64,000 nucleotides of DNA, taken from NCBI GenBank assembly GCA_031763025.1, contig JASSKH010000021.1, forward strand, positions 5,288,611 through 5,352,610. Direction: 5' to 3'. This document shows, piece by piece, positions 1-64,000 of the stretch. Below the pieces are notes generated by a model. The model was given only the letters and a program-made list of their open reading frames with translations, made no database searches and had not been told where the DNA came from. This DNA comes from Macrocystis pyrifera (Eukaryota > Sar > Phaeophyceae > Laminariales > Laminariaceae). The number at the start of each line of letters is the position of its first letter. Within the stretch, counting starts at the first letter, position 1. The translations under genes and the position numbers were made by a program.

Positions 1-53
1 GAACCAAAATCGCAATTCACAGCGGAGCTGGCGATCTTGCACCTTTGAGTTGC

Positions 54-662
54 GTGGCGTTTCTTGACACTGGCTCCCCAGAGACGTTTATTCGACGAGA
101 TGTTTCGGAACGCATGCTTTCAGTTTTTTTTTTTTTTTTTTATCCTCCGGCGGATTGGTAAAAATAAAGCTTAAGCTCACCACACTTCCTCGTTCCCAAT
201 TTCGTGTCGTGTGTCAATTTAGCCCAGTTGGGCACGTTGACTCGACCTGACCCCCGAGAGGAGCAGGTGCGGTGGAGATAGCCACCCGGGACAGTCATCT
301 CTCCCGGGTAGTGTGGGACTTGCTCGCGCTCACCCACTAACAAAAACCAAGGCTATGAGGCCTTCCCGCCGGACTCGGACCAGTTGCGGTCCACCCTACC
401 CGTTGGGGCGTTGGTCCTCAGATCAGTTGGTGCGGCATCCATCGCGTGCGAGCAGAAATGCGCCCCTCGTTCTTGGAGGGATTTTGGCGAATCGGCCCCT
501 CTGAAGACTGCGACGAATGTGCACCTGAGCGTCCAGTTGTTTCGAGAAAATGAGCCTATGTGCTGCCTCGCAGGTTGGTCCTGCGTGGTTCCTCCCTCAG
601 TGGTGCAGCATGTAGTACTGCTGGGACGCGACAGCTGGATGCGTTTTAATAGCCGCTCTTGA
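54..662 (+). pseudogene. Retropepsin-like aspartic protease remnant of the gypsy element, split by an insertion
   Basis: The reading VAFLDTGSPETF at 54-89 carries the DTG active-site triad of retroviral-type aspartic proteases (catalytic Asp codon 66-68). The reading breaks at about 121-124, where a poly-T run and a foreign segment begin. It resumes near 345 with GYEAFPPDSDQLRS and runs to LLGRDSWMRF around 630-650, which matches the C-terminal hydrophobic-GRD segment typical of these proteases. A stop follows at about 660. The enzyme would process the element's polyprotein. Here it is split and cannot be made in one piece. Confidence 0.8.
124..340 (-). mobile_element. Short poly(A) retroposon inserted in the gypsy protease
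   Basis: On the minus strand this segment ends in a ~47-nt block (142-188) followed by an A run (T 124-141 on the + strand). The block contains AAGTGTGGTGAGCTTAAGC and CCGGAGGATAAAA. The same 3' block recurs on the + strand at 32088-32136 and 50089-50133, each time followed by A-rich sequence. A conserved 3' end plus a poly(A) tail inside another element's coding sequence fits retroposition. No coding capacity, clear pol III promoter or target-site duplication could be settled, and the 5' boundary near 340 is approximate. Confidence 0.6.
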
Positions 663-840
663 CGCCACCTCGGCCGCCAGACCAACGCTTTTTCGGCGAG
701 CTGGAGTTCGTTCACCACACCCCAACAGGCCTGTCTGTGTACGCCATCGACCCCGCCGCTTTGGGTGGAGGCTTCCATTCACGCTACGAGGAGCTGCAGG
801 CGTCACTCTGTCCGACGACCCCCAACTGATTGCTGTCAAC

Positions 841-1391
841 TTGGTTCGCCGCGACTGCTCCTTGGCTCTAACTGGACATTACTTGGTCGATATGATGCCC
901 CAACCTGACCTACCCTCGGTCGAGGAACACTTCGCTGCCTCCGGGCAACAGGTTCTTCTCCTCGTTGGAGTGGCGGATCTCGAACCGGGGGATATCCTCG
1001 GCGTCGCCCACGCTCCACTGCTGAGCGTCCCGCTGGACGTTTTTCAGCTGGACAACCGAGCCCCCAGCCCTCCCTCCGGACTATCTGAGGTGTGTCCGGC
1101 CTCAGCAGTTGCAATTTTCCCCTCACAGTTCAAGCCTCGCCCCTCGCTGCTCCAGCCTCACCCTCGCCTGCCCTGCTTGAGCGTTTGAACCCAGAACAGC
1201 GCGCTTCGTACCTGCGCGTCTGGGCGCGTTTGCCGTTAAATCTACGAGCGATGGCGTTTGACCTTCACGGCCCGCGCTGGACCCCTGAGGCCATCGAACA
1301 GCTGGGGGATGTTCTCTGCGAATTTGCAGACGTTTTCTCGAAGTCCAAGTCGGATTTTAGTTCCTGCTCGTTGATGCCCTTCGTAATATAG
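841..1391 (+). pseudogene. Gypsy polyprotein segment between protease and RT
   Basis: Two overlapping open stretches (841-1188 and 1092-1391) lie between the protease and RT domains in different frames, so at least one frameshift is present. The second contains a run ending in LCEFADVFSKSKSDF. This matches the short acidic/aromatic segment (E-F-x-D-V-F-S) that usually sits just upstream of RT in gypsy elements. No catalytic motif is expected here. A stop at about 1389 interrupts it before RT. Confidence 0.6.
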
Positions 1392-1399
1392 GAAGCGCT

Positions 1400-2260
1400 G
1401 CTGTCACGTCCAGGCCACACCGCATCAATTCCATCCTGGCCAAGGAAGTGGAGGCCACCTTGGACCAGTACCTCGCCCCAGGCCTAATCCAGAGCTCGAC
1501 CTCGAGCCCGCTGGTGGTCATCTCGAAAAGTCTGGAGGCGTTAGGATCACCGTCAACTACAAGAAACTCAAGCAGATCAGCAGCCTCAGCCAGCTACCTA
1601 TTCCTCGCGTAGACCAAGTTCTCGACTCCCTGGGGAAGAGACGCGTGTTTTCCCTCTTCGATTTGGTCTCCTCGATCCACCAGATTACCGTACACAAGGA
1701 CATCATCCCTCTCAAGGCGTTTTGCACTCCCACGGGCCTCTTACGAGTGGCTTGTCATGGCCCAAGGCAGCAGTGCTTCGCCCGGCTGGTTTCGTCAAAG
1801 TGAATAACGAAGTCATCAAAGGTCTGGCACAGGTGGCGGGGTACCTCGACGGTGTGATCGTTTTCGACTCTGATCTGACGGCCCACATCAAGACGATACG
1901 AGACCTCTTCAAACGCCTGCGCAAATACAACCTCAAGCTCTCCCCCTCGAAGGCTCGCCTCGGTGCCACAGACGCAAATTGTCTGGGCCATTCCATCTCG
2001 CCCGCGGGTATACGCCCAAATGCGGACAAAGTTTCTGTTTGGTTGAAAATGCCCATGTCCAAGAACCTCATACAGGTCCGTGCGCTGATGGGCGGCGTGT
2101 TGTATTATCGCAACTTTCTGCCCGACCTGTCTAAAATGATTCGCCCTCTTACCGCCCTTCTCCGGAAGGGGGTTAAGTACGTCCTTACGCCGGCTGCGGA
2201 AATTATCGTCCGCCAGATCCTCGCCGAGCTTGCTGCCCCACTGATTTTGGTCTTCCCTGA
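1400..2260 (+). pseudogene. Gypsy reverse transcriptase domain, frameshifted, catalytic motif altered
   Basis: Readable RT blocks in order are: KEVEATLDQYLAPGLIQSST (about 1447-1505), RITVNYKKL (about 1545), LPIPRVDQVLDSLG, FSLFDLVSSIHQ with the first catalytic Asp (about 1655-1685), YEWLVMAQGSSASPGW (about 1742-1790), then AGYLDGVIVFDSD (about 1837-1875). Further on are LKLSPSKARLGAT, LGHSISPAGIRPNADKV, and RALMGGVLYYRNFLPDLSK. The box expected to be Y-x-D-D reads YLDG, so the second metal-binding Asp is lost. At least two frameshifts (about 1530 and 1790) separate the blocks. Confidence 0.9.
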
Positions 2261-2289
2261 TTGGGACGCCGTAGCCGACGGCTCCCGAC

Positions 2290-2782
2290 CATTCCACGTC
2301 TACTACGACGCCTGCATCGACGGTTTGGGGCCGTGCTCGAGCAAGAACAACCGGACGGCTCGATCCGGCCCATTGCATATATCAGTCGCGCCGTCCTCGA
2401 TTTCGAGAGGCACTGGACCCCGTTGGACCTGGAAGCTGGCAGCATTTTCTGGGTCATCAAACGACTCCGAGGTTACCTGTGGGACACGAAGTTTCGAATA
2501 TTGTCGGACCAAAATGCACTTGAAAGCATCGGCGAGGTAGTCGACCGCAACGCGCGAGTCCAGCGGTGGCTCGAGTTCCTCACCGCCTTCGACTACACCC
2601 TCGGGCACCACAAAGGCAGTGCCAGCGGAAATACTGATTTTCTTTCCCGCTTGCCGGAGACCGCCACAGAACACGACCGCAGTGGTCTAGCAGCCTCACC
2701 CTCGTCGAGGACGGTGATATCTTCCCCATCCGAGCCTGCGGACTTCGAACTCACTCTCCACCGACCCCTGATGTCGGTTTGA
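2290..2782 (+). pseudogene. Gypsy RNase H domain, split by a frameshift
   Basis: HVYYDACIDGLG (about 2298-2333) begins the RNase H fold. After a frameshift around 2335 the fold continues with LEQEQPDGSIRPIAYISRA, HWTPLDLEAGSIFWVIKRLRG and FRILSDQNALESIG. The three acidic residues expected of retroelement RNase H (D in YYDA, E in DLEAG, D in LSDQ) are all visible, across two frames. FLSRLPE near 2640-2660 marks the usual domain end. RNase H would remove the RNA strand during element replication. Confidence 0.88.
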
Positions 2783-3117
2783 GCTGATGCCCCACACTGA
2801 AAGTGCCGTCTTGGGTGGGCTGCCTTTCACCTCTTCGGAGTTTTGCGATTTTCGTGCACACGGGCCACTTATGAAGATTGGCGATGTCTCTGCTCCTTTG
2901 GAGAGATTCGTCGCGCGTGTATCCGCTTCCGTCGCCACCGTCGATCGCCGTCCTGGTTTGAGCCTTTATTCACCCACCGCCAACTCCGCTTTCGCTTCGG
3001 GTTTTTGTTGTACCCTCCGGAGGCAACCTGGGCTCTGCAGAAGCCCCCGCTGCAGCGACGATAGTCGCCCAGCACGCTCCTCTCCCGACGAGTACTCTAC
3101 AGGGAGAAGATTCCGCC

Positions 3118-4605
3118 GTGATCACTGATCCGGCCGCGTCTCCCCCTTTGCTGCCTGGAAACCCGGCGCCTCTGAACATCTTGCCGCCTTCAGGTCGCAT
3201 CTCCACTCTGACGCGCCGACAAATAGTCGCGGCCGCTGGCACCGCGCCGCCTGCTGTTGATAATGGCTTCGGGCCCGGCGGGCCCCCTAGACCATCCGTC
3301 CGGCGTGCCATCACCCCGCCGCCAGCCCCACGGCCGCAACCGCTCGCACCCGTCGTTATGACCCCGGCTCCTGCCGCCTCGTCGATCCCGACGCACCCAT
3401 CCCGTCCGACCGCGACCGCGCCGAGCCCGTGGAAACTCCTATTTTTACGGCTTCCGCCGCCAACTGACGCACCGCCTGTCACCACGACCGACTTGGACGC
3501 CCTTGGCGCAGCTGCCGAATTTCAGTTCGGCGATTTCGCAGCTCGCTATTCGCACGCCGACTGGGCTCGGGAACAACCGACCAAGCCTGCGTGCAATTCC
3601 ACCATGCGCTACTTAGCCCTTGGCCGGCCGGAAATCTCGCCAGCCGACTTTTCGTCGTGTTTCCCTTCCCACCAGCGCCCTCCTTTTCCGGAGGTTCAGG
3701 AGCTGGCTAACAAAGGTCGCTTGCACACCACCGACAAGGGCATCGTTCTACTCGTCCGACAGCCGTCCCCCCCCCTTACGTCAGACACGGAACACCCGGT
3801 GGGTCGTACGGTCTGTTTATTGAACGACGAGCCTATTCGCATTGTACATGCCGCTGCTCATGCGCCCCTGGGTCATGCAGGCTTGCCACTCCACAGCTTC
3901 CTGTCAACTAGGAACCTCGCGCACCCTACGTATGCTCGAACGTTTCGACTGGTGGATCGGTATGAGAATCTGCCCCCGGTGGTGGTTACGCAACTGCTTG
4001 AAGTGCCGAGCACGGAAAAGCCGCAGACGGTCCGGTGGCCCACCATCACGTTGCCTTTGCCAGAAAGGCCCGGCATCGCCGTCAGCATCGACTATTTCGG
4101 CCCTCTCCCGGTGACACCTCGAGGGAATACGTACATCTTGTTTTTCACTGATCGTTTCAGCCGCCGAGCCGACATGTACGCCGTCATAGCGGCAGAGTTC
4201 ACCGCTGAGGGCAGGGCTATCATTCTCATCAACCGGTATATTCCCCTCTGGGGGGTGCCCGCGCAGCATCCTCTCGGACAACGGCCTCCAGTTCTGCTCC
4301 AAGCTTTCGCACGCTGTTTGTCAGCTTCTCGGGGTTCGAAGAATCGCCACCATCTCCTACCACTCAAACGGCAACGGTGGGGTGGAACGTGTAAACCACA
4401 CAATGGCCCAGATGCTGGTAACGGTCGTCAACGAGCTCCCAAACGATTGGGATGAACAGCTCCCTCATGTCGAATTTGCGTACGACAATTCCGTCAGCGT
4501 CGCCACGGGTTTGGCTCCCAACGAGGTCCATATGAATCGGCTGCCACGCCTTCCTCTTACGCGTTTCGAGCGTGCTGGAGTCGGCGGCCACCAGAGCTAG
4601 GCCCA
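3118..4605 (+). pseudogene. Gypsy integrase region with Pro-rich leader, frameshifted
   Basis: A Pro/Ala-rich leader (3118-3500) is followed by the zinc-binding region. Its His pair is in HAPLGHAG (about 3855-3880). The Cys pair is in CLKCRARK (about 3995-4020) in another frame. The DDE core shows VSIDYFGPLPV with the first Asp (about 4080-4110), ILSDNGLQF in a shifted frame (about 4270-4295), and NGNGGVERVN with the Glu (about 4368-4400). All three catalytic acids survive, but frameshifts near 3930, 4250 and 4340 separate them. A further open stretch, VNELPNDWDEQLPHVEFAYD, runs to a stop near 4600. Confidence 0.88.
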
Positions 4606-4679
4606 CGACCACCTGGCCTACAGCGACAAGGCGACGGACCGCCAGCAGCGCGCGTACGATATCGTTCGCGATCACCACG

Positions 4680-5700
4680 CCCTTACTGTTGCTCGCGTGA
4701 AACGCCGCAACTCCGCCCTCTCCGACGTTCTGCGTCCAATCCCCAAATGCGACGTTGGCGGCTGGACGTGGGTGAACAATACGGCGGCCACCATCCGCCA
4801 GGGCGCGAAGCCCGGCACAGACGCCAAGAACCTCAAGGCCAACTCTCACTCAACTGGACGGGCCCCTACAAAGTGGTCGCAGTTGGCCCTTGCTCCTCAG
4901 CGGGCACCCCGGACGGATCTTCTCTCGGGACAAAGCTCCTGTATTTGGATCTTCCTTCCGATATGCCCGGCGCTAATGCTCGCCGGCGCGTACCAATTCA
5001 ACGCTGCAAGCCCTGTGCCAACCTCCACGACCGTGGTGACATGCCGAAGTATTTAGCGGCAGGGCTGACGCAATACGTGCTCTACAATTCTTCAAGAAAT
5101 CCCCCCCGTACCACGTCACCCAGGACGATGTTTCGACCCCTCTTCAACGCCTCGAATTGGGAAAGAATACCGGACACCAATCGCTTAGAGGTCGAGGTCG
5201 TGTCATCGTGGTGATGTACGAAACGCACTGGACAGGCCTATCCCTTCCATCCTGGGAACGGGAAATGGATCTTCAGCTTTCTCGCCACGAACGATTGCGC
5301 TACTGGGCCGGTACCCTGAACCAGCACCGCCAAATAAGCCGCCCGTACCGCCGAATGAGAATCGGCGCGACACAACGGGAGATTTCTCGGAGTAATGGCG
5401 AGCGGTTGTTGGCTCCCGGTTATGGCTGCGTATCGCACGCCGGTTGGCTTCGCCGATACAGCGACATATTGCTTCCCAACAGGGCTCACATTCGATACAA
5501 GGGAGACGACGGTCTGTGATGGCTCGGGAAAATCAGCGCGACTACGCCAACGGATGGAGTATATTCTGTTCGAGTTTTGGACAACCCGGGACCGATCCAG
5601 CTTACTTCTCCGGTGCGCTACACGACGTCGACGAGAGCTGTACGAGGTTTTTGGTGTCCGCGTAACGTATATGAATCTCGAGGCGCCGCCGTGGATAGCT
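4680..5700 (+). pseudogene. C-terminal region of the gypsy polyprotein
   Basis: Downstream of the DDE core the element continues in several frames. 4690-4840 reads VKRRNSALSDVLRPIPK and GGWTWVNNTAATIRQG. 4747-5214 contains SLNWTGPYKVVAVGP, which resembles the GPY-type segment after gypsy integrases. 5157-5519 contains MYETHWTGLSLPSWERE and RYKGDDGL. A last piece after the 5518 stop reads on to about 5690. The final section resembles a chromodomain-like end, but I cannot confirm that fold by eye. Confidence 0.75.
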
Positions 5701-6314
5701 GACTTTCGCTTCTCGGCCTCACTCGACAAATGCTTTTTTTTGTCATTCTCCTGAACTTTGGGGGGTGGGTTTTGTACCTCTTGACCGTTTCCGAGTTTTC
5801 GGGTCGGTTTTTTTTTTTCTGTTTGGTATGTTTCTGGTTTGTTTTGTCTTGGGCTGGGTTGGGGATGGTTTCTGCGTATTTTGTCCTGCCTACCCCCCCG
5901 CTCAGTGTTGGGGCTGGTCTGGTCTGGGTAATTAGGCCACTCACTTGTGGCGCAGTACACGTTTCCAGAGTTGTGGGTTGGGTTTAGGTGGTTCCTGGCG
6001 TATTCCGTGTTATTTTTCTTCTCGTTTTTTGTATTCACTTTTCGCTTTTCCACGAAACTTCCTCGCCCCCCCCCCCGTTGCGGGTGTCATGGCGATCGCT
6101 TTCGTTGACGATTTATTCCTGCTCCTTGGGGCTAGGCCTTCCTTTCTTCCTTTTTTTTTGTACCTTGTCTGCTTCGTTGCCTCGCCGTTCAGAAGTGTGG
6201 GAGTGGGTTTTGAGGAGCCGCATCTTCGACTCATTTTTTAGTTTGTGGAATCGTGGTTTCCACGAATTCCCCATAATTCTGCATATATATATACGGCTCA
6301 TCAGAGTGGGCTAG
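5701..6314 (+). other. Non-coding T-rich 3' region of the gypsy element
   Basis: This stretch is rich in T runs and G/T-rich blocks (for example 5806-5818 and 6146-6160). It has no recognisable protein and lies between the last polyprotein fragment and the inferred LTR. It is best read as the element's 3' untranslated region. Confidence 0.5.
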
Positions 6315-6592
6315 TGTTATGATATTGCCTTGAATGAGGTTGAAAGCCCGGTAATTACCTGGGTTTAAGTATTAGGATTGTATTTTTAGTACTTGCGAGG
6401 CGTATCGTAGATGGAAAACCAGGGGTTTCCCCAGCGAGGCACGAGCTCGGCTCTTAGTCTCCGCGTGCACGAAAGGAATATGGCTTCTCTTCTTCTATCT
6501 ATAAGCAAGCAACACACGTGAGTACCAACGAGTACCGACTTACTGGGCAAACCTGTCCAGGGATACAGAGTGTCCCGACCTCGATCTTAACA
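6315..6592 (+). repeat. Probable 3' LTR of the gypsy element
   Basis: The segment starts TGTTATGATATTGCC and ends TCGATCTTAACA, so its ends form the 5-bp inverted pair TGTTA/TAACA typical of LTRs. The purine-rich CAGAGTGGGCTAG sits directly upstream (6302-6314) and could be the polypurine tract. The 278-bp length is short but within range. The 5' LTR is off-window, so a direct LTR comparison is impossible here. Confidence 0.55.
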
Positions 6593-6947
6593 GTAACAAT
6601 GGTAACGGTATGTTATAATCAGATCTTCCCTGATGGTAACACTGTTCCTTAATAATAGAGGGACCTCCGCATTTAGGCTAAAATCATACTATCACAACAG
6701 TGTTACACGTATCGGCCGACTAAAACTGTAACCCATCTAACGCAGGTCAAACGAGACGTTTTTTCGAGAACGAGAGGCGCTTGTCGTTTGTTCCACCCAT
6801 TCTCGCCGCGTGTTTTGAACGGTTTCATAAACGAATCGGTCTCGTCGCGTTATACTAAAACCTACAGTCAGTGGGTTTCAAAGCGCGGAGAGAGTCTCGT
6901 GGTCTACTGAGCTCGAGTCATCTGCGTGATCTAAGTTGCCTACCTAG
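6593..6947. other. Anonymous AT-moderate sequence
   Basis: No coding motif or repeat was recognised. The first bases after the LTR (GTAACAATGGTAACGG) include repeated GTAAC, too simple to call a target-site duplication. Confidence 0.4.
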
Positions 6948-7512
6948 GGCCAGGGCGTCCGTGAAAAAGGGGAAAACGACACACCACACCCACCCCCAGA
7001 GGTCAGTATGGAAACCCTTTGCAACCAACCGTTGTGATCACATACCATGATGAAACAAGAAAAAGGAAAAAAAAAAATCAATCGTTGTTAATTTTTTTGT
7101 TAACTTGGTTCTAGAACCCCCCCCCCCCCCCCCCCCCGCCGCCAAAGTAAGGCACCCAAGAGACAGTTACATAGTACTCCCATTGCTGTCTCTGGAAGTG
7201 GCTACACCGGAAATTAAACTAACTCATTGAAGCTGTCATCCATATGCAAGTCCGCCTCACAAGCGGTTCTTAGTAGGATGCAGCTCACCCTTCATGCGAC
7301 TCGCCAGACACCTCACGGCGCTTCGCGCTTGGTGCAAGCAATGTCTGCCTGGTCGGTGAAAACCCGACATGCTCCGTCCCGGCATTGTAGGGATGCGAGG
7401 GTCTATGGTCATACGACTACGGCCATGCATGAGATCGAGTACATCTCTCCTATCGAGCACCCCCCCCCGCCCCCCTGTCTAGCGAAAACTAAATCTGTGA
7501 CGGTTCACGTTT
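6948..7512 (+). repeat. Anonymous repeat shared with 22848-23052, here enlarged by an inserted block
   Basis: The shared blocks are GGCGTCCGTGAAAAA, then a section with GGAATGGAAAACC-like sequence and an A-rich stretch, then TTGGTTCTA, and finally TCTGTGACGGTTCAC at 7494-7510. At 22848-23052 the same blocks are contiguous. Here 7120-7480 is extra and corresponds to the duplicated poly-C-ended block. This suggests that block inserted into an older repeat. Confidence 0.6.
7145..7462 (+). repeat. ~320-bp dispersed duplicate, copy 1, ending in a C run
   Basis: It is near-identical to 8058-8371, differing at scattered single bases over the whole length. It starts AAGGCACCCAAGAGACAG and ends CTCTCCTATCGAGC followed by a mostly-C tract. 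A 19-base C run also lies just upstream (7120-7138). The internal open frame of about 80 codons is shared by both copies, but no protein family was recognised. Confidence 0.8.
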
Positions 7513-8057
7513 TTTTTTTTTATCTGGGCGCCCTTTCCTAGGCTGCTGTTATTAGATTTTACTTAATGTCAGGTTGCACCAGGCAATGGATCGGGCAGTA
7601 TTTGTTCGCCTATATATCTACACAACAGTCCACACTTGTGCTGTTTCTTTCATCCCTGAACTCTGAACGCTCTAATCAATGATATGAGGTGACTTGCTAA
7701 TACCCAGTTCAATTACTTTCGCCCCCAGCAATCCTTAGTTTAAGGTCACGTGACTTGTTGTGTATAGGAATTAGTGCTGAGTCGTTTTTTTGTCAAAATT
7801 TAGCATCTTTCAGAATAACCCCCCCGCCCCCTCTACGCCTTAATTATATATATATATATATATTACGGGTTAGGTTGACGTCGGTTGGCAACGGCACTGC
7901 TCTGTAAAACATGCAGCTCACTACGTGAGCTAGGAATCCAGGGTATCGTTTTTTTTTTGGCGGTCGCCCACAGCTGGTCGTCGAGTTAGATCATTTGTGC
8001 GAGGTAAAGAACCTTTACTCTGCACAAGGGAATTGATCGTATCACGTAGTATTCAAG
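7513..8057. other. Anonymous sequence with a (TA)n tract
   Basis: It contains a T run at 7510-7520, a (TA)n microsatellite at about 7846-7862 and a T run near 7949-7957. No gene or known element was recognised. Confidence 0.4.
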
Positions 8058-8371
8058 GTAAGGAACCCAAGAGGCAGTTACATAGTACTCCCATTGCTGT
8101 CTCTGGAAGTGGCTACACCGGAAATTAAACTAACTCATTGAAGCTGTCATCCATATGCAAGTTCGCCTCACAAGCGGTTCTTATTAGAATGCAGCTCACC
8201 CTTCATGCGACTCGCCGGACACCTCACGGCGCTTCGCGCTTGGTGCAAGCAATGTCTGCCTGGTCGGTGAAAACCCGACATGCTCCGTCCCGGCATTGTA
8301 GGGATGCAAGGGTCTATGGTCATACGACTACGGCCATGCATGAGATCGAGTACATCTCTCCTATCGAGTAC
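8058..8371 (+). repeat. ~320-bp dispersed duplicate, copy 2, ending in a C run
   Basis: This is the second copy of the block at 7145-7462. It again ends with TCTCCTATCGAGTA, directly followed by a C run of about 27 bases. The shared 3' C tract in two copies suggests the tract belongs to the mobile unit. Confidence 0.8.
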
Positions 8372-8439
8372 CCCCCCCCCCCCCCCCCCCCCCCCACCTC
8401 TCCGCCGGCCCAAAATAAAAAAAAAAGTGGAGTTTGTAG

Positions 8440-8560
8440 TCGTCACACTAAATTGTCCTTTCTACCCAGCTTCATCAGAACACCCAGTGTCCGTCCTGGT
8501 TCCTTATCCTACAGTAGAGAGATAATGATTCTGTGGTCACATACTGTGAGACAGAGGAAG
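8440..8560 (-). repeat. LINE 3'-tail fragment (AAC-type subfamily)
   Basis: It contains TCCTTTCTACCCAGCTTCATC and CCCAGTGTCCGTCCTG, shared with 9010-9110 on the same strand and with 58110-58220 in the opposite orientation. In the other copies the element ends in a (CAA)n microsatellite. This one is followed by unrelated sequence. Confidence 0.6.
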
Positions 8561-8936
8561 ACCAAAAACAAAAAATCGCAACTTCAAATGTCAAGCAGCA
8601 AGTAAAACGCCAGAGTAGCGGGTACGAGAACACAGCAACACATTGTATAATCAAGACCAGAAAAATCAGGACACAATCACCAAAAACAAATATATATATA
8701 TATACTGTAAATGTAACATAATACAAGAACAAACGAAATATATCTGCTGCACGGACGAAGCAACACGAAACAAGTAAGAGAGGAAGATGCCGGCATGTAC
8801 GGACGGCGGGGAGGGGAAAGGAACATAATAATATTAATAAGTAAGGGAGAGACAAGGCTAAAAAACAAGAAGAGAGAAATGGGTCCATGAATTTTGTTTT
8901 CACTTACGCATGTGGTCCACAAATATTAATATGTTG

Positions 8937-8951
8937 TCGTTGTCGTTGTCG

Positions 8952-9000
<49 letters not shown>
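8937..9000 (-). repeat. (GTT)n/(AAC)n microsatellite
   Basis: About 20 trinucleotide units of GTT with a GTC-rich start. It directly abuts the LINE-tail fragment at 9001-9130 and, read on the minus strand, forms its 3' (AAC)n end. Confidence 0.9.
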
Positions 9001-9130
9001 CTTCACATTAAATCGTCCTTTCTACCCAGCTTCATCAGTACACCCAGTGTCCGTCCTGATTCCTTATCCTGGAGAGATACTGATCCCGTGGTCACAGACT
9101 GCTGTGAGACAGAGCAAGACCAAAAATATG
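9001..9130 (-). mobile_element. LINE 3' tail fragment ending in (AAC)n
   Basis: Read on the minus strand, it ends CAGTGTCC...AAGCTGGGTAGAAAGGACG then (AAC)n. The same arrangement is seen on the + strand at 58095-58253. 3' simple-repeat ends are characteristic of several LINE clades. Confidence 0.65.
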
Positions 9131-9255
9131 CCTGCAGGTCATTCGTATTGCTATAGAATATGTCCATGTCGTGCCTGTCGCGTCTAGTACGATGAACATG
9201 ACATTGCATCCTCTACTCGGCTTACTTCAGATTAATAACAATCTACAATCTACTA

Positions 9256-9700
9256 CTGCTGTAGTGTGTTTTTTTTTGTAGGATTGAAGAATCGGCACAT
9301 GGTTCTTAGTCTTACTCTGTTGACGACTAGTGGTGTTTTTCTTCTTTATTTATTTTTTTTCCAGTTCGTTCTTTTCAAGTGTCTGCCAGATCCCCTGCGG
9401 GCGGGGGAACAATGGTTTGTTTCTTATATTGTTTTCTTGTTTCTTTTTCTCTTTCGAATTGTCTTCCTTGTTTTTGTTTTTGTTTTCTCTTTGTTTCGTT
9501 TCGTTTCTCTAGGTCCCGGAATGTGTATGTCGTGCCTGTCGTACGCAGTATGATGACATGGCATTGCATTACGTGGCAACGTAGTATCTCTTTGGCGTAG
9601 CTTTGTAACCACAGAACTTGTATCTCTCTAGGATCAAAGAATCGGCACGGACACTGGTTGTGCTGGATGTCGACTGGTAGAAATAATGGTTTAGAGTCAA
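9256..9700 (+). mobile_element. LINE 3' tail, copy T1
   Basis: It shares, in order, a CTTACTCTGTTGACGACT block, GTGTCTGCCAGATCCCCTG (about 9379-9397), a T-rich stretch, GTGCCTGTCGTACGCAGTATG (about 9533-9553) and TCTCTAGGATCAAAGAATCGG. The final block is CACTGGTTGTGCTGGATGTCG, ending near 9700. The same order occurs downstream of the two LINE coding copies (12200-12757 and 15400-15853). Confidence 0.75.
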
Positions 9701-9872
9701 CACACAAACAACAATATATACATATGTAACCTAATTCCAATGACCCTGTGCACGGAAAAATCAACCACCATTCCGTGAGCTTATACGATTTGGACGTACA
9801 ACCACCACCATGGACTTTGGATAAATAAGATAAACGACTACCTCGTGTATGAAGCTTTGAACAAAAACAACA

Positions 9873-9984
9873 TATTCCGGGGGTCTATAGTTAACAGGAC
9901 CTATGGCATACATAAAAACCTATATATTTAGGTATTTTTACTAACAATGTTTGGTCCTGTTAACTATGGACCCCCGTAATAGTA
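9873..9984 (+). mobile_element. MITE copy 1
   Basis: Member of the 105-113 bp family with terminal inverted repeats TATTACGGGGGWCCATAGT. The left end is slightly diverged (TATTCCGGGGGTC) and the right end ACCCCCGTAATA is intact. The internal A/T-rich core has the forward orientation (ACCTATGG on the left). It lies 160 bp upstream of LINE copy A. Confidence 0.9.
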
Positions 9985-10099
9985 ATACAGGAGCAATCCT
10001 AAAATACGTACTATGTCCTGAAATTTAGGAACCACTTCTGAACCAATGCTAAATACAAACATTACTTATATTTAGGTAACATACTTACATTTAGGTACA

Positions 10100-12040
10100 G
10101 AGTTTGGCGTACCAAGACGCTGAGAATTATCCGTAATTTCCACGATGGCATGCGGGCTCGCGTGCGTACGGATGATGGCGAGCACTCGGAATGGTTTGAT
10201 GTCACGCAGAGGCTGCGGCAAGGCTATGTGCTATTGCCGTTATTGTTCAACGTATTCTTCGCTGCTGCGTTACACGTCATACTAGTAAGCTGTAGCCATG
10301 ACGAAGCCATCGTAAGGGATTTGGTCCAACTCAGCGATCCTGGAGTAGTCGGAACGGAGGAGCAGGAGCCGTTGGCGTGCGTGCGAAGGGCTGTATGGGG
10401 CATGTTATACTGCTTGTTACAGTGGTTCGGTGCAACAGGGCATTGCCAAGGTGGCCGTCGAGAGGCCCGATAGACAACGGATTGATGCCGAACGAGGAGG
10501 GTTGCCTTGAAAAGGATTGCCAGGGAGGCTGACATGCGGAGCAAAGACAGGATCCATGCCGAGCTGTTAGACGACCTAAAAATAGGGGACGATGACGAGA
10601 AACCAGGGAAACACGCCTCCAGGAAGTCAAACCTCAGACGGAAGGAGTGCGGTACAGACAAGTTTTTCCCTGGCCAAGAGCAGTCCAAATACTCTGAGAC
10701 CCACCTTACGTCCTCAACACCTGGCCTGTCGAGCAACGAAAACTAGTGAAGGAGCCAGCGTGGACCATCAATACTACAACCAGCACGTGGGAGCCAACAT
10801 GTCCGCAGGTCAGACCAGTTCCGTAGAGGTGCGATTTGTGGTGAACGCAAGCGAAGAATGGGCCCATGGAGGTCACCACAGTGGCTATGAGATGAGTTAC
10901 CACCACAAGGGGTACCGAGCTTCTTTCTAGCCGGCAAGGGAGGACCCCTGCGCGGAGAGAACATTTGAAACAGTACGTCAATGACGCAGGGATTGTCTCG
11001 AATTCGGCTGAAGGGCTCGCGAAAATGATGACAGCCATCGTGAATGTCTTCGAAGCAGCAGGCCTTACGGTGTCGGAAAAGAAGACAGAGATAATGCTTC
11101 TACAAACGCCAGACCAGAAAAGCCTCGCACCACCGCTCGTCATCGAAGCAGCAGGCCAGAGGTATAAGCAGACGGCCCAGTTCTCATACCTAGGCGGCAT
11201 TGTCCACGAAAACGCTGACCACTCGCTCGAAATCGACCGACTGATCCGTCTCATGCGAGCAGGCCTCAAACGGTTCAGCCCGGAGCTGTATGATAGGACG
11301 ACCGCCCCCCTTAGCCTGAAAGTCCGAATGCTGAAGGTCGAGGTGATTGAGACCCTGCTGTACGGGTGTGTGACGTGGACCCTCAGAGCGGAACACTTTG
11401 CCGAGCTTCGAACGGCTCACCACCAAGTCCTGTTGCGAGTCATTGGCTTCCAGCGCCGACTTCGTACTGACCGTACCATCCTCTCGTACGCGAAGACCCT
11501 CAAGATGACACGTTGCGAGGGCATCGAAACCATCCGCAAACGGCGGCTCTTCTTCGCGGGGGGGGGTGGCACGGCAAAGCCAGGACGATTACCCAGCCGA
11601 GTGATGTTCGGGATGATGGCAGGTGGGGAGAACCCGAGACCTGACGGACAGGTTGAGACTTGGCATAGGTGCATAGTCGAAGACCTTAGGGAGTTCCGAG
11701 CCACCGAAGGGTCAACGGAACTTGCTCCCTTGGTGTTTGGAGTTGAGACCGCGCTGTGGTCCACTGCTGCAAAAAAGGCGCGGAAGTGGTACCGGGGGAT
11801 CCTCGAAGCAGCCGAACGCTTCATGGTGAGGTGGCACGAGGCTGAGGCTGAGCTGAGTAGGCAGCACCGCGTATACGCCGTGGGTGGTGTCCAAGGGAAT
11901 GAGGGGAGGAGGGGGGGGAACATGAGGAATGGCAGAAAACCCGACCAAGGGAATGCGGAGAGGGGGGGGGGGGGAAGAGGAGTAGAAGGGAAACTGCAGT
12001 GGACGAAAGGAAGATGGCAGACAGGGTAGCCAGGTACCGG
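10100..12040 (+). pseudogene. LINE reverse transcriptase ORF, copy A, 5'-truncated and frameshifted
   Basis: 10150-10310 encodes [22 protein letters not shown] followed by [19 protein letters not shown], the GLRQGCxLSPLLFN-type block of non-LTR RTs. After disrupted sequence, 10965-12029 is open for about 354 codons. It begins KQYVNDAGIVS (the expected Y-x-D-D box reads YVND) and continues through SEKKTEIMLL, FSYLGGIVHE, LIRLMRAGLKRF and LLYGCVTWTLRAEHF to a C-terminal region. No endonuclease domain is visible. The protein would copy LINE RNA at its target site. The altered catalytic box and missing 5' part mean this copy is dead. Confidence 0.9.
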
Positions 12041-12757
12041 GCGGACTAAGAAGTAGAACATGCCTATAATATGCTATTAATAGTGCCACCAACTGGTGCA
12101 GCTGGTTCGAACGTGGCCTTCCTTTGTCTTCCTTGTATTTTCGTTTATTTTTGTTTCATTTTATTTTCTTCTTTTTGCGCTGACCCTATGTGATTTTCTT
12201 TTTATTTCTTTCTCTTCCTTTCTCCTATTGATAAGCCTTACTGAAGGAGTCGTGTGGCGTGGGTGGATGACGAGCCTGTTTTGCTTGTTTCGTATTGTCT
12301 GACGCCGAGGGGCCGGGTATAGTTGAACGCTGGACGGAGGCGGCAGACAGGGTAGTAAGGGACCAGGCGGACTTATTTTTTTTTAAGTGTCTGCCAGATC
12401 CCCTGCGGGGGGGGCACGATGTTTTATTTTCGATATTTATTTCTTGTTCGTTTTTCTCTTGCGAACTGTCTTCGTTGTTTTTGTTTTATATTTTGTTCTG
12501 CTTTATATTTTGTTTTGTTTTGTTTTTTCTCTTTGTTTCGTCTAGTTTCTCTAGGTCATGGAGTATGTATGTCGTGCCTGTCGTATGCATTTTGATGACA
12601 TGGCATTGCATTGCATACGTGGCAACGTAGTATCTCTGTGGCGTAGCTTTGCGACGACAGAACTCGTATCTCTCTAGGATTGAAGAATCGGCACGGACAC
12701 TGGTCGTGCTGGATGTCGACGAGTAGAAAGAACGGTTTAATATGAAGGAAACAACAA
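12041..12757 (+). mobile_element. LINE 3' untranslated tail of copy A (T2)
   Basis: It follows the RT ORF directly. It contains CCAACTGGTGCAGCTGGTTC, the GCCGAGGGGCCGGGTATAG block, GTGTCTGCCAGATCCCCTG, the GTGCCTGTCGTATGC block and TCTCTAGGATTGAAGAATCG. It ends GGTTTAATATGAAGGAAACAAC, a short (AAC)-type terminus. A SINE begins about 17 bp further on. Confidence 0.8.
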
Positions 12758-12773
12758 CAGCGACCGAGAGCCG

Positions 12774-13129
12774 GCGTCCCCGGTGGCTCGGTAGGTGGTC
12801 CGCGTGCCTATCAAGATCAAGTCCCACTGGGTGCATGTTCGTAGGGACTGTTTCTTGCGCAAAAAAATGATTAATAGCGGAAAGTGCGAGAGCGTGAGTG
12901 AGTGAGCTACATTCATTCGATGGAAATCGACGAGCAATGGGAATGTTGACCCCTACGCGCGACAAAATAAAGGCACGTACCGGGGAAGAAAAGGGACGAC
13001 ACCTGTGATCACGGCTTGCTTGTGCAGAAGATCGCTGAGGGTAAAAACCCTCCGAGGACTTTTTAGGCTGGAAATTAAGTTTCAAGTAAAAGCGATGATT
13101 TAAAGAAGAAAAGAAAGGAAAAAAAAAAG
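12774..13129 (+). mobile_element. tRNA-derived SINE, copy 1
   Basis: It begins GTCCCCGGTGGCTCGGTAGG, whose TGGCTCGGTAGG fits the pol III A box. The TTTCGTGGGTTC part of the B box is deleted here (GATCAAGTCCCACTGGG). The body includes GAAAGTGCGAGAGCGTGAG and GGGACGACACCTGTGA. It ends in an A-rich tail (13110-13129). Confidence 0.8.
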
Positions 13130-13255
13130 TAAAGAGTGGTAAAACTTTCAACGCCTTTCGAGCCATGTGTATATAGGTACACTAAATAATGCACTGGGGA
13201 AAAGCGTCTTCCCTCTCTGATTGACCAGTGCCTGATTATTGGCTCAAACGTTCCC

Positions 13256-13578
13256 GTCCCCGGTGGCTTGGTAGGTGGTCCGCGTGCCTATCAATATCAA
13301 TTTCGTGGGTTGAAATCTCACCGAGTGCATGCTCGTAGGGACTTTTTCTTGCGAAAAAAAGTGATAAGCGGAAAGCGCGAGAGCGCGAGTTAGCTAAATT
13401 CGATGAAAATCGACGAGCGGTGGGAATGCTGCACCCTATGCGTGAGAAAAAATAAAGGCACGTACCGGGGGGGGGAGAAGGGACGCCACCTGTGACCATT
13501 GCTTGTCCAGAAGATCGTCGAGGGTAAAACCTCCTACGAGTTGGGCTGGAAAGTAAATTGATGATGAAAAAAAAAAAC
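13256..13578 (+). mobile_element. tRNA-derived SINE, copy 2
   Basis: Head TCCCCGGTGGCTTGGTAGG carries the A box. The B box (GTGGGTTGAAATCTCACC) is partly diverged. The body is the same as the other copies, including GAGCGCGAGTTAGC and AGAAGGGACGCCACCTGTG, and it ends TGATGATG followed by an A run. Confidence 0.82.
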
Positions 13579-13899
13579 AAGTACACATCTCTGTGGCTGC
13601 TCAAGCTGGGCTTCACCCATTTCTGACTTCCTTTTTTCCTATAAATAATTCCGAATCGCTCAAGCTGTACCTGTTTCCTTCTCGTATCTTTCCCCTTGCA
13701 CGTCCCTTTTGGCTCATGCTCGGGGTAAGTATGTATGTGTCTGAGCTTTGGCTTCCCATTTTATTTATTTATTTGGGATTCTTCTCCTTTTCTTTTTCTT
13801 TTTCTTTTTCTTGTTCTTTTTCGGTTTGGTTTTTTCGTTGCTTCTCTTTCTTTATGGTGTATTTTGGTTGCTGGCGTATGTATGTATGTTGTGTCGGCC

Positions 13900-14090
13900 G
13901 CACCTAGTGCGAAGGCATGGTATTGCTTAGGCTATTAATGCATTACGGTGTGTTATGTCGTGTCGTAGTCTGTGACCACAGAGCTCGTATCTTTCTAGGG
14001 TGAAGAATCAGCACGGACACTGGGCTTGCTGGATGTCGACGAGTAGAAGAACGGTTTAATGTGAAGAACACACACACACACACACCTGCA
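13900..14090 (+). mobile_element. LINE 3' tail fragment (T3) with (CA)n end
   Basis: It contains ATCTTTCTAGGGTGAAGAATC, GACACTGGGCTTGCTGGATG and GGTTTAATGTGAAGAAC, followed by (CA)n at about 14068-14085. LINE copy B begins directly after, so an older tail is abutted by a younger, 5'-truncated LINE. Confidence 0.7.
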
Positions 14091-14094
14091 GCAA

Positions 14095-15018
14095 AAAACC
14101 CTCGCACCACCGCTCGTTATCGAAGCAGCAGGCCAGAGGTATAAGCAGACGGCCGAGTTCTCATACCTAGGCAGCATTGTCCACGAAAACGCTGACCTCT
14201 CGCTCGAAATCGACCGACTGATCAGTCTCATGCGAGCATGCCTCAAACGGCATGCCTCAAACGATTCGGCTCGGAGCTGTATGATAGGACGACCGCTCCC
14301 CTTAGCCTGAAAGTCCGAATGCTGAAGGCCGAGGTGATTGAGACCCTGCCGTACGGGTGTGTGACGTGGACCCTCAGAGCGGAACACTTCGCCAAGCTTC
14401 GAACGGCTCACCAAGTCCTGTTGCGAGTCATTGGCTTCCAGCGCCGACTTCGTACTGACCGTACCACCCTCTCGTACGCGAAGGCCCTCAAGACGACACG
14501 TTGCGAGGGCATCGAAACGACCATCCGCAAACGGCGTCTCTTCTTCGCGGGGGGGGTGGCACGGCAAAGCCAGGATCGATTACCCAGTCGGGTAATGTTC
14601 GGGACGATGGCTGGTGGGGAGAACCCGAGACCTGGCGGACAGGTTGAGACTTGGCATAGGTGCATCGTCGAAGACCTTAGGGAGTTCCGAGCCACCGAAG
14701 GGTCAACGGAACTTGCTCCCTTGGTGTTTGGAGTTGAGACCGCGCTGTGGCCCACTGCTGCAAAAAAAGGCGGGGAAGTGGTACCGGGGGATCCTCGAAG
14801 CAGCCGAGGCTGAGGCTGAGCTGAGTAGGCAGCGCCGCGCATCCGCCGTGGGTGGTGTCCAAGGGAATGGGGGGAGGAGGGGCAACATGAGGAGTAGCAG
14901 AAAACCCGACCAAGGGAATGCGGAGAGGGGGGGGAAGAGGAGTAGAAAGGAAACTGCAGTGGACGAAAGTAGGAAGGAGATGGTAGATAGGGTAGCCAGG
15001 TACCGGGCAGACTCGTAA
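14095..15018 (+). pseudogene. LINE reverse transcriptase C-terminal part, copy B
   Basis: It is strongly similar to 11120-12040 of copy A at both nucleotide and protein level, starting inside the RT at the segment encoding APPLVIEAAGQRYKQT. 14238-14813 is open and encodes LYDRTTAPLSLKVRMLKAEV, GCVTWTLRAEHFAKL and FQRRLRTDRTTLSYAKAL. A small duplication at 14243-14265 repeats the CATGCCTCAAACG unit. Frameshifts near 14780 and 14800 disrupt the end. The 5' truncation is typical of LINE integration. Confidence 0.9.
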
Positions 15019-15853
15019 GAAGTAGAACATGCCTATACTACTCGTACCACCAACTGGTGCAGCTGGTTCGAACGTGGTCTTCCTTTGTCTTCCGGTTTTT
15101 TTTTATTTTTGTTTCAATTTATTTTCTTGTGATTTTCATTTTATTTTCTTTCTCTTCCTTCCTCCGATTGATAACTGATAAGTCTAGTTGAAGGAGTCGT
15201 GCGGCGTGGGTGGATGACGAACCTGCTTTGCTTGTTTCGTATTGTCTGACGCCGAGGGGCCGGGTATAGTTGACGAACGCTGGACGAAGGTGGCAGACAG
15301 GGTAGCAAGGTACCAGGCGGGCCAGCAGGGAGACCCTGGCTGTGCTACTCGTACCATAAACTGCTGCAGCTACCTGGAGGATGCTTTGTGCTTTATCTGG
15401 TTTGCCTGTTATTTTCCCTTGGTTCTTAGTCTTACTCTGTTGACGACTGTATATAGTCGTGTTTTCTTCTGTTTCCTTTTTTTTTTCGTTCTAGCTAGTT
15501 CTTTTCAAGTGTCTGCGAGATCCCCTGCGGGGGGGGCACGATGGTTTGTTGTTATGTATATACCAGGTATATATTTGTTTCTTTTTTCTTGTTTCTTTTT
15601 CTCTTTCGAATTGTCTTTGTTTTGTGTTTTTTTCTCTTTGTTTCGTTTCGTTTCTCTAGGTCATGGAATGTGTATGTCGTGCCTGTCGTACGCAGTATGA
15701 TGACATGGCATTGCATTGCATACGTGGCAATGTAGTATCTCTCTCTGTGGCGTAGCTTTGTGACCACAGAACTTGTATCTCTCTAGGATTGAAGAATCGG
15801 CACGTACACTGGTTGTGCTGGATGTCGACGGGTAGAAAGAACGGATGTGAAGA
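15019..15853 (+). mobile_element. LINE 3' tail of copy B (T4)
   Basis: Same block order as the tail of copy A, ending GGGTAGAAAGAACGGATGTG. An internal near-duplicate of the ORF-end block is visible: GACAGGGTAGCCAGGTACC at 14988 and GACAGGGTAGCAAGGTACC at 15296, each followed by ACTCGTACCA. The tail carries one TACCAGGTA motif at 15561 inside a TA-rich stretch that the other tails lack. Confidence 0.8.
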
Positions 15854-16037
15854 GTACGTGTGAATATTTTTCTTGTTGTTGCTGATTTCTTCACATCCGT
15901 TCTTTCTGCCCGTCGACATCCAGCACAACCAGTGTATGTGCCGATTCTTCAATCCTAGAGAGATACAAGTTTTGTGGCCAGAAAGCTACGCCACACAGAG
16001 AGATATACTACGTTGCCACATATGCGATGCAAGGCCA
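15706..16037. repeat. Long inverted repeat of LINE tails (hairpin, 147/149-bp arms, 36-nt spacer)
   Basis: The left arm 15706-15852 and right arm 15889-16037 are reverse complements with few mismatches. For example, GTCGACGGGTAGAAAGAACG on the left faces CGTTCTTTCTGCCCGTCGAC on the right. The right arm is therefore a LINE-tail end joined tail-to-tail to copy B. A transcript crossing it would fold into a ~150-bp stem. Confidence 0.9.
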
Positions 16038-16051
16038 TACAGAGGACCAAA

Positions 16052-16384
16052 CGTCCCCGGTGGCTTGGTAGGTGGTCCGCGAGCCTATCAAGATCAATTT
16101 CGTGAGTTCGAGTCTCACCGAGTGCATGCTCATAGGGAGTTTTTCTTGCATAAAATTGATTATTAGTGGAAAGCGCGAGAGCGTGAGTTAGCTGTACATT
16201 CGATGAAAATCGACGAGCAGTGGGAATGCTGAACCCTATGCGCGATAAAAACTAAAGGCACGTGCCGGGGGGGGAGAAGGGACGACACCTGTGACCACGG
16301 CTTGTCCAGAAGATCGTCGAGGGTAAAACCTCCTACGAGTGGGCTGGAAAGTAAAAGTGATGATGAAAAAATAAAAATAAAAAA
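16052..16384 (+). mobile_element. tRNA-derived SINE, copy 3
   Basis: This is the clearest head: GTCCCCGGTGGCTTGGTAGG (A box), and about 40 bp later GAGTTCGAGTCTCACC (B box and T-arm). The body continues TTTTTCTTGCATAAAATTG, GAAAGCGCGAGAGCGTGAG, CGACGAGCAGTGGGAATGC, GGGACGACACCTGTGACC and CGAGTGGGCTGGAAAG. It ends in (A)n/TAAAA repeats. It sits between the LINE-tail hairpin and an inverted LINE tail. Confidence 0.87.
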
Positions 16385-16830
16385 TGTCATCATACTGCAT
16401 ACGACCGGCACGATATACACATTCCATGACCTAGAGAAACGAAACGAAACAAAGAGAAAAAACAAAGAAACATAGAAACAAAAAACAAAGAAGACAACTC
16501 GGAAGAGAAAAAAAAGAACAAACAAACCATCGTGCCCCCCCCGCAGGGGGATCTGGCAGACACTTGAAAAGAACGAGTTGGAAAAAAAAAACACCACTAT
16601 TATAATCGTCGTCAACAGAGTAAGACCAAGAACCAAGGGAAAATAATAGGCACACCAATCCTCCAGGTAGCGGCAGCAGTTTATGGTACGAGTAGCACAG
16701 CCAGGGTCTCCTAGCTAGTCCGCCTGGTCCCTTGCTACCCTGTCTGCCTCCTCCGTCCAGCGTTCGTCAACTATGCCCGGCCCCTCGGCGTCAGACAACA
16801 CGAAATATGAAAAGCAGGCTCTCGTCATCC
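16385..16830 (-). mobile_element. Inverted LINE 3' tail fragment (T6)
   Basis: Read on the minus strand it shows GCCGAGGGGCCGGGCATAG, the ACCCTGGCTGTGCTACTCG block, CTTACTCTGTTGACGACG, GTGTCTGCCAGATCCCC, a T-rich tract and a GTCATGGAATGTGTAT-type end. These match 15245-15700 in order. It is the opposite-strand partner of copy B's tail. Confidence 0.8.
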
Positions 16831-17869
16831 ACACACGCCACACGACTCCTCCAAGAAGGCTCCTAGCGAACAGCCAATAGCCCACCCAGCACTGGGTTTG
16901 TAATTCGTACTGCTGTGAGCTGTGCGGTATCAGTTCTATGCAACAATGTACTATTAATAGTGTTGGTAAGCAACTCAATAAGCGTGCTTGCTGTTGCTTA
17001 TTTGGGTTACTTTTAACTAAGCATAATCAAAGTAACAGGGCCGTGCTTATAATAAAATGCTTTTTTCAAAATAAGCATGCGGAACTAAGCTACGGAAACC
17101 GTATTATTTTGTTGGTTATTTCGTGCTTATTTGCTGATTTTCCTTCCGATTTTTCTTATAAACACCACACGCGCTAGCACGTTGGCAGATGGCTACTTGA
17201 AAGCTGGGCTCTAGTACTCGTGCCGGGGTAATCCTCGTCGCCATCGTCGCCTTCCATCGAGGATACATCAGAAATCTCACCCTGCTCCTCGGGCGTGGTA
17301 GTCCGGTCGGAGCGCTCGGCGTCGCTGCAGTACCACCCCCGGCGCCATTCACGGCGTGAATAGACAAAGAAATTCAAACGCCGAAGGCACAACTGCTGTG
17401 CTGCTGTGTGGTGCAGTGGCTGTGGTGTGTAGTCTTTGTGCAGTGTGCTGTGTGCTTGGCGAGTGCTCCGGCTTTGGGGTGTTGTGAGTTGTGAACGCTA
17501 AGCCACTCCCAGTATGAAAACGCCTTCTATTATTTCATTTTTGAAAGTACGAATAAATGGTAAAAAAAAATCGGACGCGGTTGCACCTTGATCGTGGTTC
17601 TTTCCGGAGTTTTTGGCCTTGGTGGCTAAAGTCGACACCCGACCCGAACCCTAGCCCTAACCCGAACGCTTTGGGATGACCAGTGCTTGGATTGGATGCC
17701 GTGGCTAGTGAAATCTCTAGGTAGGTTGATTCGGCCGGCTTGGATGCTGTGCTTGGAAAAAGGCTATACATACGCTGATTTGGCCGGCGCGGGACGCTGT
17801 TGGCTTGGTAAACTCTAGGTTGGTTGGGCCTCATACAAAACACCCCTTAGTGTGAAAAGGTGTTAGCTG
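16831..17869. other. Anonymous sequence
   Basis: No convincing gene was found. A short CCGAACCCTAGCCCTAACCC stretch (17645-17664) resembles about three degenerate telomere-type units, too short to call. Repeats of GGTTGATTCGGCCGGC-like sequence occur near 17725 and 17778. Confidence 0.35.
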
Positions 17870-18430
17870 GTAAAAGATCGGTCGATTACTCAGCCCAGGG
17901 TAATCCTTGTAACACTCTCCCACCCTCTGAACGGCGAGATGTTTGGAGCGTGGGAGCCGTATACATACGCCTGTACGCCGACCTACCCGCTTCGTTTCAT
18001 TACCTGGGGAACCAGGGAGACGTGTGTTTGTTTTTTTAGGGATGCACGCGCAAGCGTTTCTACAATAAAAGAAACATTCGAAGTGAGGTTCGAACCCGTG
18101 ACTTGGACGACGTCAAATGTGAAGAAGTTACCTAGTGAGCTATGGGGGTAAAAGATCGATCGATTACCCAGCCCAGGGTAATCCTTATGACACTCCCTCC
18201 CCCTCTGAACGGCGGGATGTTTGGGGCGTCGGAACCGTATACGTCTGTACGCTGACCTACCCGCTTCGTTTCACTACCTGGGGAACCAGGGAGATGTGTG
18301 TGTGTTTAGGGATGCAGGCGCAAGCGATTCTATAAAAGAAACGTTGGAAGTGAGGTTCGAACCCGTGACCTGGACGACGTCAAATGTGAAGGTGTTACCT
18401 ATACTGCTGAGCCATAGGGGTAAAAAATCG
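17870..18430. repeat. ~275-bp tandem repeat, two units, containing a tRNA-like segment
   Basis: Units at about 17870-18150 and 18151-18430 share TCGATTACCCAGCCCAGGGTA, CCTCTGAACGGCG, GACCTACCCGCTTCGTTTC and GAGGTTCGAACCCGTGAC. Flanking partial copies of the unit start occur at 18425-18500 and 18696-18770, sharing CCAATCAGAGCGCGTAAATAG. Confidence 0.8.
18345..18425 (-). other. tRNA-like sequence within the tandem repeat
   Basis: On the minus strand, TATGGCTCAGCAGTATAGG fits an A box, and AGGTCACGGGTTCGAACCTC fits a variable-loop and B-box segment about 40 bp later. The acceptor and anticodon stems do not pair well, so it is a decayed tRNA or a tRNA-derived repeat head rather than a working gene. 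The first unit has a more diverged copy at about 18080-18150. Confidence 0.45.
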
Positions 18431-18517
18431 ATCGATTACCCAGTCCAGGGTACAATCCTTGTAACATTGGCCAATCAGAGCGCGTAAATAGCTACCTTAT
18501 ATGGGAATATTCACTTT

Positions 18518-18625
18518 TACTGGGGTCCATAGTAAACAGGACCAAATATTGTTAGTAAAAATAGGTAAATATATAGGCTTTTGTGTCTACCGTAGGTCCT
18601 GTTAACTATGGCCCCCCCGCAATAT
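18518..18625 (-). mobile_element. MITE copy 2
   Basis: Both ends are present (ACTGGGGTCCATAGT on the left, TATGGCCCCCCCGCAATA on the right). The core is in reverse orientation (ACCAAATATTGTTAGT on the left). Confidence 0.85.
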
Positions 18626-18626
18626 T

Positions 18627-18694
18627 ACGGGGATACATAGTAAATAGGACCTACGGTACAGACAAAAACCCATATATTTCACTATTTTTACTAT
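18627..18694 (+). mobile_element. MITE fragment, left two-thirds
   Basis: TTACGGGGATACATAGTAAA followed by the family core. It is cut at 18694, where the ATCGATTACCCAG repeat begins. It is head-adjacent to MITE copy 2. Confidence 0.7.
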
Positions 18695-18770
18695 CCTCGA
18701 TCGATTACCCAGTCCCTTATAACATTGACCAATCAGAGCGCGTAAATAGCTACCTTAGGAAGATTCACTA

Positions 18771-18838
18771 CTACGGGGGTACATAGCAAAAGAGGACCTA
18801 CAGTACATGACAAACTCCCATATATTTCACTATTTTTG
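18771..18838 (+). mobile_element. MITE fragment, left two-thirds
   Basis: It begins TACGGGGGTACATAGC and stops at CACTATTTTTGACG, at nearly the same internal position as the fragment at 18627-18694. The two may derive from one truncated copy duplicated with its flank. Confidence 0.7.
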
Positions 18839-19342
18839 ACGACGCCAGATGTGAAGCGGAGGCCGCTCTAGGGTAGTGGTAAGGGACGCAGGTGGTTCTG
18901 GCAGCTGGAAAGCAGGGCTTCGCTTCTTCTGACTTAGATCTTCTTATTGATGGCGAGAGCTGAGGAGGTGCTCTGGTAGAGAAGTGAGAGGTAGGGGGGC
19001 GGGACTCGACGCCCAGATATACTCGTCCCACCCCACGCCACAAGCTCTCCTAAATTCCTCTTATCTGATGTACGCCTACAGAACTTTCCTGTGGCTACCG
19101 ATCGTTCTTCTGCTAATATAAGAATATCTCACTTCGTGGTCCTATCTGCGGTAAGGAACATTACTCTCGTCTAAGGGGTTTTCTGCCCTAGAGAACATTC
19201 CTAAGAGAACGTTACTATCAACTAACGGAATATCCGCCGGGTTATCCATTCTTATTCTCGTATTCGTGAGACTACAAGACTGCAACGTATTATCTATATC
19301 TATAGCCCATGAGTGCTCTACTCATATCACAAACTTATTTAC
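18839..19342. other. Anonymous sequence
   Basis: No gene or known repeat was recognised. The start, GACGACGCCAGATGTGAAGC, resembles the ACGACGTCAAATGTGAAG part of the tRNA-like repeat just upstream. Confidence 0.3.
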
Positions 19343-19685
19343 TATTTTTTTTTTTTTAATTTATTTATTTATTTTTTCATCACTTTTACTTTCCAGCCCA
19401 CTCGTAGGAGGTTTTTCCCCTCGACGATCTTCTGGACAAGCGGTGGTCACAGGTGTCGTCCCTTCCCCCCCCCGGTACGCGCCTTCAGTTTTTACCGCGC
19501 ATAGGGTTCAGCATTCCCACTGCTCGTCGATTTTCATCGAATGTACAGCTAACTCACGCTCTCGCGCTTTCCGCTAATCAATTTTATGCAAGAAAAAGTC
19601 CCTACGAGCATGCACTCGGTGAGACTCGAACTCACGAAATTGATCTTGATAGGCTCGCGGACCACCTACCAAGCCACCGGGGACG
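19343..19685 (-). mobile_element. tRNA-derived SINE, copy 4
   Basis: Full-length on the minus strand. The head GTCCCCGGTGGCTTGGTAGG ends at 19683, the B box GAGTTCGAGTCTCACC lies near 19620-19635, and the A-rich tail appears as T/TTTA at 19343-19378. A MITE right-end remnant (CCCCCCCGTAATAGC) abuts its head at 19696-19710. Confidence 0.87.
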
Positions 19686-19711
19686 CCGGCTATGCCCCCC
19701 CGTAATAGCTG

Positions 19712-20345
19712 TTTTGTTCCTCCTGAAGTGAGTGATATTCTAACAGGTTCAGCAGTAGTACGAGCACATATGTTTAACCCCGCGACCTTGTGAGGCGCCC
19801 ACCCTTTACATCTTTCCACCAACACCGCCACTCGCAGCCTTTTTTTTCCGGTGTTTGCATTGTCAGCGAAGCCCTCACGCGTAAAAGATTGAAAGATTGA
19901 ACGAAGGAAATATGGGGTTTGTGGAGAGGTATTGAATCGTTGGCATGCGTGAACAGAGGGGATGGGCAAGAGGTTCGTAGAGTAGATGACGGGTGCTGGT
20001 TGGTTGAACCATCAATAGGAAGACAGGGTGGGAAGGGTTGACACAGCAGCACGCAGGTAGTGAGGAAGGAAGAAGACCATCCACATCTACGGTAGTACTC
20101 TACGCGTGGGGGTGCACGAGCAAGGGTGTGATATCCTTTAAGAGGTCGGTGAGTTGAAAGAAGAACCCGCACCAACCGACACAAACGGCTGGTAGAGCAA
20201 GACGAAGGCATCAACAGCAGGGTGAGAGGATTCGTTCGGGCTCTGCTGTATTCAAGGTATTTATTATGTACTCGTAAACTCAAGGCATCTACGATAGCAC
20301 ACCATTAATACTGCTGTAGTAATTTTGTTTCAGAGCTATAAAGCG
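19712..20345. other. Anonymous sequence
   Basis: A 170-codon open frame on the minus strand (19774-20283) has no recognisable motif and biased low-complexity composition. I do not call it a gene. Confidence 0.3.
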
Positions 20346-20351
20346 GTACTC

Positions 20352-20443
20352 ACCCTTTTACTGCTGTGTGGCATTGCTGCAGTCCCGTTTTGGGGACAAA
20401 CGTTTGGTCCCCAAAACGAGACTGACGGCGGCCCTCAAAGGGC
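20352..20443. mobile_element. CAGTCCCG foldback element, copy 1
   Basis: The arms ACCCTTTT...GCAGTCCCGTTTTGGGGAC and GTCCCCAAAACGAGACTG...CTCAAAGGGCT form an almost complete hairpin centred near 20401. The same end sequences recur at 27548-27742, 48877-48969 and 58573-58663, always about 90 bp long. Confidence 0.7.
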
Positions 20444-20913
20444 TATACAACAGCAAATGCCAACTGTGTCAGGGCTTCAGCCGGCGTTTGCCACCAGCCT
20501 GTATCATATAGATATCGTGCAATGCGTGTCATTTACGGCTCAGATGTCTAGTATAATAATAGTATTCAGTGCGCGTGTTTATTCTGTGTCCGCACTTCTC
20601 TCGCTCGTGAAACCAGGTTGTGTCCTCTGTTGAAAAAAGTCGTACCAGGTAGTGCCTTCTTTTTGGGCGGTTGCATATTTGTTCACGGAAACAAAAACAA
20701 CACGTACGTCTGTCTATGCGACTTGGGCATGGACAGACGACACTTCCTCTTCCTCCACAAAACATACGGACGCGACTTATTATTGTTTGCTGTTGTTTCG
20801 ATATATTTATGTACATGTACAATGTATACTACCTCTCTATGCTCGGAGTTTTGAGCTTTGAGGCGTGATGCCTTCATGTCATAATACAGAAAGATCATAT
20901 ACCAGGTACCAGG

Positions 20914-21022
20914 TATTACGGGGGTCCATAGTTAATAGGACCTATGGTATACATAAAAACCTATATATTTACCTATGTTTACAAACAAAATTTGGCCCCG
21001 TTAACTATGGACCCCCGTAATA
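20914..21022 (+). mobile_element. MITE copy 3, inserted at a TACCAGGTA motif
   Basis: Intact ends TATTACGGGGGTCCATAGT and ACTATGGACCCCCGTAATA. The left TA is also the last TA of a double TACCAGGTA motif (20900-20915). Removing the element restores ...CCAGGTAGTAG..., consistent with a TA target. Confidence 0.92.
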
Positions 21023-21530
21023 GTAGTTGTTAGGAAACCAAAACACGAAAAAAAAGGGTTGTCTATCATGTTCGTTGCCGCGTTGAGTTCACGAGTGATG
21101 CATGGAAAATAAACCGCTAAAACAAATAAAAAGTATTTCAAGTAAAATGCACCACATCGGCGGAAAAACTGCACGTAGAACGCGTGCAAGGTTCTGCTAG
21201 ACCTACCTACCTGCACATTTTTTTAATACCACCTGGGACCCTGTTCCCATTTGGTACTTCGACCCCGCCGCTCTGGGCCCATATCCCACTTGGCACCCTG
21301 TTCACACCCAGAGTGTAGAAATATCAGCCCTCCGCAGGAGCCGCCGGAGGCGCCCACCCGGCACCCTGATAAACATTGATTGTTTGTATACCATGTAGCC
21401 ACACATATATCTACACAACAACAAAACTCCTGCCATAGATATTCATACGACCGTAGTGAATTTACGTGCAATTTCTCCGCGTATGGAAAAAGGTGCCCAA
21501 CTCTATTTTTTTCCTCCGCCCGTTTTTTAC

Positions 21531-21680
21531 AATTCGGTTTATCATACTACTTGTAAAATTCGGTCAAAATGAAATATAGACGAGACGTATTACGCAGCTT
21601 TCGAAGTTGAGTATTAACTATTCAATCAGTCGAACTCACAGCTGATGTATTTCAAAATTTATAAAAAAATACCTGGTATC
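21531..21680 (+). repeat. ~130-bp direct repeat, copy 1
   Basis: It aligns with 21853-21990 through TTCGGTTTATCA, CTTGTAAAATTCGGT, ACGAGACGTATT and GTATTTCAAA. It carries TACCTGGTA at 21670, where copy 2 has only TA, and lacks it where copy 2 has one. Confidence 0.85.
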
Positions 21681-21852
21681 AATTAAATTTTAAGGTTTCA
21701 ATATGTTGCAACATCATATCAATATCCCTTGTTCGGGTTATATAGTATCAGTGCGCAGAATGACTATTCAAAATTGTCCTGCTGACCCGGGCAGCATCCA
21801 GGGGAGCCGCTGGCCTATATATTTGACAAGGAATTACATATAGAATACGCGC

Positions 21853-21990
21853 GTTCGGTTTATCACAATACTTGTAAAATTCGGTTAAAATGGAATATAA
21901 ACGAGACGTATTCCGCAGCTTGCAAAGTTGAGTACCTGGTATCAACTATTTAATCGGTCGAATTCACATCTGACGTATTTCAAAGTTTAT
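21853..21990 (+). repeat. ~130-bp direct repeat, copy 2
   Basis: Paralogue of 21531-21680. It carries TACCTGGTA at 21933-21941, where copy 1 has a plain TA (GAGTATTAAC against GAGTACCTGGTATCAAC). Confidence 0.85.
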
Positions 21991-22847
21991 AGAATATCAT
22001 CCGCGCCGTACTTTCTCTGTCCAGTAACAGCACTCAGTCGAGAGTTTGGGGAAAAAATAATTAAAAAACGTCGGTCATCAGGGCCGGTGCTTAGATTGGG
22101 GGGGGGTTCTTTTGTCCAGGATTTTGAAATCGTTGCCTGCTGTGGAGAACTTTCCTATTCCAAAGTCATGAATGGAGACTTTTTCGGCAGGTGAATCATG
22201 TGACGTCAAGTAAAAGACAGATGTGTGATTAATACTATAAAATAAACGCAAAATGCCCTGAGCTCTGCCGCTTAACGACGCGATCTGTTCTCTCCGCTTC
22301 TCAACCCCTGGAACATTCCCCGCCGTCGCTTCTCGCCGTCGCCCAACTTGTCGATGTTGTGTGTGCGCTTGAGTTGGTTTTGTGGTCGTGCGGCGGGTGC
22401 GTATCTCCTTGTTTATTTTCTTTTCGTTTGGTCCAGCGTGGCGAGCACAACATGCATCCTCCACATGCCACGACCCGGACCTGCTCGCCTGGTATCAGAC
22501 CTACACACCTACCTGCTGTGCTGCTTTGTCGACCACAGCAGCAGCAGCAGCAGCAGCGGTACCAACAAGCTACCACTGACTGGTTCGGGCAGGTGCCGAG
22601 CCCTTTCGTTCTACGCTTTTGGGGCGGGTAGGCAGTCGCCTCGACCATCCTCCTCGTCGTCGCCCAACTCGAGGTTACACGCCTTGATTTTTATCGTGGG
22701 AATCAACATTTTTTCCCCTACAAACAAGAAAAAAAGTTGGCTGCCCACGAGCTGGACCAGCCAAGAGGTGTGGCCGGAGCGCGCTTATTTTTTCACTTTC
22801 GATTTGTTTTACGTTTCTTATGTCGATTTTTTTTCTCTCTTTCCAGA
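21991..22847. other. Anonymous sequence with a (CAG)n tract
   Basis: It contains a short (CAG/AGC)n run at about 22541-22558. Several overlapping open frames across 22078-22860 show no conserved motif. Confidence 0.3.
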
Positions 22848-23052
22848 GGGGCGTCCGTGAAAAAGAGAAAAGGACACACCACGCTCTCAGAGGACGGAAT
22901 GGAAAACCGCTGCAACGATTGTGATTGCATGATGAAATAATAAGAAAAAAGTGTGCGTGTGTTTTTTTTCCTCATTTTTCCGTTTTTTTTTCACTTGGTT
23001 CTATTCAATAGAGCAACCCCCTCGAAAATCAATTCTGTGACGGTTCACAGGG
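22848..23052 (+). repeat. Anonymous repeat shared with 6948-7512
   Basis: This is the uninterrupted copy of the repeat described at 6948-7512, from GGGGCGTCCGTGAAAAAG to TCTGTGACGGTTCACAGG. Confidence 0.6.
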
Positions 23053-23400
23053 CGGCCTTGCTCGGGCATAGAGTGTGTATGTTATGCCTGTCTTATTGTC
23101 CAGTACGATCACGTGAACATTGCATTGCCTACTCTGCTTACTGCATCACAGCAGTAGTAGTGCTGTGTGTGCAGCGGTAGTATTACGGGGGGGGTACATA
23201 GTTAATAGGACCTATGGTGTACATAAAAACCTATATATTTACCTATTTTTACTAACAAATTTTGGTCCCGTTAACTATGGACCCCCGTAATAGTATGCGT
23301 CGTAATTTTGTGACCGCATAGCTTGCATGAAGAATCGGCACTGACGCTGTGATGGTTGTGCTGATGTCCACGCGTAAAAATAACAGTAAGAACAAACAGA
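23053..23400 (+). mobile_element. Degenerate LINE 3' tail interrupted by a MITE
   Basis: 23060-23180 resembles the GTGTGTATGTCGTGCCTGTC...ATGACATTGCATT part of the LINE tail. 23295-23395 resembles the ATTGAAGAATCGGCAC...GGTTGTGCTGGATGTC part. The MITE at 23181-23292 separates them, so it inserted into a pre-existing tail. Confidence 0.6.
23181..23292 (+). mobile_element. MITE copy 4
   Basis: The left end is TATTACGGGGGGGGTACATAG (extended G run) and the right end TATGGACCCCCGTAATA. Forward core orientation. Inserted in a LINE tail. Confidence 0.92.
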
Positions 23401-23665
23401 TTGGTCATGTGCCCCCCCCTCCATGCCACATATACCAGGTACCTGGTAATGGGATACATACGCGTTTTCAACACGGTGTTTTTTTCCAGGTATGTTCGTA
23501 TGTGTGTTATGCGCTATACACGTTCGTTCGCGTTCGGGTATTGACAAGACGTATCGTACGAGTATGCAAAAAAAAATGACGTTCGCGTTCTACTCGAAAT
23601 GACCCCTGGAGGAAAGCCTCCACATAGTTTGGCAACCACTTCACATTTGCTTTGGTTGCGTCTCT

Positions 23666-23667
<2 letters not shown>

Positions 23668-23696
<29 letters not shown>
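23668..23696. repeat. (TAC)n microsatellite
   Basis: About nine units of a TAC/ACT trinucleotide. A TAG/GTA tract of the same family of units lies at 50387-50422. Confidence 0.9.
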
Positions 23697-23698
<2 letters not shown>

Positions 23699-24425
23699 GC
23701 TACTGCTGTAAAGCCACAGCATCAGCGTCTGCAGCCTCGGCGTCTCAGCACAGCAGGAATACCTTTGCGGACTGGTTCAGCTGTTTGTGGTTCGTTCTTG
23801 CGATGTACTTCTTTTACACGACAAAATTGTTGCGTACGCATTTCACATTTGTTTTGACAAATGCTCTATTAACAGCTATTATTACTATTAATAATTGATT
23901 AAAAAGGTACGGCGACTCAAGATATCTACGGTAAGTAGTAACAGTAGACTATACATGCTACTGCTGTTGTTCATTATAGGATCACAATATATAGAAAACA
24001 GGACAACAGAGACCACGTGACGCAAGACTGCCTCCTGCCGTCGCTGCGACTGCTTGCAGCAAGCAAGACTTAATACGTAGCCCACGACAAACTAAAAAAA
24101 ATAGAACGCGGATTATTTACACGCCCTGGTCAGGTTTTGCGGTTGACGTTTGCGGGCGACGTTAGCACAATTCTCCATTTTGACGCAAACGCCCGACGTT
24201 CGCACTTTTTTAAGCCGTAACACGAACCCCTGCCCTGGTTATTTCCGTCGGTTCTTGGTCGTACTCTGTTTATACATACCTGTGGTGGTATTTTTGTTTC
24301 TTTTGTTTGTTTTGTATTGTCAGTCACATCTCTTTTTGGGAGGCGCGGCACGTTTTTGTTTGTTGGTTTCTGCTTTCTATTTCTATTTCTTTTTGTTTCG
24401 ATTTTTCTCTCTTCTATTCAAAGGG
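23697..24425. other. Anonymous sequence
   Basis: No gene or repeat family was recognised. A T/TTTC-rich stretch runs 24290-24420. Confidence 0.3.
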
Positions 24426-25445
24426 GTATACGGGACAGTCCCGTGGTCCTGTTAGAGTTCGAAATCCCGTTCCCGCCCAAATTGTTCCGGCGCAAAGGTT
24501 CGACATCCCGATGCGGTCTCTGGAAAAATGTCATATCCCGATCCGGTGCAAAATCTGATATCCCGATCCCGTACAAACTCTCCCTGTGAAACTTAAGCAA
24601 ATGCCGTGATTTCCGTGATGCGTCCCGTACAAAGCCCGTGAAGTACATTATGTCTTAAATCACGTTCAAGTCTGTCCCGTGGCTTCGTGACCCCCGGGGA
24701 CTTATCCCGCAATTCATGACATACCGAGTTTTTTTTTTTTTTTTCGGTCTTTTTGCTCACCAGTCCGACGTCCCTAACTCGAAGACAGAAAATCGTGCGT
24801 TGAGCCTTGCCTGAAACGTGCACTTTTAATGAACAATGCCAGTAGTAGCGTTTATTGTACTTTCCCATGATTACTCGCGCGTTTCGTTTTACTGTACGTA
24901 CGCAATTATAAGTATTATTTTTTTTTCAAGAAAATATATGTTGAGAAACAAGAAATTCACGAATACACCCCCAGTGTGGTATGCCGTCTACATACTAAGA
25001 AACACGGACGCCGCATGTTTTTGTACCCTACATGTGCACAAGCTACACCCCCGGTCTTGGCGAGAGAGGGGCCGGACGGCACGGGCGGTGCCAAGAAAAC
25101 TCTCACCTTTTCGGTTCCGTGGAGTACCGTGCTTTTCGCATACCGCAAAATCCCATCCCATGGACTGCGACTTGTTGCGTCCCGTACAATTCCGTCTTCT
25201 AAAACTTCGGGTATCGCATTCCTGTCATGTGGAGCACCGTGCTTTTTACGTCCCGTAAAATCCCGTGCTTTGCAAATCTCGTGGTGTATCAATCCCGCCG
25301 AAACTGTCCGGTTATATCCCGTAATGGCTCAACCTCGTTTCTGCACCGTACCGTGCTCACCGTGCCCGCTTGTAACCCGTACTCCCAAGGCAAGGGGTAA
25401 CTGAATCGCTCGGATCCCGTCCCGACTCGAAAGATCAGTCCCGAG
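24426..25445. repeat. Island saturated with TCCCGT-type motifs
   Basis: TCCCG or close variants occur about ten times in 24430-24720 and about ten times in 25100-25445, at irregular 15-40 bp spacing and mostly in the same orientation. Recurrent extensions are ATCCCGTnC, CGTCCCGTAC and ACCGTGC. The middle (24725-25095) is poorer in the motif and contains a T run at 24730-24744. Confidence 0.6.
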
Positions 25446-26087
25446 AGGGAAAGTTGTAGGTTGCATCGTGTTATGTATAGGGTGACTTCGTGTCTTTGCC
25501 ATTTGTTTGTTATTGTGTTGACCGAACGGAGTGACGTAAACGCAGGATTCTACTGGTTTTCAACAAATGACACTATGCGAAGACTGTATGTAGTCCTCTG
25601 CGCAAGGAATAAACGTATCAACGTGAACCAACACCACCACCTACCTGTAACAGTAGCTTTTAGGTACATCCTACGAATTTTCCCGTCTGCAAGTACGACC
25701 TACGATACTTACTCACCTAACTTTGAGGTACGTGAAGTACGAGCTCCGATACTTTATCCAAGTTCTCCGGTACGTTAGCTACGTCCTCTTAAACGTATCC
25801 GGCTAAAGGTGAAGATGGTAGTACAATCTGGCGAACATGTCTGTTCTCCCTTGATGCGTTTGATGCACCTTGCAAAGGCAGGGGCGCAACCCATATCTGC
25901 AACGTCATCGTTCAACAAGACGTATGTTGGCATGCCATCCACCTGACCGTTTAATGTAGTACACTCCGTCCGGACATTTCCTGTCACGGCCTTTTCGCGT
26001 CAATTTTTCTGCACATTGTACGTGGTCAGGTATACGCCAGGGATAGCTGGAAGACACCTGCATACTGTGTAGATAACGCCCGCCGTC
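25446..26087. other. Region upstream of the LNR gene
   Basis: 25640-25800 is rich in GTACG/CTACGATACTT-type repeats. No TATA box or initiator can be assigned with confidence, though a promoter for the gene starting at 26088 should lie in the last few hundred bases. Confidence 0.3.
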
Positions 26088-26250
26088 ATGTCCCAACGCA
26101 TGGGCTCCGTCGGCCTCGCCGTCCTGAGCTGCGCTTCACTCCTTCTGTCGGGCAGCGTCCTCGCCACAAGCGACACCTCGACGTCGCTCTGCGTTCCGCG
26201 TTTCTTTTCGGACGGAGACTGCGACCTGGTGAACGACAACGAGGAATGCG
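26088..26250 (+). CDS. LNR gene exon 1: start codon and signal peptide
   Basis: It begins ATGTCCCAACGCATGGGC and encodes the signal peptide and the first CVPRFFSDGDCDLVNDNEEC half-module. The donor AATGCG|GTAAGT is strong, and the exon ends one base into the Gly codon. The ATG at 26088 is chosen because it gives the full signal peptide. ATG 26100 is an in-frame alternative that keeps the hydrophobic core. Confidence 0.8.
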
Positions 26251-29200
26251 GTAAGTCGGAACTCTTGAACGAAGTGTCTTTCGCACCCAAACGTAACTGG
26301 TTCCTGACTCCAGTCGTCTCGGCCCGTTTACTGACAGCCCTGATGGAATTATCCTGAATACAGAGTGCTGTATAGACGCATTTTACGGTAGAGGAGTACG
26401 GATACCTTTTTTTAATGCTCACCCAAAAACTGGCTTCAGGGATGCATTCACACTCAAACCGATGAGCAAATTCCACGGCGTAGGTCTGAAGCCGAGGTCT
26501 AAAACAGACAATGCTTGGGTAGGATCACGGTTTGGAGGCCCCATCCGTTAGAAATTGTCCTGGCTAAAATGTGCCATCCCTATCGTAAAAAGCCTCCATA
26601 TTCAACTTCAGCAAGCTTTTACGGCTCAAGGTGGACAGTATATCTCGTGCATATACACCCGAAAAGCCTTGATGGGTCAAGCCTAGACGGTCTGTGTTGA
26701 CAAAAACAAATATGCTCGTATCTATAGCCCAATGGGCTGGACAGACAAGTGGTGTGCTTTCAACTGTAGGACTCTACTTCTTGTCCCGGGATCAAATCAC
26801 ACGTGGAATTGTAGTCCTATTCGTGTTTCTATTCGCGCTGCGCACAAATAAAGGTCTCAGGGCTCAAACATAGTGTATAGGAAGAGCATCGTTATCCCCG
26901 TGCTGGCGTGCAACTCGTGAACCACACGTGTCACGCGGTAGGAGCATCTCCGAGTCTTGTTTAGGCCACCGTCGTGTGACGTACTCTAAACACAATGACA
27001 CACTTTTACAGTAAAAGAGCTTAGGGTGCAAAAATACTCTTGCCACAGAAAAGGGGTTGCATATTTTTTTTGGCTAATTTGTTTCCGACCTGTTGAGCTC
27101 CTCCAGTAGGAAACTAGTAGGGTCTACCGGTTGGAATGGTACTGTTGGCAGTTTATTTGTTCGGGCCAAGCGCATAGAAAGGATGGTCGGGTTGCGCAAG
27201 TAAAGTTCTCCGAAGTCAGCTACGTGTGAAGTGCTGAACTCTTCACTGGAGGAGCCCATTACGGGGGGGCATGGTAAATAGGACCGAATATTGTTGGTAA
27301 AAACAGGCAAATATATAGGTTTTTGTCCGTACCTTAGGTCCTATTTACTACTGGCCCCCCGTAGCAGCAAATAAGCCACCACCCCTGCCGTGACATTGGT
27401 CCAAAGTCTCCGACAAAATATTTTTCGGACGGCTCTCAACCAGATCCTTCCGAACACACCCTGTTCCGTATCGGCAAACTTCCCCCGCCGTAGAAAAATC
27501 GAGCTCTGGGAAACGATTGCACCCCTGCGCGAAGTTCAACACTCTTTAACCCTGTCATAACTGCAGTCCCGTTTGAGGGATCAGCAACTCATTTTTCAAC
27601 CATTACGGGGGACCATAGTAAATAAGACCAAATATTGTTGGTAAAAATAGGTTAACATTTATGTTTTGATGTGCAACGTAGGTCCTATTTACTATGGTCC
27701 CCCGTCATAGTTTACCTCAAGACGGGACTGCTAAAAGGCTTAAAGTAGATACACACCTTGTAAGCCACTCCCGATACACGCTGACAAAAGGTCTTGCTAT
27801 TACGGGGGACCATAGTAAATAGGGCCAAATGATTTTAGTAAAAGCATGTGTATAAATAGGTTTTTACGTATGCCACATATCCTATTAACTATGGTCCTCC
27901 GTAATAATATGAAACTGCATTACACATGGACGCAAAATATAGTGGGTAGCTCAGCAGTTGAGGCGCATCGCCAAATGGGAACGTGTTTTGGGACAATTTG
28001 GTTTTCCCTCTCCATCTTCTTCCTCCCTATTACGGGAGACCATAGATAATAGGACCTACGGTACACACAAAAACCTGTACATTTTCCTATTTTTACTGAC
28101 AGTATTTGGTCCAATTTACTATGGTCCCCCGTAATAGTCGCAACTCAGGTCCAGGGTCAGGCAGCAGGCTTTTCTCCCCCCTCGCCACTGCGGTACGGTA
28201 GTGGAAAGGAGCCCCCCCCCCGTCTTGTAGCGCCAGTTGCATGCAGCACATAACACGGCACAAAACCGCAGACGGCATAGAAAGAGACTACGGGAATAAG
28301 AGTGTATTCTGGGAAACGATCTGTCTTGAAATAGTGTCAACCGCACCTATTAATACCCCGTTCGTTTTTCTCTCTTCCAGAGGTATATAGTTTGCTGATA
28401 TGTAAGTACCCTCCTTAAGCTAACAAGCACAGTGGCGTGGCCTCGCATTGTCTACTGTCCTCGTAGAAATGCAACGCAACATCTCTGTGTCGTGGTGTCT
28501 TGGGGCAGCAGAGCTTGTATCTCTCCCGCGTGAGGAATCGACATGCTGGCGAGCGGAAACAAACGTTAACGTGAAAACACACACACCACTCTGCCTGGAA
28601 AAATACCCGCCGTTTAAAATCTAGTGCGAATAAATACAGTAACGCCAGTTTGGTTTTCCGGCCAAAGTGGTATCCTCGAATTTTAGATTCAGTTCGAACC
28701 AAGTACTCCTCCTTGTTATTTCTACAGAAAAAGTCTCGTGAAAATCTTGTGGTGTCCTGGTGTGAAGATATTAGAATCCACATCATTTCAATTATAGTAT
28801 TTGCTTCCATGGCAGTTACCACGTACTTCCGTGAAAATGAAATCTAGTTCCGACACGTGAAAGCTAAAAATTACTTCCATGGAGGCTTAAATTCTAACTT
28901 CCACGGAAAAACGTTTCAAATCAATGGAAATACGTGGCAACATCCACTGTTGGCCACCAACCCACCAACTGAGGCTTCCACAAACCGCGTTCGATGGCAT
29001 CCACAAGAGTCCACAGACTTCCGTTACTTCCATCAGCTTCCATAAGCTTGATTACTCCCATGGAAGTTGCCTTCCGACCAACAAGCGTATATGCCGTTCC
29101 TATATAAACCAAATATCCTTCCGTAAATCAGTAGTATCCGTCATACACTTCTCTGCCAGTCTTTTCTTACTGTCATGGATGTAAACACGTTAAATTCGAC

Positions 29201-32200
29201 GGAAGTAAAGTTATATTCCACGGATGGTTTTTTGCTTCGATGGAAGTATGTGTACTCCCATGATTCCTGGGATCAAGGTGGCTGGTGGGCCTCCGGCGGG
29301 TCCAGCGGAGAGCAAATGATAATTTTACAACCTGCGGGTGGAAGAAGGGTACGAAATGGGAAGGGCCCGACTGCGGAGTCAAGGTAGATTATATGGAAGC
29401 TCACACAACTTCCATGGACGAAAATCCAACTTTTATGGAAGTACGTTTTTTTTTTGCCATGGAAGTTAGTTAGCGAATCCTTCGACGGAAGTTGCTACTC
29501 GTAAAAAGTCCCATGAAATCTGTTCTTGACTTCGACGAAAGTGAATCCAACTAGCATGGAAGTAAAAAAAAAACACTTCCATGGAAGTGAAACGAAAGCC
29601 CAATCTCTTCCAGGTAAGATTGTTGACGTCCATGGAAGCAGTTTTTCTTCCATGTTAAACTCAAAATCCGAGAAATGTGGGAGATCGGCATATTGAGGGG
29701 ATAATTTGTCCCACGGCAGTGCTTGCAGGTTTTGCTCCAAGCGTGTTAAAACCGGTTGAGCTCTTCAAGTCGGGGACTACCGGCTATATATCACTAGATT
29801 ATCTTCTTTAGAACTTTAGCGCACAACACCGTTGGTATTGGTCGAGCCAACAATCTCATTCGAAGCCTGTTTCGGGTGATGCATGTTGATTTCCATTTGG
29901 TTAGCCAAGAGAATAAGCCACCACCACTACCCTGGGATGCGTGCATCTTGCAAACTGATAGCGATACCTTCCCCTCACCGATTTCGCTTTCGACAGTGAT
30001 GCCTTTGGTAGATTGCGTATCAATTCATACCGGGGATATTTTCCCTGTGAATACCATACTTTACCGAGGTCCTCCACAAGGTTTGATACGGCCTCAATAC
30101 CTTCCAGAACACTCCTGCAAGACTCGACACGAACTTGATGTTGGCACCCGACACCTCGGTAAGTTTGGTGCGACGATTTCAATTCCGGTACCCGATACCT
30201 CGGCTAGTTCTGGGCGAGTTCAAACTCGGTACCCGACCCTCGCGTTTGCTTGGTACGCCCACCACAAATACACCGGATACCGTTATCGCAAATACCGTTT
30301 GATGGTTTCGCCGAACGGAGAGAGGAAGGATTGACCGTGTGCCTGTTTTCGTCCAAATATGTAATTTGCGTGCGCTGAGAAAAACCGCCTTCACACAAGC
30401 ATTCGTCCAAATACGCCATGTGTCGGGTGCTTCGGAGTCGAAAATTGCTTCATGTCTTGGATTCGTGCAATCTGTACTGTGAATGTGTCCTCAGCTTGAA
30501 AACAATACACCTGCTATTTCACTCGATTGTACGCCATTGTTGCTACCAATCACGATTTTTCAGCTTCAAAACCACCGACCTCCACGCGAAGCTCACCCCG
30601 GCAGAAGAGACCTCCGCAGAGAAGATGTGTGTGCACACTACTCGCAAAACGCGAGGCTCATGACCTATGATGGATATTTGCGTTGTACCCTGACAATATA
30701 GACAGAGGCTGTGTCCTCGGTGTTACCCGAGATATGACACCGGCAAGCGGTGGCCCGGGGAGTAAAATACTCCCGGGCGGTAGAGAGAAGAGGACGTGAT
30801 AACACGTAAACACTGGCGCTTAGATAGCCAACACACACAGATGTACTCCACAGAGAATGCAGGAGTCCAGATGACGGCAGCTTCCAGAGATGGATAGGCA
30901 GCTAGGATTCCATCACGATCCGGATAAAGGTCACATCAGAGAGTGAGATACTCGGTCCTACGAGCAGAGACGATACGGCTGTGCTACTCAGTCCTACGAG
31001 CAGAGACGATACGGCTGCTATTCCTCCGCAATAATATACGTTACAAGCCGAAACGGTACATAGACTATGATCTACGACACAAGAGCAGTGCTGCTTGAAC
31101 ATTGACTCATACATGGTCATGTGCTAACATTCTATTAACAGCCATCAATACTTTCCTGCAGCCTAAAATCAGAGGGTTGGCGTGCTGGGATCGAGCAGAA
31201 CATTGCTTTTTTAATGCTGGAAGGTCGGACAAAGCAATTTGATGCGCAGAAAAGTGTCGCCACAATCCACACCTTGGGTTGATCAACGAGGGAGAACATT
31301 GAACCCTTCTCGAGATGAAAATGAAGGCACGGACGTTAGGAGGAAGAGGGGCAGAGAGCCTGCTGTGTGATCTCGGATCTGGCTCACGACTACTGCAGGA
31401 AGGAAAGAGAATACGAGGGTGAACAGAATAAATGGGATGAATATACTAACAAATACCCGCTGCACCGTACTTGAACACCGTGTTTATAGCGCTGAAACGG
31501 TCACAATGAACGGTGATCGTCTTGTCTCTTTTCCCCAGGTTACGACGGCGGCGATTGCTGTGAGTGTACCTGCATCAGCACCGACGATTTCACCTGTGGC
31601 GACAATGGGGGCTTCGCGTGCCTAGACCCCAGTGCCGCATGTGTCGACGACGACGACGTAACCTCACTTCCGACGTCCGAGCAAGCTTGCGTTGACGGCT
31701 TCATCGCCGACGGGGACTGCGACCTTCCCAACAACACCGAGGAATGCGGTAAGTGCTATTACGGGGGTACATAGTTAATAGGACCTATGGTATACATTAA
31801 AAAATCTATATATTTACCTATTTTTACTAACAAAATTTGGTCCCGTTAACTGTGGACCCCCGTAATAGCATTTTGCTGCGTTCTAGGTGAAGCGAGTTGT
31901 CTATTTGGATACGAGGATTGCTTATCACTCTTGTCAGTACCCGTACCGGACACCTTCAAGAAGCAGGAAAAGCTGGTCGAGGCTAGACTTCTTGTTTTGA
32001 GCATGGGTGTGCTTCTATACTGATCTGAGCACAACGGCTCCCGAATTCAGCAGTTGCCAGTAATTATCATTCTGCTTGAACAAGGAAGTGTGGTGAGGTC
32101 AAGCTTTATTCTTACCAATCTGCCGGAGGATAAAAGGGAGAGAAAAAAAGCCTTCCTATTGCTCATTTGTACTGTGCTACCAACCCCATTGGAACTCCGA

Positions 32201-35200
32201 TGACAACACCGCACGGGAGTACGATTTCCGGTGAACATGCTACACGGTATAACACGCCAAATGACACCCCCCCTGCCATCATGGTTAGAGGCCATTCTCT
32301 CGAAGACCATCGGGGGAGGGGAGGCCCGCGACAAAAATGGCGGTTGTGAAAATGCCTCCTCAAGACCTTTCAAGACGAGACTTTCGGTGATTTCACTCCT
32401 CACGTGACCACAGTTACTGCAGGAGCTGGTTAATGCCAAGTAGTTTGGTTTTTTTTACGTTTCTGTAATTTTTTGTGGCTAAAATCGGGCTCTTACGCCT
32501 GTGCCCACCCACCCTGAGCAGGCTGTCGTAGCCAGTTGCGTACTTTAACTATTGCATCTGTTCAGCATCTTATTAAGACAAAACTGGTAGACATTCCAAT
32601 CTCGTCAAAAATTGGGATAATATTCGGAAACGTTTTGAAATCTTGCTCCCTCGTGGACTATTCGTAGCCATACTCTGTATAAGCTACCATCTGCATTAGA
32701 AATCTCTCGCAAAAACGAACGAAAATGTTCTGAGAGCAAAAATACCCACTTGAAGCTCCCCGCGAGACACAGCCCCTGAAATTGTGTGAAAACATGCAAT
32801 TCAAATATTTTAGATGTCATTTCCATTATCAACGGTGTAAGGTGGTCCAATTTGCGCATCAAATCTAAACAACACGACGAATCAAGAGAAACAAACAACA
32901 AAACAAAAAACGTTAGCTGGCAGGCGAGGTGTTCGTATGGACGCGTAGAAGAGGTGTGCAAACGTTCACGGTATGTCTCGAAGAAACGGCGTGAACATTG
33001 ACAGGGGAAAAAAGTCCGTCACTGAACTTGAACGTGTGTGTAGCCAGTGACATGGCATTCTACGCTCGGTGAGCCGGTCTGCTATAGGTGCCTCCGTCTT
33101 CCCCCCTGGCAGCAAACCAATCTATATATATAGTACCAGTCGAAACGTTCGAGGAAAGATGAACGTCTTCTAAGACAGGGGGGAGAACTCTGTAGGCAAA
33201 ACGTTCGTGGCTGATGGGACTCCCCAACTGAGGGGCTGCCCACCGTCGCGTGTTCCAACGATCGGTTTCGCTAACAACATACGCCATGGAATTGATGATC
33301 GGGTGAAGAAGTTATGCATTATTCTTAACGCCAGCCAGTGTTTGGGTGGGATTGTAAGAGCTGCCCAAGTCAGGAGCGATGCGTTCGTTCCCCGACGGGG
33401 CTAGATTTTCACACGCGAAAACGTGTATGGTCGATGGGGCTTCTCAACGGAGGAACTACCAAACATCGTTGGTCGTTTTGTATCCTTTCGCTCGCAGATT
33501 TAGACCAAGGGATTGCCCTTCCAGTCAAGCGTAGATTCCTCCATGAAGCCAGGTTTTGTGTGGAGAGTCTCAGGAAATTGCAGGTGCACCCCCATCGACG
33601 CATGCGTCGAGGCTCAAGGAATTGCAGGCGCACCCCGGTACTGCTAAAGCATTCGTGCCATGTACGTGCTGCGACCACTTGATCGTTCGCCTTCGTGGCA
33701 GCGCGAAACACGGCAAACGTGTCGGCGAGGTGCTATCACCACCCCGAGATGTCATCGGCACTCACAAGAGGTCGCGGCACGGGCGTATACCCTTAGCAAT
33801 GATTTCGAAGACTTGTTTCGGGGTAGGGGGGTACCCCTCGTTTCACTACCGTGTTTAAGCCACTCGAGCGAATTGCTCTGGATCTCACTACAAAACTGGG
33901 CTTTTGAGTTCTTTGTTGTTGGCGGAGCGAAAAGAGTGTTGTTCCCAGGGGGGGGAGAATATCACTCAACCAATCGGCATGAAAGTTTCGCACCCGAAAT
34001 AAATGGAGTAGTCCTTCGACCGATTTCTTCTGAAGGGCCGAAACATAAATAGAAGTAACCCCTCTGCTGTAGCACCATTCTGTAGGATAGTGTCAGCTCA
34101 ACTTCTGCGTAAATTATCACGGGGGACCATAGTAAATAGGACCAAATATTGTTAGTAAAATTAGGTAATACTATATAGGTTTTTATGTGTACCATAGGTC
34201 CTATTAACTAAGGTCCCCCGTAATAGTTTCACCGTGTGCCACACCGGGCTGGAGTATACTGACCGTTTATAGGTTACTATTTTCATTTGACCGGTCCTTC
34301 TAATCTGGGACGGAGTGGCAGTCAACAACAGTAGCTGCACTCATTGATCCTCCCCCGGACATTGTATGGTGCGCTTCGGTGTTGCACCCGCGTCAGGATA
34401 CGACGGTGGTGACTGCTGCGAGTGCACCTGCGTCGTCAGCACCGATGCCTTCACCTGCGGAGACAACAACCTCGGCGGGTTCTCGTGCGTCGACCCGAGT
34501 GCTCCGTGCGCACAAGACGACGACTACGACCTTTCTGTCGACGATGAGGAGGGAACCGTGCCACCATCCCCGTGCCGTGACGACGTTTCCGGAGACGGGG
34601 ACTGCAACGCAGTCAACAACAATGCGGAATGCGGTGGGTTGAAGTGACAGTATATCACTTTGTGAGAAATAGTGCGGGAGAGGGCGGTTGTGTTGTGCAG
34701 CCCAAATAATGCCTTACCCGGGCGGGGTCCGCCTCATGACGAAAACCACGGTATGCATTGCAACCCCAGTAGTGTCGGAGTTGAATAGTTGTCCTATACT
34801 TGTGGTAGCCAATGCGATCGTGCATCGGGGTGCGCGAGCGATGAATATCCTTGTCGACTGTTGATCGAGATAGTTGGAAACTTGCATTTGCTCTGAATAC
34901 GTGTGTTGATGTATTCACGCGAGACGCGGGCCTGGTCACCAATACTGATCTCTCCCACGCTATCAACCGAAAGATCGGCCGATGCCGGTGAGCAAATGTC
35001 GGCGCGCTGATACCGTGCGTCACGGCTGAAGCCGAACCCCTTAGGCGCCCAGGTATACCGGCAAAAGCAAAAATCACGAATTTGTAATTAAACGGCCTGC
35101 ATTAGTTCTCAGTAGCCTAGGTAATCGCATCTTACTTCCCTCCTAATCCTCAACTCTATGAAATTGAGTTCGGTGTCTCTATCGAGACCAAGCCCGGCGG

Positions 35201-38200
35201 GTACCTCGCGCTGTCGATACCATCATCGACGTTTGCGTCTATTAGGCTGGCTGGTTTGCCGCAACACCAGCATGGCTAATGGCGGAGCTCCTCATCTGCG
35301 TAGGAAACTACCTGACATGGGCCCCCGTGGATGAAAAAATACCAAATGTCGTTGGAATCGTGTTTTGCTTTTGACCCCCAACATTGTTCGTTGTAAACCT
35401 TGGTCGGCGTTGTTCATCGAGGGGACAGCAAAATGCTTCTGGTGTCGGGAGTTGTTCGTACTGTGTAGAGCTCCTCAGGAACCCGTACCGTATTGTAGTG
35501 CTTGAGCGCCTTTTTCTAATCGCCATTCCTTGGCAACTTGACAAAAACGAACCAGGTTACGACAGTGGGGATTGCTGCGAATGCGACTGCTTCAGCACGG
35601 ATGACTCCGCCTGCAGCGGCGGCTTCGACTGCATCAACCCCGACTCACGGTGTGTTAACGGCTATGTCGACGCGAGAACCAAGACTACCGTTGGCGTTGA
35701 CGCCAATGCCTACGACACGCGCCCCGGCCAAGACAGCGACGATGTCGGTTGCATGGTAGATGGATGTTTGCCGGCGCTTGCTCGGGACGGCGTGTACGAC
35801 GATATCGAGTCGAGGTGGTCATGTGCCGCAAAGATTGTCTCCGAAGAGGGAGGAGCGTGCGAGATCTCGTTCACGTTCGAAGACCCCCAGGACATCAAGG
35901 ACGTCCTGGTGTCGTTCTGGAGGAAGGCAATCCGCTCGCGCAAGCTAGAGGCAAGTATTTTGGGCCCTTGACAGTCTGCCGATTCTCACACCATGTTCGA
36001 GTCGCTGGAAACCACCTTGTTGCTATATGTCCTTCAGAAACATTGTTCGAAACTATGCATGGGTCGTTGACCTACACCACACCCGCCCGGCAGTGACCGG
36101 CCGTTTGACCTTTCAGTTTGGGTCCTTGGCAGTCTGCGGAGTATCGCACCACGTTCGAGTCCCTGGAAATCACCTTGTTGCTATGATGCCCTTCAGAAAC
36201 CTTACCCGAAACCACACACGGGCCATTGACATCACGACACCCGGCAGTGACCGACCGTTTGACCAGCGGTTTGGGTCCTGGGCAGTCTGCCGAGTATCAC
36301 ACCACATTCGAGTCCCTGGAAATCACCTAGCTATGATGTCCTTCAGAAATTGCACCCAAACCACACGTTGGTCATCGACTACACGACACTAGGCAGTGAC
36401 CGACTGTTAGACCAGCTGGACGGGATTGAACGTGAAGAAAATGCGACGATTTCAGAGAGTGAAACAAAACATTTATGGGTGAAGCCCCTAACCAAGTGCT
36501 GTACCCGGTTTTTGTATCTGTTTTAGATCGGTGCAAGTTGCTGCCGTATATAAGCTGGCAGTAGGAAGAAGCGCCACGCCAACCGACATGCGCCATTATT
36601 GCAACCCGAACACAAATGTCACGCATGGGGGTCTGGTTTGACGGCTTGCACCTCGTGCTCCGCCTGAGAGCTAAACAGATCAAACCTTGACAGGTACTTC
36701 TAAAGCTGGAAATACATTCGGCAGACTCAGGTACTAACTGTAGGGTTGTACTGGTGTAAAATTTCCAACCGCAGCTACGCGTCGATTTACTCCCACTACT
36801 TGCTGGTATCTGCATTTAGGGTCACGTGGCGGCCAACTCGGGTGTAGTCTCCGCGTTGAAATCTGTAGCTGGTGCCTGTTACTTTAATTCTATGCCAAGA
36901 CGCCTGCACGGGGGTTCGGTATTGGTCCTCGACCACTGGGGAAAACAGCCGCTGAAATAATAAGTGGGATGTATTACATACGGGTACACGGGGTTTTGGC
37001 CTCTCTCGCTAGGTGTTAAGAATCCTCCAAACACTCCGTAGCTACCAATGTCCTTTTGTCGTCATTGAGTTTCTGCACAGGAACTGTTGAAGAACCGTCT
37101 ATTAATAGGCAGTTGTGGGGACAAACGATATTGCCGGAATATGTGTGATACGCTGTGCACTTTTATTCCATTGTTGATCTGGAGCAAATTTGGGCGTTCA
37201 CTTCTCGATCAATAGAACCTCACGCCCGACGATGTTTCAGGTCGTCAAACCGTGGGTCGAATTGGCCAAGCCCTGACGTCACCTCATCGACGGCCTATTG
37301 AGCTCATCGAGTGAATATTCATGAAATCACAGGTTAGGAGCTCGATTCCTGAACGCGACTATTAATAAGAGCAACACTGTTCCAGCCAAATGGTTGTTGA
37401 AATACTTGGAACCCGTACCGGAGGAACTTTGCAACTCGTAAAATCGACACAATAGACTGTCTTACGTGTTCTGATATGCTTTTTGTGGTACAGGTCATGG
37501 TCAACGGCAAGCACTTCGAAAGTTTCGACTCCTTGCCAGATTCGACCTTCACTGCGCTCGGCATGGCGGCGGACAACGTGAGCACCCTGTCGCTCACGTC
37601 TATTGGCATCGACGACGACGAGTGGATAAGCCTTATCGAGGTAAGTGATGCGCCGTGCTGCGTTGGGAGTCACACGTTTTTCGCCCTGTTTGGACTTGAG
37701 AGACTACGAAGAATTCAGCATCGGCCGTTGCCGCACTGGTGGATGATACAGATCGCAACTCGTTCCAGGGCACGGGCGTAGCACCACCGTACCCGTCCCG
37801 CTATTACGGGGGACCATAGGAAAGGGCACCATATAGTGTTGGTAAAAATAGGTACATACGTAGATTTTTGTGTGTACCGTAGGTCCTATTTACTATGGTC
37901 CCCTGTAATAGGATCTCAATCTTCTCGCAGAATGTTGATTACACCAATGTTGTCGATTGTGTTTCGTGGCTATCTGGGGGACCTAGAGAAATTAAGACCA
38001 TTTTTACTCGCTGAGGGTGGTCCCTCCAACAAGGAGCTGCCCGATATCCTTGGAACCGAGGTGACCTCCGCCGTAATACACTCATCAGGTACCTACATTT
38101 AGGCCTCGGCGTTGTGTATCGGCCTAGGCCTATAGAGTTTCCCAGAGTCGGGTTGCTGAGTGAGGTTTCGAGTTAGTTGAACGGAGGAATGTGTTAAGCC

Positions 38201-38712
38201 CAAGCACTTCTCCCGTCGCACTTAGGCACCCGATTCCCGTATTTTTTCTGCTACACGACGGCCGTATCCAACATCTCTCATCGCAGAGAGACAACTAACG
38301 AGCGGGTGCTCGAACCCTATCTGTGGAATGAGATAGGAAGGGAATTAGGCCTCATGCAATCACGTGGAGAATTTTTAATGGCATACGGGTTGCGTGGGTG
38401 CAGTACCAAAAGCATGAAGTTCGGGATGAATACAGACGGGACCGTGATCAGGGACTCGAACCTACCGAGTCGATCATGGCGAGATCATTAACCTTGTCTG
38501 CGCGTGTGTGATCCCCCTCGTTAAGTCCTCGTGGGGCAGTTGGGTCTACATTGTTATATCGCGGACAGTTGTCATACACATATACCTTGAATTACCGCTT
38601 GTGGAAAAAGGAAAACAGGTATCTTGGTGCGCCCGTCGGCTCTCCTACTACGTCGCTCACAGCACCCGTACAATGTTCCGCTTCGCAGGTGCTGTTTCTG
38701 GTCGAGCCGTGA
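26088..38712 (+). CDS. Secreted protein with Lin12/Notch-repeat-like Cys-rich modules, six exons, ~391 aa
   Basis: Exons are 26088-26250, 31539-31748, 34397-34633, 35556-35950, 37494-37640 and (less certain) 38689-38712. Joined, they stay open for 391 codons. Residues 1-26 form a signal peptide (hydrophobic core GLAVLSCASLLL). Then come repeated half-modules C...DGDCD..NNxEEC followed by GYDGGDCCECTC (about residues 35-66, 107-136, 185-215). Their Asp/Asn and Cys spacing resembles calcium-binding LNR domains. Asp-rich linkers separate them. Residues about 290-391 (ISFTFEDPQDIKDVLVSFW to DEWISLIE) look like a beta-sandwich, perhaps F5/8C-like. The first three introns are phase 1 and cut after the same Gly codon. 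Intron 4 appears to use a GC donor. I infer an extracellular or cell-surface role. No enzymatic function is visible. Confidence 0.75.
27258..27364 (-). mobile_element. MITE copy 5 (intron 1)
   Basis: Ends CATTACGGGGGGGCATGGT and ACTACTGGCCCCCCGTAG. Reverse core orientation. Confidence 0.88.
27548..27742. mobile_element. CAGTCCCG foldback element, copy 2, split by a MITE
   Basis: The left arm AACCCTGTCATAACTGCAGT-CCCG (27548-27573) and right arm GACGGGACTGCTAAAAGGCT (27721-27740) are inverted. The MITE at 27601-27709 sits between them. Without it the element is about 86 bp, matching the other copies. Confidence 0.65.
27601..27709 (-). mobile_element. MITE copy 6, nested in a foldback element (intron 1)
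   Basis: Ends CATTACGGGGGACCATAGT and ACTATGGTCCCCCGTCATAG. Reverse core orientation. Confidence 0.92.
27798..27907 (-). mobile_element. MITE copy 7 (intron 1)
   Basis: Ends TATTACGGGGGACCATAGT and ACTATGGTCCTCCGTAATA. The core is diverged (ATGATTTTAGTAAAAGC). It lies 89 bp after copy 6 in the same orientation. Confidence 0.92.
28028..28136 (+). mobile_element. MITE copy 8 (intron 1)
   Basis: Ends TATTACGGGAGACCATAG and ACTATGGTCCCCCGTAATAG. Forward core orientation. It is the fourth copy within 880 bp. Confidence 0.92.
28455..28590 (+). mobile_element. Degenerate LINE 3' tail ending in (CA)n
   Basis: AACATCTCTGTGTCGTGGTG, GCTTGTATCTCTC, GAGGAATCGACATGCTGG and AACGTGAAAACACACACACC follow the order of the LINE tail end (ATCTCTGTGGCGTAG, TTGTATCTCTCTAGG, GAAGAATCGGCACG, TGTGAAG). 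Confidence 0.5.
28800..29660. repeat. Island of palindromic ACTTCCATGGAAGT motifs (intron 1)
   Basis: About 25 whole or half copies of a CTTCCATGGAAG-type palindrome occur in 860 bp. Clear ones are TTACTTCCATGGAGG (28871), CCCATGGAAGTTG (29057), ACTTCCATGGACG (29408), CCATGGAAGTTAG (29457), CACTTCCATGGAAGTG (29574) and CCATGGAAGCAG (29629). Spacing is irregular, so it is not a simple tandem repeat. Confidence 0.75.
30040..30340. repeat. GGTACCCGATACC-rich stretch (intron 1)
   Basis: Repeated CCCGACACCTCGGTA, GGTACCCGATACCTCGG, CGGTACCCGACCC and CCGGATACCG motifs, irregularly spaced. Similar in style to the other motif islands, but with its own core. Confidence 0.45.
30951..31022. repeat. 36-bp tandem duplication (intron 1)
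   Basis: Two near-identical units of GTCCTACGAGCAGAGACGAT-type sequence with a 36-bp period. A hairpin CCCGGGGAGTAAAATACTCC-CGGG lies upstream at 30753-30776. Confidence 0.85.
31539..31748 (+). CDS. LNR gene exon 2
   Basis: The acceptor is TTTTCCCCAG|GTTACG. The 210-nt phase 1-1 exon completes Gly, then encodes YDGGDCCECTCISTDDFTCG, GGFACLDPSAAC, an Asp run and ADGDCDLPNNTEEC. The donor is AATGCG|GTAAGT. A MITE begins 9 bp into the following intron. Confidence 0.85.
31757..31868 (+). mobile_element. MITE copy 9, next to the exon 2 splice donor (intron 2)
   Basis: Ends TATTACGGGGGTACATAGT and TGTGGACCCCCGTAATAG. It starts 8 bases after the donor GT. Forward core orientation. Confidence 0.93.
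32088..32136 (+). repeat. Retroposon 3' block, copy 2 (intron 2)
   Basis: GGAAGTGTGGTGAGGTCAAG, CTTTATTCTTACCAATCTGC and CGGAGGATAAAAG match the 3' block at 142-188 (minus) and 50089-50133 (plus). An A-rich tail follows. The 5' extent could not be defined. Confidence 0.65.
34115..34227 (-). mobile_element. MITE copy 10 (intron 2)
   Basis: Left end TATCACGGGGGACCATAGT and right end AAGGTCCCCCGTAATAG. Reverse core orientation. 170 bp upstream of exon 3. Confidence 0.92.
34397..34633 (+). CDS. LNR gene exon 3
   Basis: The acceptor is CCCGCGTCAG|GATACG. The 237-nt phase 1-1 exon encodes YDGGDCCECTCVVSTDAFTC, GGFSCVDPSAPC, an acidic linker and GDGDCNAVNNNAEC. The donor is AATGCG|GTGGGT, weaker than the others but at exactly the homologous position. 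Confidence 0.83.
35556..35950 (+). CDS. LNR gene exon 4
   Basis: The acceptor is ACGAACCAG|GTTACG. It encodes YDSGDCCECDCFSTDDSACS, GGFDCINPDSRC and a linker with CMVDGCLPAL. It then enters the C-terminal domain (CEISFTFEDPQDIKDVLVSF). To stay in frame with exon 5 the exon must end at GAG 35950, giving the donor GAG|GCAAGT, a GC-AG intron. The nearest GT (35955) would break the frame. Confidence 0.78.
35955..36415 (+). repeat. ~155-bp tandem repeat, three units (intron 4)
   Basis: Units start near 35960, 36116 and 36270, each with TTTGGGYCCTKGRCAGTCTG, CATGTTCGAGTC-type, CTGGAAAYCACC, CTTCAGAAA and GGCAGTGACCG blocks. Distances between CAGTCTGC positions are 158 and 153 bp. It begins within a few bases of the proposed GC donor. 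Confidence 0.9.
37494..37640 (+). CDS. LNR gene exon 5
   Basis: The acceptor is TTTTTGTGGTACAG|GTCATG. The 147-nt phase 0-0 exon encodes VMVNGKHFESFDSLPDSTFT, then TALGMAADNVSTLSLTSIGI and DDDEWISLIE. The donor is ATCGAG|GTAAGT. It continues the beta-rich C-terminal domain. Confidence 0.8.
37801..37911 (-). mobile_element. MITE copy 11 (intron 5)
   Basis: Ends CTATTACGGGGGACCATAGG and ACTATGGTCCCCTGTAATAG. Reverse core orientation. Confidence 0.92.
38689..38712 (+). CDS. LNR gene exon 6, proposed terminal exon
   Basis: The acceptor TTCCGCTTCGCAG opens phase 0 and reads VLFLVEP then TGA. This gives a plausible last beta strand after DEWISLIE. Competing phase-0 terminal exons are 37931-38014 (acceptor CTTCTCGCAG, 27 codons and stop) and 40480-40512 (acceptor ATATTTAACAG, VLLVKARILA and stop). 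Only transcript data can decide. Confidence 0.4.
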   Translation: MLFLVEP

Positions 38713-41700
38713 ATAGCTATCGTCGGGAAATCTAGATTCCATGCAAACTCGATCGCGAGTTTTCGGATACTGGGGGCAGTGCTGTGGCAGTAGCTGCAGG
38801 GAGATGTACATAGAAACATCACTTTGGCTCCAAACTTGACACTGTTGGCTGGCCTCAAAGGAGTTGAGTAGACGTGGTTGTGCCTTTAGGGGCGATACTC
38901 TAGAGACTTTTTAGAGGGAACGTAGATACACTCCTTCTTTTCGGTGAAGTATGTTATAGGCGCGGGTGGCTGAATAAAATAGTTGCCGGCTTTGAGTTAG
39001 TGTTCACCTGGTATTCACTAATTGCTTGCTTCGGTTGGACGGTACTTGCCAGGCTGGGAACCACTGACGGGTGTGTCGTAGGGCATGCAAACATACGGCA
39101 TATATATATGGGAGAGACGAAGCGTGCTGCTGGTCTACTGTGCCACAGTCCAATTTGAAGGCCTTCTATTGAATTGTACGTACCAGGTATACATATAATC
39201 GCGGGAGGTTCGGGCAGGCAAGATAGCAGCGTAAACACACCAAATAAGGCAATTCGCTGTTCGCCGTGGTTGCCCACTGGTTTATTCATGCGTTTCTGGG
39301 ATGTGGCACACGACAAGATGGTGTAAGTGTCATGGACGCTGGAGGAGTTAGGTAGACAGACATGATAATGCTTGGAATATTTGTCGAAGGCGCCACTCGC
39401 GTGATAGCCCATTCAGGACTACGCTCCCGCTTGGGGGACACATCATGTGGGACATAAAGCTAGAAACGCGTTTCTGTAAAGTGCGGTGCTTAAACGCGAT
39501 ACGGCAATGTCCGGTGACTTCCGGTGGATTTGGTGTAGCTTGGACACCTAAGGGTTCCACAAATCATGAGAAAAAACGTGCGTGTTCGTGGAAACGCTCG
39601 CCCTTCGGCGTGATACATATCAAGGACTGTACCACCTGGGAGGAGGGCAGAGGGCTGGTATGAAACCGCAGATCTCAGTTACGATCAAAAGGGGGAGGGG
39701 GTTGGGTCCAGCAACTAAAGAGAGAAGGTGCACTCAAACGCGCGTACGGCGTACGCATTGTACGCTGTAACGTGGACCCGAGCTGAGATAGAGGTAGTAA
39801 TGTTAGGCCAGAATACTGCTGACCGACGAGGTTGCTTCACCGAGGAACTGCCTAATGGCAGCGTGAATCTAGTTCTTGTTTCACAGCAAAAGTATGTGAA
39901 TAGCGCCCTCCGATACGCGGAGGTTGATTGCCCATTCTGTTCCAAGAACAGGTTTCGGCAGAGCTAATGGGATAATCAGAGACAAGGGCTGCTAGCCCTC
40001 CCGAAGCACACGTCAGCGCATGTATAAATGCGGTGGCACCCCTACGTTGAGCAAGAACCTCACAAGGAAGTTAGACGTGCGTTTCTGCCCCGATACCAAG
40101 TTCTGGTTGTGATGCGTGCCAGACTTGATGTGGAATACACCTTTACTCAGTTGTGAAACCTAGGTTTGAGCCAGTATATCGGTCCCCTCCCAAGAGAGCC
40201 AGTGCTACTGCATTCGGAGTTGAACACGGCTATCATCGACCACATCCGAACGTCGACCCATATTATATTCCTGGCACGTAAGTACAACGTTTGCACGATC
40301 GATCAAGCAGGGGACAGGCTGCTTCACTCTTCACCACATCGATTATGCTTTCCTATGGTCTAAACCCAGCCTTGCTTCGCTGGTCATGATACCTGGTGTA
40401 CGCTACTGGTATGTGTTTTCGGTGCTTTCGCAAGCATCGTGTGTCGTTCAAACTTGCTGAGTCCACAAATATTTAACAGGTACTACTGGTGAAAGCCCGC
40501 ATATTAGCGTAAGGGCGGTGGCGATTGCAACGTTGAACTGTGACGAAGAGTTTCCCCAGTGGGGGCAATTAAGTTACGGGCTTCCCAAGCACGTCACAAC
40601 CTGGCGAAGAGAGCCCTGTATCCCCAAGGCAGACGGGATGGAAAATCAACGTTGAGTAATGTACACACTATAGGTTAGCCGTTGGGGTGCGATGTCCGAC
40701 ATTTTCTTTGTGGGTTCGACTACGCGACTCATGCTAGCTCTGGCTAAGTTGATATTTCCTCCCGAGCTACACCCGCGAAAATCTCTTGCTCGATAGTGTT
40801 GGCTTCATCGGTGACGACCTGGCATGCGGAGGGTTACAACCTGTGTTGAACGAATTTCTGAATACTGTCATAAACTACCGGGAGGTCTTAACATTGCCAC
40901 ATTGTGTGCGAAGTGTAGGAATCGAAAGCAGTGCCCAAACGACAAGGCCGTGTATATGCGTACACTCAATCAAGTAGATAATTTCTCGGTCCAGCATGAT
41001 AGTAAAACAAGTATCCTCTCTACCTCAAAACAAACACGTAGACGTTCGATGTTCCAAGTAAAATTAATCTATTTCAATCATGTTGGTGCTTGGTATGGTA
41101 TACTGCCTGTTCCAGGTATTATGATCTCCCTTAAAGTGATACGCAGCAAGCACATTCAAGCTAATAACTCGAAATACAGCAAACGTTTGCTTGGGCACCA
41201 TGTCAGCGCGGTTTGTTTGCCCTGCCTGATGATCGCACGTGGCGGTCCAGCTTGACGAGTAGGTGCGCAACCGCGTTTCGCGTTGAAGTTCATGACGCAT
41301 TCCCTGTCACGTTTCGTGAGCCCATAGGCACCCCCAATGCTTGCCCTCACATTTCAGAAACCAAGACCGAGGGGTTCAAGCTAAGTTGTTCTTTTTCCTG
41401 ATTCTACGACAGTTCAGTACATATCCTCGAGTGCCGGTTGTGGCGTTACCGCCCCATTCACTTACGGCTTTCCAACAGTTCGTGTTTTCGCGTGATGAGG
41501 TTCACTCATATATTGACCACTCCCAACGCGTCGCAAGTTTCGAGCTCGGGACGAATGAGCTTCCTGGCTGTTGCAACTCGTGACTTGTCAACCGCACATG
41601 CGCTCGCGTGGATTCGAACCGACACCAGGCACAACTCGCTGACTTGGGAAGGTAGGGGGGTAGCGGTACAACCAATTTGTATGGCTCAGGCAAACGCCTA

Positions 41701-41826
41701 CCCTGAAAACCCTTACGATGGTGAAAACGCTGGACAACCCCACAGCCTATGGCAAGTTTCATAAACACACACAAGAGTGGTACTCCAACTGTACGGCGCG
41801 CCTTGTTGGAGGCGGTTCACGGTAAA
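38713..41826. other. Anonymous sequence downstream of the LNR gene
   Basis: There is no convincing gene. TACCAGGTA occurs at 39181. GGTTCGA-type B-box matches on the minus strand occur at about 38457-38470 and 41610-41622 without a matching A box. Several short open frames lack recognisable motifs. Confidence 0.3.
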
Positions 41827-42055
41827 GGTTCACCCAAACTTGTCTGAGGCTCCTCACTTACGGAGCTCCACACATCACCTGAAAACTGACCTCAGCAAAA
41901 AATAAATTGAGTCCCGACGAATAATCCATGGCCCAAGTATACAAAAATGTCATTTTTCGAAACAAGATGGGCGTTCCGACGATTCTTGGGTTAAGGAGCC
42001 ACGTCATTCAGAAACCTTTTTAGCGGAAAATGTGCTACCTCTATCGTACCACGCG
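41827..42055 (+). repeat. ~235-bp dispersed repeat, copy 1
   Basis: It aligns with 53071-53312 through GGTTCACCCAA, CTGAGGCTCCTCACTT, GGAGCTCCA, GAAAACTGACYTCAGC, GTCATTTTTCGAAACAAGAT, GGATTAAGGA and ATGTGCTACCTCTATCGTA. No coding capacity. A weaker copy is at 42711-42848. Confidence 0.75.
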
Positions 42056-42710
42056 TCGTTGGGTAGTTCTTCAGCTGAGGAGTACCATGGGTGACACTTG
42101 TTTCCGAAAAACAGTAGTGCCACCCATATTTCGAAGCTGGCGCCGAATAGAGGCTGTGTGCACCACCGATACGCCGACAGAGTCACCTGTTGTCCGCGCT
42201 ATTGGAAGATCGTCAGGAAGATGAGAGCGTGAACGGCGGTTGAGCTTGTGAACGTTGACGTCGGTGGCATGCTTTTCTTATTGTACGTGGAGGCATCACG
42301 ACGGCAGGCGGCGGCCGGTGATATCACTCTTAACGTTCGCGAGCTCGTGCGAGTCCGAACCACATGGTCGCCCTTTCACAAACCCTCCCCTTGGTGTTGA
42401 ACTCTTGAGAAATTGGAACGGATAAGGTCCTCGCTCATGGTCAAAAGGCGGAACAAACCTTGGGCGGCCCCCCGTCTAGGAAAGAGGAGTGTGCTTCTCT
42501 CCGGTTGTCTTCGTACCGCCATCGCGCTCGTTCAGCGGCAGGGAACACACCCCTCGTTAACGTTCGTTGGGCATGTTGTTATCTCGGCTTGATAATCGCA
42601 CTGAACGCCCACTGACGCATGTGACGTAATTTTGCACTATTGTTTTCGTGCGGCTCTATACTACTTGTAAGTCACCCGAAAAATGATTTTGAGGAAACTA
42701 AAAGTGCTAT

Positions 42711-42848
42711 CCGATGAACAATCCCCATGGCCGAAAAATACAATAGACATACGAACACAAGAATGAAATTCCGATGATGGAAGGTTAAAGAGCCCCGTCA
42801 TTCAAAATCTTTTAGAGCCAAACTGTGCTGCTCGTATCGTAGCACGCG
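42711..42848 (+). repeat. Dispersed repeat, degenerate partial copy
   Basis: CCGATGAACAATCCCCATGG, GGTTAAAGAGCCCCGTCATT and CTGTGCTGCTCGTATCGTAG match the second half of 41827-42055. Confidence 0.6.
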
Positions 42849-42908
42849 CTCCATGCCGTCGGCTACCAAGCGTTGTGCCTACTTGCACATCGCAATGGCT
42901 TTCGATCA

Positions 42909-42953
<45 letters not shown>
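42909..42953 (+). repeat. 45-nt G homopolymer
   Basis: An uninterrupted run of 45 G. It is the longest homopolymer in the window and a strong G-quadruplex candidate on this strand. The exact length may be affected by sequencing error. Confidence 0.9.
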
Positions 42954-42955
<2 letters not shown>

Positions 42956-45600
42956 TCCACGGTCCATTCCGCACGTTGCCAGACGTGATCGAGTATCAAA
43001 TACACAAGTCCGACAGCCCTTGTCAGCGAGGGTGTCGCCTCCTTCGTGCGTCGAACACACCACGTCTCTTAGGTTCCATCCCAGTCGTGATCGGTAGGCC
43101 TACCGTAGGCGCAGGCATGCCTCAACCGAGATCCGAAGCCCCCCTTCGGCGCTGAATACCCCAGATCAGCTTCAGTGGTTTCGAAAGATGTTGTACAGAT
43201 ACACATGTCGAAGATTGAGTGCCACGTGCTTCTACTGTAAGATGCTATGTATGTCTCGTACAGGGAAATAGAAGCGGTGGGGGGGGGGTGGGGCTCCGTT
43301 TTTTGCTTTGCCGGTGTTGCTGAAACACTCCACCAACGTATTTGGTGGTGTTCGTCCGCCGCGTCTACAAGCGCTACTTTTTTCTTTCACGATCGCGAAT
43401 ATCTGGATGCACGCCGTTGGAGTTGTCGAGACTTAAGCAATGCCTTTTAGGGGGGGCGACGTATATATTGGATTAGCTCCTCACATAAGGAGCTCAATAG
43501 TTCATCCGAAACATCACTCCAAAGAAGTTCGTTGGTCCGACCCGACCACTGTTTTTCTGCGCTACCAGGTAGTCTTTACACAACAACCATTCTGATGAAA
43601 GTGTGATTCTAACCGCTTTTCTTTCTCAGTTGTGGAGTTGAATCCGCCAGAAAATATATCGCCAGAAGTATCGACGTGCACCAACCGATTGCGTCGGGTC
43701 GCGTTCCGAAATTTTCATTTTTGGGATTTTGCAGGGTATAAGTAACGGCAAACAGTGACCCGATTACAGCAACGACCAGAACCCGAATGGGGGATGGTAC
43801 AACGTATTGCTGAGGTGCAGTGGAAGGAGTCGTCCGGCGAAAGGCACACAATGACATTCCTTGTGCTGCTTAGCACTGACGCTGCTTGTAGATGCATAAC
43901 AGCACAAACTTGGCGCAGTTTAGGTCGCTCTATGTGGAGCCCTAAAATCCCTAAAAGCCTCTAATAATGGGTCCCGAGACAGGCGACCAAACCAACAGTG
44001 CGTTTGGTGATATCAACCGCCTACGAGCAACGTGAGCACCTAACAGCGTGGGGGAGAATCAGAAGGACACACTGCGTGAGGGGGGTGATGCTACTAAAAA
44101 ACTAAAATGTGTCAAAGTTTCAATTCAACGAGTCGCGCGGGATGTGCTTTTATTAACTTATCTATCTACCTGTGCCACCGCCCGTAGACGGTTGAAAACA
44201 CCAAATAAATACGTACTTGAATTGGCTGCTATCAGTTGACCCCTTTCGGACCCGAGATAACGACCTGTAAAAAGGTTGATAATTTTGGTGTTATCAACCA
44301 TTGAACCGTCTACGAGGAGGGCGGGTGTCTATCAGCTCGCGTACGGATCATGGTATGCCCCACTACGGGAGTGGTTGAAGATTCGGCGGCACGCCCATGG
44401 TCTTACCTGGAGCCCCATAGTACAGACCAATCAGCGTTCCATTTGTTTTTCTTGACCAATGACAGTACTAATAAAAAAGCCTTTGCAGGGTGTTCCCATA
44501 GTACACCCCATAGTACCGGAGGGATGTGACCAATCGAGAGCATCACGGGGAGTATGTGGCGGTGGAACCCATCATCAAGTCCCTTGTCCACGCTCTGTTT
44601 GCACCGCTTTTATACCCAACGTGGTCAACTCAAGAGGACGACCGTCTCAGCTGTAGTGTTGTAGCGGCGGACAGAGGGATGTAGGAACCGAAGTGCAGGC
44701 TTGCAGCAGCACAAAGGTAAAGCAGGGGTGCGTAAGCTGCTGGTGATCGAGTTGTTTCATCTTCCCAGAGTGGGTAATCAGCTCAGACGACGATGGAGAT
44801 GTGGCCCTTGGCCGTCGCAGTATGAGAGCCTGCTACGGCAGGCGGGACTTGGTCGCCGGGTGAGAGACTGCTCCAATGGAGCGCCATCAGCTTGCCTCCA
44901 GGCACCTCTTGGCGTCATCGCTACACGCACCCGGCGGTGCACCGGTTTTGAATTGCACAGCAGTCCATCCAACACATATCGTAGTTATTGGACACCACAC
45001 TGGTCATATAGGTACCTACAGCAGCAGCACCGACAGGAGCAGTGATCGGTACTATTTTCGCGCTGGACGTTTTGGTATGATTAGTCGAACGATGAGTGGC
45101 GTTTGAAATCATGTTGAGAGCAATGCGGAGGGGTGGTGGTGTTGGCAGTACTGATGGCCCTGACTATGTGACACCTTTTGTTCGTTTTCCTCTTTGCATT
45201 CACGCCTCTCTTTCACTCTAGAAATGGTGCAACACCAGGCGGTATGCTGACACCAGAGAAAACAGCTACTGTACTCGACAGGAGTTTATAGCTTCAGGCT
45301 CGAGATTCGGACAAAGATAAGGAATGTGGCATTATTTACACTAAAAGTTGAGTAGGACACACCCCGTCTGACATGAAAAGAAATAGAGCCTGACCCGAAA
45401 TAAGAAAATTAGATATGCTAAAGTGGTGTCGCATACTTGCAACATACACGTGGTGTTTGTCGTGCGATTGTCTTGCACGCAGCCGAAAGCGATGCCCTTG
45501 CAGCGGCGGTGACGGCGGAGAGGGAGCAGGAGGGCCAACACAGGCATTGCTTGCTGAGGGAATCAATTCGCTGACGGAATTCTACAAACGAACCAGTAGT
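42954..45600. other. Anonymous sequence
   Basis: No gene was recognised. A GCTCCTCACATAAGGAGCTC motif at 43476 resembles the palindromic start of the dispersed repeat at 41849. TACCAGGTA occurs at 43563. Confidence 0.3.
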
Positions 45601-45611
45601 AAGCAATAGTC

Positions 45612-46052
45612 ATGCATGAGAGTCGGCGCCAGGAGCAGGCCCGCCGGGTGAGGGTCGTGAGGGTTGTACGCTCAACCCCATGGCAAGACCCAAGTCCGGG
45701 ACCGCACGCCGTGGTGAAAACGCCAACGGTAAAGGTGCTCGTCTTGGCGGACAGGAAAAGACACCACACCTGCCCGGCGCGGCGAGTGGGCTACGTGCGA
45801 CGGAGATGGGGCAGAGGGAACTCGCCTCGCCGCCGGATTCACTTCCTGGGTGAAACACTCCACCACGGTGCCGTAGCTCTCAGCGCTGAATCCACACCCG
45901 TCGTAGCAGGTGTGGAGGTGGGGCGAGGAGGGGGGGAGCAGGCGTGCACGATGGGTAAATCCCGAAAGGCAACGGACAGCAAGGGCCCATTGGGGTTAAC
46001 TCGAACGCCGGCGGTTTCCATGAAGAGGGTAAGGAGGAAATCTCGATTCAGG
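45612..46052 (+). CDS. Possible coding exon of an unidentified gene (uncertain)
   Basis: A GC-rich stretch open for about 147 codons starts ATG at 45612 and encodes an Arg-rich product (RRQEQARRVRVVRVVR, KSRKATDSKG, KRVRRKSRFR). At 46051-46052 the sequence reads CGATTCAG|GTGAGC, a good splice donor, which is why it is noted. No domain was recognised. Long open frames also exist on the opposite strand here, as expected in GC-rich sequence, so chance is a real possibility. Confidence 0.18.
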
Positions 46053-46059
46053 TGAGCAG

Positions 46060-48870
46060 CACTGGGACTAAGTAGCCACCGGCACTTCGTTTCGTCGCCG
46101 TTTTTGCGCACTTTGTATCAAGCTTTGAGGGTGAATTAGCTGTTTGATTTTACCCCAACCTCTACCTACTTGTCCTTGGTGACTGACGCTGCACACCACC
46201 TCTGTGAGCTATAAGCCTACCGTTGTGCCTTCTCGTGCCGTGCCAAAGCAGTAAGTAGGGTCCGACAGGTCGTGCCGTTTATGCTTTAGCAGTACCAGCG
46301 ATATGGGTGTAGTTTCTGTTGTACTGAATGCCGTGTTAAATGTTCCACGACTCTTGTTTCCCCTGCCACCGCCGTCGGCCGGAGTGTGCATGCGCCTAAA
46401 GGTTTCCATGCGATTCAGGATCTTTCTTTGCCACGGCGCCTGCAGTAGTATGCATGTTTTAGTATCGCCGAATAGCTATTTTTCAAACTTCAGTGCAGAA
46501 TTTTGAGCAACAAGGCCGGCCACCTCGAGGCGTACTATTAAAATAGCAAGTGAAACCCAGCCCGTTTTCGTGTATTAAATTTTCGGATGCTCGAGTGAGG
46601 GCCTGTACAACTCCGCCCGGTAATTTTCTTGCGGCATTTGGGCTGATGACGCGTCCTTCCCACTTTCGACGTCTCACGGGTGGTGACGCAGGCATCACGG
46701 CCACATCAAGACCAGGGAACCGCTAAGGACTGTTTGCGCGAAAGGTACACCCATCAAGACCAACTGCCGCGCTTTCGTCGGCAGTGGAGGCCCCACAAGT
46801 ACCACTCGTGGCAAAGGCTTTGCTTGAATCGCTGATGACCTTCAGTTTGAGCCGATAGTATGCAGAACATCAAGCTGCCCGAGACCATGGGGGGGCAGAG
46901 GGTAGCTGTGCTGTCGTCAATGCCTTCCAGATTTTCGCGCGTTTGCCAGGGGGTATAAGATGGCAGTGGGGGCATAGAAAGGCTATCATTATCACTTTTG
47001 GCAGCAGCACCAAGGTGGATAGTGTATCAAGTGCTGTGCACCCGACGAGCTTTCCCGGGACTTTTAAGCATCCGAAGGAGACGGACGAAACTTTGAAATT
47101 CAGTGGGGAGTGCGAGTTTATACGCCCGAGACGAAATGTGTCAGACGGGCTGTAATTCTAGCCCACGATGATGGCGCACGTCGAGAGCGGGCGGCCCGAA
47201 TAATGCTGTTCAGATTAAGCCTTGTGGCGTACGATGCGTGCAGCATGTGCGCCGTCTCAATATACTTCAGGGATAGATTCTGCCACCGCTTGTAGGCGAC
47301 GATTTTACTGCGTTGACGTTTCGAGGGAGGATGGTTGTGTTCTTGTGTTGGGCATTCTGTTAATCAACGTATGGTTCACGCGTCTTGATTATTCCACAAG
47401 AAATGTGGCATGCTGTGCTTGCAAACTACATCCGACACTTACGGGCTGTGCACAGCTTCTGAGATCGGAATGCGTTTGAGATATATGCGAAGAACGTACT
47501 GGGTTTATATATTTCGGGAGACTGTAGGAGCAGTGAGCGACGAAGAATGTTCCTGCGTGTTGCCCCCAACGAGGACCCACGAGTGTAATGAAAATACGTT
47601 TTGTTTGATAAACTACTCGATTTAGGTGCAAGAGAAGATACGATGCGCACACCTGTAAGCCCGGTGATGACTTCCAATGGGAACGTTCTTCCACCTGCAC
47701 GTAGTTAATAATTATTGACTTCACCCGGCCGCGCTAGCTGCTTACTCACGATAAGTAAGTGCTCGTGGCATTATCATAGGCAAACTGAACCGGTCGCTGC
47801 AGAAAAACATCGTCTGACCTATTGAAAATATCCTGAGGGAAGGCGAGAAGAAAGAAGTGTATCGCATAGATGGAGAACATCAAGGCAAATGTACCAAGCA
47901 TCTGTGTTGTGGACAAGTGTAAACCGACCCCAAAACTGTAGTACTCGTGTTGTCGGCCAGTACCAGTAGATAGAGAAAGCGAGTTTGTCTGTTACATGCC
48001 GTAGGCCGTGTGCGTTCACAGAAAACGAAGTCAAACTACAAACGAAATAGTTCCGCTCCCAAAACATCACCAAGACCATAGCAGCACTCCGACAGTGATC
48101 AACCAACTTGTGCGGCGAGACAAGTTCCACCACGCGTTAGCCCACGATCGTCCGCTGCTGAAGATGTCGAGTGTGTGGAAATCGATCAGGTACAGCTCTC
48201 GCAATCAGTATTACAAAAACACAACTTTAGTTACAGACGGACGAAGCCTGTACCCACCGCTATAGGATTTATTTTTTCCTCCTATCGGCAAAAAAAAACT
48301 TTGGTCGCTTTCCTCCCTCGTTTTTGGCGCTTCGCGCCAATTTAAATTAATTGCCGGCTCCAGGTAAGACCATGGTCGTGCGGTCGAAGATTCAGATTGG
48401 TATTCGATGGCCACGCGAGAATTAGCACGAGATGGACGCAGCATGATGTTATCCGTACTGTTGGGAGCCCGTATACGGTTGATAGCACAAACGTTTGGTT
48501 GTCGTTTGTGTCGCTATTTCGCATTTTCGTGTCCGAAAGGGGTCCGTTGGGGGGAACATAGACATACAGCGACCAACACCATAATAAACAACTTTTTGTT
48601 GTTGTTGTGAATCGTCCGCGACGAGCATTGGCGCCCAAAAAGACGAGTAGGATCAAGATGTGGGCCCATCCCGTGCGATTGATTGCATAAAAAATTAGAC
48701 ATGAACTACTGTTGTTGTAGTGTTTTGGCAGGTCATTGTCAAGTGGCGATACAGAGTTTCCTTCGTAGTTGGCGGTTGGGAAGGACACACGCCAGCGTTC
48801 ACGCTGCAAGTGCCGCTTGCGGACCAGAAAGAGGGTCTCAGCAGCACAAAAGCACGTTGAGAAGAGGCGA
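46060..48870. other. Anonymous sequence
   Basis: No gene, repeat family or known motif was recognised on either strand. Confidence 0.3.
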
Positions 48871-48876
48871 GGGACT

Positions 48877-48969
48877 AACCCTTTCAGGACTGATGCAGTC
48901 CCGTTTCGTGGATAAAACACTCAAATTCTGGTAGTTCGTCCAAAAAACCCGACTGCAGTCCTAGAGGGG
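48877..48969. mobile_element. CAGTCCCG foldback element, copy 3
   Basis: The arms AACCCTTTCAGGACTGATGC...AGTCCCGTTT and AAAAAACCCGACTGCAGTCC...TAGAGGGG are inverted, with a ~36-bp loop. Total about 93 bp. Confidence 0.7.
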
Positions 48970-49586
48970 ATAAAAGGCCCAACCAACCGTCTTCGCAAAC
49001 TCGGCATGAGAGACATGCTATCGCCAAACGTGCCCCTCGGGTCGCTGTAGTAACACGCGGCATAATTCCATTACGCTTGCTCGTGGAGGCAAACAATTTC
49101 CGCAGAGCCAGCCTCGCACTGCATGCTACCGTTGGCTTACCGAGGAAAAGTTTTCAACGTGCTTCTTCGTACGACATGTATGTGTGATGAAATTGTACTA
49201 CTTGTACATACACGACTGCCAGGTACACCAGTGAATATATCATCACATCTTTGAACACAGCAGAAGAAGGGAAAAGAGCGGCAGGAAATGTTTCATCATT
49301 GTTCTCAAACGTACCGCACCGCAGTACATAAACACTATGTTTGCTCCTATTGATACCGTTGCCGACGTTTACGCACACTCGATTTGAAAATTAAAAATTG
49401 TACGCAACTGGTATTATCTTTTACCGCATGCGACAGACTAAAATGCTGTTGGGAGTATATTCTCTCTGTACACAATACAAAAGGCACCTGCTGGATGGAT
49501 TGTACACACACTCGTACTGCCTGTATTTCATATCCAGGAAGGCAGCAGTGGCAAGTATCAGTGAACTCGCCCCTACGAGCAAGCCC

Positions 49587-49644
49587 GAGGAAACGGTACT
49601 GTGGGAGGGAACGTTGAGGAAACGGTACTGTGGGAGGGAACGTT
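49587..49644. repeat. 29-bp tandem duplication
   Basis: Two perfect units containing GAAACGGTACTGTGGGAGGG with a 29-bp period. Confidence 0.9.
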
Positions 49645-49958
49645 GCCGTGGTTCCACGGGGGTACAAACATTCGCAGGGTACATTTAGCCTAGACCTATA
49701 GTATCTTCTCGAGTACTGCCTTATTATTAGTCGTTTTGCAATAGAACAGGATTAGACAACGAGCACAAGCCCCATGGTCGCGGCCGTCCTATGAAGCGAT
49801 AGTGGTACGTAGTCGAGCAGCAACAATAGAAGTATTTTTATTATAGGAGTTTTTTTTACTGGGGACCATAGTAACCAGAATCCACGATGGGCCTATAGCA
49901 CTTGAATCCCCTATGGTTCCACCACCATGGTTGGTTTTGGTTACAGACAGTATTAATA

Positions 49959-50069
49959 CTATTACGGGGTGCCATATTAAATAGGACCAAGTATTGTTTA
50001 TAAAAATGGGTAAATATATAGGTTTTTATTTATACCATCGGTTCTATTAACTGTGGACCCTCGTAAAAG
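49959..50069 (-). mobile_element. MITE copy 12
   Basis: Ends CTATTACGGGGTGCCATATT and CTGTGGACCCTCGTAAAAG. Reverse core orientation, more diverged than average. A further eroded copy may lie at 49856-49920 (ACTGGGGACCATAGTAAC). Confidence 0.88.
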
Positions 50070-50088
50070 TAATAATTTATTACTGAAG

Positions 50089-50133
50089 TGTGGTGAGCTT
50101 AAGCTTTATTTTTACAGATCTGCCGGAGGATAA
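50089..50133 (+). repeat. Retroposon 3' block, copy 3
   Basis: GAAGTGTGGTGAGCTTAAGC, TTTATTTTTACAGATCTGCC and GGAGGATAAAAAAAG followed by an A-rich tail. It is sandwiched between MITE copies 12 and 13. Confidence 0.7.
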
Positions 50134-50152
50134 AAAAAGAATAATAAAAAAA

Positions 50153-50263
50153 TATTACGGGGGTCCACAGTTAAGAGAACCGATGGTATAAATAATAACC
50201 TATGCATGTACCTATTTGTACTAACAATATTTGGTCCTAATTACTCTGTGGTCCCCCGTAATA
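50153..50263 (+). mobile_element. MITE copy 13
   Basis: Ends TATTACGGGGGTCCACAGT and TCTGTGGTCCCCCGTAATA. Forward core orientation. Inserted in the A-rich tail of the retroposon block. Confidence 0.92.
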
Positions 50264-50386
50264 AATTAAATGTTCCGTAGTAGAGCAAGTAGTAGTACTG
50301 TGTGTGGTAGTGATATTAGAACGGTGGTAGAAGTAGCAGATCCTGGAGTAGTAGTACTAGCGTTGTAGTATTAGCAGTGGTAGTAG

Positions 50387-50387
50387 C

Positions 50388-50422
<35 letters not shown>
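50387..50422. repeat. (GTA)n microsatellite
   Basis: About 11 uninterrupted GTA/TAG units within a longer GTAGTAG-rich zone from 50284. Confidence 0.9.
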
Positions 50423-50424
<2 letters not shown>

Positions 50425-50620
50425 TTGGGAATGTCGCAACCGGTCGACTACAAGTATTCGTTGTCGAACATTTTGTTGTGGTAGTCCTGCCCAAGTATAT
50501 CTCGTCGCGATGTGGTTTGACCTTTGTTTGGCAGAAGCCAGAATACACACACAGGGAATCGTTGGCGATGTTTGACACGAATTTCATCTTCTAGTTTTGT
50601 TTTTACAGCAGTATACATGT

Positions 50621-50960
50621 GCGCCTCGGTGGCTTGGTAGGTGGTCCGCGTGCCCATCAAGATCAATTTCGTGGGTTCAAGTCCCACCGAGTGCACGCCC
50701 GTAGGGACTTTTTCTTGCATACGTAAAAAAAATTGATTAGCGGAAAGCGCGAGAGCGTGAGTTAGCTACATTCGATGAAAATCGACGAGCAGTGGGAATG
50801 CTGAGCCCTATGCGCGACAAAAAATAAAGGCAAGTACCGGGGGGGAGAAGGGACGACACCTGTGACCACGGCTTGTCCAGAAGATCGTCGAGGGTTAAAA
50901 CCTCCTACGAGTGGGCTGGAAAGTAAAAGTGATGAAAAAATAAATAAATATATATATATA
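50621..50960 (+). mobile_element. tRNA-derived SINE, copy 5
   Basis: The head GCGCCTCGGTGGCTTGGTAGG has the A box. GTGGGTTCAAGTCCCACC gives a perfectly paired 5-bp T stem with a 7-nt loop and the B box. The body and the A/TA-rich tail are as in copies 2-4. It is the best-preserved tRNA-like head. Confidence 0.88.
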
Positions 50961-53070
50961 TGTATAACCCGTTCTTCGGACTATATAAAGGGCAAAGCAA
51001 AAGGCAACATCCTGCTCGTAGCACAGAATATTCATGCCACTGCATTCGCCACCGTCTGTACGTACGTCTCTTACCCACGGTCAATTAGTGCTTTTAAGCC
51101 GCCAACGCATTCCAGCCTGCGCCAAACAACTTCCTGGGCTGGGCTGAGACAAACTACCAGGTACCGGTGTGAGGCCCAGTCAGGTGGTTATGAGAAACTC
51201 ACAATCGTCCACATCCTTCCTACATCGGCGTCCCCTTCTCTGCGAAAACATATGTCGGAATAGACACATTCTTTTGGGGAATGCTACTGTACGTACGAAT
51301 AAACTAGGTATATTTTGTTTATCCCCGCGGGTATGTTCGTTTATGTGCATAATATACAGTCAGTTGTTGTTGTAGTGTGGCTTCTCGCCCCGATGTCGAT
51401 GGGGCGGGCGCCCGCTGTAAGTCTTAGTATCGTGTGTACGAGACACCAAGTGCTGAGCATGCTGATGGAGCATGCCCTTGACTGTAAGATATACCGCAAC
51501 TTGTTACTGTAAGATATACCCCAACTTGTTAATCCCTTATCTTATAGATAGATGCAAACCATGAAGAAAAAAAAAATCGATAACAGTGCATGAAGCAAGG
51601 GCAGCAGCCCTGGCTGCATGGATATATCGATGGATGGATGCAGTGGATACAATATCATCGTAGTCGTGGTCGAACTCCAATCCGACTAGTGTACGGCATC
51701 GACGCCATCGTGATGATTGGTACAGTACTCACCGTGCCGCGCTCGCTCTCACGAGGCGGTTGTACTCGGACAAGACCAGCACTGTCTTTTGTCACGATGT
51801 TTTATGCTTTTACGCCCTCTAAATAGGTTGCTACAGTTTGTGTTCTACGGAGGAAGTAATGTTTTCACAGCAGCAGCAAGCAGTAGGAATCTGGAACAGA
51901 AAAGAGGGGACGCCAGCAGGGTGGATCCCTTTTCGGGAAAGCCTCATTGTTGTATGGGGAGACAGTGATTGAATATCACTCCGTGAGCGATATCGCAGCT
52001 CTACAACAGCACGACAAAGTAGAAAGAGGCTAGGAAAAAAAAGACCATCCCGCCCGCCCATCGTTGGTAGCGAGGTGTACCGTCGACAACGACACATCAG
52101 TTTTGTTAGTGTTTATTTTACCGGGGTACCTACTCTCTGCGACGAGGTGTCGCGTTGATTGCCAGGCAACCAACGCTGGAGTAGTAACCCAGCGTGAGAG
52201 TCCCCGGCTGGTCGCAGCAGGAGGCCTCATTGATCCCAAACCATACACGAATTAACGTACGACGCGATGTTACAACAGTATCCCTATCAATATTTTCAAA
52301 ATAGACCCTATACAATAAGAAGACGTGTTCACCGATATGAGTATATACATAACACTCTCTCGCCAACACCTGTATCTCACCGACGCGCGGCACTGAACAG
52401 CTACCTAATATCGCTGGAGTTCCGTTTTGTGTGTTTGACAACAACAACAATAGCAGTAGTATCCGCTGCCATGGATCCCCTCTATTGCCAAAATAATGTA
52501 CTCACACTCGCCTTATACTTCCATATTAATGAATTCATTCCATGCGTCCCTACACCTACATTGTTATAAAAAAAATATCGTTTCCCTCTATTATTGGCAA
52601 AGCATATTATTAATAAACCACACTAAGATCATCGTAGCTCAAATCTTTCACCTGTGAACCATCCACCCCTACGTGCCTCGTAGGTGAAAAATAATTATTC
52701 TTTTGACTCAGTATCGGTCCATTAGTATTTACCTTCCACTTGAGATTGTACATATCTACTAGATGTACGTTCATTTTTTTTTTCTCAAAACCAGAGAGGT
52801 GTGAGAGGTGTGAAGCTCATACAGTGAGAAGCCTCACTTGCTCCTACCGTACGTGGTATGCTTTAAAAGTGCGTACTACTTCATGAATCCCTCGATGGCT
52901 TCATAACTTAAAAACGCGAAAACAAACGGCGAAATCACCACATCTTGGTCATGCAAAGCCGCTCGCTCGGACGAATACGGACTGACAGTATTGACACGGA
53001 CGGATCGGAACTCGCGGAGCACATGATGAAGCGATCCGTAGTGAGATGAGAAGCGTTCTATGACAATAGA
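50961..53070. other. Anonymous sequence
   Basis: A 25-bp tandem duplication (ACTGTAAGATATACCGCAAC) is at 51481-51530, and TACCAGGTA occurs at 51155. No gene was recognised. Confidence 0.3.
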
Positions 53071-53312
53071 GGTTCACCCAACAATTTCTGAGGCTGCTCA
53101 CTTGACCTTAAGGAGCTCCATACCTCACCCGAAAACTGACTTCAGCTAAAGTCAAATCGCGTCCCGATGAATAATCACATGCGTCCCAAGTATACAATTA
53201 CGTCATTTTTCGAAACAAGATCGGCCTTCGGACGAATTTGGATTAAGGAATCCCGTTGAAAACGCTTTTTTAACGGAAATGTGCTATACCTCTATCGTAG
53301 CGCCCTCCCTGC
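53071..53312 (+). repeat. ~235-bp dispersed repeat, copy 2
   Basis: Paralogue of 41827-42055 (see there). It keeps GAGGCTGCTCACTTGACC, GGAGCTCCATACC and ATGTGCTATACCTCTATCGT. Confidence 0.75.
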
Positions 53313-56300
53313 AAGGTTGAAATTACCGCGCTTGCTTATGGTAGCCTTTTTTCGTTCTGTGTATCGCAGTGCACAAGAAAACACCTTATCGACACCCCAC
53401 TATCTATTCCAGGACCCCCAGCCACACGGGGATTACAAAACCAAGTAAAATACAAACACGAATAGAAAAACTTGCTTTTTTAGGTCCAGAAATCCCAGCG
53501 CACTGGTTTGCCTTTCATTTTGATTTTTGGGGCGAAGTGTACATTATTTACTGTAGATCGTTCGTTTGCAGTTTCCTATTCTTTCTCGAGCACCCTTGGT
53601 ATCACCCTGGAGAAAGTGATTTTTGTTGGTCTTGCCAGGGGTGCACGAAAAAAGGAGTAAACGCAGCAACACTTGTCACGATGTCGGAATCGAAAACGAA
53701 CCAGGCGGTTGGTTGGAGGTTTTTTCAGAAAAAAAAAATTAGAACTTGTTTTTTTTATCAATTTGTCGTAATTTTGTTTTTAATGTACCGCCCCCCGTAT
53801 GTATGTGGGACTCAAAACAAAAAGGGGGGCGTCGATTTGTGCTGTCGGTGTACCTTTCGTTGGTCTCGCGAGGGGTTTTATTTCTTGCTTGTAGATGTGC
53901 CTGGAGTTGTCTCACTCGCGCGAGACTATCATTTCGTTGTGAGGCATACTGCTGGTTGCTCGAGCAAAAATCACCGAGTCACGTTGTTACGCAGTCATTT
54001 AATCTGAGCGACCTGAAGGGTACTGGCTTCCGGCAGTCATTAATACCAGTACCTGTCAGCACCAGACAGGATACTGCTGCGCATACTCTCAATCCTAGAC
54101 TTAAGGATGACTGTACTTCGGGCACTACTGCACTTGCACTGGGGGTCACGTACTGCTCGTGCCGACATTCACGGAACTTCGGCGACATGCCCCGTTAGTA
54201 CCCATTATCTGCTCGGTAGTAGTTCAGCCGTCCACACCGACCGGTAGTGAACTCCTTAGAGTACCCGTAGCACAAAAACGCACTATCAGTGGCACACGCA
54301 GCATACTGGTGGCATCATCTGTGGAATTTGCTTCGATCGCATGTATGAGGTCGCACATCGATAGCACCACGGGACCTACCCGCGAAACCATTTTAACCCT
54401 AAGCGCTACAAATCTGCGACAACAGCTTCTCTTCACGCTATCCATCTGTCACTGTCCAACGTCATCTGCAATTTTACTTTAAACCTCTTGTTACAAGCTA
54501 TGTTTTTACCAAACCGGAATTACTCGATCGCTACCATCACTCGCGCTGCGTTCGCCCCCGCGCCTCGGACCCCCATGCTCGGGCCAAAACGACGCCAGCT
54601 ACCTCTGAAATCTCGCACAACATCCGCATGATCCTGTTCGTCGTACGTTTTTCCGGTTATTAAGTAGGTCTCGGACCTGGGACAGTTCCCATCGTTACTC
54701 GTACGTCTACGACAACACCCCGCCCTACCAAGGCGTCTAGATGACATCACTTTTCTGTATGTACGACAGACAGCAGTATGCGTGAATATGTTTGCATTGT
54801 TACTGTGGATGGTGACGAAGTGCTGTGTTTCTAGAGAACCGCTTAATTAACTCGACGAATGTCCTGCAGGCAATGGCTCACACCACGACACCGTCTACGG
54901 CAAGTAGTCTAGCAATCCACGAAAAACTTGAAAGTCACGATCGCATGGTGAAAAAATAAAACAAAATGTAAACACTACAGGATTCGACGCAAGAGTGTAA
55001 ATAGTATGGAGTGTGTATGCGTGTAGACACGATAAAACAGGGGTAAGTAGTAGAAGAAGAGTAAAAATAAGTGTAGGGTGTACATAAACATACCGGTAGG
55101 ACGCGTGGTTGAGAAGGGCGAACAAGTGGAAACAAACAAATGTGAATTGGCGCAGACGCGGGAGGCAGGCGTAGCATGTTTCTGTTTCCTTTGTCAAGCC
55201 GTGTGCCATCATCACGGTAGGTATTGTGATAGCAGTACCCGCAGCACCCATTGTTGTTTTTGAGGCTGCTATATCCCGAAGAGCTCCATACCTTGCCCCA
55301 AATGTATTTTGAAACAGTAAAAACAAACGATACGTTAGCCTTGGCCAATCCTTCCTGTAGTATACTCTCGTAGGAACTATTCAAACCATTTGACTTGATG
55401 AAATTGAAAATCTAATTTGAGTATATGCGTCGAATGACTATGTACGGTCGGTGTATTGAGTAGTTCTTCCGTCGGGGTACCCCGCCAGTCGGACAGTGTT
55501 TGACGAATAAAATGCTGCATACCCCCCCGCCGTCATTATCGCAGCAAGCGCCAGTACGGCAACCCTATACACAGTAGTAGTAGTATCGGCCGTTTCGTAA
55601 AAAAACGAACATAAACGAATCTAGCCTAGAAAGTTAGTAGGGAAAATCAAGTAATAAACGTTTGCCCTGGGCGATCGACGTCTTCCGGAAATTGTAAGAG
55701 ATCTACCCCTCTCTCACTCCACCAGAATAGGGAGATATTTCGAGCGGGCAAGATTCAATTGAGTTGGAAGAAAGTAAAGTATGAATCGAGTTCCCTGCGA
55801 CGGGACGGACCGGATGTTCGAAAACTATTTTAGATAAATACTAAAAACGAAAAACATGCAGGGGACGAAAAAGGAAAAAAAAAAAACGATTTTCCCTCCT
55901 GTACCAGTACGTTGTTAGCCTTCAGTGCCATCTGTTTTCGGGCTTTTTCGAACGGGCCGACACTGACTGCTCTTTTAGGTCAGTCCTTGTTGGCCAATCA
56001 GAACAACAGGTTGTGTTCGTCGCTTATCAACCTGCCAGGTGGCCCCCGGCTGGTGACTGACTGGCTGACGTCATGATAACTTCCTGCTCACGTTGAGTGA
56101 TTGATTGCTTTTCTTATCCACGACGAAACTTCGCACACATTCAAAAATTAGTAATTGCTCTCTGATGGCGTCGTGATGGAGGGGGGTCAGTTTCGATGAC
56201 AACGTTGAAAACGAACGGTGGTTTTGCTCTCAACGTTTCGGCGCACCTCCCAGTCGGTGGCAGGGACCCCCGTACCCAGCCAAGGACAATGTTTAAGGGC

Positions 56301-56400
56301 AAACATTCCCCACGATCGCCAGGTCTACGTAGGATGACAAAATGACGTTTTTCGGGGTTATTCGAAAGTAATTGATAAATCATGATTCAGCTGTGGGATC
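53313..56400. other. Anonymous sequence
   Basis: The longest non-transposon open frame (53369-54007, 212 codons, +) is Phe/Cys-rich and has no recognisable domain. I do not call it a gene. 55255-55320 has a weak match to the start of the dispersed ~235-bp repeat. Confidence 0.3.
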
Positions 56401-58090
56401 GGAGATCGAAGATGTTGTGGTGTCAGAAGAGATGTATGTGCAAAGATAGTACTTAGCCCGAAGGAGGCAATAATGTCACAGCCAACCGTCCTTGTCAGGT
56501 ACAAAATGCTTTATTTAAGAGTAAGACGTAGTAAATAAAATCGCCGCAAAGAAGATGGCGATAGACGACGACTGAGCACAACAATGCCTACCGGTTTTGC
56601 GAGGTCTCTGGCCTAACAAATAGGAGGCCGAAGAATATATCATCTACGGGCCGCAAGTAATTCGGGCCTAAAGCGTTCGTTCGCCATATATAGTACCGTC
56701 CGGATCCGACGGTATTGCTCCTCCCGCGCGTCCGACGCCTGTATTGCAGGGGAAAAAAAACAATTGATTCCACGTGATGCTTGTGTACCATGCTCGCCCA
56801 GCGCCTAGCACCCGCCTGGTTCAACCGCTGGCTCGACTGCTGGCTTTGGGCCCAGCACGTCAACCCGTTCTTCCGGTGGACACGGCGACACAGCCACGCT
56901 TGTTTCACCGGATCACCCACGGGCACCTCCGCCGGCGTCGGGAGCCTGCCCCCCTTCGACCGCCCGTTACCCTAAGCCTTGGCACGATAGCTTGAAAATT
57001 GGTGGCCGTTCTCCCTAGCCACGAGCCGCCGCGTATAGCCAACAGTTTAGCGCCTGAGCTTAGCTCTTTTTCAGCGAAAGTGTGCCCCCCCTTCACCACC
57101 CGGCCATGCAGCGGCGGTCGGTTGATGTGCGGAAATGCTGACACTGAAACGCTGAGATGTCGGTTGAAGCTCTACTCGGCGTTTCCTCAGAATAAAGGAG
57201 GCCGCACCACGATGTTTCCTGGCAAGGGAGTGTCATGAATGTTACGTAACTATCTCGTCCCCTTCCCCCAGCAGATACACAGGGAGGAGGCCCTTCCCGG
57301 TACACAATTTGTTGCCACTCACCCAAGCCCCGTCCTGTAGCCGTCTGCTGGATCTATAGCCCCTAGGGCTCGTTCGTCATTGTGCATGCCACCTTACGTG
57401 CGCAACGTCCCTTTGGCTCCGGTGGGCCAGGAAAAGCCTGACAACACTGTCCGACCAGCTAGTGGGGGCTCCACAGCCTCCGGCCAGATCAACCAGACAG
57501 CATACCTCATAAAAGTCGGAAGAATCGCAGCTCTCAAGCACAACGGGCTCAGAGCCCCATGCCCCCTTGGTCAGAGACAGAGACCGTCGGGCGCAGTAAG
57601 ATAATCTTCTTTTTGGTCATTTTTTGCCTACGGGCTATGGTGATACCGAACCAGTGTGCGTGGGACCGGGCTCGTCTGCACCAGAATTCCAGAGTCTTCA
57701 GAGACGTATATTGCCTCCCCCCCACACCATGACTGCGCCCCCACCGACGGCTCGGGACCGTCGGTTTTTGATCCTGCTTTCTCGAGTATTTCATTCAGCG
57801 GGCGATACATACTGCTGTTCCGGCAACCCCCCTCTTACAGTAGACTTCGCAGTGGTTCCCCTCGGCCATCGTCGTTGACGATGTCTAGTGTGATGGCAGA
57901 AAGAGCTCGCCTTTCACAGCACCACGGCGTAGAAGAGCTGATATGCCTTGGCCAGACCCACGCAAAAGCACAAAGGCGCCCATTCATCAAGGATGGAAAA
58001 ACAATCCCCATCTAGAGGCGCTATGTCTACGATCTCGAACACAATGTTTTTTATTGGCTTGCTTGTTCGCCGGTTATTTGATCTCACGTT
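56401..58090. other. GC-rich anonymous region
   Basis: 56770-57000 and 57600-58015 are GC-rich with open frames on both strands (for example WFNRWLDCWLWAQHVNPFFR at about 56817-56876). I recognised no family and cannot choose a strand. Confidence 0.3.
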
Positions 58091-58253
58091 TTTTTTTCTT
58101 TTATTCTTTGGTCTTCCGCTGTCGCAGTCTGTGACCACGGAATCAGTATATCTCTAGGATAAGGAATCAGGACGGACACTGGGTGTACTGATGAAGCTGG
58201 GTAGAAAGGACGATTCAAAGTGAAGACAACAACAACAACAACAACAACAACAA
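58091..58253 (+). mobile_element. LINE 3' tail fragment ending in (CAA)n
   Basis: TCTGTGACCACGGAATCAGT, TCTCTAGGATAAGGAATCAG, GACGGACACTGGGTGTACTG and GAAGCTGGGTAGAAAGGACG, then (ACA)n at 58223-58253. It is the opposite-strand copy of 9001-9130 and pins the microsatellite as the true 3' end. Confidence 0.75.
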
Positions 58254-58572
58254 ACTACGTCCTCCGGTCTCGACCGACAATGATGGCCGGGTCAAATCGC
58301 GATAAAAATAATAAGCAACCGAAAAATAGGAGAAAAAAAAGACGTGAAGAAAGTACCCCAATAGGACTATTAATGACTACATGAATTCACCCCTGTAGAA
58401 CTGCACTAACCTTCGGGGGAAAAAAACGCTTGGAATTAGTGTAATACATACCAATATGACCCGAAATATAGGGAACGATAGCATAAATTTATTCAATACA
58501 AAACGTCCTTATATGTTGGGTCAGAGTGGTGCAGGTTTATGTGCAGGAGTAGGGGTTGAAGCACTCCAAAAT

Positions 58573-58663
58573 TTCAGGTGTCAGGACTGCAGTCAGTCCC
58601 GATATGGGGACAGCCACTCAAACTTTGTTCTAAAAACGGGACTGTGTGGTCCTCAAAGGGTTG
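58573..58663. mobile_element. CAGTCCCG foldback element, copy 4
   Basis: The left arm TCAGGACTGCAGTCAGTCCC and right arm ACGGGACTGTGTGGTCCTCA-AAGGG are inverted, total about 91 bp. Confidence 0.65.
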
Positions 58664-59126
58664 AAACTATGCCGCACTTTTACTGAAACTTTTATTTCAA
58701 TGTTTTTCTTTTCACAGTCAGTGCAGTATGGCATGACGGGCCGTCATTTTCTATATATTATATATATGTATTTTTTCATTTTCCAGGCTGTACTTCTCAT
58801 ATTTTCAAGCATGTTTAAAAAAAAGATTTTCCATATATACATTTTCACGAAGACATGTTGTAATTTTTGTTTCAATATGCGGAGGCGTTCTAATACGAAC
58901 AGGGAACAAAGTATCTGGAACGCTTCAGCGTTGTACGTACGTATATATACCGGGTACATATATGTTTGAAAACGACTCACGAAAATCTTCGAGAAAAACA
59001 AACTGCGATAAAATACAACTAGAAAATCTGTAATTTTAAGGACAACGGGCCCTTCGAGCCTAACTGCCAACGCATTTTTAATACGTTAAGCCGGGCTGGT
59101 GGTAAGGCATATTAAGTCCTGGATTG

Positions 59127-59618
59127 GACCAACTATTATGGGAAATTTTTGAAGGGGTCTCAGAACTGGCTTTTTTTGCCGAAAACCGGCGATTTACTAG
59201 ACGGGACTGTCAAAAACACCGGTAGACTCGTCAGGATGCTCCCCTTAGTTTTCCGAGAGCTTTCGCGAGCACTTTTCCGTTTCTTCAGAGTCGTAGAAGG
59301 ACTGTTCGTCCATATTTCCAGTTCTGAGGACATTGTGATTTTTCATAAAAAATCCTCGAAGATCCACTATAGTTCTGGCCCCAGTTCTGACCAACAGCCT
59401 TATTTCTGACCCTCCATAGAAAAGTGATTGGCTGCTCCAAAATTTAAAATAGGACTCTGGATAAACGGAAAATTGTTCCTGAAAGCTCGCAAAATACTAC
59501 GGAGAGCATTTTGAGGAGTCTATCGGTGTTTTCGGCTTTCCCGCCGATTAAAACGCGTATATTCGGCCTAGAAACCCAGTTCTGAGAGCTCAGAAATAAT
59601 TTCCCATAATAGTTGGTC
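59127..59618. mobile_element. ~490-bp foldback element with long inverted arms
   Basis: The outer ends GACCAACTATTATGGGAAAT and ATTTCCCATAATAGTTGGTC are exact reverse complements. The inversion continues inward: GTCTCAGAACTGG against CCAGTTCTGAGAG, and AACACCGGTAGACTCGTCAG against GAGTCTATCGGTGTTTTCGG. Arms reach about 170-190 bp. There is no transposase ORF, so it would be non-autonomous. Confidence 0.8.
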
Positions 59619-59668
59619 TTAGTACCTGGCTATATGTTGGAAATGCTTTATTATTAATGGCATACGTA

Positions 59669-59701
59669 TACCTGGTACGCATGTACCAGGTATACCAGGT
59701 A
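59669..59701. repeat. Cluster of three TACCWGGTA motifs
   Basis: TACCTGGTA at 59669, TACCAGGTA at 59684 and at 59693, the last two directly adjacent. They lie just downstream of the foldback element. Confidence 0.9.
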
Positions 59702-60672
59702 TATATCATCGAAATCATATTAACAGCATCATCTTGCCTTGGTATGGCCATGGGGCGACGGACTAACCTAGCCTAGTAGTTTAGGCAATGTGAGAACAAA
59801 AACAGCAACCACCAGAACAATCGTTACACAATACTATAACAACAGACATATTTCCACCAATCAAAGATCGGAAAATAAATACCCCGACAAATGCATACAT
59901 AACGGAAATGACCTAGAGAGGGTGATGCCCTTCTTCCTTCTACACCCGACCCCCAGTCTGTTCTACTCGAGGTACACCCCCCCTCCAAAACTTGCATCGA
60001 ATCATCTGCGTGAACACCGTAAATACAACAACCAGCGACTGTCCCGAGACGAGAGGCACCAAGGCGGTGAGGAAACTCGGTACCCAACGTTACTCGCCGT
60101 ACTCTTCATGACTGTTGTGTTTTTGCCTGGGGACGGCCCTTCACGCACGACAAAGCGAAGCATGTATTTTGTCCGAATGTCTGCCACAACGTACGAGTAT
60201 CGAGGATTAGTGCTGTACTGCCGTAGTAGTATTACTTGGTCCTCTGTTGAGTCTGGGGTCAGTCATATACAGAAGCTGTGGACCCCGTTCGCTTTATTAA
60301 GAACTGACTACTGAATTCGTCCGTTCGCTCTGCCGTTAGTAGCTTACCGGGAGCGCTCTTCGTGCCCGCCATTCCCGGTTCCGCCCACAAGATGATGTGG
60401 TGTTGCCCCTTCCTTTTGTAGAACTCAGCGCGAGGAGAGTAGTATGCGAGACCACTCATTGTAATCTCGCCTGCTTCTGTGCTCCAAACAACTCGTGGGT
60501 TTCGCAATGTTGACATTCGACGAGTACATCAGAATATTCTGCTGTACTGCAGGGGAAAGCCACATACGTACAACATCGTACTTGATCGTTAGGGTCTAGT
60601 AATAATTCGACTAAAGCGCTGCACCCGTTGAATTCGACACCATGCGCAGACGAAGATGAGTGTGTATGCGAC
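59702..60672. other. Anonymous sequence
   Basis: A 174-codon open frame at 59790-60314 (+) has no recognisable motif. Nothing else was identified. Confidence 0.3.
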
Positions 60673-60783
60673 TATTATGGGGGACCATGATAAATAGGAC
60701 CAAATTTTGGTCGAAAAATGGGCAAATATATATAGGTTTTTGCCTGCACCATAGGTCCTATTAACTATGGACCACCGTAATAG
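60673..60783 (-). mobile_element. MITE copy 14
   Basis: Ends TATTATGGGGGACCATGAT and ACTATGGACCACCGTAATAG. Reverse core orientation. Confidence 0.9.
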
Positions 60784-62023
60784 CATCGACCGAGGGGAGG
60801 TGCTATCGCCTTCGGAGGTGTAGACGACAGGCTCCGAGCGAAGTAGTGGCCACGTCTGCCGATGTGGTACGACGGTTTGTTCGAGTTTTTACTCAGTTTA
60901 CCGCTCTACGGCGTGCACAGTACTGTAGTAGAAGCGACAGTTGCCATAGCCGAGCCAGACATGTAGGCTGAAGCACTACCGGTGCGGTGCCGTGCACCTG
61001 TTAATGTAGCTCTAGATGTGAGATCGTAGCCCATCTATCTCCGTCACCTCCCACGGTTGTTGGTTGCTGTTTGTTATCTCACTTGTGGCTCAGTGCCACA
61101 ATCTAGCTTGTGGTGACAGATCAACACGAGGGGTCTTATGGAACACGGGAAAACAATACTACGATATAGATGAAGGAATACGCTGAGAGGGGTGCGAAGA
61201 AAGCCGGATACAGCCAATACCCCATACCTCTTCGTCCCAGAATTTTGTAGAGTCACAGAGAAGAGCAAATGAATAACAGACCTATACCTGGTACATGCTA
61301 TTTATAGTTACCTGGTACACATGGATGTAGAACTGCACTGCAGCACCGGCCCGCTCAAAGAAAAAATACTGTATGTAGCTCACAGGAGAGTCAGGCGCTA
61401 ATTTTCGTGAACTTACGGAAACTCTCAGACTTATCAGGGCCTAAAAACCTAAAGAAAGGTGACCGCTTCCTGTGGATGGCCTGGGCCCAAAACGCCGTGG
61501 CGCCAGCGCGACTAGACGGTACTCGAAAAACGTTCTCGCGAGGAAGTAGATTAGAGCGCGCGTAACGAAAGGAAGTGCGCTTTTGCGCGGGCCCCAAACC
61601 AGAAGGGCAGCCTGAGCCCGAGTTCAGCTTTCTTGTGAGAGTGCCGGCACTCATATGTTATGTACGAGGTACTTATATACCAGGTGTAGAAGCAGGAGCA
61701 TACGAATATGCTACACTCTGCCTATATTTACACGCATACTCGTCGCAGGGGTTTTCGACGATATCCAATAGCCCACCGTGTCATACGTACACATACCAGG
61801 TATATAAACAGTCACACAGAAGAGGCAACATTATTCAAACGCGCCAAACAATGCCACTGCCGTACTGCCGTTTTGGTGGCATGATACCCACAACAATATG
61901 CAAGCCATATCCTAGACCACCATCTATATATATATATATTATTATCCACGCTGTACGTTACGTAGCCCGCTCCTAGACCGCTCTCGTTGTTCGTACGGCG
62001 TTACGGCCGAGAGTGCTGCCTAC
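60784..62023. other. Anonymous sequence rich in TACCWGGTA
   Basis: Exact motifs are at 61285, 61309 and 61794, with near matches at 61663 and 61678. No gene was recognised. Confidence 0.4.
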
Positions 62024-62139
62024 TGTTACGGGGCACCATAGTAAATGGGACCAAATTTTGTTTGTACAAACAGGGAAATATATACCGGTAGCTTTCTGTG
62101 GGTATCTTAGGTGCTATTTGCTATGGCCCTCCGTAATAG
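62024..62139 (-). mobile_element. MITE copy 15
   Basis: Left end TGTTACGGGGCACCATAGT and right end GCTATGGCCCTCCGTAATAG. Reverse core orientation, with an altered core (ATATATACCGGTAGC). Confidence 0.88.
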
Positions 62140-64000
62140 TAAGCTCTAGCTGCTTGGACTAGCGCCAAGAATGTGAAGCATACATGATCACACTATTGAT
62201 ACCAACAATACAAGTATACAGTCAGTGCTTAAAGCATGGTCAACCGCAGTAGTCACGGCATGCACGTTCGTGCATATTGGAACATTATGTATTATTTGCC
62301 TACACCAATAGCTTGAGTTCTGATTTTCGCGGAAATTGTTCCGTCCCAACATATGGTGTCTGTGTGTACCCACGATCGCTTTGCCGTAGTACACACCAGA
62401 TGCATACCAGGTACCAGGTATTATGTGCGAGTATAGGCATTACAGTCCCGGCCCTCTCACAAAAAGCATGAAATCGGGCTCAGGCTTACTTTCTTATTCT
62501 GAGGTCACCCGAAAGCGTACCTCCTTGTTATTCACGCAAACCTCCTTCGGTTGAACTTTTTCGCCTCGGTCTCTTTCTGTAGTACTTTCTAGTGGCCATG
62601 TTGGCATGATGCCTTGAGTCCAAGCCACCCACAAGGAGGGGTCAACTTCCTCCAAGATTAGACCCTTACCGAGCTCAGAGTTTTTATATTTGGTTCATTT
62701 TTTTACCGCTGAGTTTGATATAAGTTACATATTTCATGCGCGGCGTTACTGTTTGTGGGGCACCCTTTAAGGAACCCCTTTGGGAAGATAAGAGCACTGC
62801 ACTGTCTGTGCTGTCTTTTGAAAAAACGAATCCGGTGTTTGTTTGGTTGTAATATTATTTTTGGTGTTGTTTCGACCTTTCATGGCTCCCGAACGAAAAC
62901 GGCATTTCTCCAGCTGTAATGCTCAGACAATCTCCCGCACCGCAGTTGAAGTCTCCAGGTCATATAGACAATTTTTCATGTCAAGCGCCGGGTCGATCCG
63001 ACTCCTGTTGCATCACGAAATGCCAAATACTGAAAAGAACTCCCCATACCTCTCTCTCCCACCCACAGTCAAATTTGAAAGTGCTAGTCTTGCAGGCCGG
63101 GGATTTTGTTTTAACAACTAAAAGGATTCTCAACGACACTATACTACGAAGGTAAAACCTACCTGGGCCTCTACCTTGGCGTCCTACACGGCCGCAGCAG
63201 AGTCTAAATGCCAAGCAGGGTTCTCCGGAATGTTCAACGTTCTTGCTGCCGATAAATATCGTTTCTTGGTGCAAACATAGCAGTCCTCCCTGCCCTTCAC
63301 TGCAGATCCAAGAGCACGAAAATCCCCTAGAAACTTAAACCAACAAGTACCGTATATGCGTTGGGCGGGCGATGGTCCAACGCCTACTGTTGGTCAAGAT
63401 CGATATGTGCTCCGGCCCAAAATGTTGCGCCACGCAACGTCTAACCAATGCACTGGTATAAACTCATATATACCTTATCGAACTACAGCATATGGACTAT
63501 TTTTTGTAGCAGGCGCAATTGTGTCTTTTTTGGTGCTTCGCGTACCAGGTATGGCTTTCGTTACGAGGGCAAACATTACGTGTGATTGGCGACCCAACGT
63601 CCCTGCTCGTTCGTGAGGTGCCCCTCCACGTGCCAGCAGAAATATTAGTTTTGCGTGGGCGTTTGCACAAAGAAAGCGAAAAGAGCTTCCAAGAGACCAA
63701 ACTCTCTTACCGTAGGACCCGCATCTCTCCCACGCAAACACTTGCCGCTACGGACCCACATCTGTCCCACATGCTGTAAAGATTTAAAAACGCATCGGGC
63801 CTGGATAACACTCCAGTAAGTGCTTGAGCGGCGCGATGTCGTGTACTGCGTTGATATGTCCTTAGGAGCTGGATACCGGATCGGATAGTTTAATACAAAG
63901 GAACATCTACACGTGACGATACACCTGTCACACTGTGTCGAACGTGTTTTGTCCTCCACCATCTATCCCGTGCATTTGTTTTGGTACAGAAAAAGCAAGC
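62140..64000. other. Anonymous sequence to window end
   Basis: TACCAGGTA occurs at 62405, 62412 (overlapping pair) and 63543. Short open frames only, with no recognisable motif. Confidence 0.3.

Follow-up and report, generated by a model that had tools for sequence, protein, structure and literature searches.

Two copies of a dispersed, SINE/LINE-like repeat lie on the forward strand of the window, a stretch of 64,000 nucleotides of the giant kelp Macrocystis pyrifera, at 21533-21666 (copy 1) and 21854-21994 (copy 2). BLAST aligns them at 84% identity, which confirms that they are paralogous, as stated in the original prediction. At the TA of GAGTA/TCAAC (the slash marks the junction, here and below) copy 2 carries seven extra bases, CCTGGTA, which form the motif TACCTGGTA at 21933-21941, and copy 1 is empty at the same TA (GAGTATTAAC); this 7-bp gain relative to the empty paralogue is real. 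A reciprocal gain had also been claimed for copy 1, at a second TACCTGGTA (21670-21678), and it was not borne out. This motif lies past the end of copy 1, and when the repeat copies of 19 further loci (L030-L048) were aligned, the tails listed in the displayed part of the alignment diverged by locus directly after TTTATA and a few A, which is where the SINE/LINE-like repeat ends. Because 3' tails differ between loci, homology between AATATCA(T) of copy 2 and AATACCTGGTATCAAT of copy 1 is unsupported; the word at 21670 remains a TACCWGGTA site, but one that lacks a valid empty counterpart here. The reciprocity argument therefore fails, since one of its two sites is non-homologous, and the two repeats provide one true filled/empty pair instead of two reciprocal ones. 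Elsewhere in the window, pieces resembling a Ty3/gypsy retrotransposon were recognized by eye in the translations of 1722-4849, and the relatives of a reverse-transcriptase open reading frame at 10965-12029 include Ectocarpus proteins. Protein P0001, with 75% identity to this reverse transcriptase, is assigned to a bacterial bin of Parasphingorhabdus, in which it is probably an algal contaminant.

The same 9-bp word is found throughout the window, with 20 occurrences when 0.39 are expected (mean of 100 shuffles; shuffle maximum 3). In addition to the sites already described, TACCAGGTA occurs at 15561-15569, 20643-20651, 39181-39189, 43563-43571, 51155-51163, 61794-61802 and 63543-63551, and TACCTGGTA at 59669-59677, 61285-61293 and 61309-61317. 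Two motifs, TACCAGGTA TACCAGGTA, stand together at 59684-59701, and doubles are found as TACCAGGTACCAGGTA at 20900-20915, whose final TA also serves as the left-hand target duplication of an adjoining MITE, and at 62405-62420, and as TACCAGGTACCTGGTA at 23433-23448. In a 264-kb sample composed of the window plus twenty 10-kb segments of the same contig, we counted 68 TACCWGGTA against 2.2 expected under a trinucleotide model; the centre base was W in these 68 and C/G three times, and the TA edges were sharp, words with edges one base off being rare. Genome-wide, in an assembly of 537,376,219 bases and 223 contigs, TACCNGGTA was found 133,388 times and its reversed control 4,445 times, so that about 0.46% of all TAs carry it (133,388 of about 29 million, the latter extrapolated from the 14,219 TAs of the 264-kb sample). 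This assembly is described as 537 Mb from a haploid female gametophyte (PMC10498591; here and below, cited papers are represented by excerpts). One-mismatch relatives of the motif were in excess by about 25 in the 264 kb (78 against 52.9 expected) and intact motifs by about 66, which as a rough estimate corresponds to a divergence of a few percent and suggests that these sequences are not ancient. The motif is almost perfectly palindromic and highly abundant, as would be expected of a functional palindrome (a regulatory or modification site) that is selected or carried by repeats. This explanation is scarcely credible, because the motifs lie at unrelated positions and, within dispersed repeats and a MITE, in copies whose counterparts lack the motif, and because the gain of 7 bp falls precisely at TA; the existence of empty sites largely refutes it.

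The dispersed repeat provides a trap of known sequence, AAGTTGAGTA/TATCAAC. Its empty state, AAGTTGAGTATCAAC, is present in 4,119 copies genome-wide, and the pattern AAGTTGAGTA-insert-TATCAAC, which itself fixes a TA on both sides, matched 132 copies carrying inserts 1 to 25 bases long (control, 1), so that by arithmetic on exact-flank copies about 3% of the trap TAs are filled and about 1.4% are filled with CCWGG. Insert types were tallied from 100 of the 132 inserts, transcribed by hand. Among these 100, 44 were exactly CCWGG (CCAGG 28, CCTGG 16) and 54 contained it; the others included CAG/CTG (5), CTGCTG (2), duplications of the repeat's own sequence (7), CTAGG (3, all from one contig), and CCATGG, CTGG, CCAGGG, CCTGCTGG, CCAGCCAGCCAGG, CCAGGGCCAGGGG, CAGTCAG and CAGCAGTCAGCAG. 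The inserts that are not exactly CCWGG look like variable end-joining scars. CGAG/CTCG (6) and CGTCG (2), also listed among the 100, are maybe scars of further TA-target elements. The claim that the motif arises by insertion or scar formation at TA and not by gradual substitution thus holds, with 4,119 empty against 132 filled copies at one site; empty TA sites, whose absence had been named as grounds for rejecting it, are abundant at this single TA, and the gain of 7 bp at TA is independently supported genome-wide by both counts together with the removed-unit test given below.

A different explanation would be that the motif was copied along with repeat families from filled master elements instead of being inserted anew. 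It is common to some copies (L001/L003; L007/L008/L017), as copying would predict. On a tree of 27 repeat copies the empty state was clustered (3 changes; shuffled mean 7.7), which weighs against the footprint reading presented below. This tree is nearly unresolved, leaves out seven unparsed rows, one row of insufficient length and the window's own copies (L029), and over-represents filled copies because the search query was itself a filled copy. On the same tree the A-centred state required 6 changes (shuffled mean 6.4) and the T-centred state 8 (shuffled mean 7.8); the two states are scattered and therefore not apparently inherited from a filled ancestor. This lack of clustering, the low share of filled exact-flank trap copies and the 52 isolated sites with mostly unrelated flanks (by eye) in the 264-kb sample make copying from master elements highly improbable. 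Furthermore, the same 7-bp gain was found in other repeats, at L015:2288, within a copy of a 105-bp MITE that has several empty relatives, and at L023:3575 and L023:9119. When the 7-bp unit was removed by script, a gap-free empty paralogue was obtained for 4 of 66 motif sites in the DNA examined, compared with 8 of 680 TA-N5-TA controls, two of these eight lying next to a motif (Fisher p = 0.016).

The 52 isolated sites also revealed a target preference. Reading outward from the motif, T, A, T, A and T occurred at +1 to +5 in 51, 38, 40, 38 and 42% of the cases, whereas the corresponding values for all TAs were 29, 27, 28, 27 and 29%. This bias is alike on both sides and for either centre base, and it is therefore a property of the target and not of the interior of an element; for the same reason, a terminal inverted repeat (TIR) interior hidden behind TACCAGGTA was rejected. 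The flank preference TA-T-A-T-A-T is close to the palindromic AT repeat preferred as target by ZB, a Tc1/mariner transposon (PMC7913693). The motifs thus display two traits of the Tc1/mariner group, a palindromic AT-rich target preference and insertion at TA with TA duplication, the latter seen as a net gain of CCWGGTA next to the empty copies of the trap.

The evidence, that is, a net gain of CCWGGTA at many separate sites, a target bias, an empty majority, variable by-products and, as described below, another scar of this genome that is tied to an element of its own, leads us to interpret TACCWGGTA, with a probability of roughly 0.8, as the excision footprint of a cut-and-paste transposon that targets TA, has termini beginning with CCA and is probably Tc1/mariner-like. 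Among the explanations offered in the original prediction, a Tc1/mariner footprint fits best. The element would insert at a TA in a ATATATAT-like context, duplicating the TA; upon excision, each flank would keep two or three of the element's terminal bases in the form of 3' overhangs, and joining that retains CCA and GG, or CC and TGG, would then produce TA-CC(A or T)GG-TA. Alternatively, with CCAG termini and a four-base overhang, CAG could anneal with CAG around an A:A mismatch to give the same product. Slips of repair could generate the minor forms CCATGG, CCAG, CCAGGG and CCTGCTGG as well as direct or inverted doublings, and CCATGG, which is present among the trap inserts, is what ends CCA...TGG would leave if three bases were kept per end. 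The cuts that Tc1/mariner transposases make on the non-transferred strand lie a few nucleotides within the element and leave 3' overhangs, and the footprint of Sleeping Beauty at TA is CAG (PMC8151067). The footprint here has 5 bases, compared with the 2-4 bp given for Tc1/mariner elements by the authors of the ZB study (PMC7913693), and this difference weighs against our interpretation.

Tandem doubles, TACCWGGTACCWGGTA, were counted at 5,620 positions (control, 0). In the 50 double loci listed out of 5,620, the order of the centre bases was A-T in 22, A-A in 13, T-T in 14 and T-A in 1, and the excess of A-T over T-A (22 against 1) has p = 6e-6, with the loci being partly non-independent: two of them, C1:24921 and C1:106613, fall within copies of a single repeat, C24:34009 overlaps with 34016, and the loci on C45 and on C65 may each form one array. 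If the hits were independent, A-T and T-A would be equally numerous, which makes templated repair, inverted or direct, the probable origin of most doubles; the order bias counts against independent sequential hits and weighs against the footprint reading. In the C. elegans germ line, breaks left by Tc1 excision are repaired by polymerase theta, with joints of one-nucleotide homology and occasional templated insertions (PMC4490562), and we infer that the direct and inverted doublings seen here resemble the latter. The doubles and their strong order bias could also be explained by a novel micro-insertion process in which a preformed CCWGG(TA) unit is put into TA sites without any long element, for example by a transposase or repair enzyme using a short oligonucleotide or abutted element ends. 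The uniformity of the product, exactly CCWGG in nearly half of the trap inserts listed, and an occupied allele missing from the trap would be accounted for in the same way. We consider such a process quite improbable, since the by-products at the same TA vary like end-joining footprints, the target bias is transposase-like, a MITE-like family with CCA ends is present and, in the same genome, a sister scar is tied to an ordinary MITE.

This sister scar is TATTAATA, which was counted 104 times against 3.3 expected, on two strands and thus at 52 places, and which lies in the window at 8832, 8924, 12075, 16952, 23886, 28348, 37100, 37360, 49951 and 52608. The family that leaves it is the 105-bp MITE, TA/TTACGGGGG...CCCCCGTAA/TA, with 52 copies in the DNA examined (window and sampled loci); the copy at 20914-21025 adjoins one of the doubles described above, and copies are also seen at 23184-23295, 27602-27710, 27799-27907 and other positions of the window. 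At +1 to +5 the flanks of TATTAATA show G.53, T.54, A.47, G.31 and T.38, and those of the MITE show G.67, T.50, A.46, G.33 and T.43 (46 ends), so that the two biases match at each position. In addition, a second site in the same repeat, CAA[CT]TA/TTTAATCAG, has 23 exact-flank copies in all DNA examined, 18 of them empty; among the others, L050 has the MITE between its TAs, L058 has TATTAATA and three have other contents. Empty, occupied (1 of 23) and scarred (1 of 23) states are therefore all present for TATTAATA, which is read as the excision footprint of the 105-bp MITE. The match of the flanks and this trio indicate that excision footprints arise and persist in this genome, and that one of them can be tied to its element. 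Since the two scars have TA on either side and are found in one and the same repeat, TACCWGGTA could be a footprint of the TTACGGGGG MITE itself, with one transposase leaving two kinds of scar. This is very unlikely, as +1 is T for TACCWGGTA and G for the MITE and TATTAATA, and the ends of the MITE contain no CC. The scar of Sleeping Beauty, TACWGTA, has A or T in the middle of a self-complementary core, as TACCWGGTA does. This word is itself found at 90 places in the 264 kb, in L010 and other loci, against 34 expected (about 2.6-fold), and favours G at +1; it may represent the third family of footprints, one resembling that of Sleeping Beauty.

The original prediction had proposed an unseen element whose ends start with CC, and a family of about 80 bp with ends CCACT...AGTGG may be this element. 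One member, of 85 bp and with boundaries set by eye, is CA/CCACTCTGCCTGGAA...TTCCGGCCAAAGTGG/TA at 28586-28670 of the window; it contains a TACAGTA word. Another, of 79 bp, is TA/CCACTATGTCCGGAAA...TTTCCAGACATAGTGG/TG at 7177-7255 of L010. These are the only two-ended copies read, each with TA on one side and CA or TG opposite. A right end, TTCCGGACAGAGTGG/TA, is found at L036 1792, a possible end at L055 83-95, and a likely relative, the 79-bp pair CTACTCTGTCCCTAAT with TA on both sides, at L034 1961-2039. The end TACCACTNTGTCC had one match each in L010, L036 and L055 (3 of 62 loci), and TACCACTNTGTCCGGAA had 3 matches in the window at up to 3 mismatches, against 0.54 expected. Being CCA-ended, TA-preferring and MITE-like, this family is the first candidate for the source of the CCWGG scar, and its ends provide a putative link to the scar. 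It is much rarer than the scar in the DNA examined. The search for full elements with CC ends yielded this family; at the trap site, the pattern with the candidate end (AAGTTGAGTACCACTNTGTCC) had 0 matches genome-wide. Mining of about 0.35 Mb for TA-flanked elements with CC-started TIRs returned mostly the TTACGGGGG MITE, scar pairs and pairs nested in larger inverted repeats (e.g. L008); CC-started pairs other than the CCACT family were rejected as scar pairs or parts of larger inverted repeats. Inverted-repeat candidates with termini TTATGGGAAATT between TAs were also noted, at 59136-59609 of the window (474 bp) and 8442-9255 of L014 (814 bp).

Occupied alleles were further sought among genome-wide trap hits, 9 with AAGTTGAGTACCWGGV and 9 with AAGTTGAGTACCWGH. 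Six of the 18 were short inserts already counted, and the remaining 12 (L049-L054, L057-L062) were read by eye; none contained a complete element within the about 550-600 bases read, a longer one being possible at L051, L060 and L062. The trap held CCAGGG in L050 and L054, CCAG in L058 and a scar with one altered base in L052 and L053; L057, L059 and L061 contained a diverged relative of the trap repeat, L051 entered another repeat (downstream view only), and L049, L060 and L062 were without trace of the trap repeat. For CCWGG at the trap, the empty and scarred states are consequently present and the occupied state was not found. As to the DDE transposase that the original prediction associated with such an element, the profiles PF13358 and PF01359 had 0 matches in the genome, with 3 of 14 controls matched for the former and equally silent controls for the latter. 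A more radical possibility is either a near-complete removal of the transposon, perhaps developmentally timed and with fixed repair, or an element-free insertion of 5 bases by a transposase. We regard this as unlikely; if removal was near-complete, the kelp would have, or would until recently have had, a TA-target transposon that left more than 100,000 uniform 9-bp scars and comparatively few element copies, and excision this close to quantitative would have an effect comparable to the programmed elimination of internal sequences.

Footprints at TA are of a known kind; their scale here and their five-nucleotide, W-centred form are unusual. Sleeping Beauty shares with the scar described here the TA target with its duplication and a short footprint, which here is probably derived from the ends of an element (PMC8151067), and differs in that its scar has three bases instead of five (CCWGG) and in that about 130,000 scars are found here in one genome, with a source that is a candidate. 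Footprints of plant Stowaway MITEs and mariner elements similarly combine a small duplication with short end sequences after excision (PMC4561436), whereas here the candidate element is far scarcer than the scars in the DNA examined. In 45 natural isolates of C. elegans, fewer than 10 deletions were found at known transposon sites (PMC4490562), compared with more than 100,000 scars here. In the brown alga Ectocarpus, Mariner-Tc1 elements are present in almost 12,000 copies and are mostly non-autonomous MITEs; the words "footprint" and "excision" have 0 occurrences in the main text of that study, and the excerpts of it contain no mention of a CCWGG scar (PMC12477816). Among titles and the beginnings of abstracts, with few subscription papers covered, no report on TACCTGGTA/TACCAGGTA or on excision scars of brown algae was found, and little was found on the excision of mobile elements in these organisms.

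If the footprint reading is right, one genome keeps a readable record of more than 100,000 transposon excisions, from which target choice, repair outcome (the centre base and templated doublings) and the timing of past activity would be measurable in brown algae. The ratio of scars to elements raises the question of where the element went. Lastly, a 7-bp scar in a coding exon shifts the reading frame, and excision would therefore be a source of mutations in a cultivated and ecologically central seaweed.
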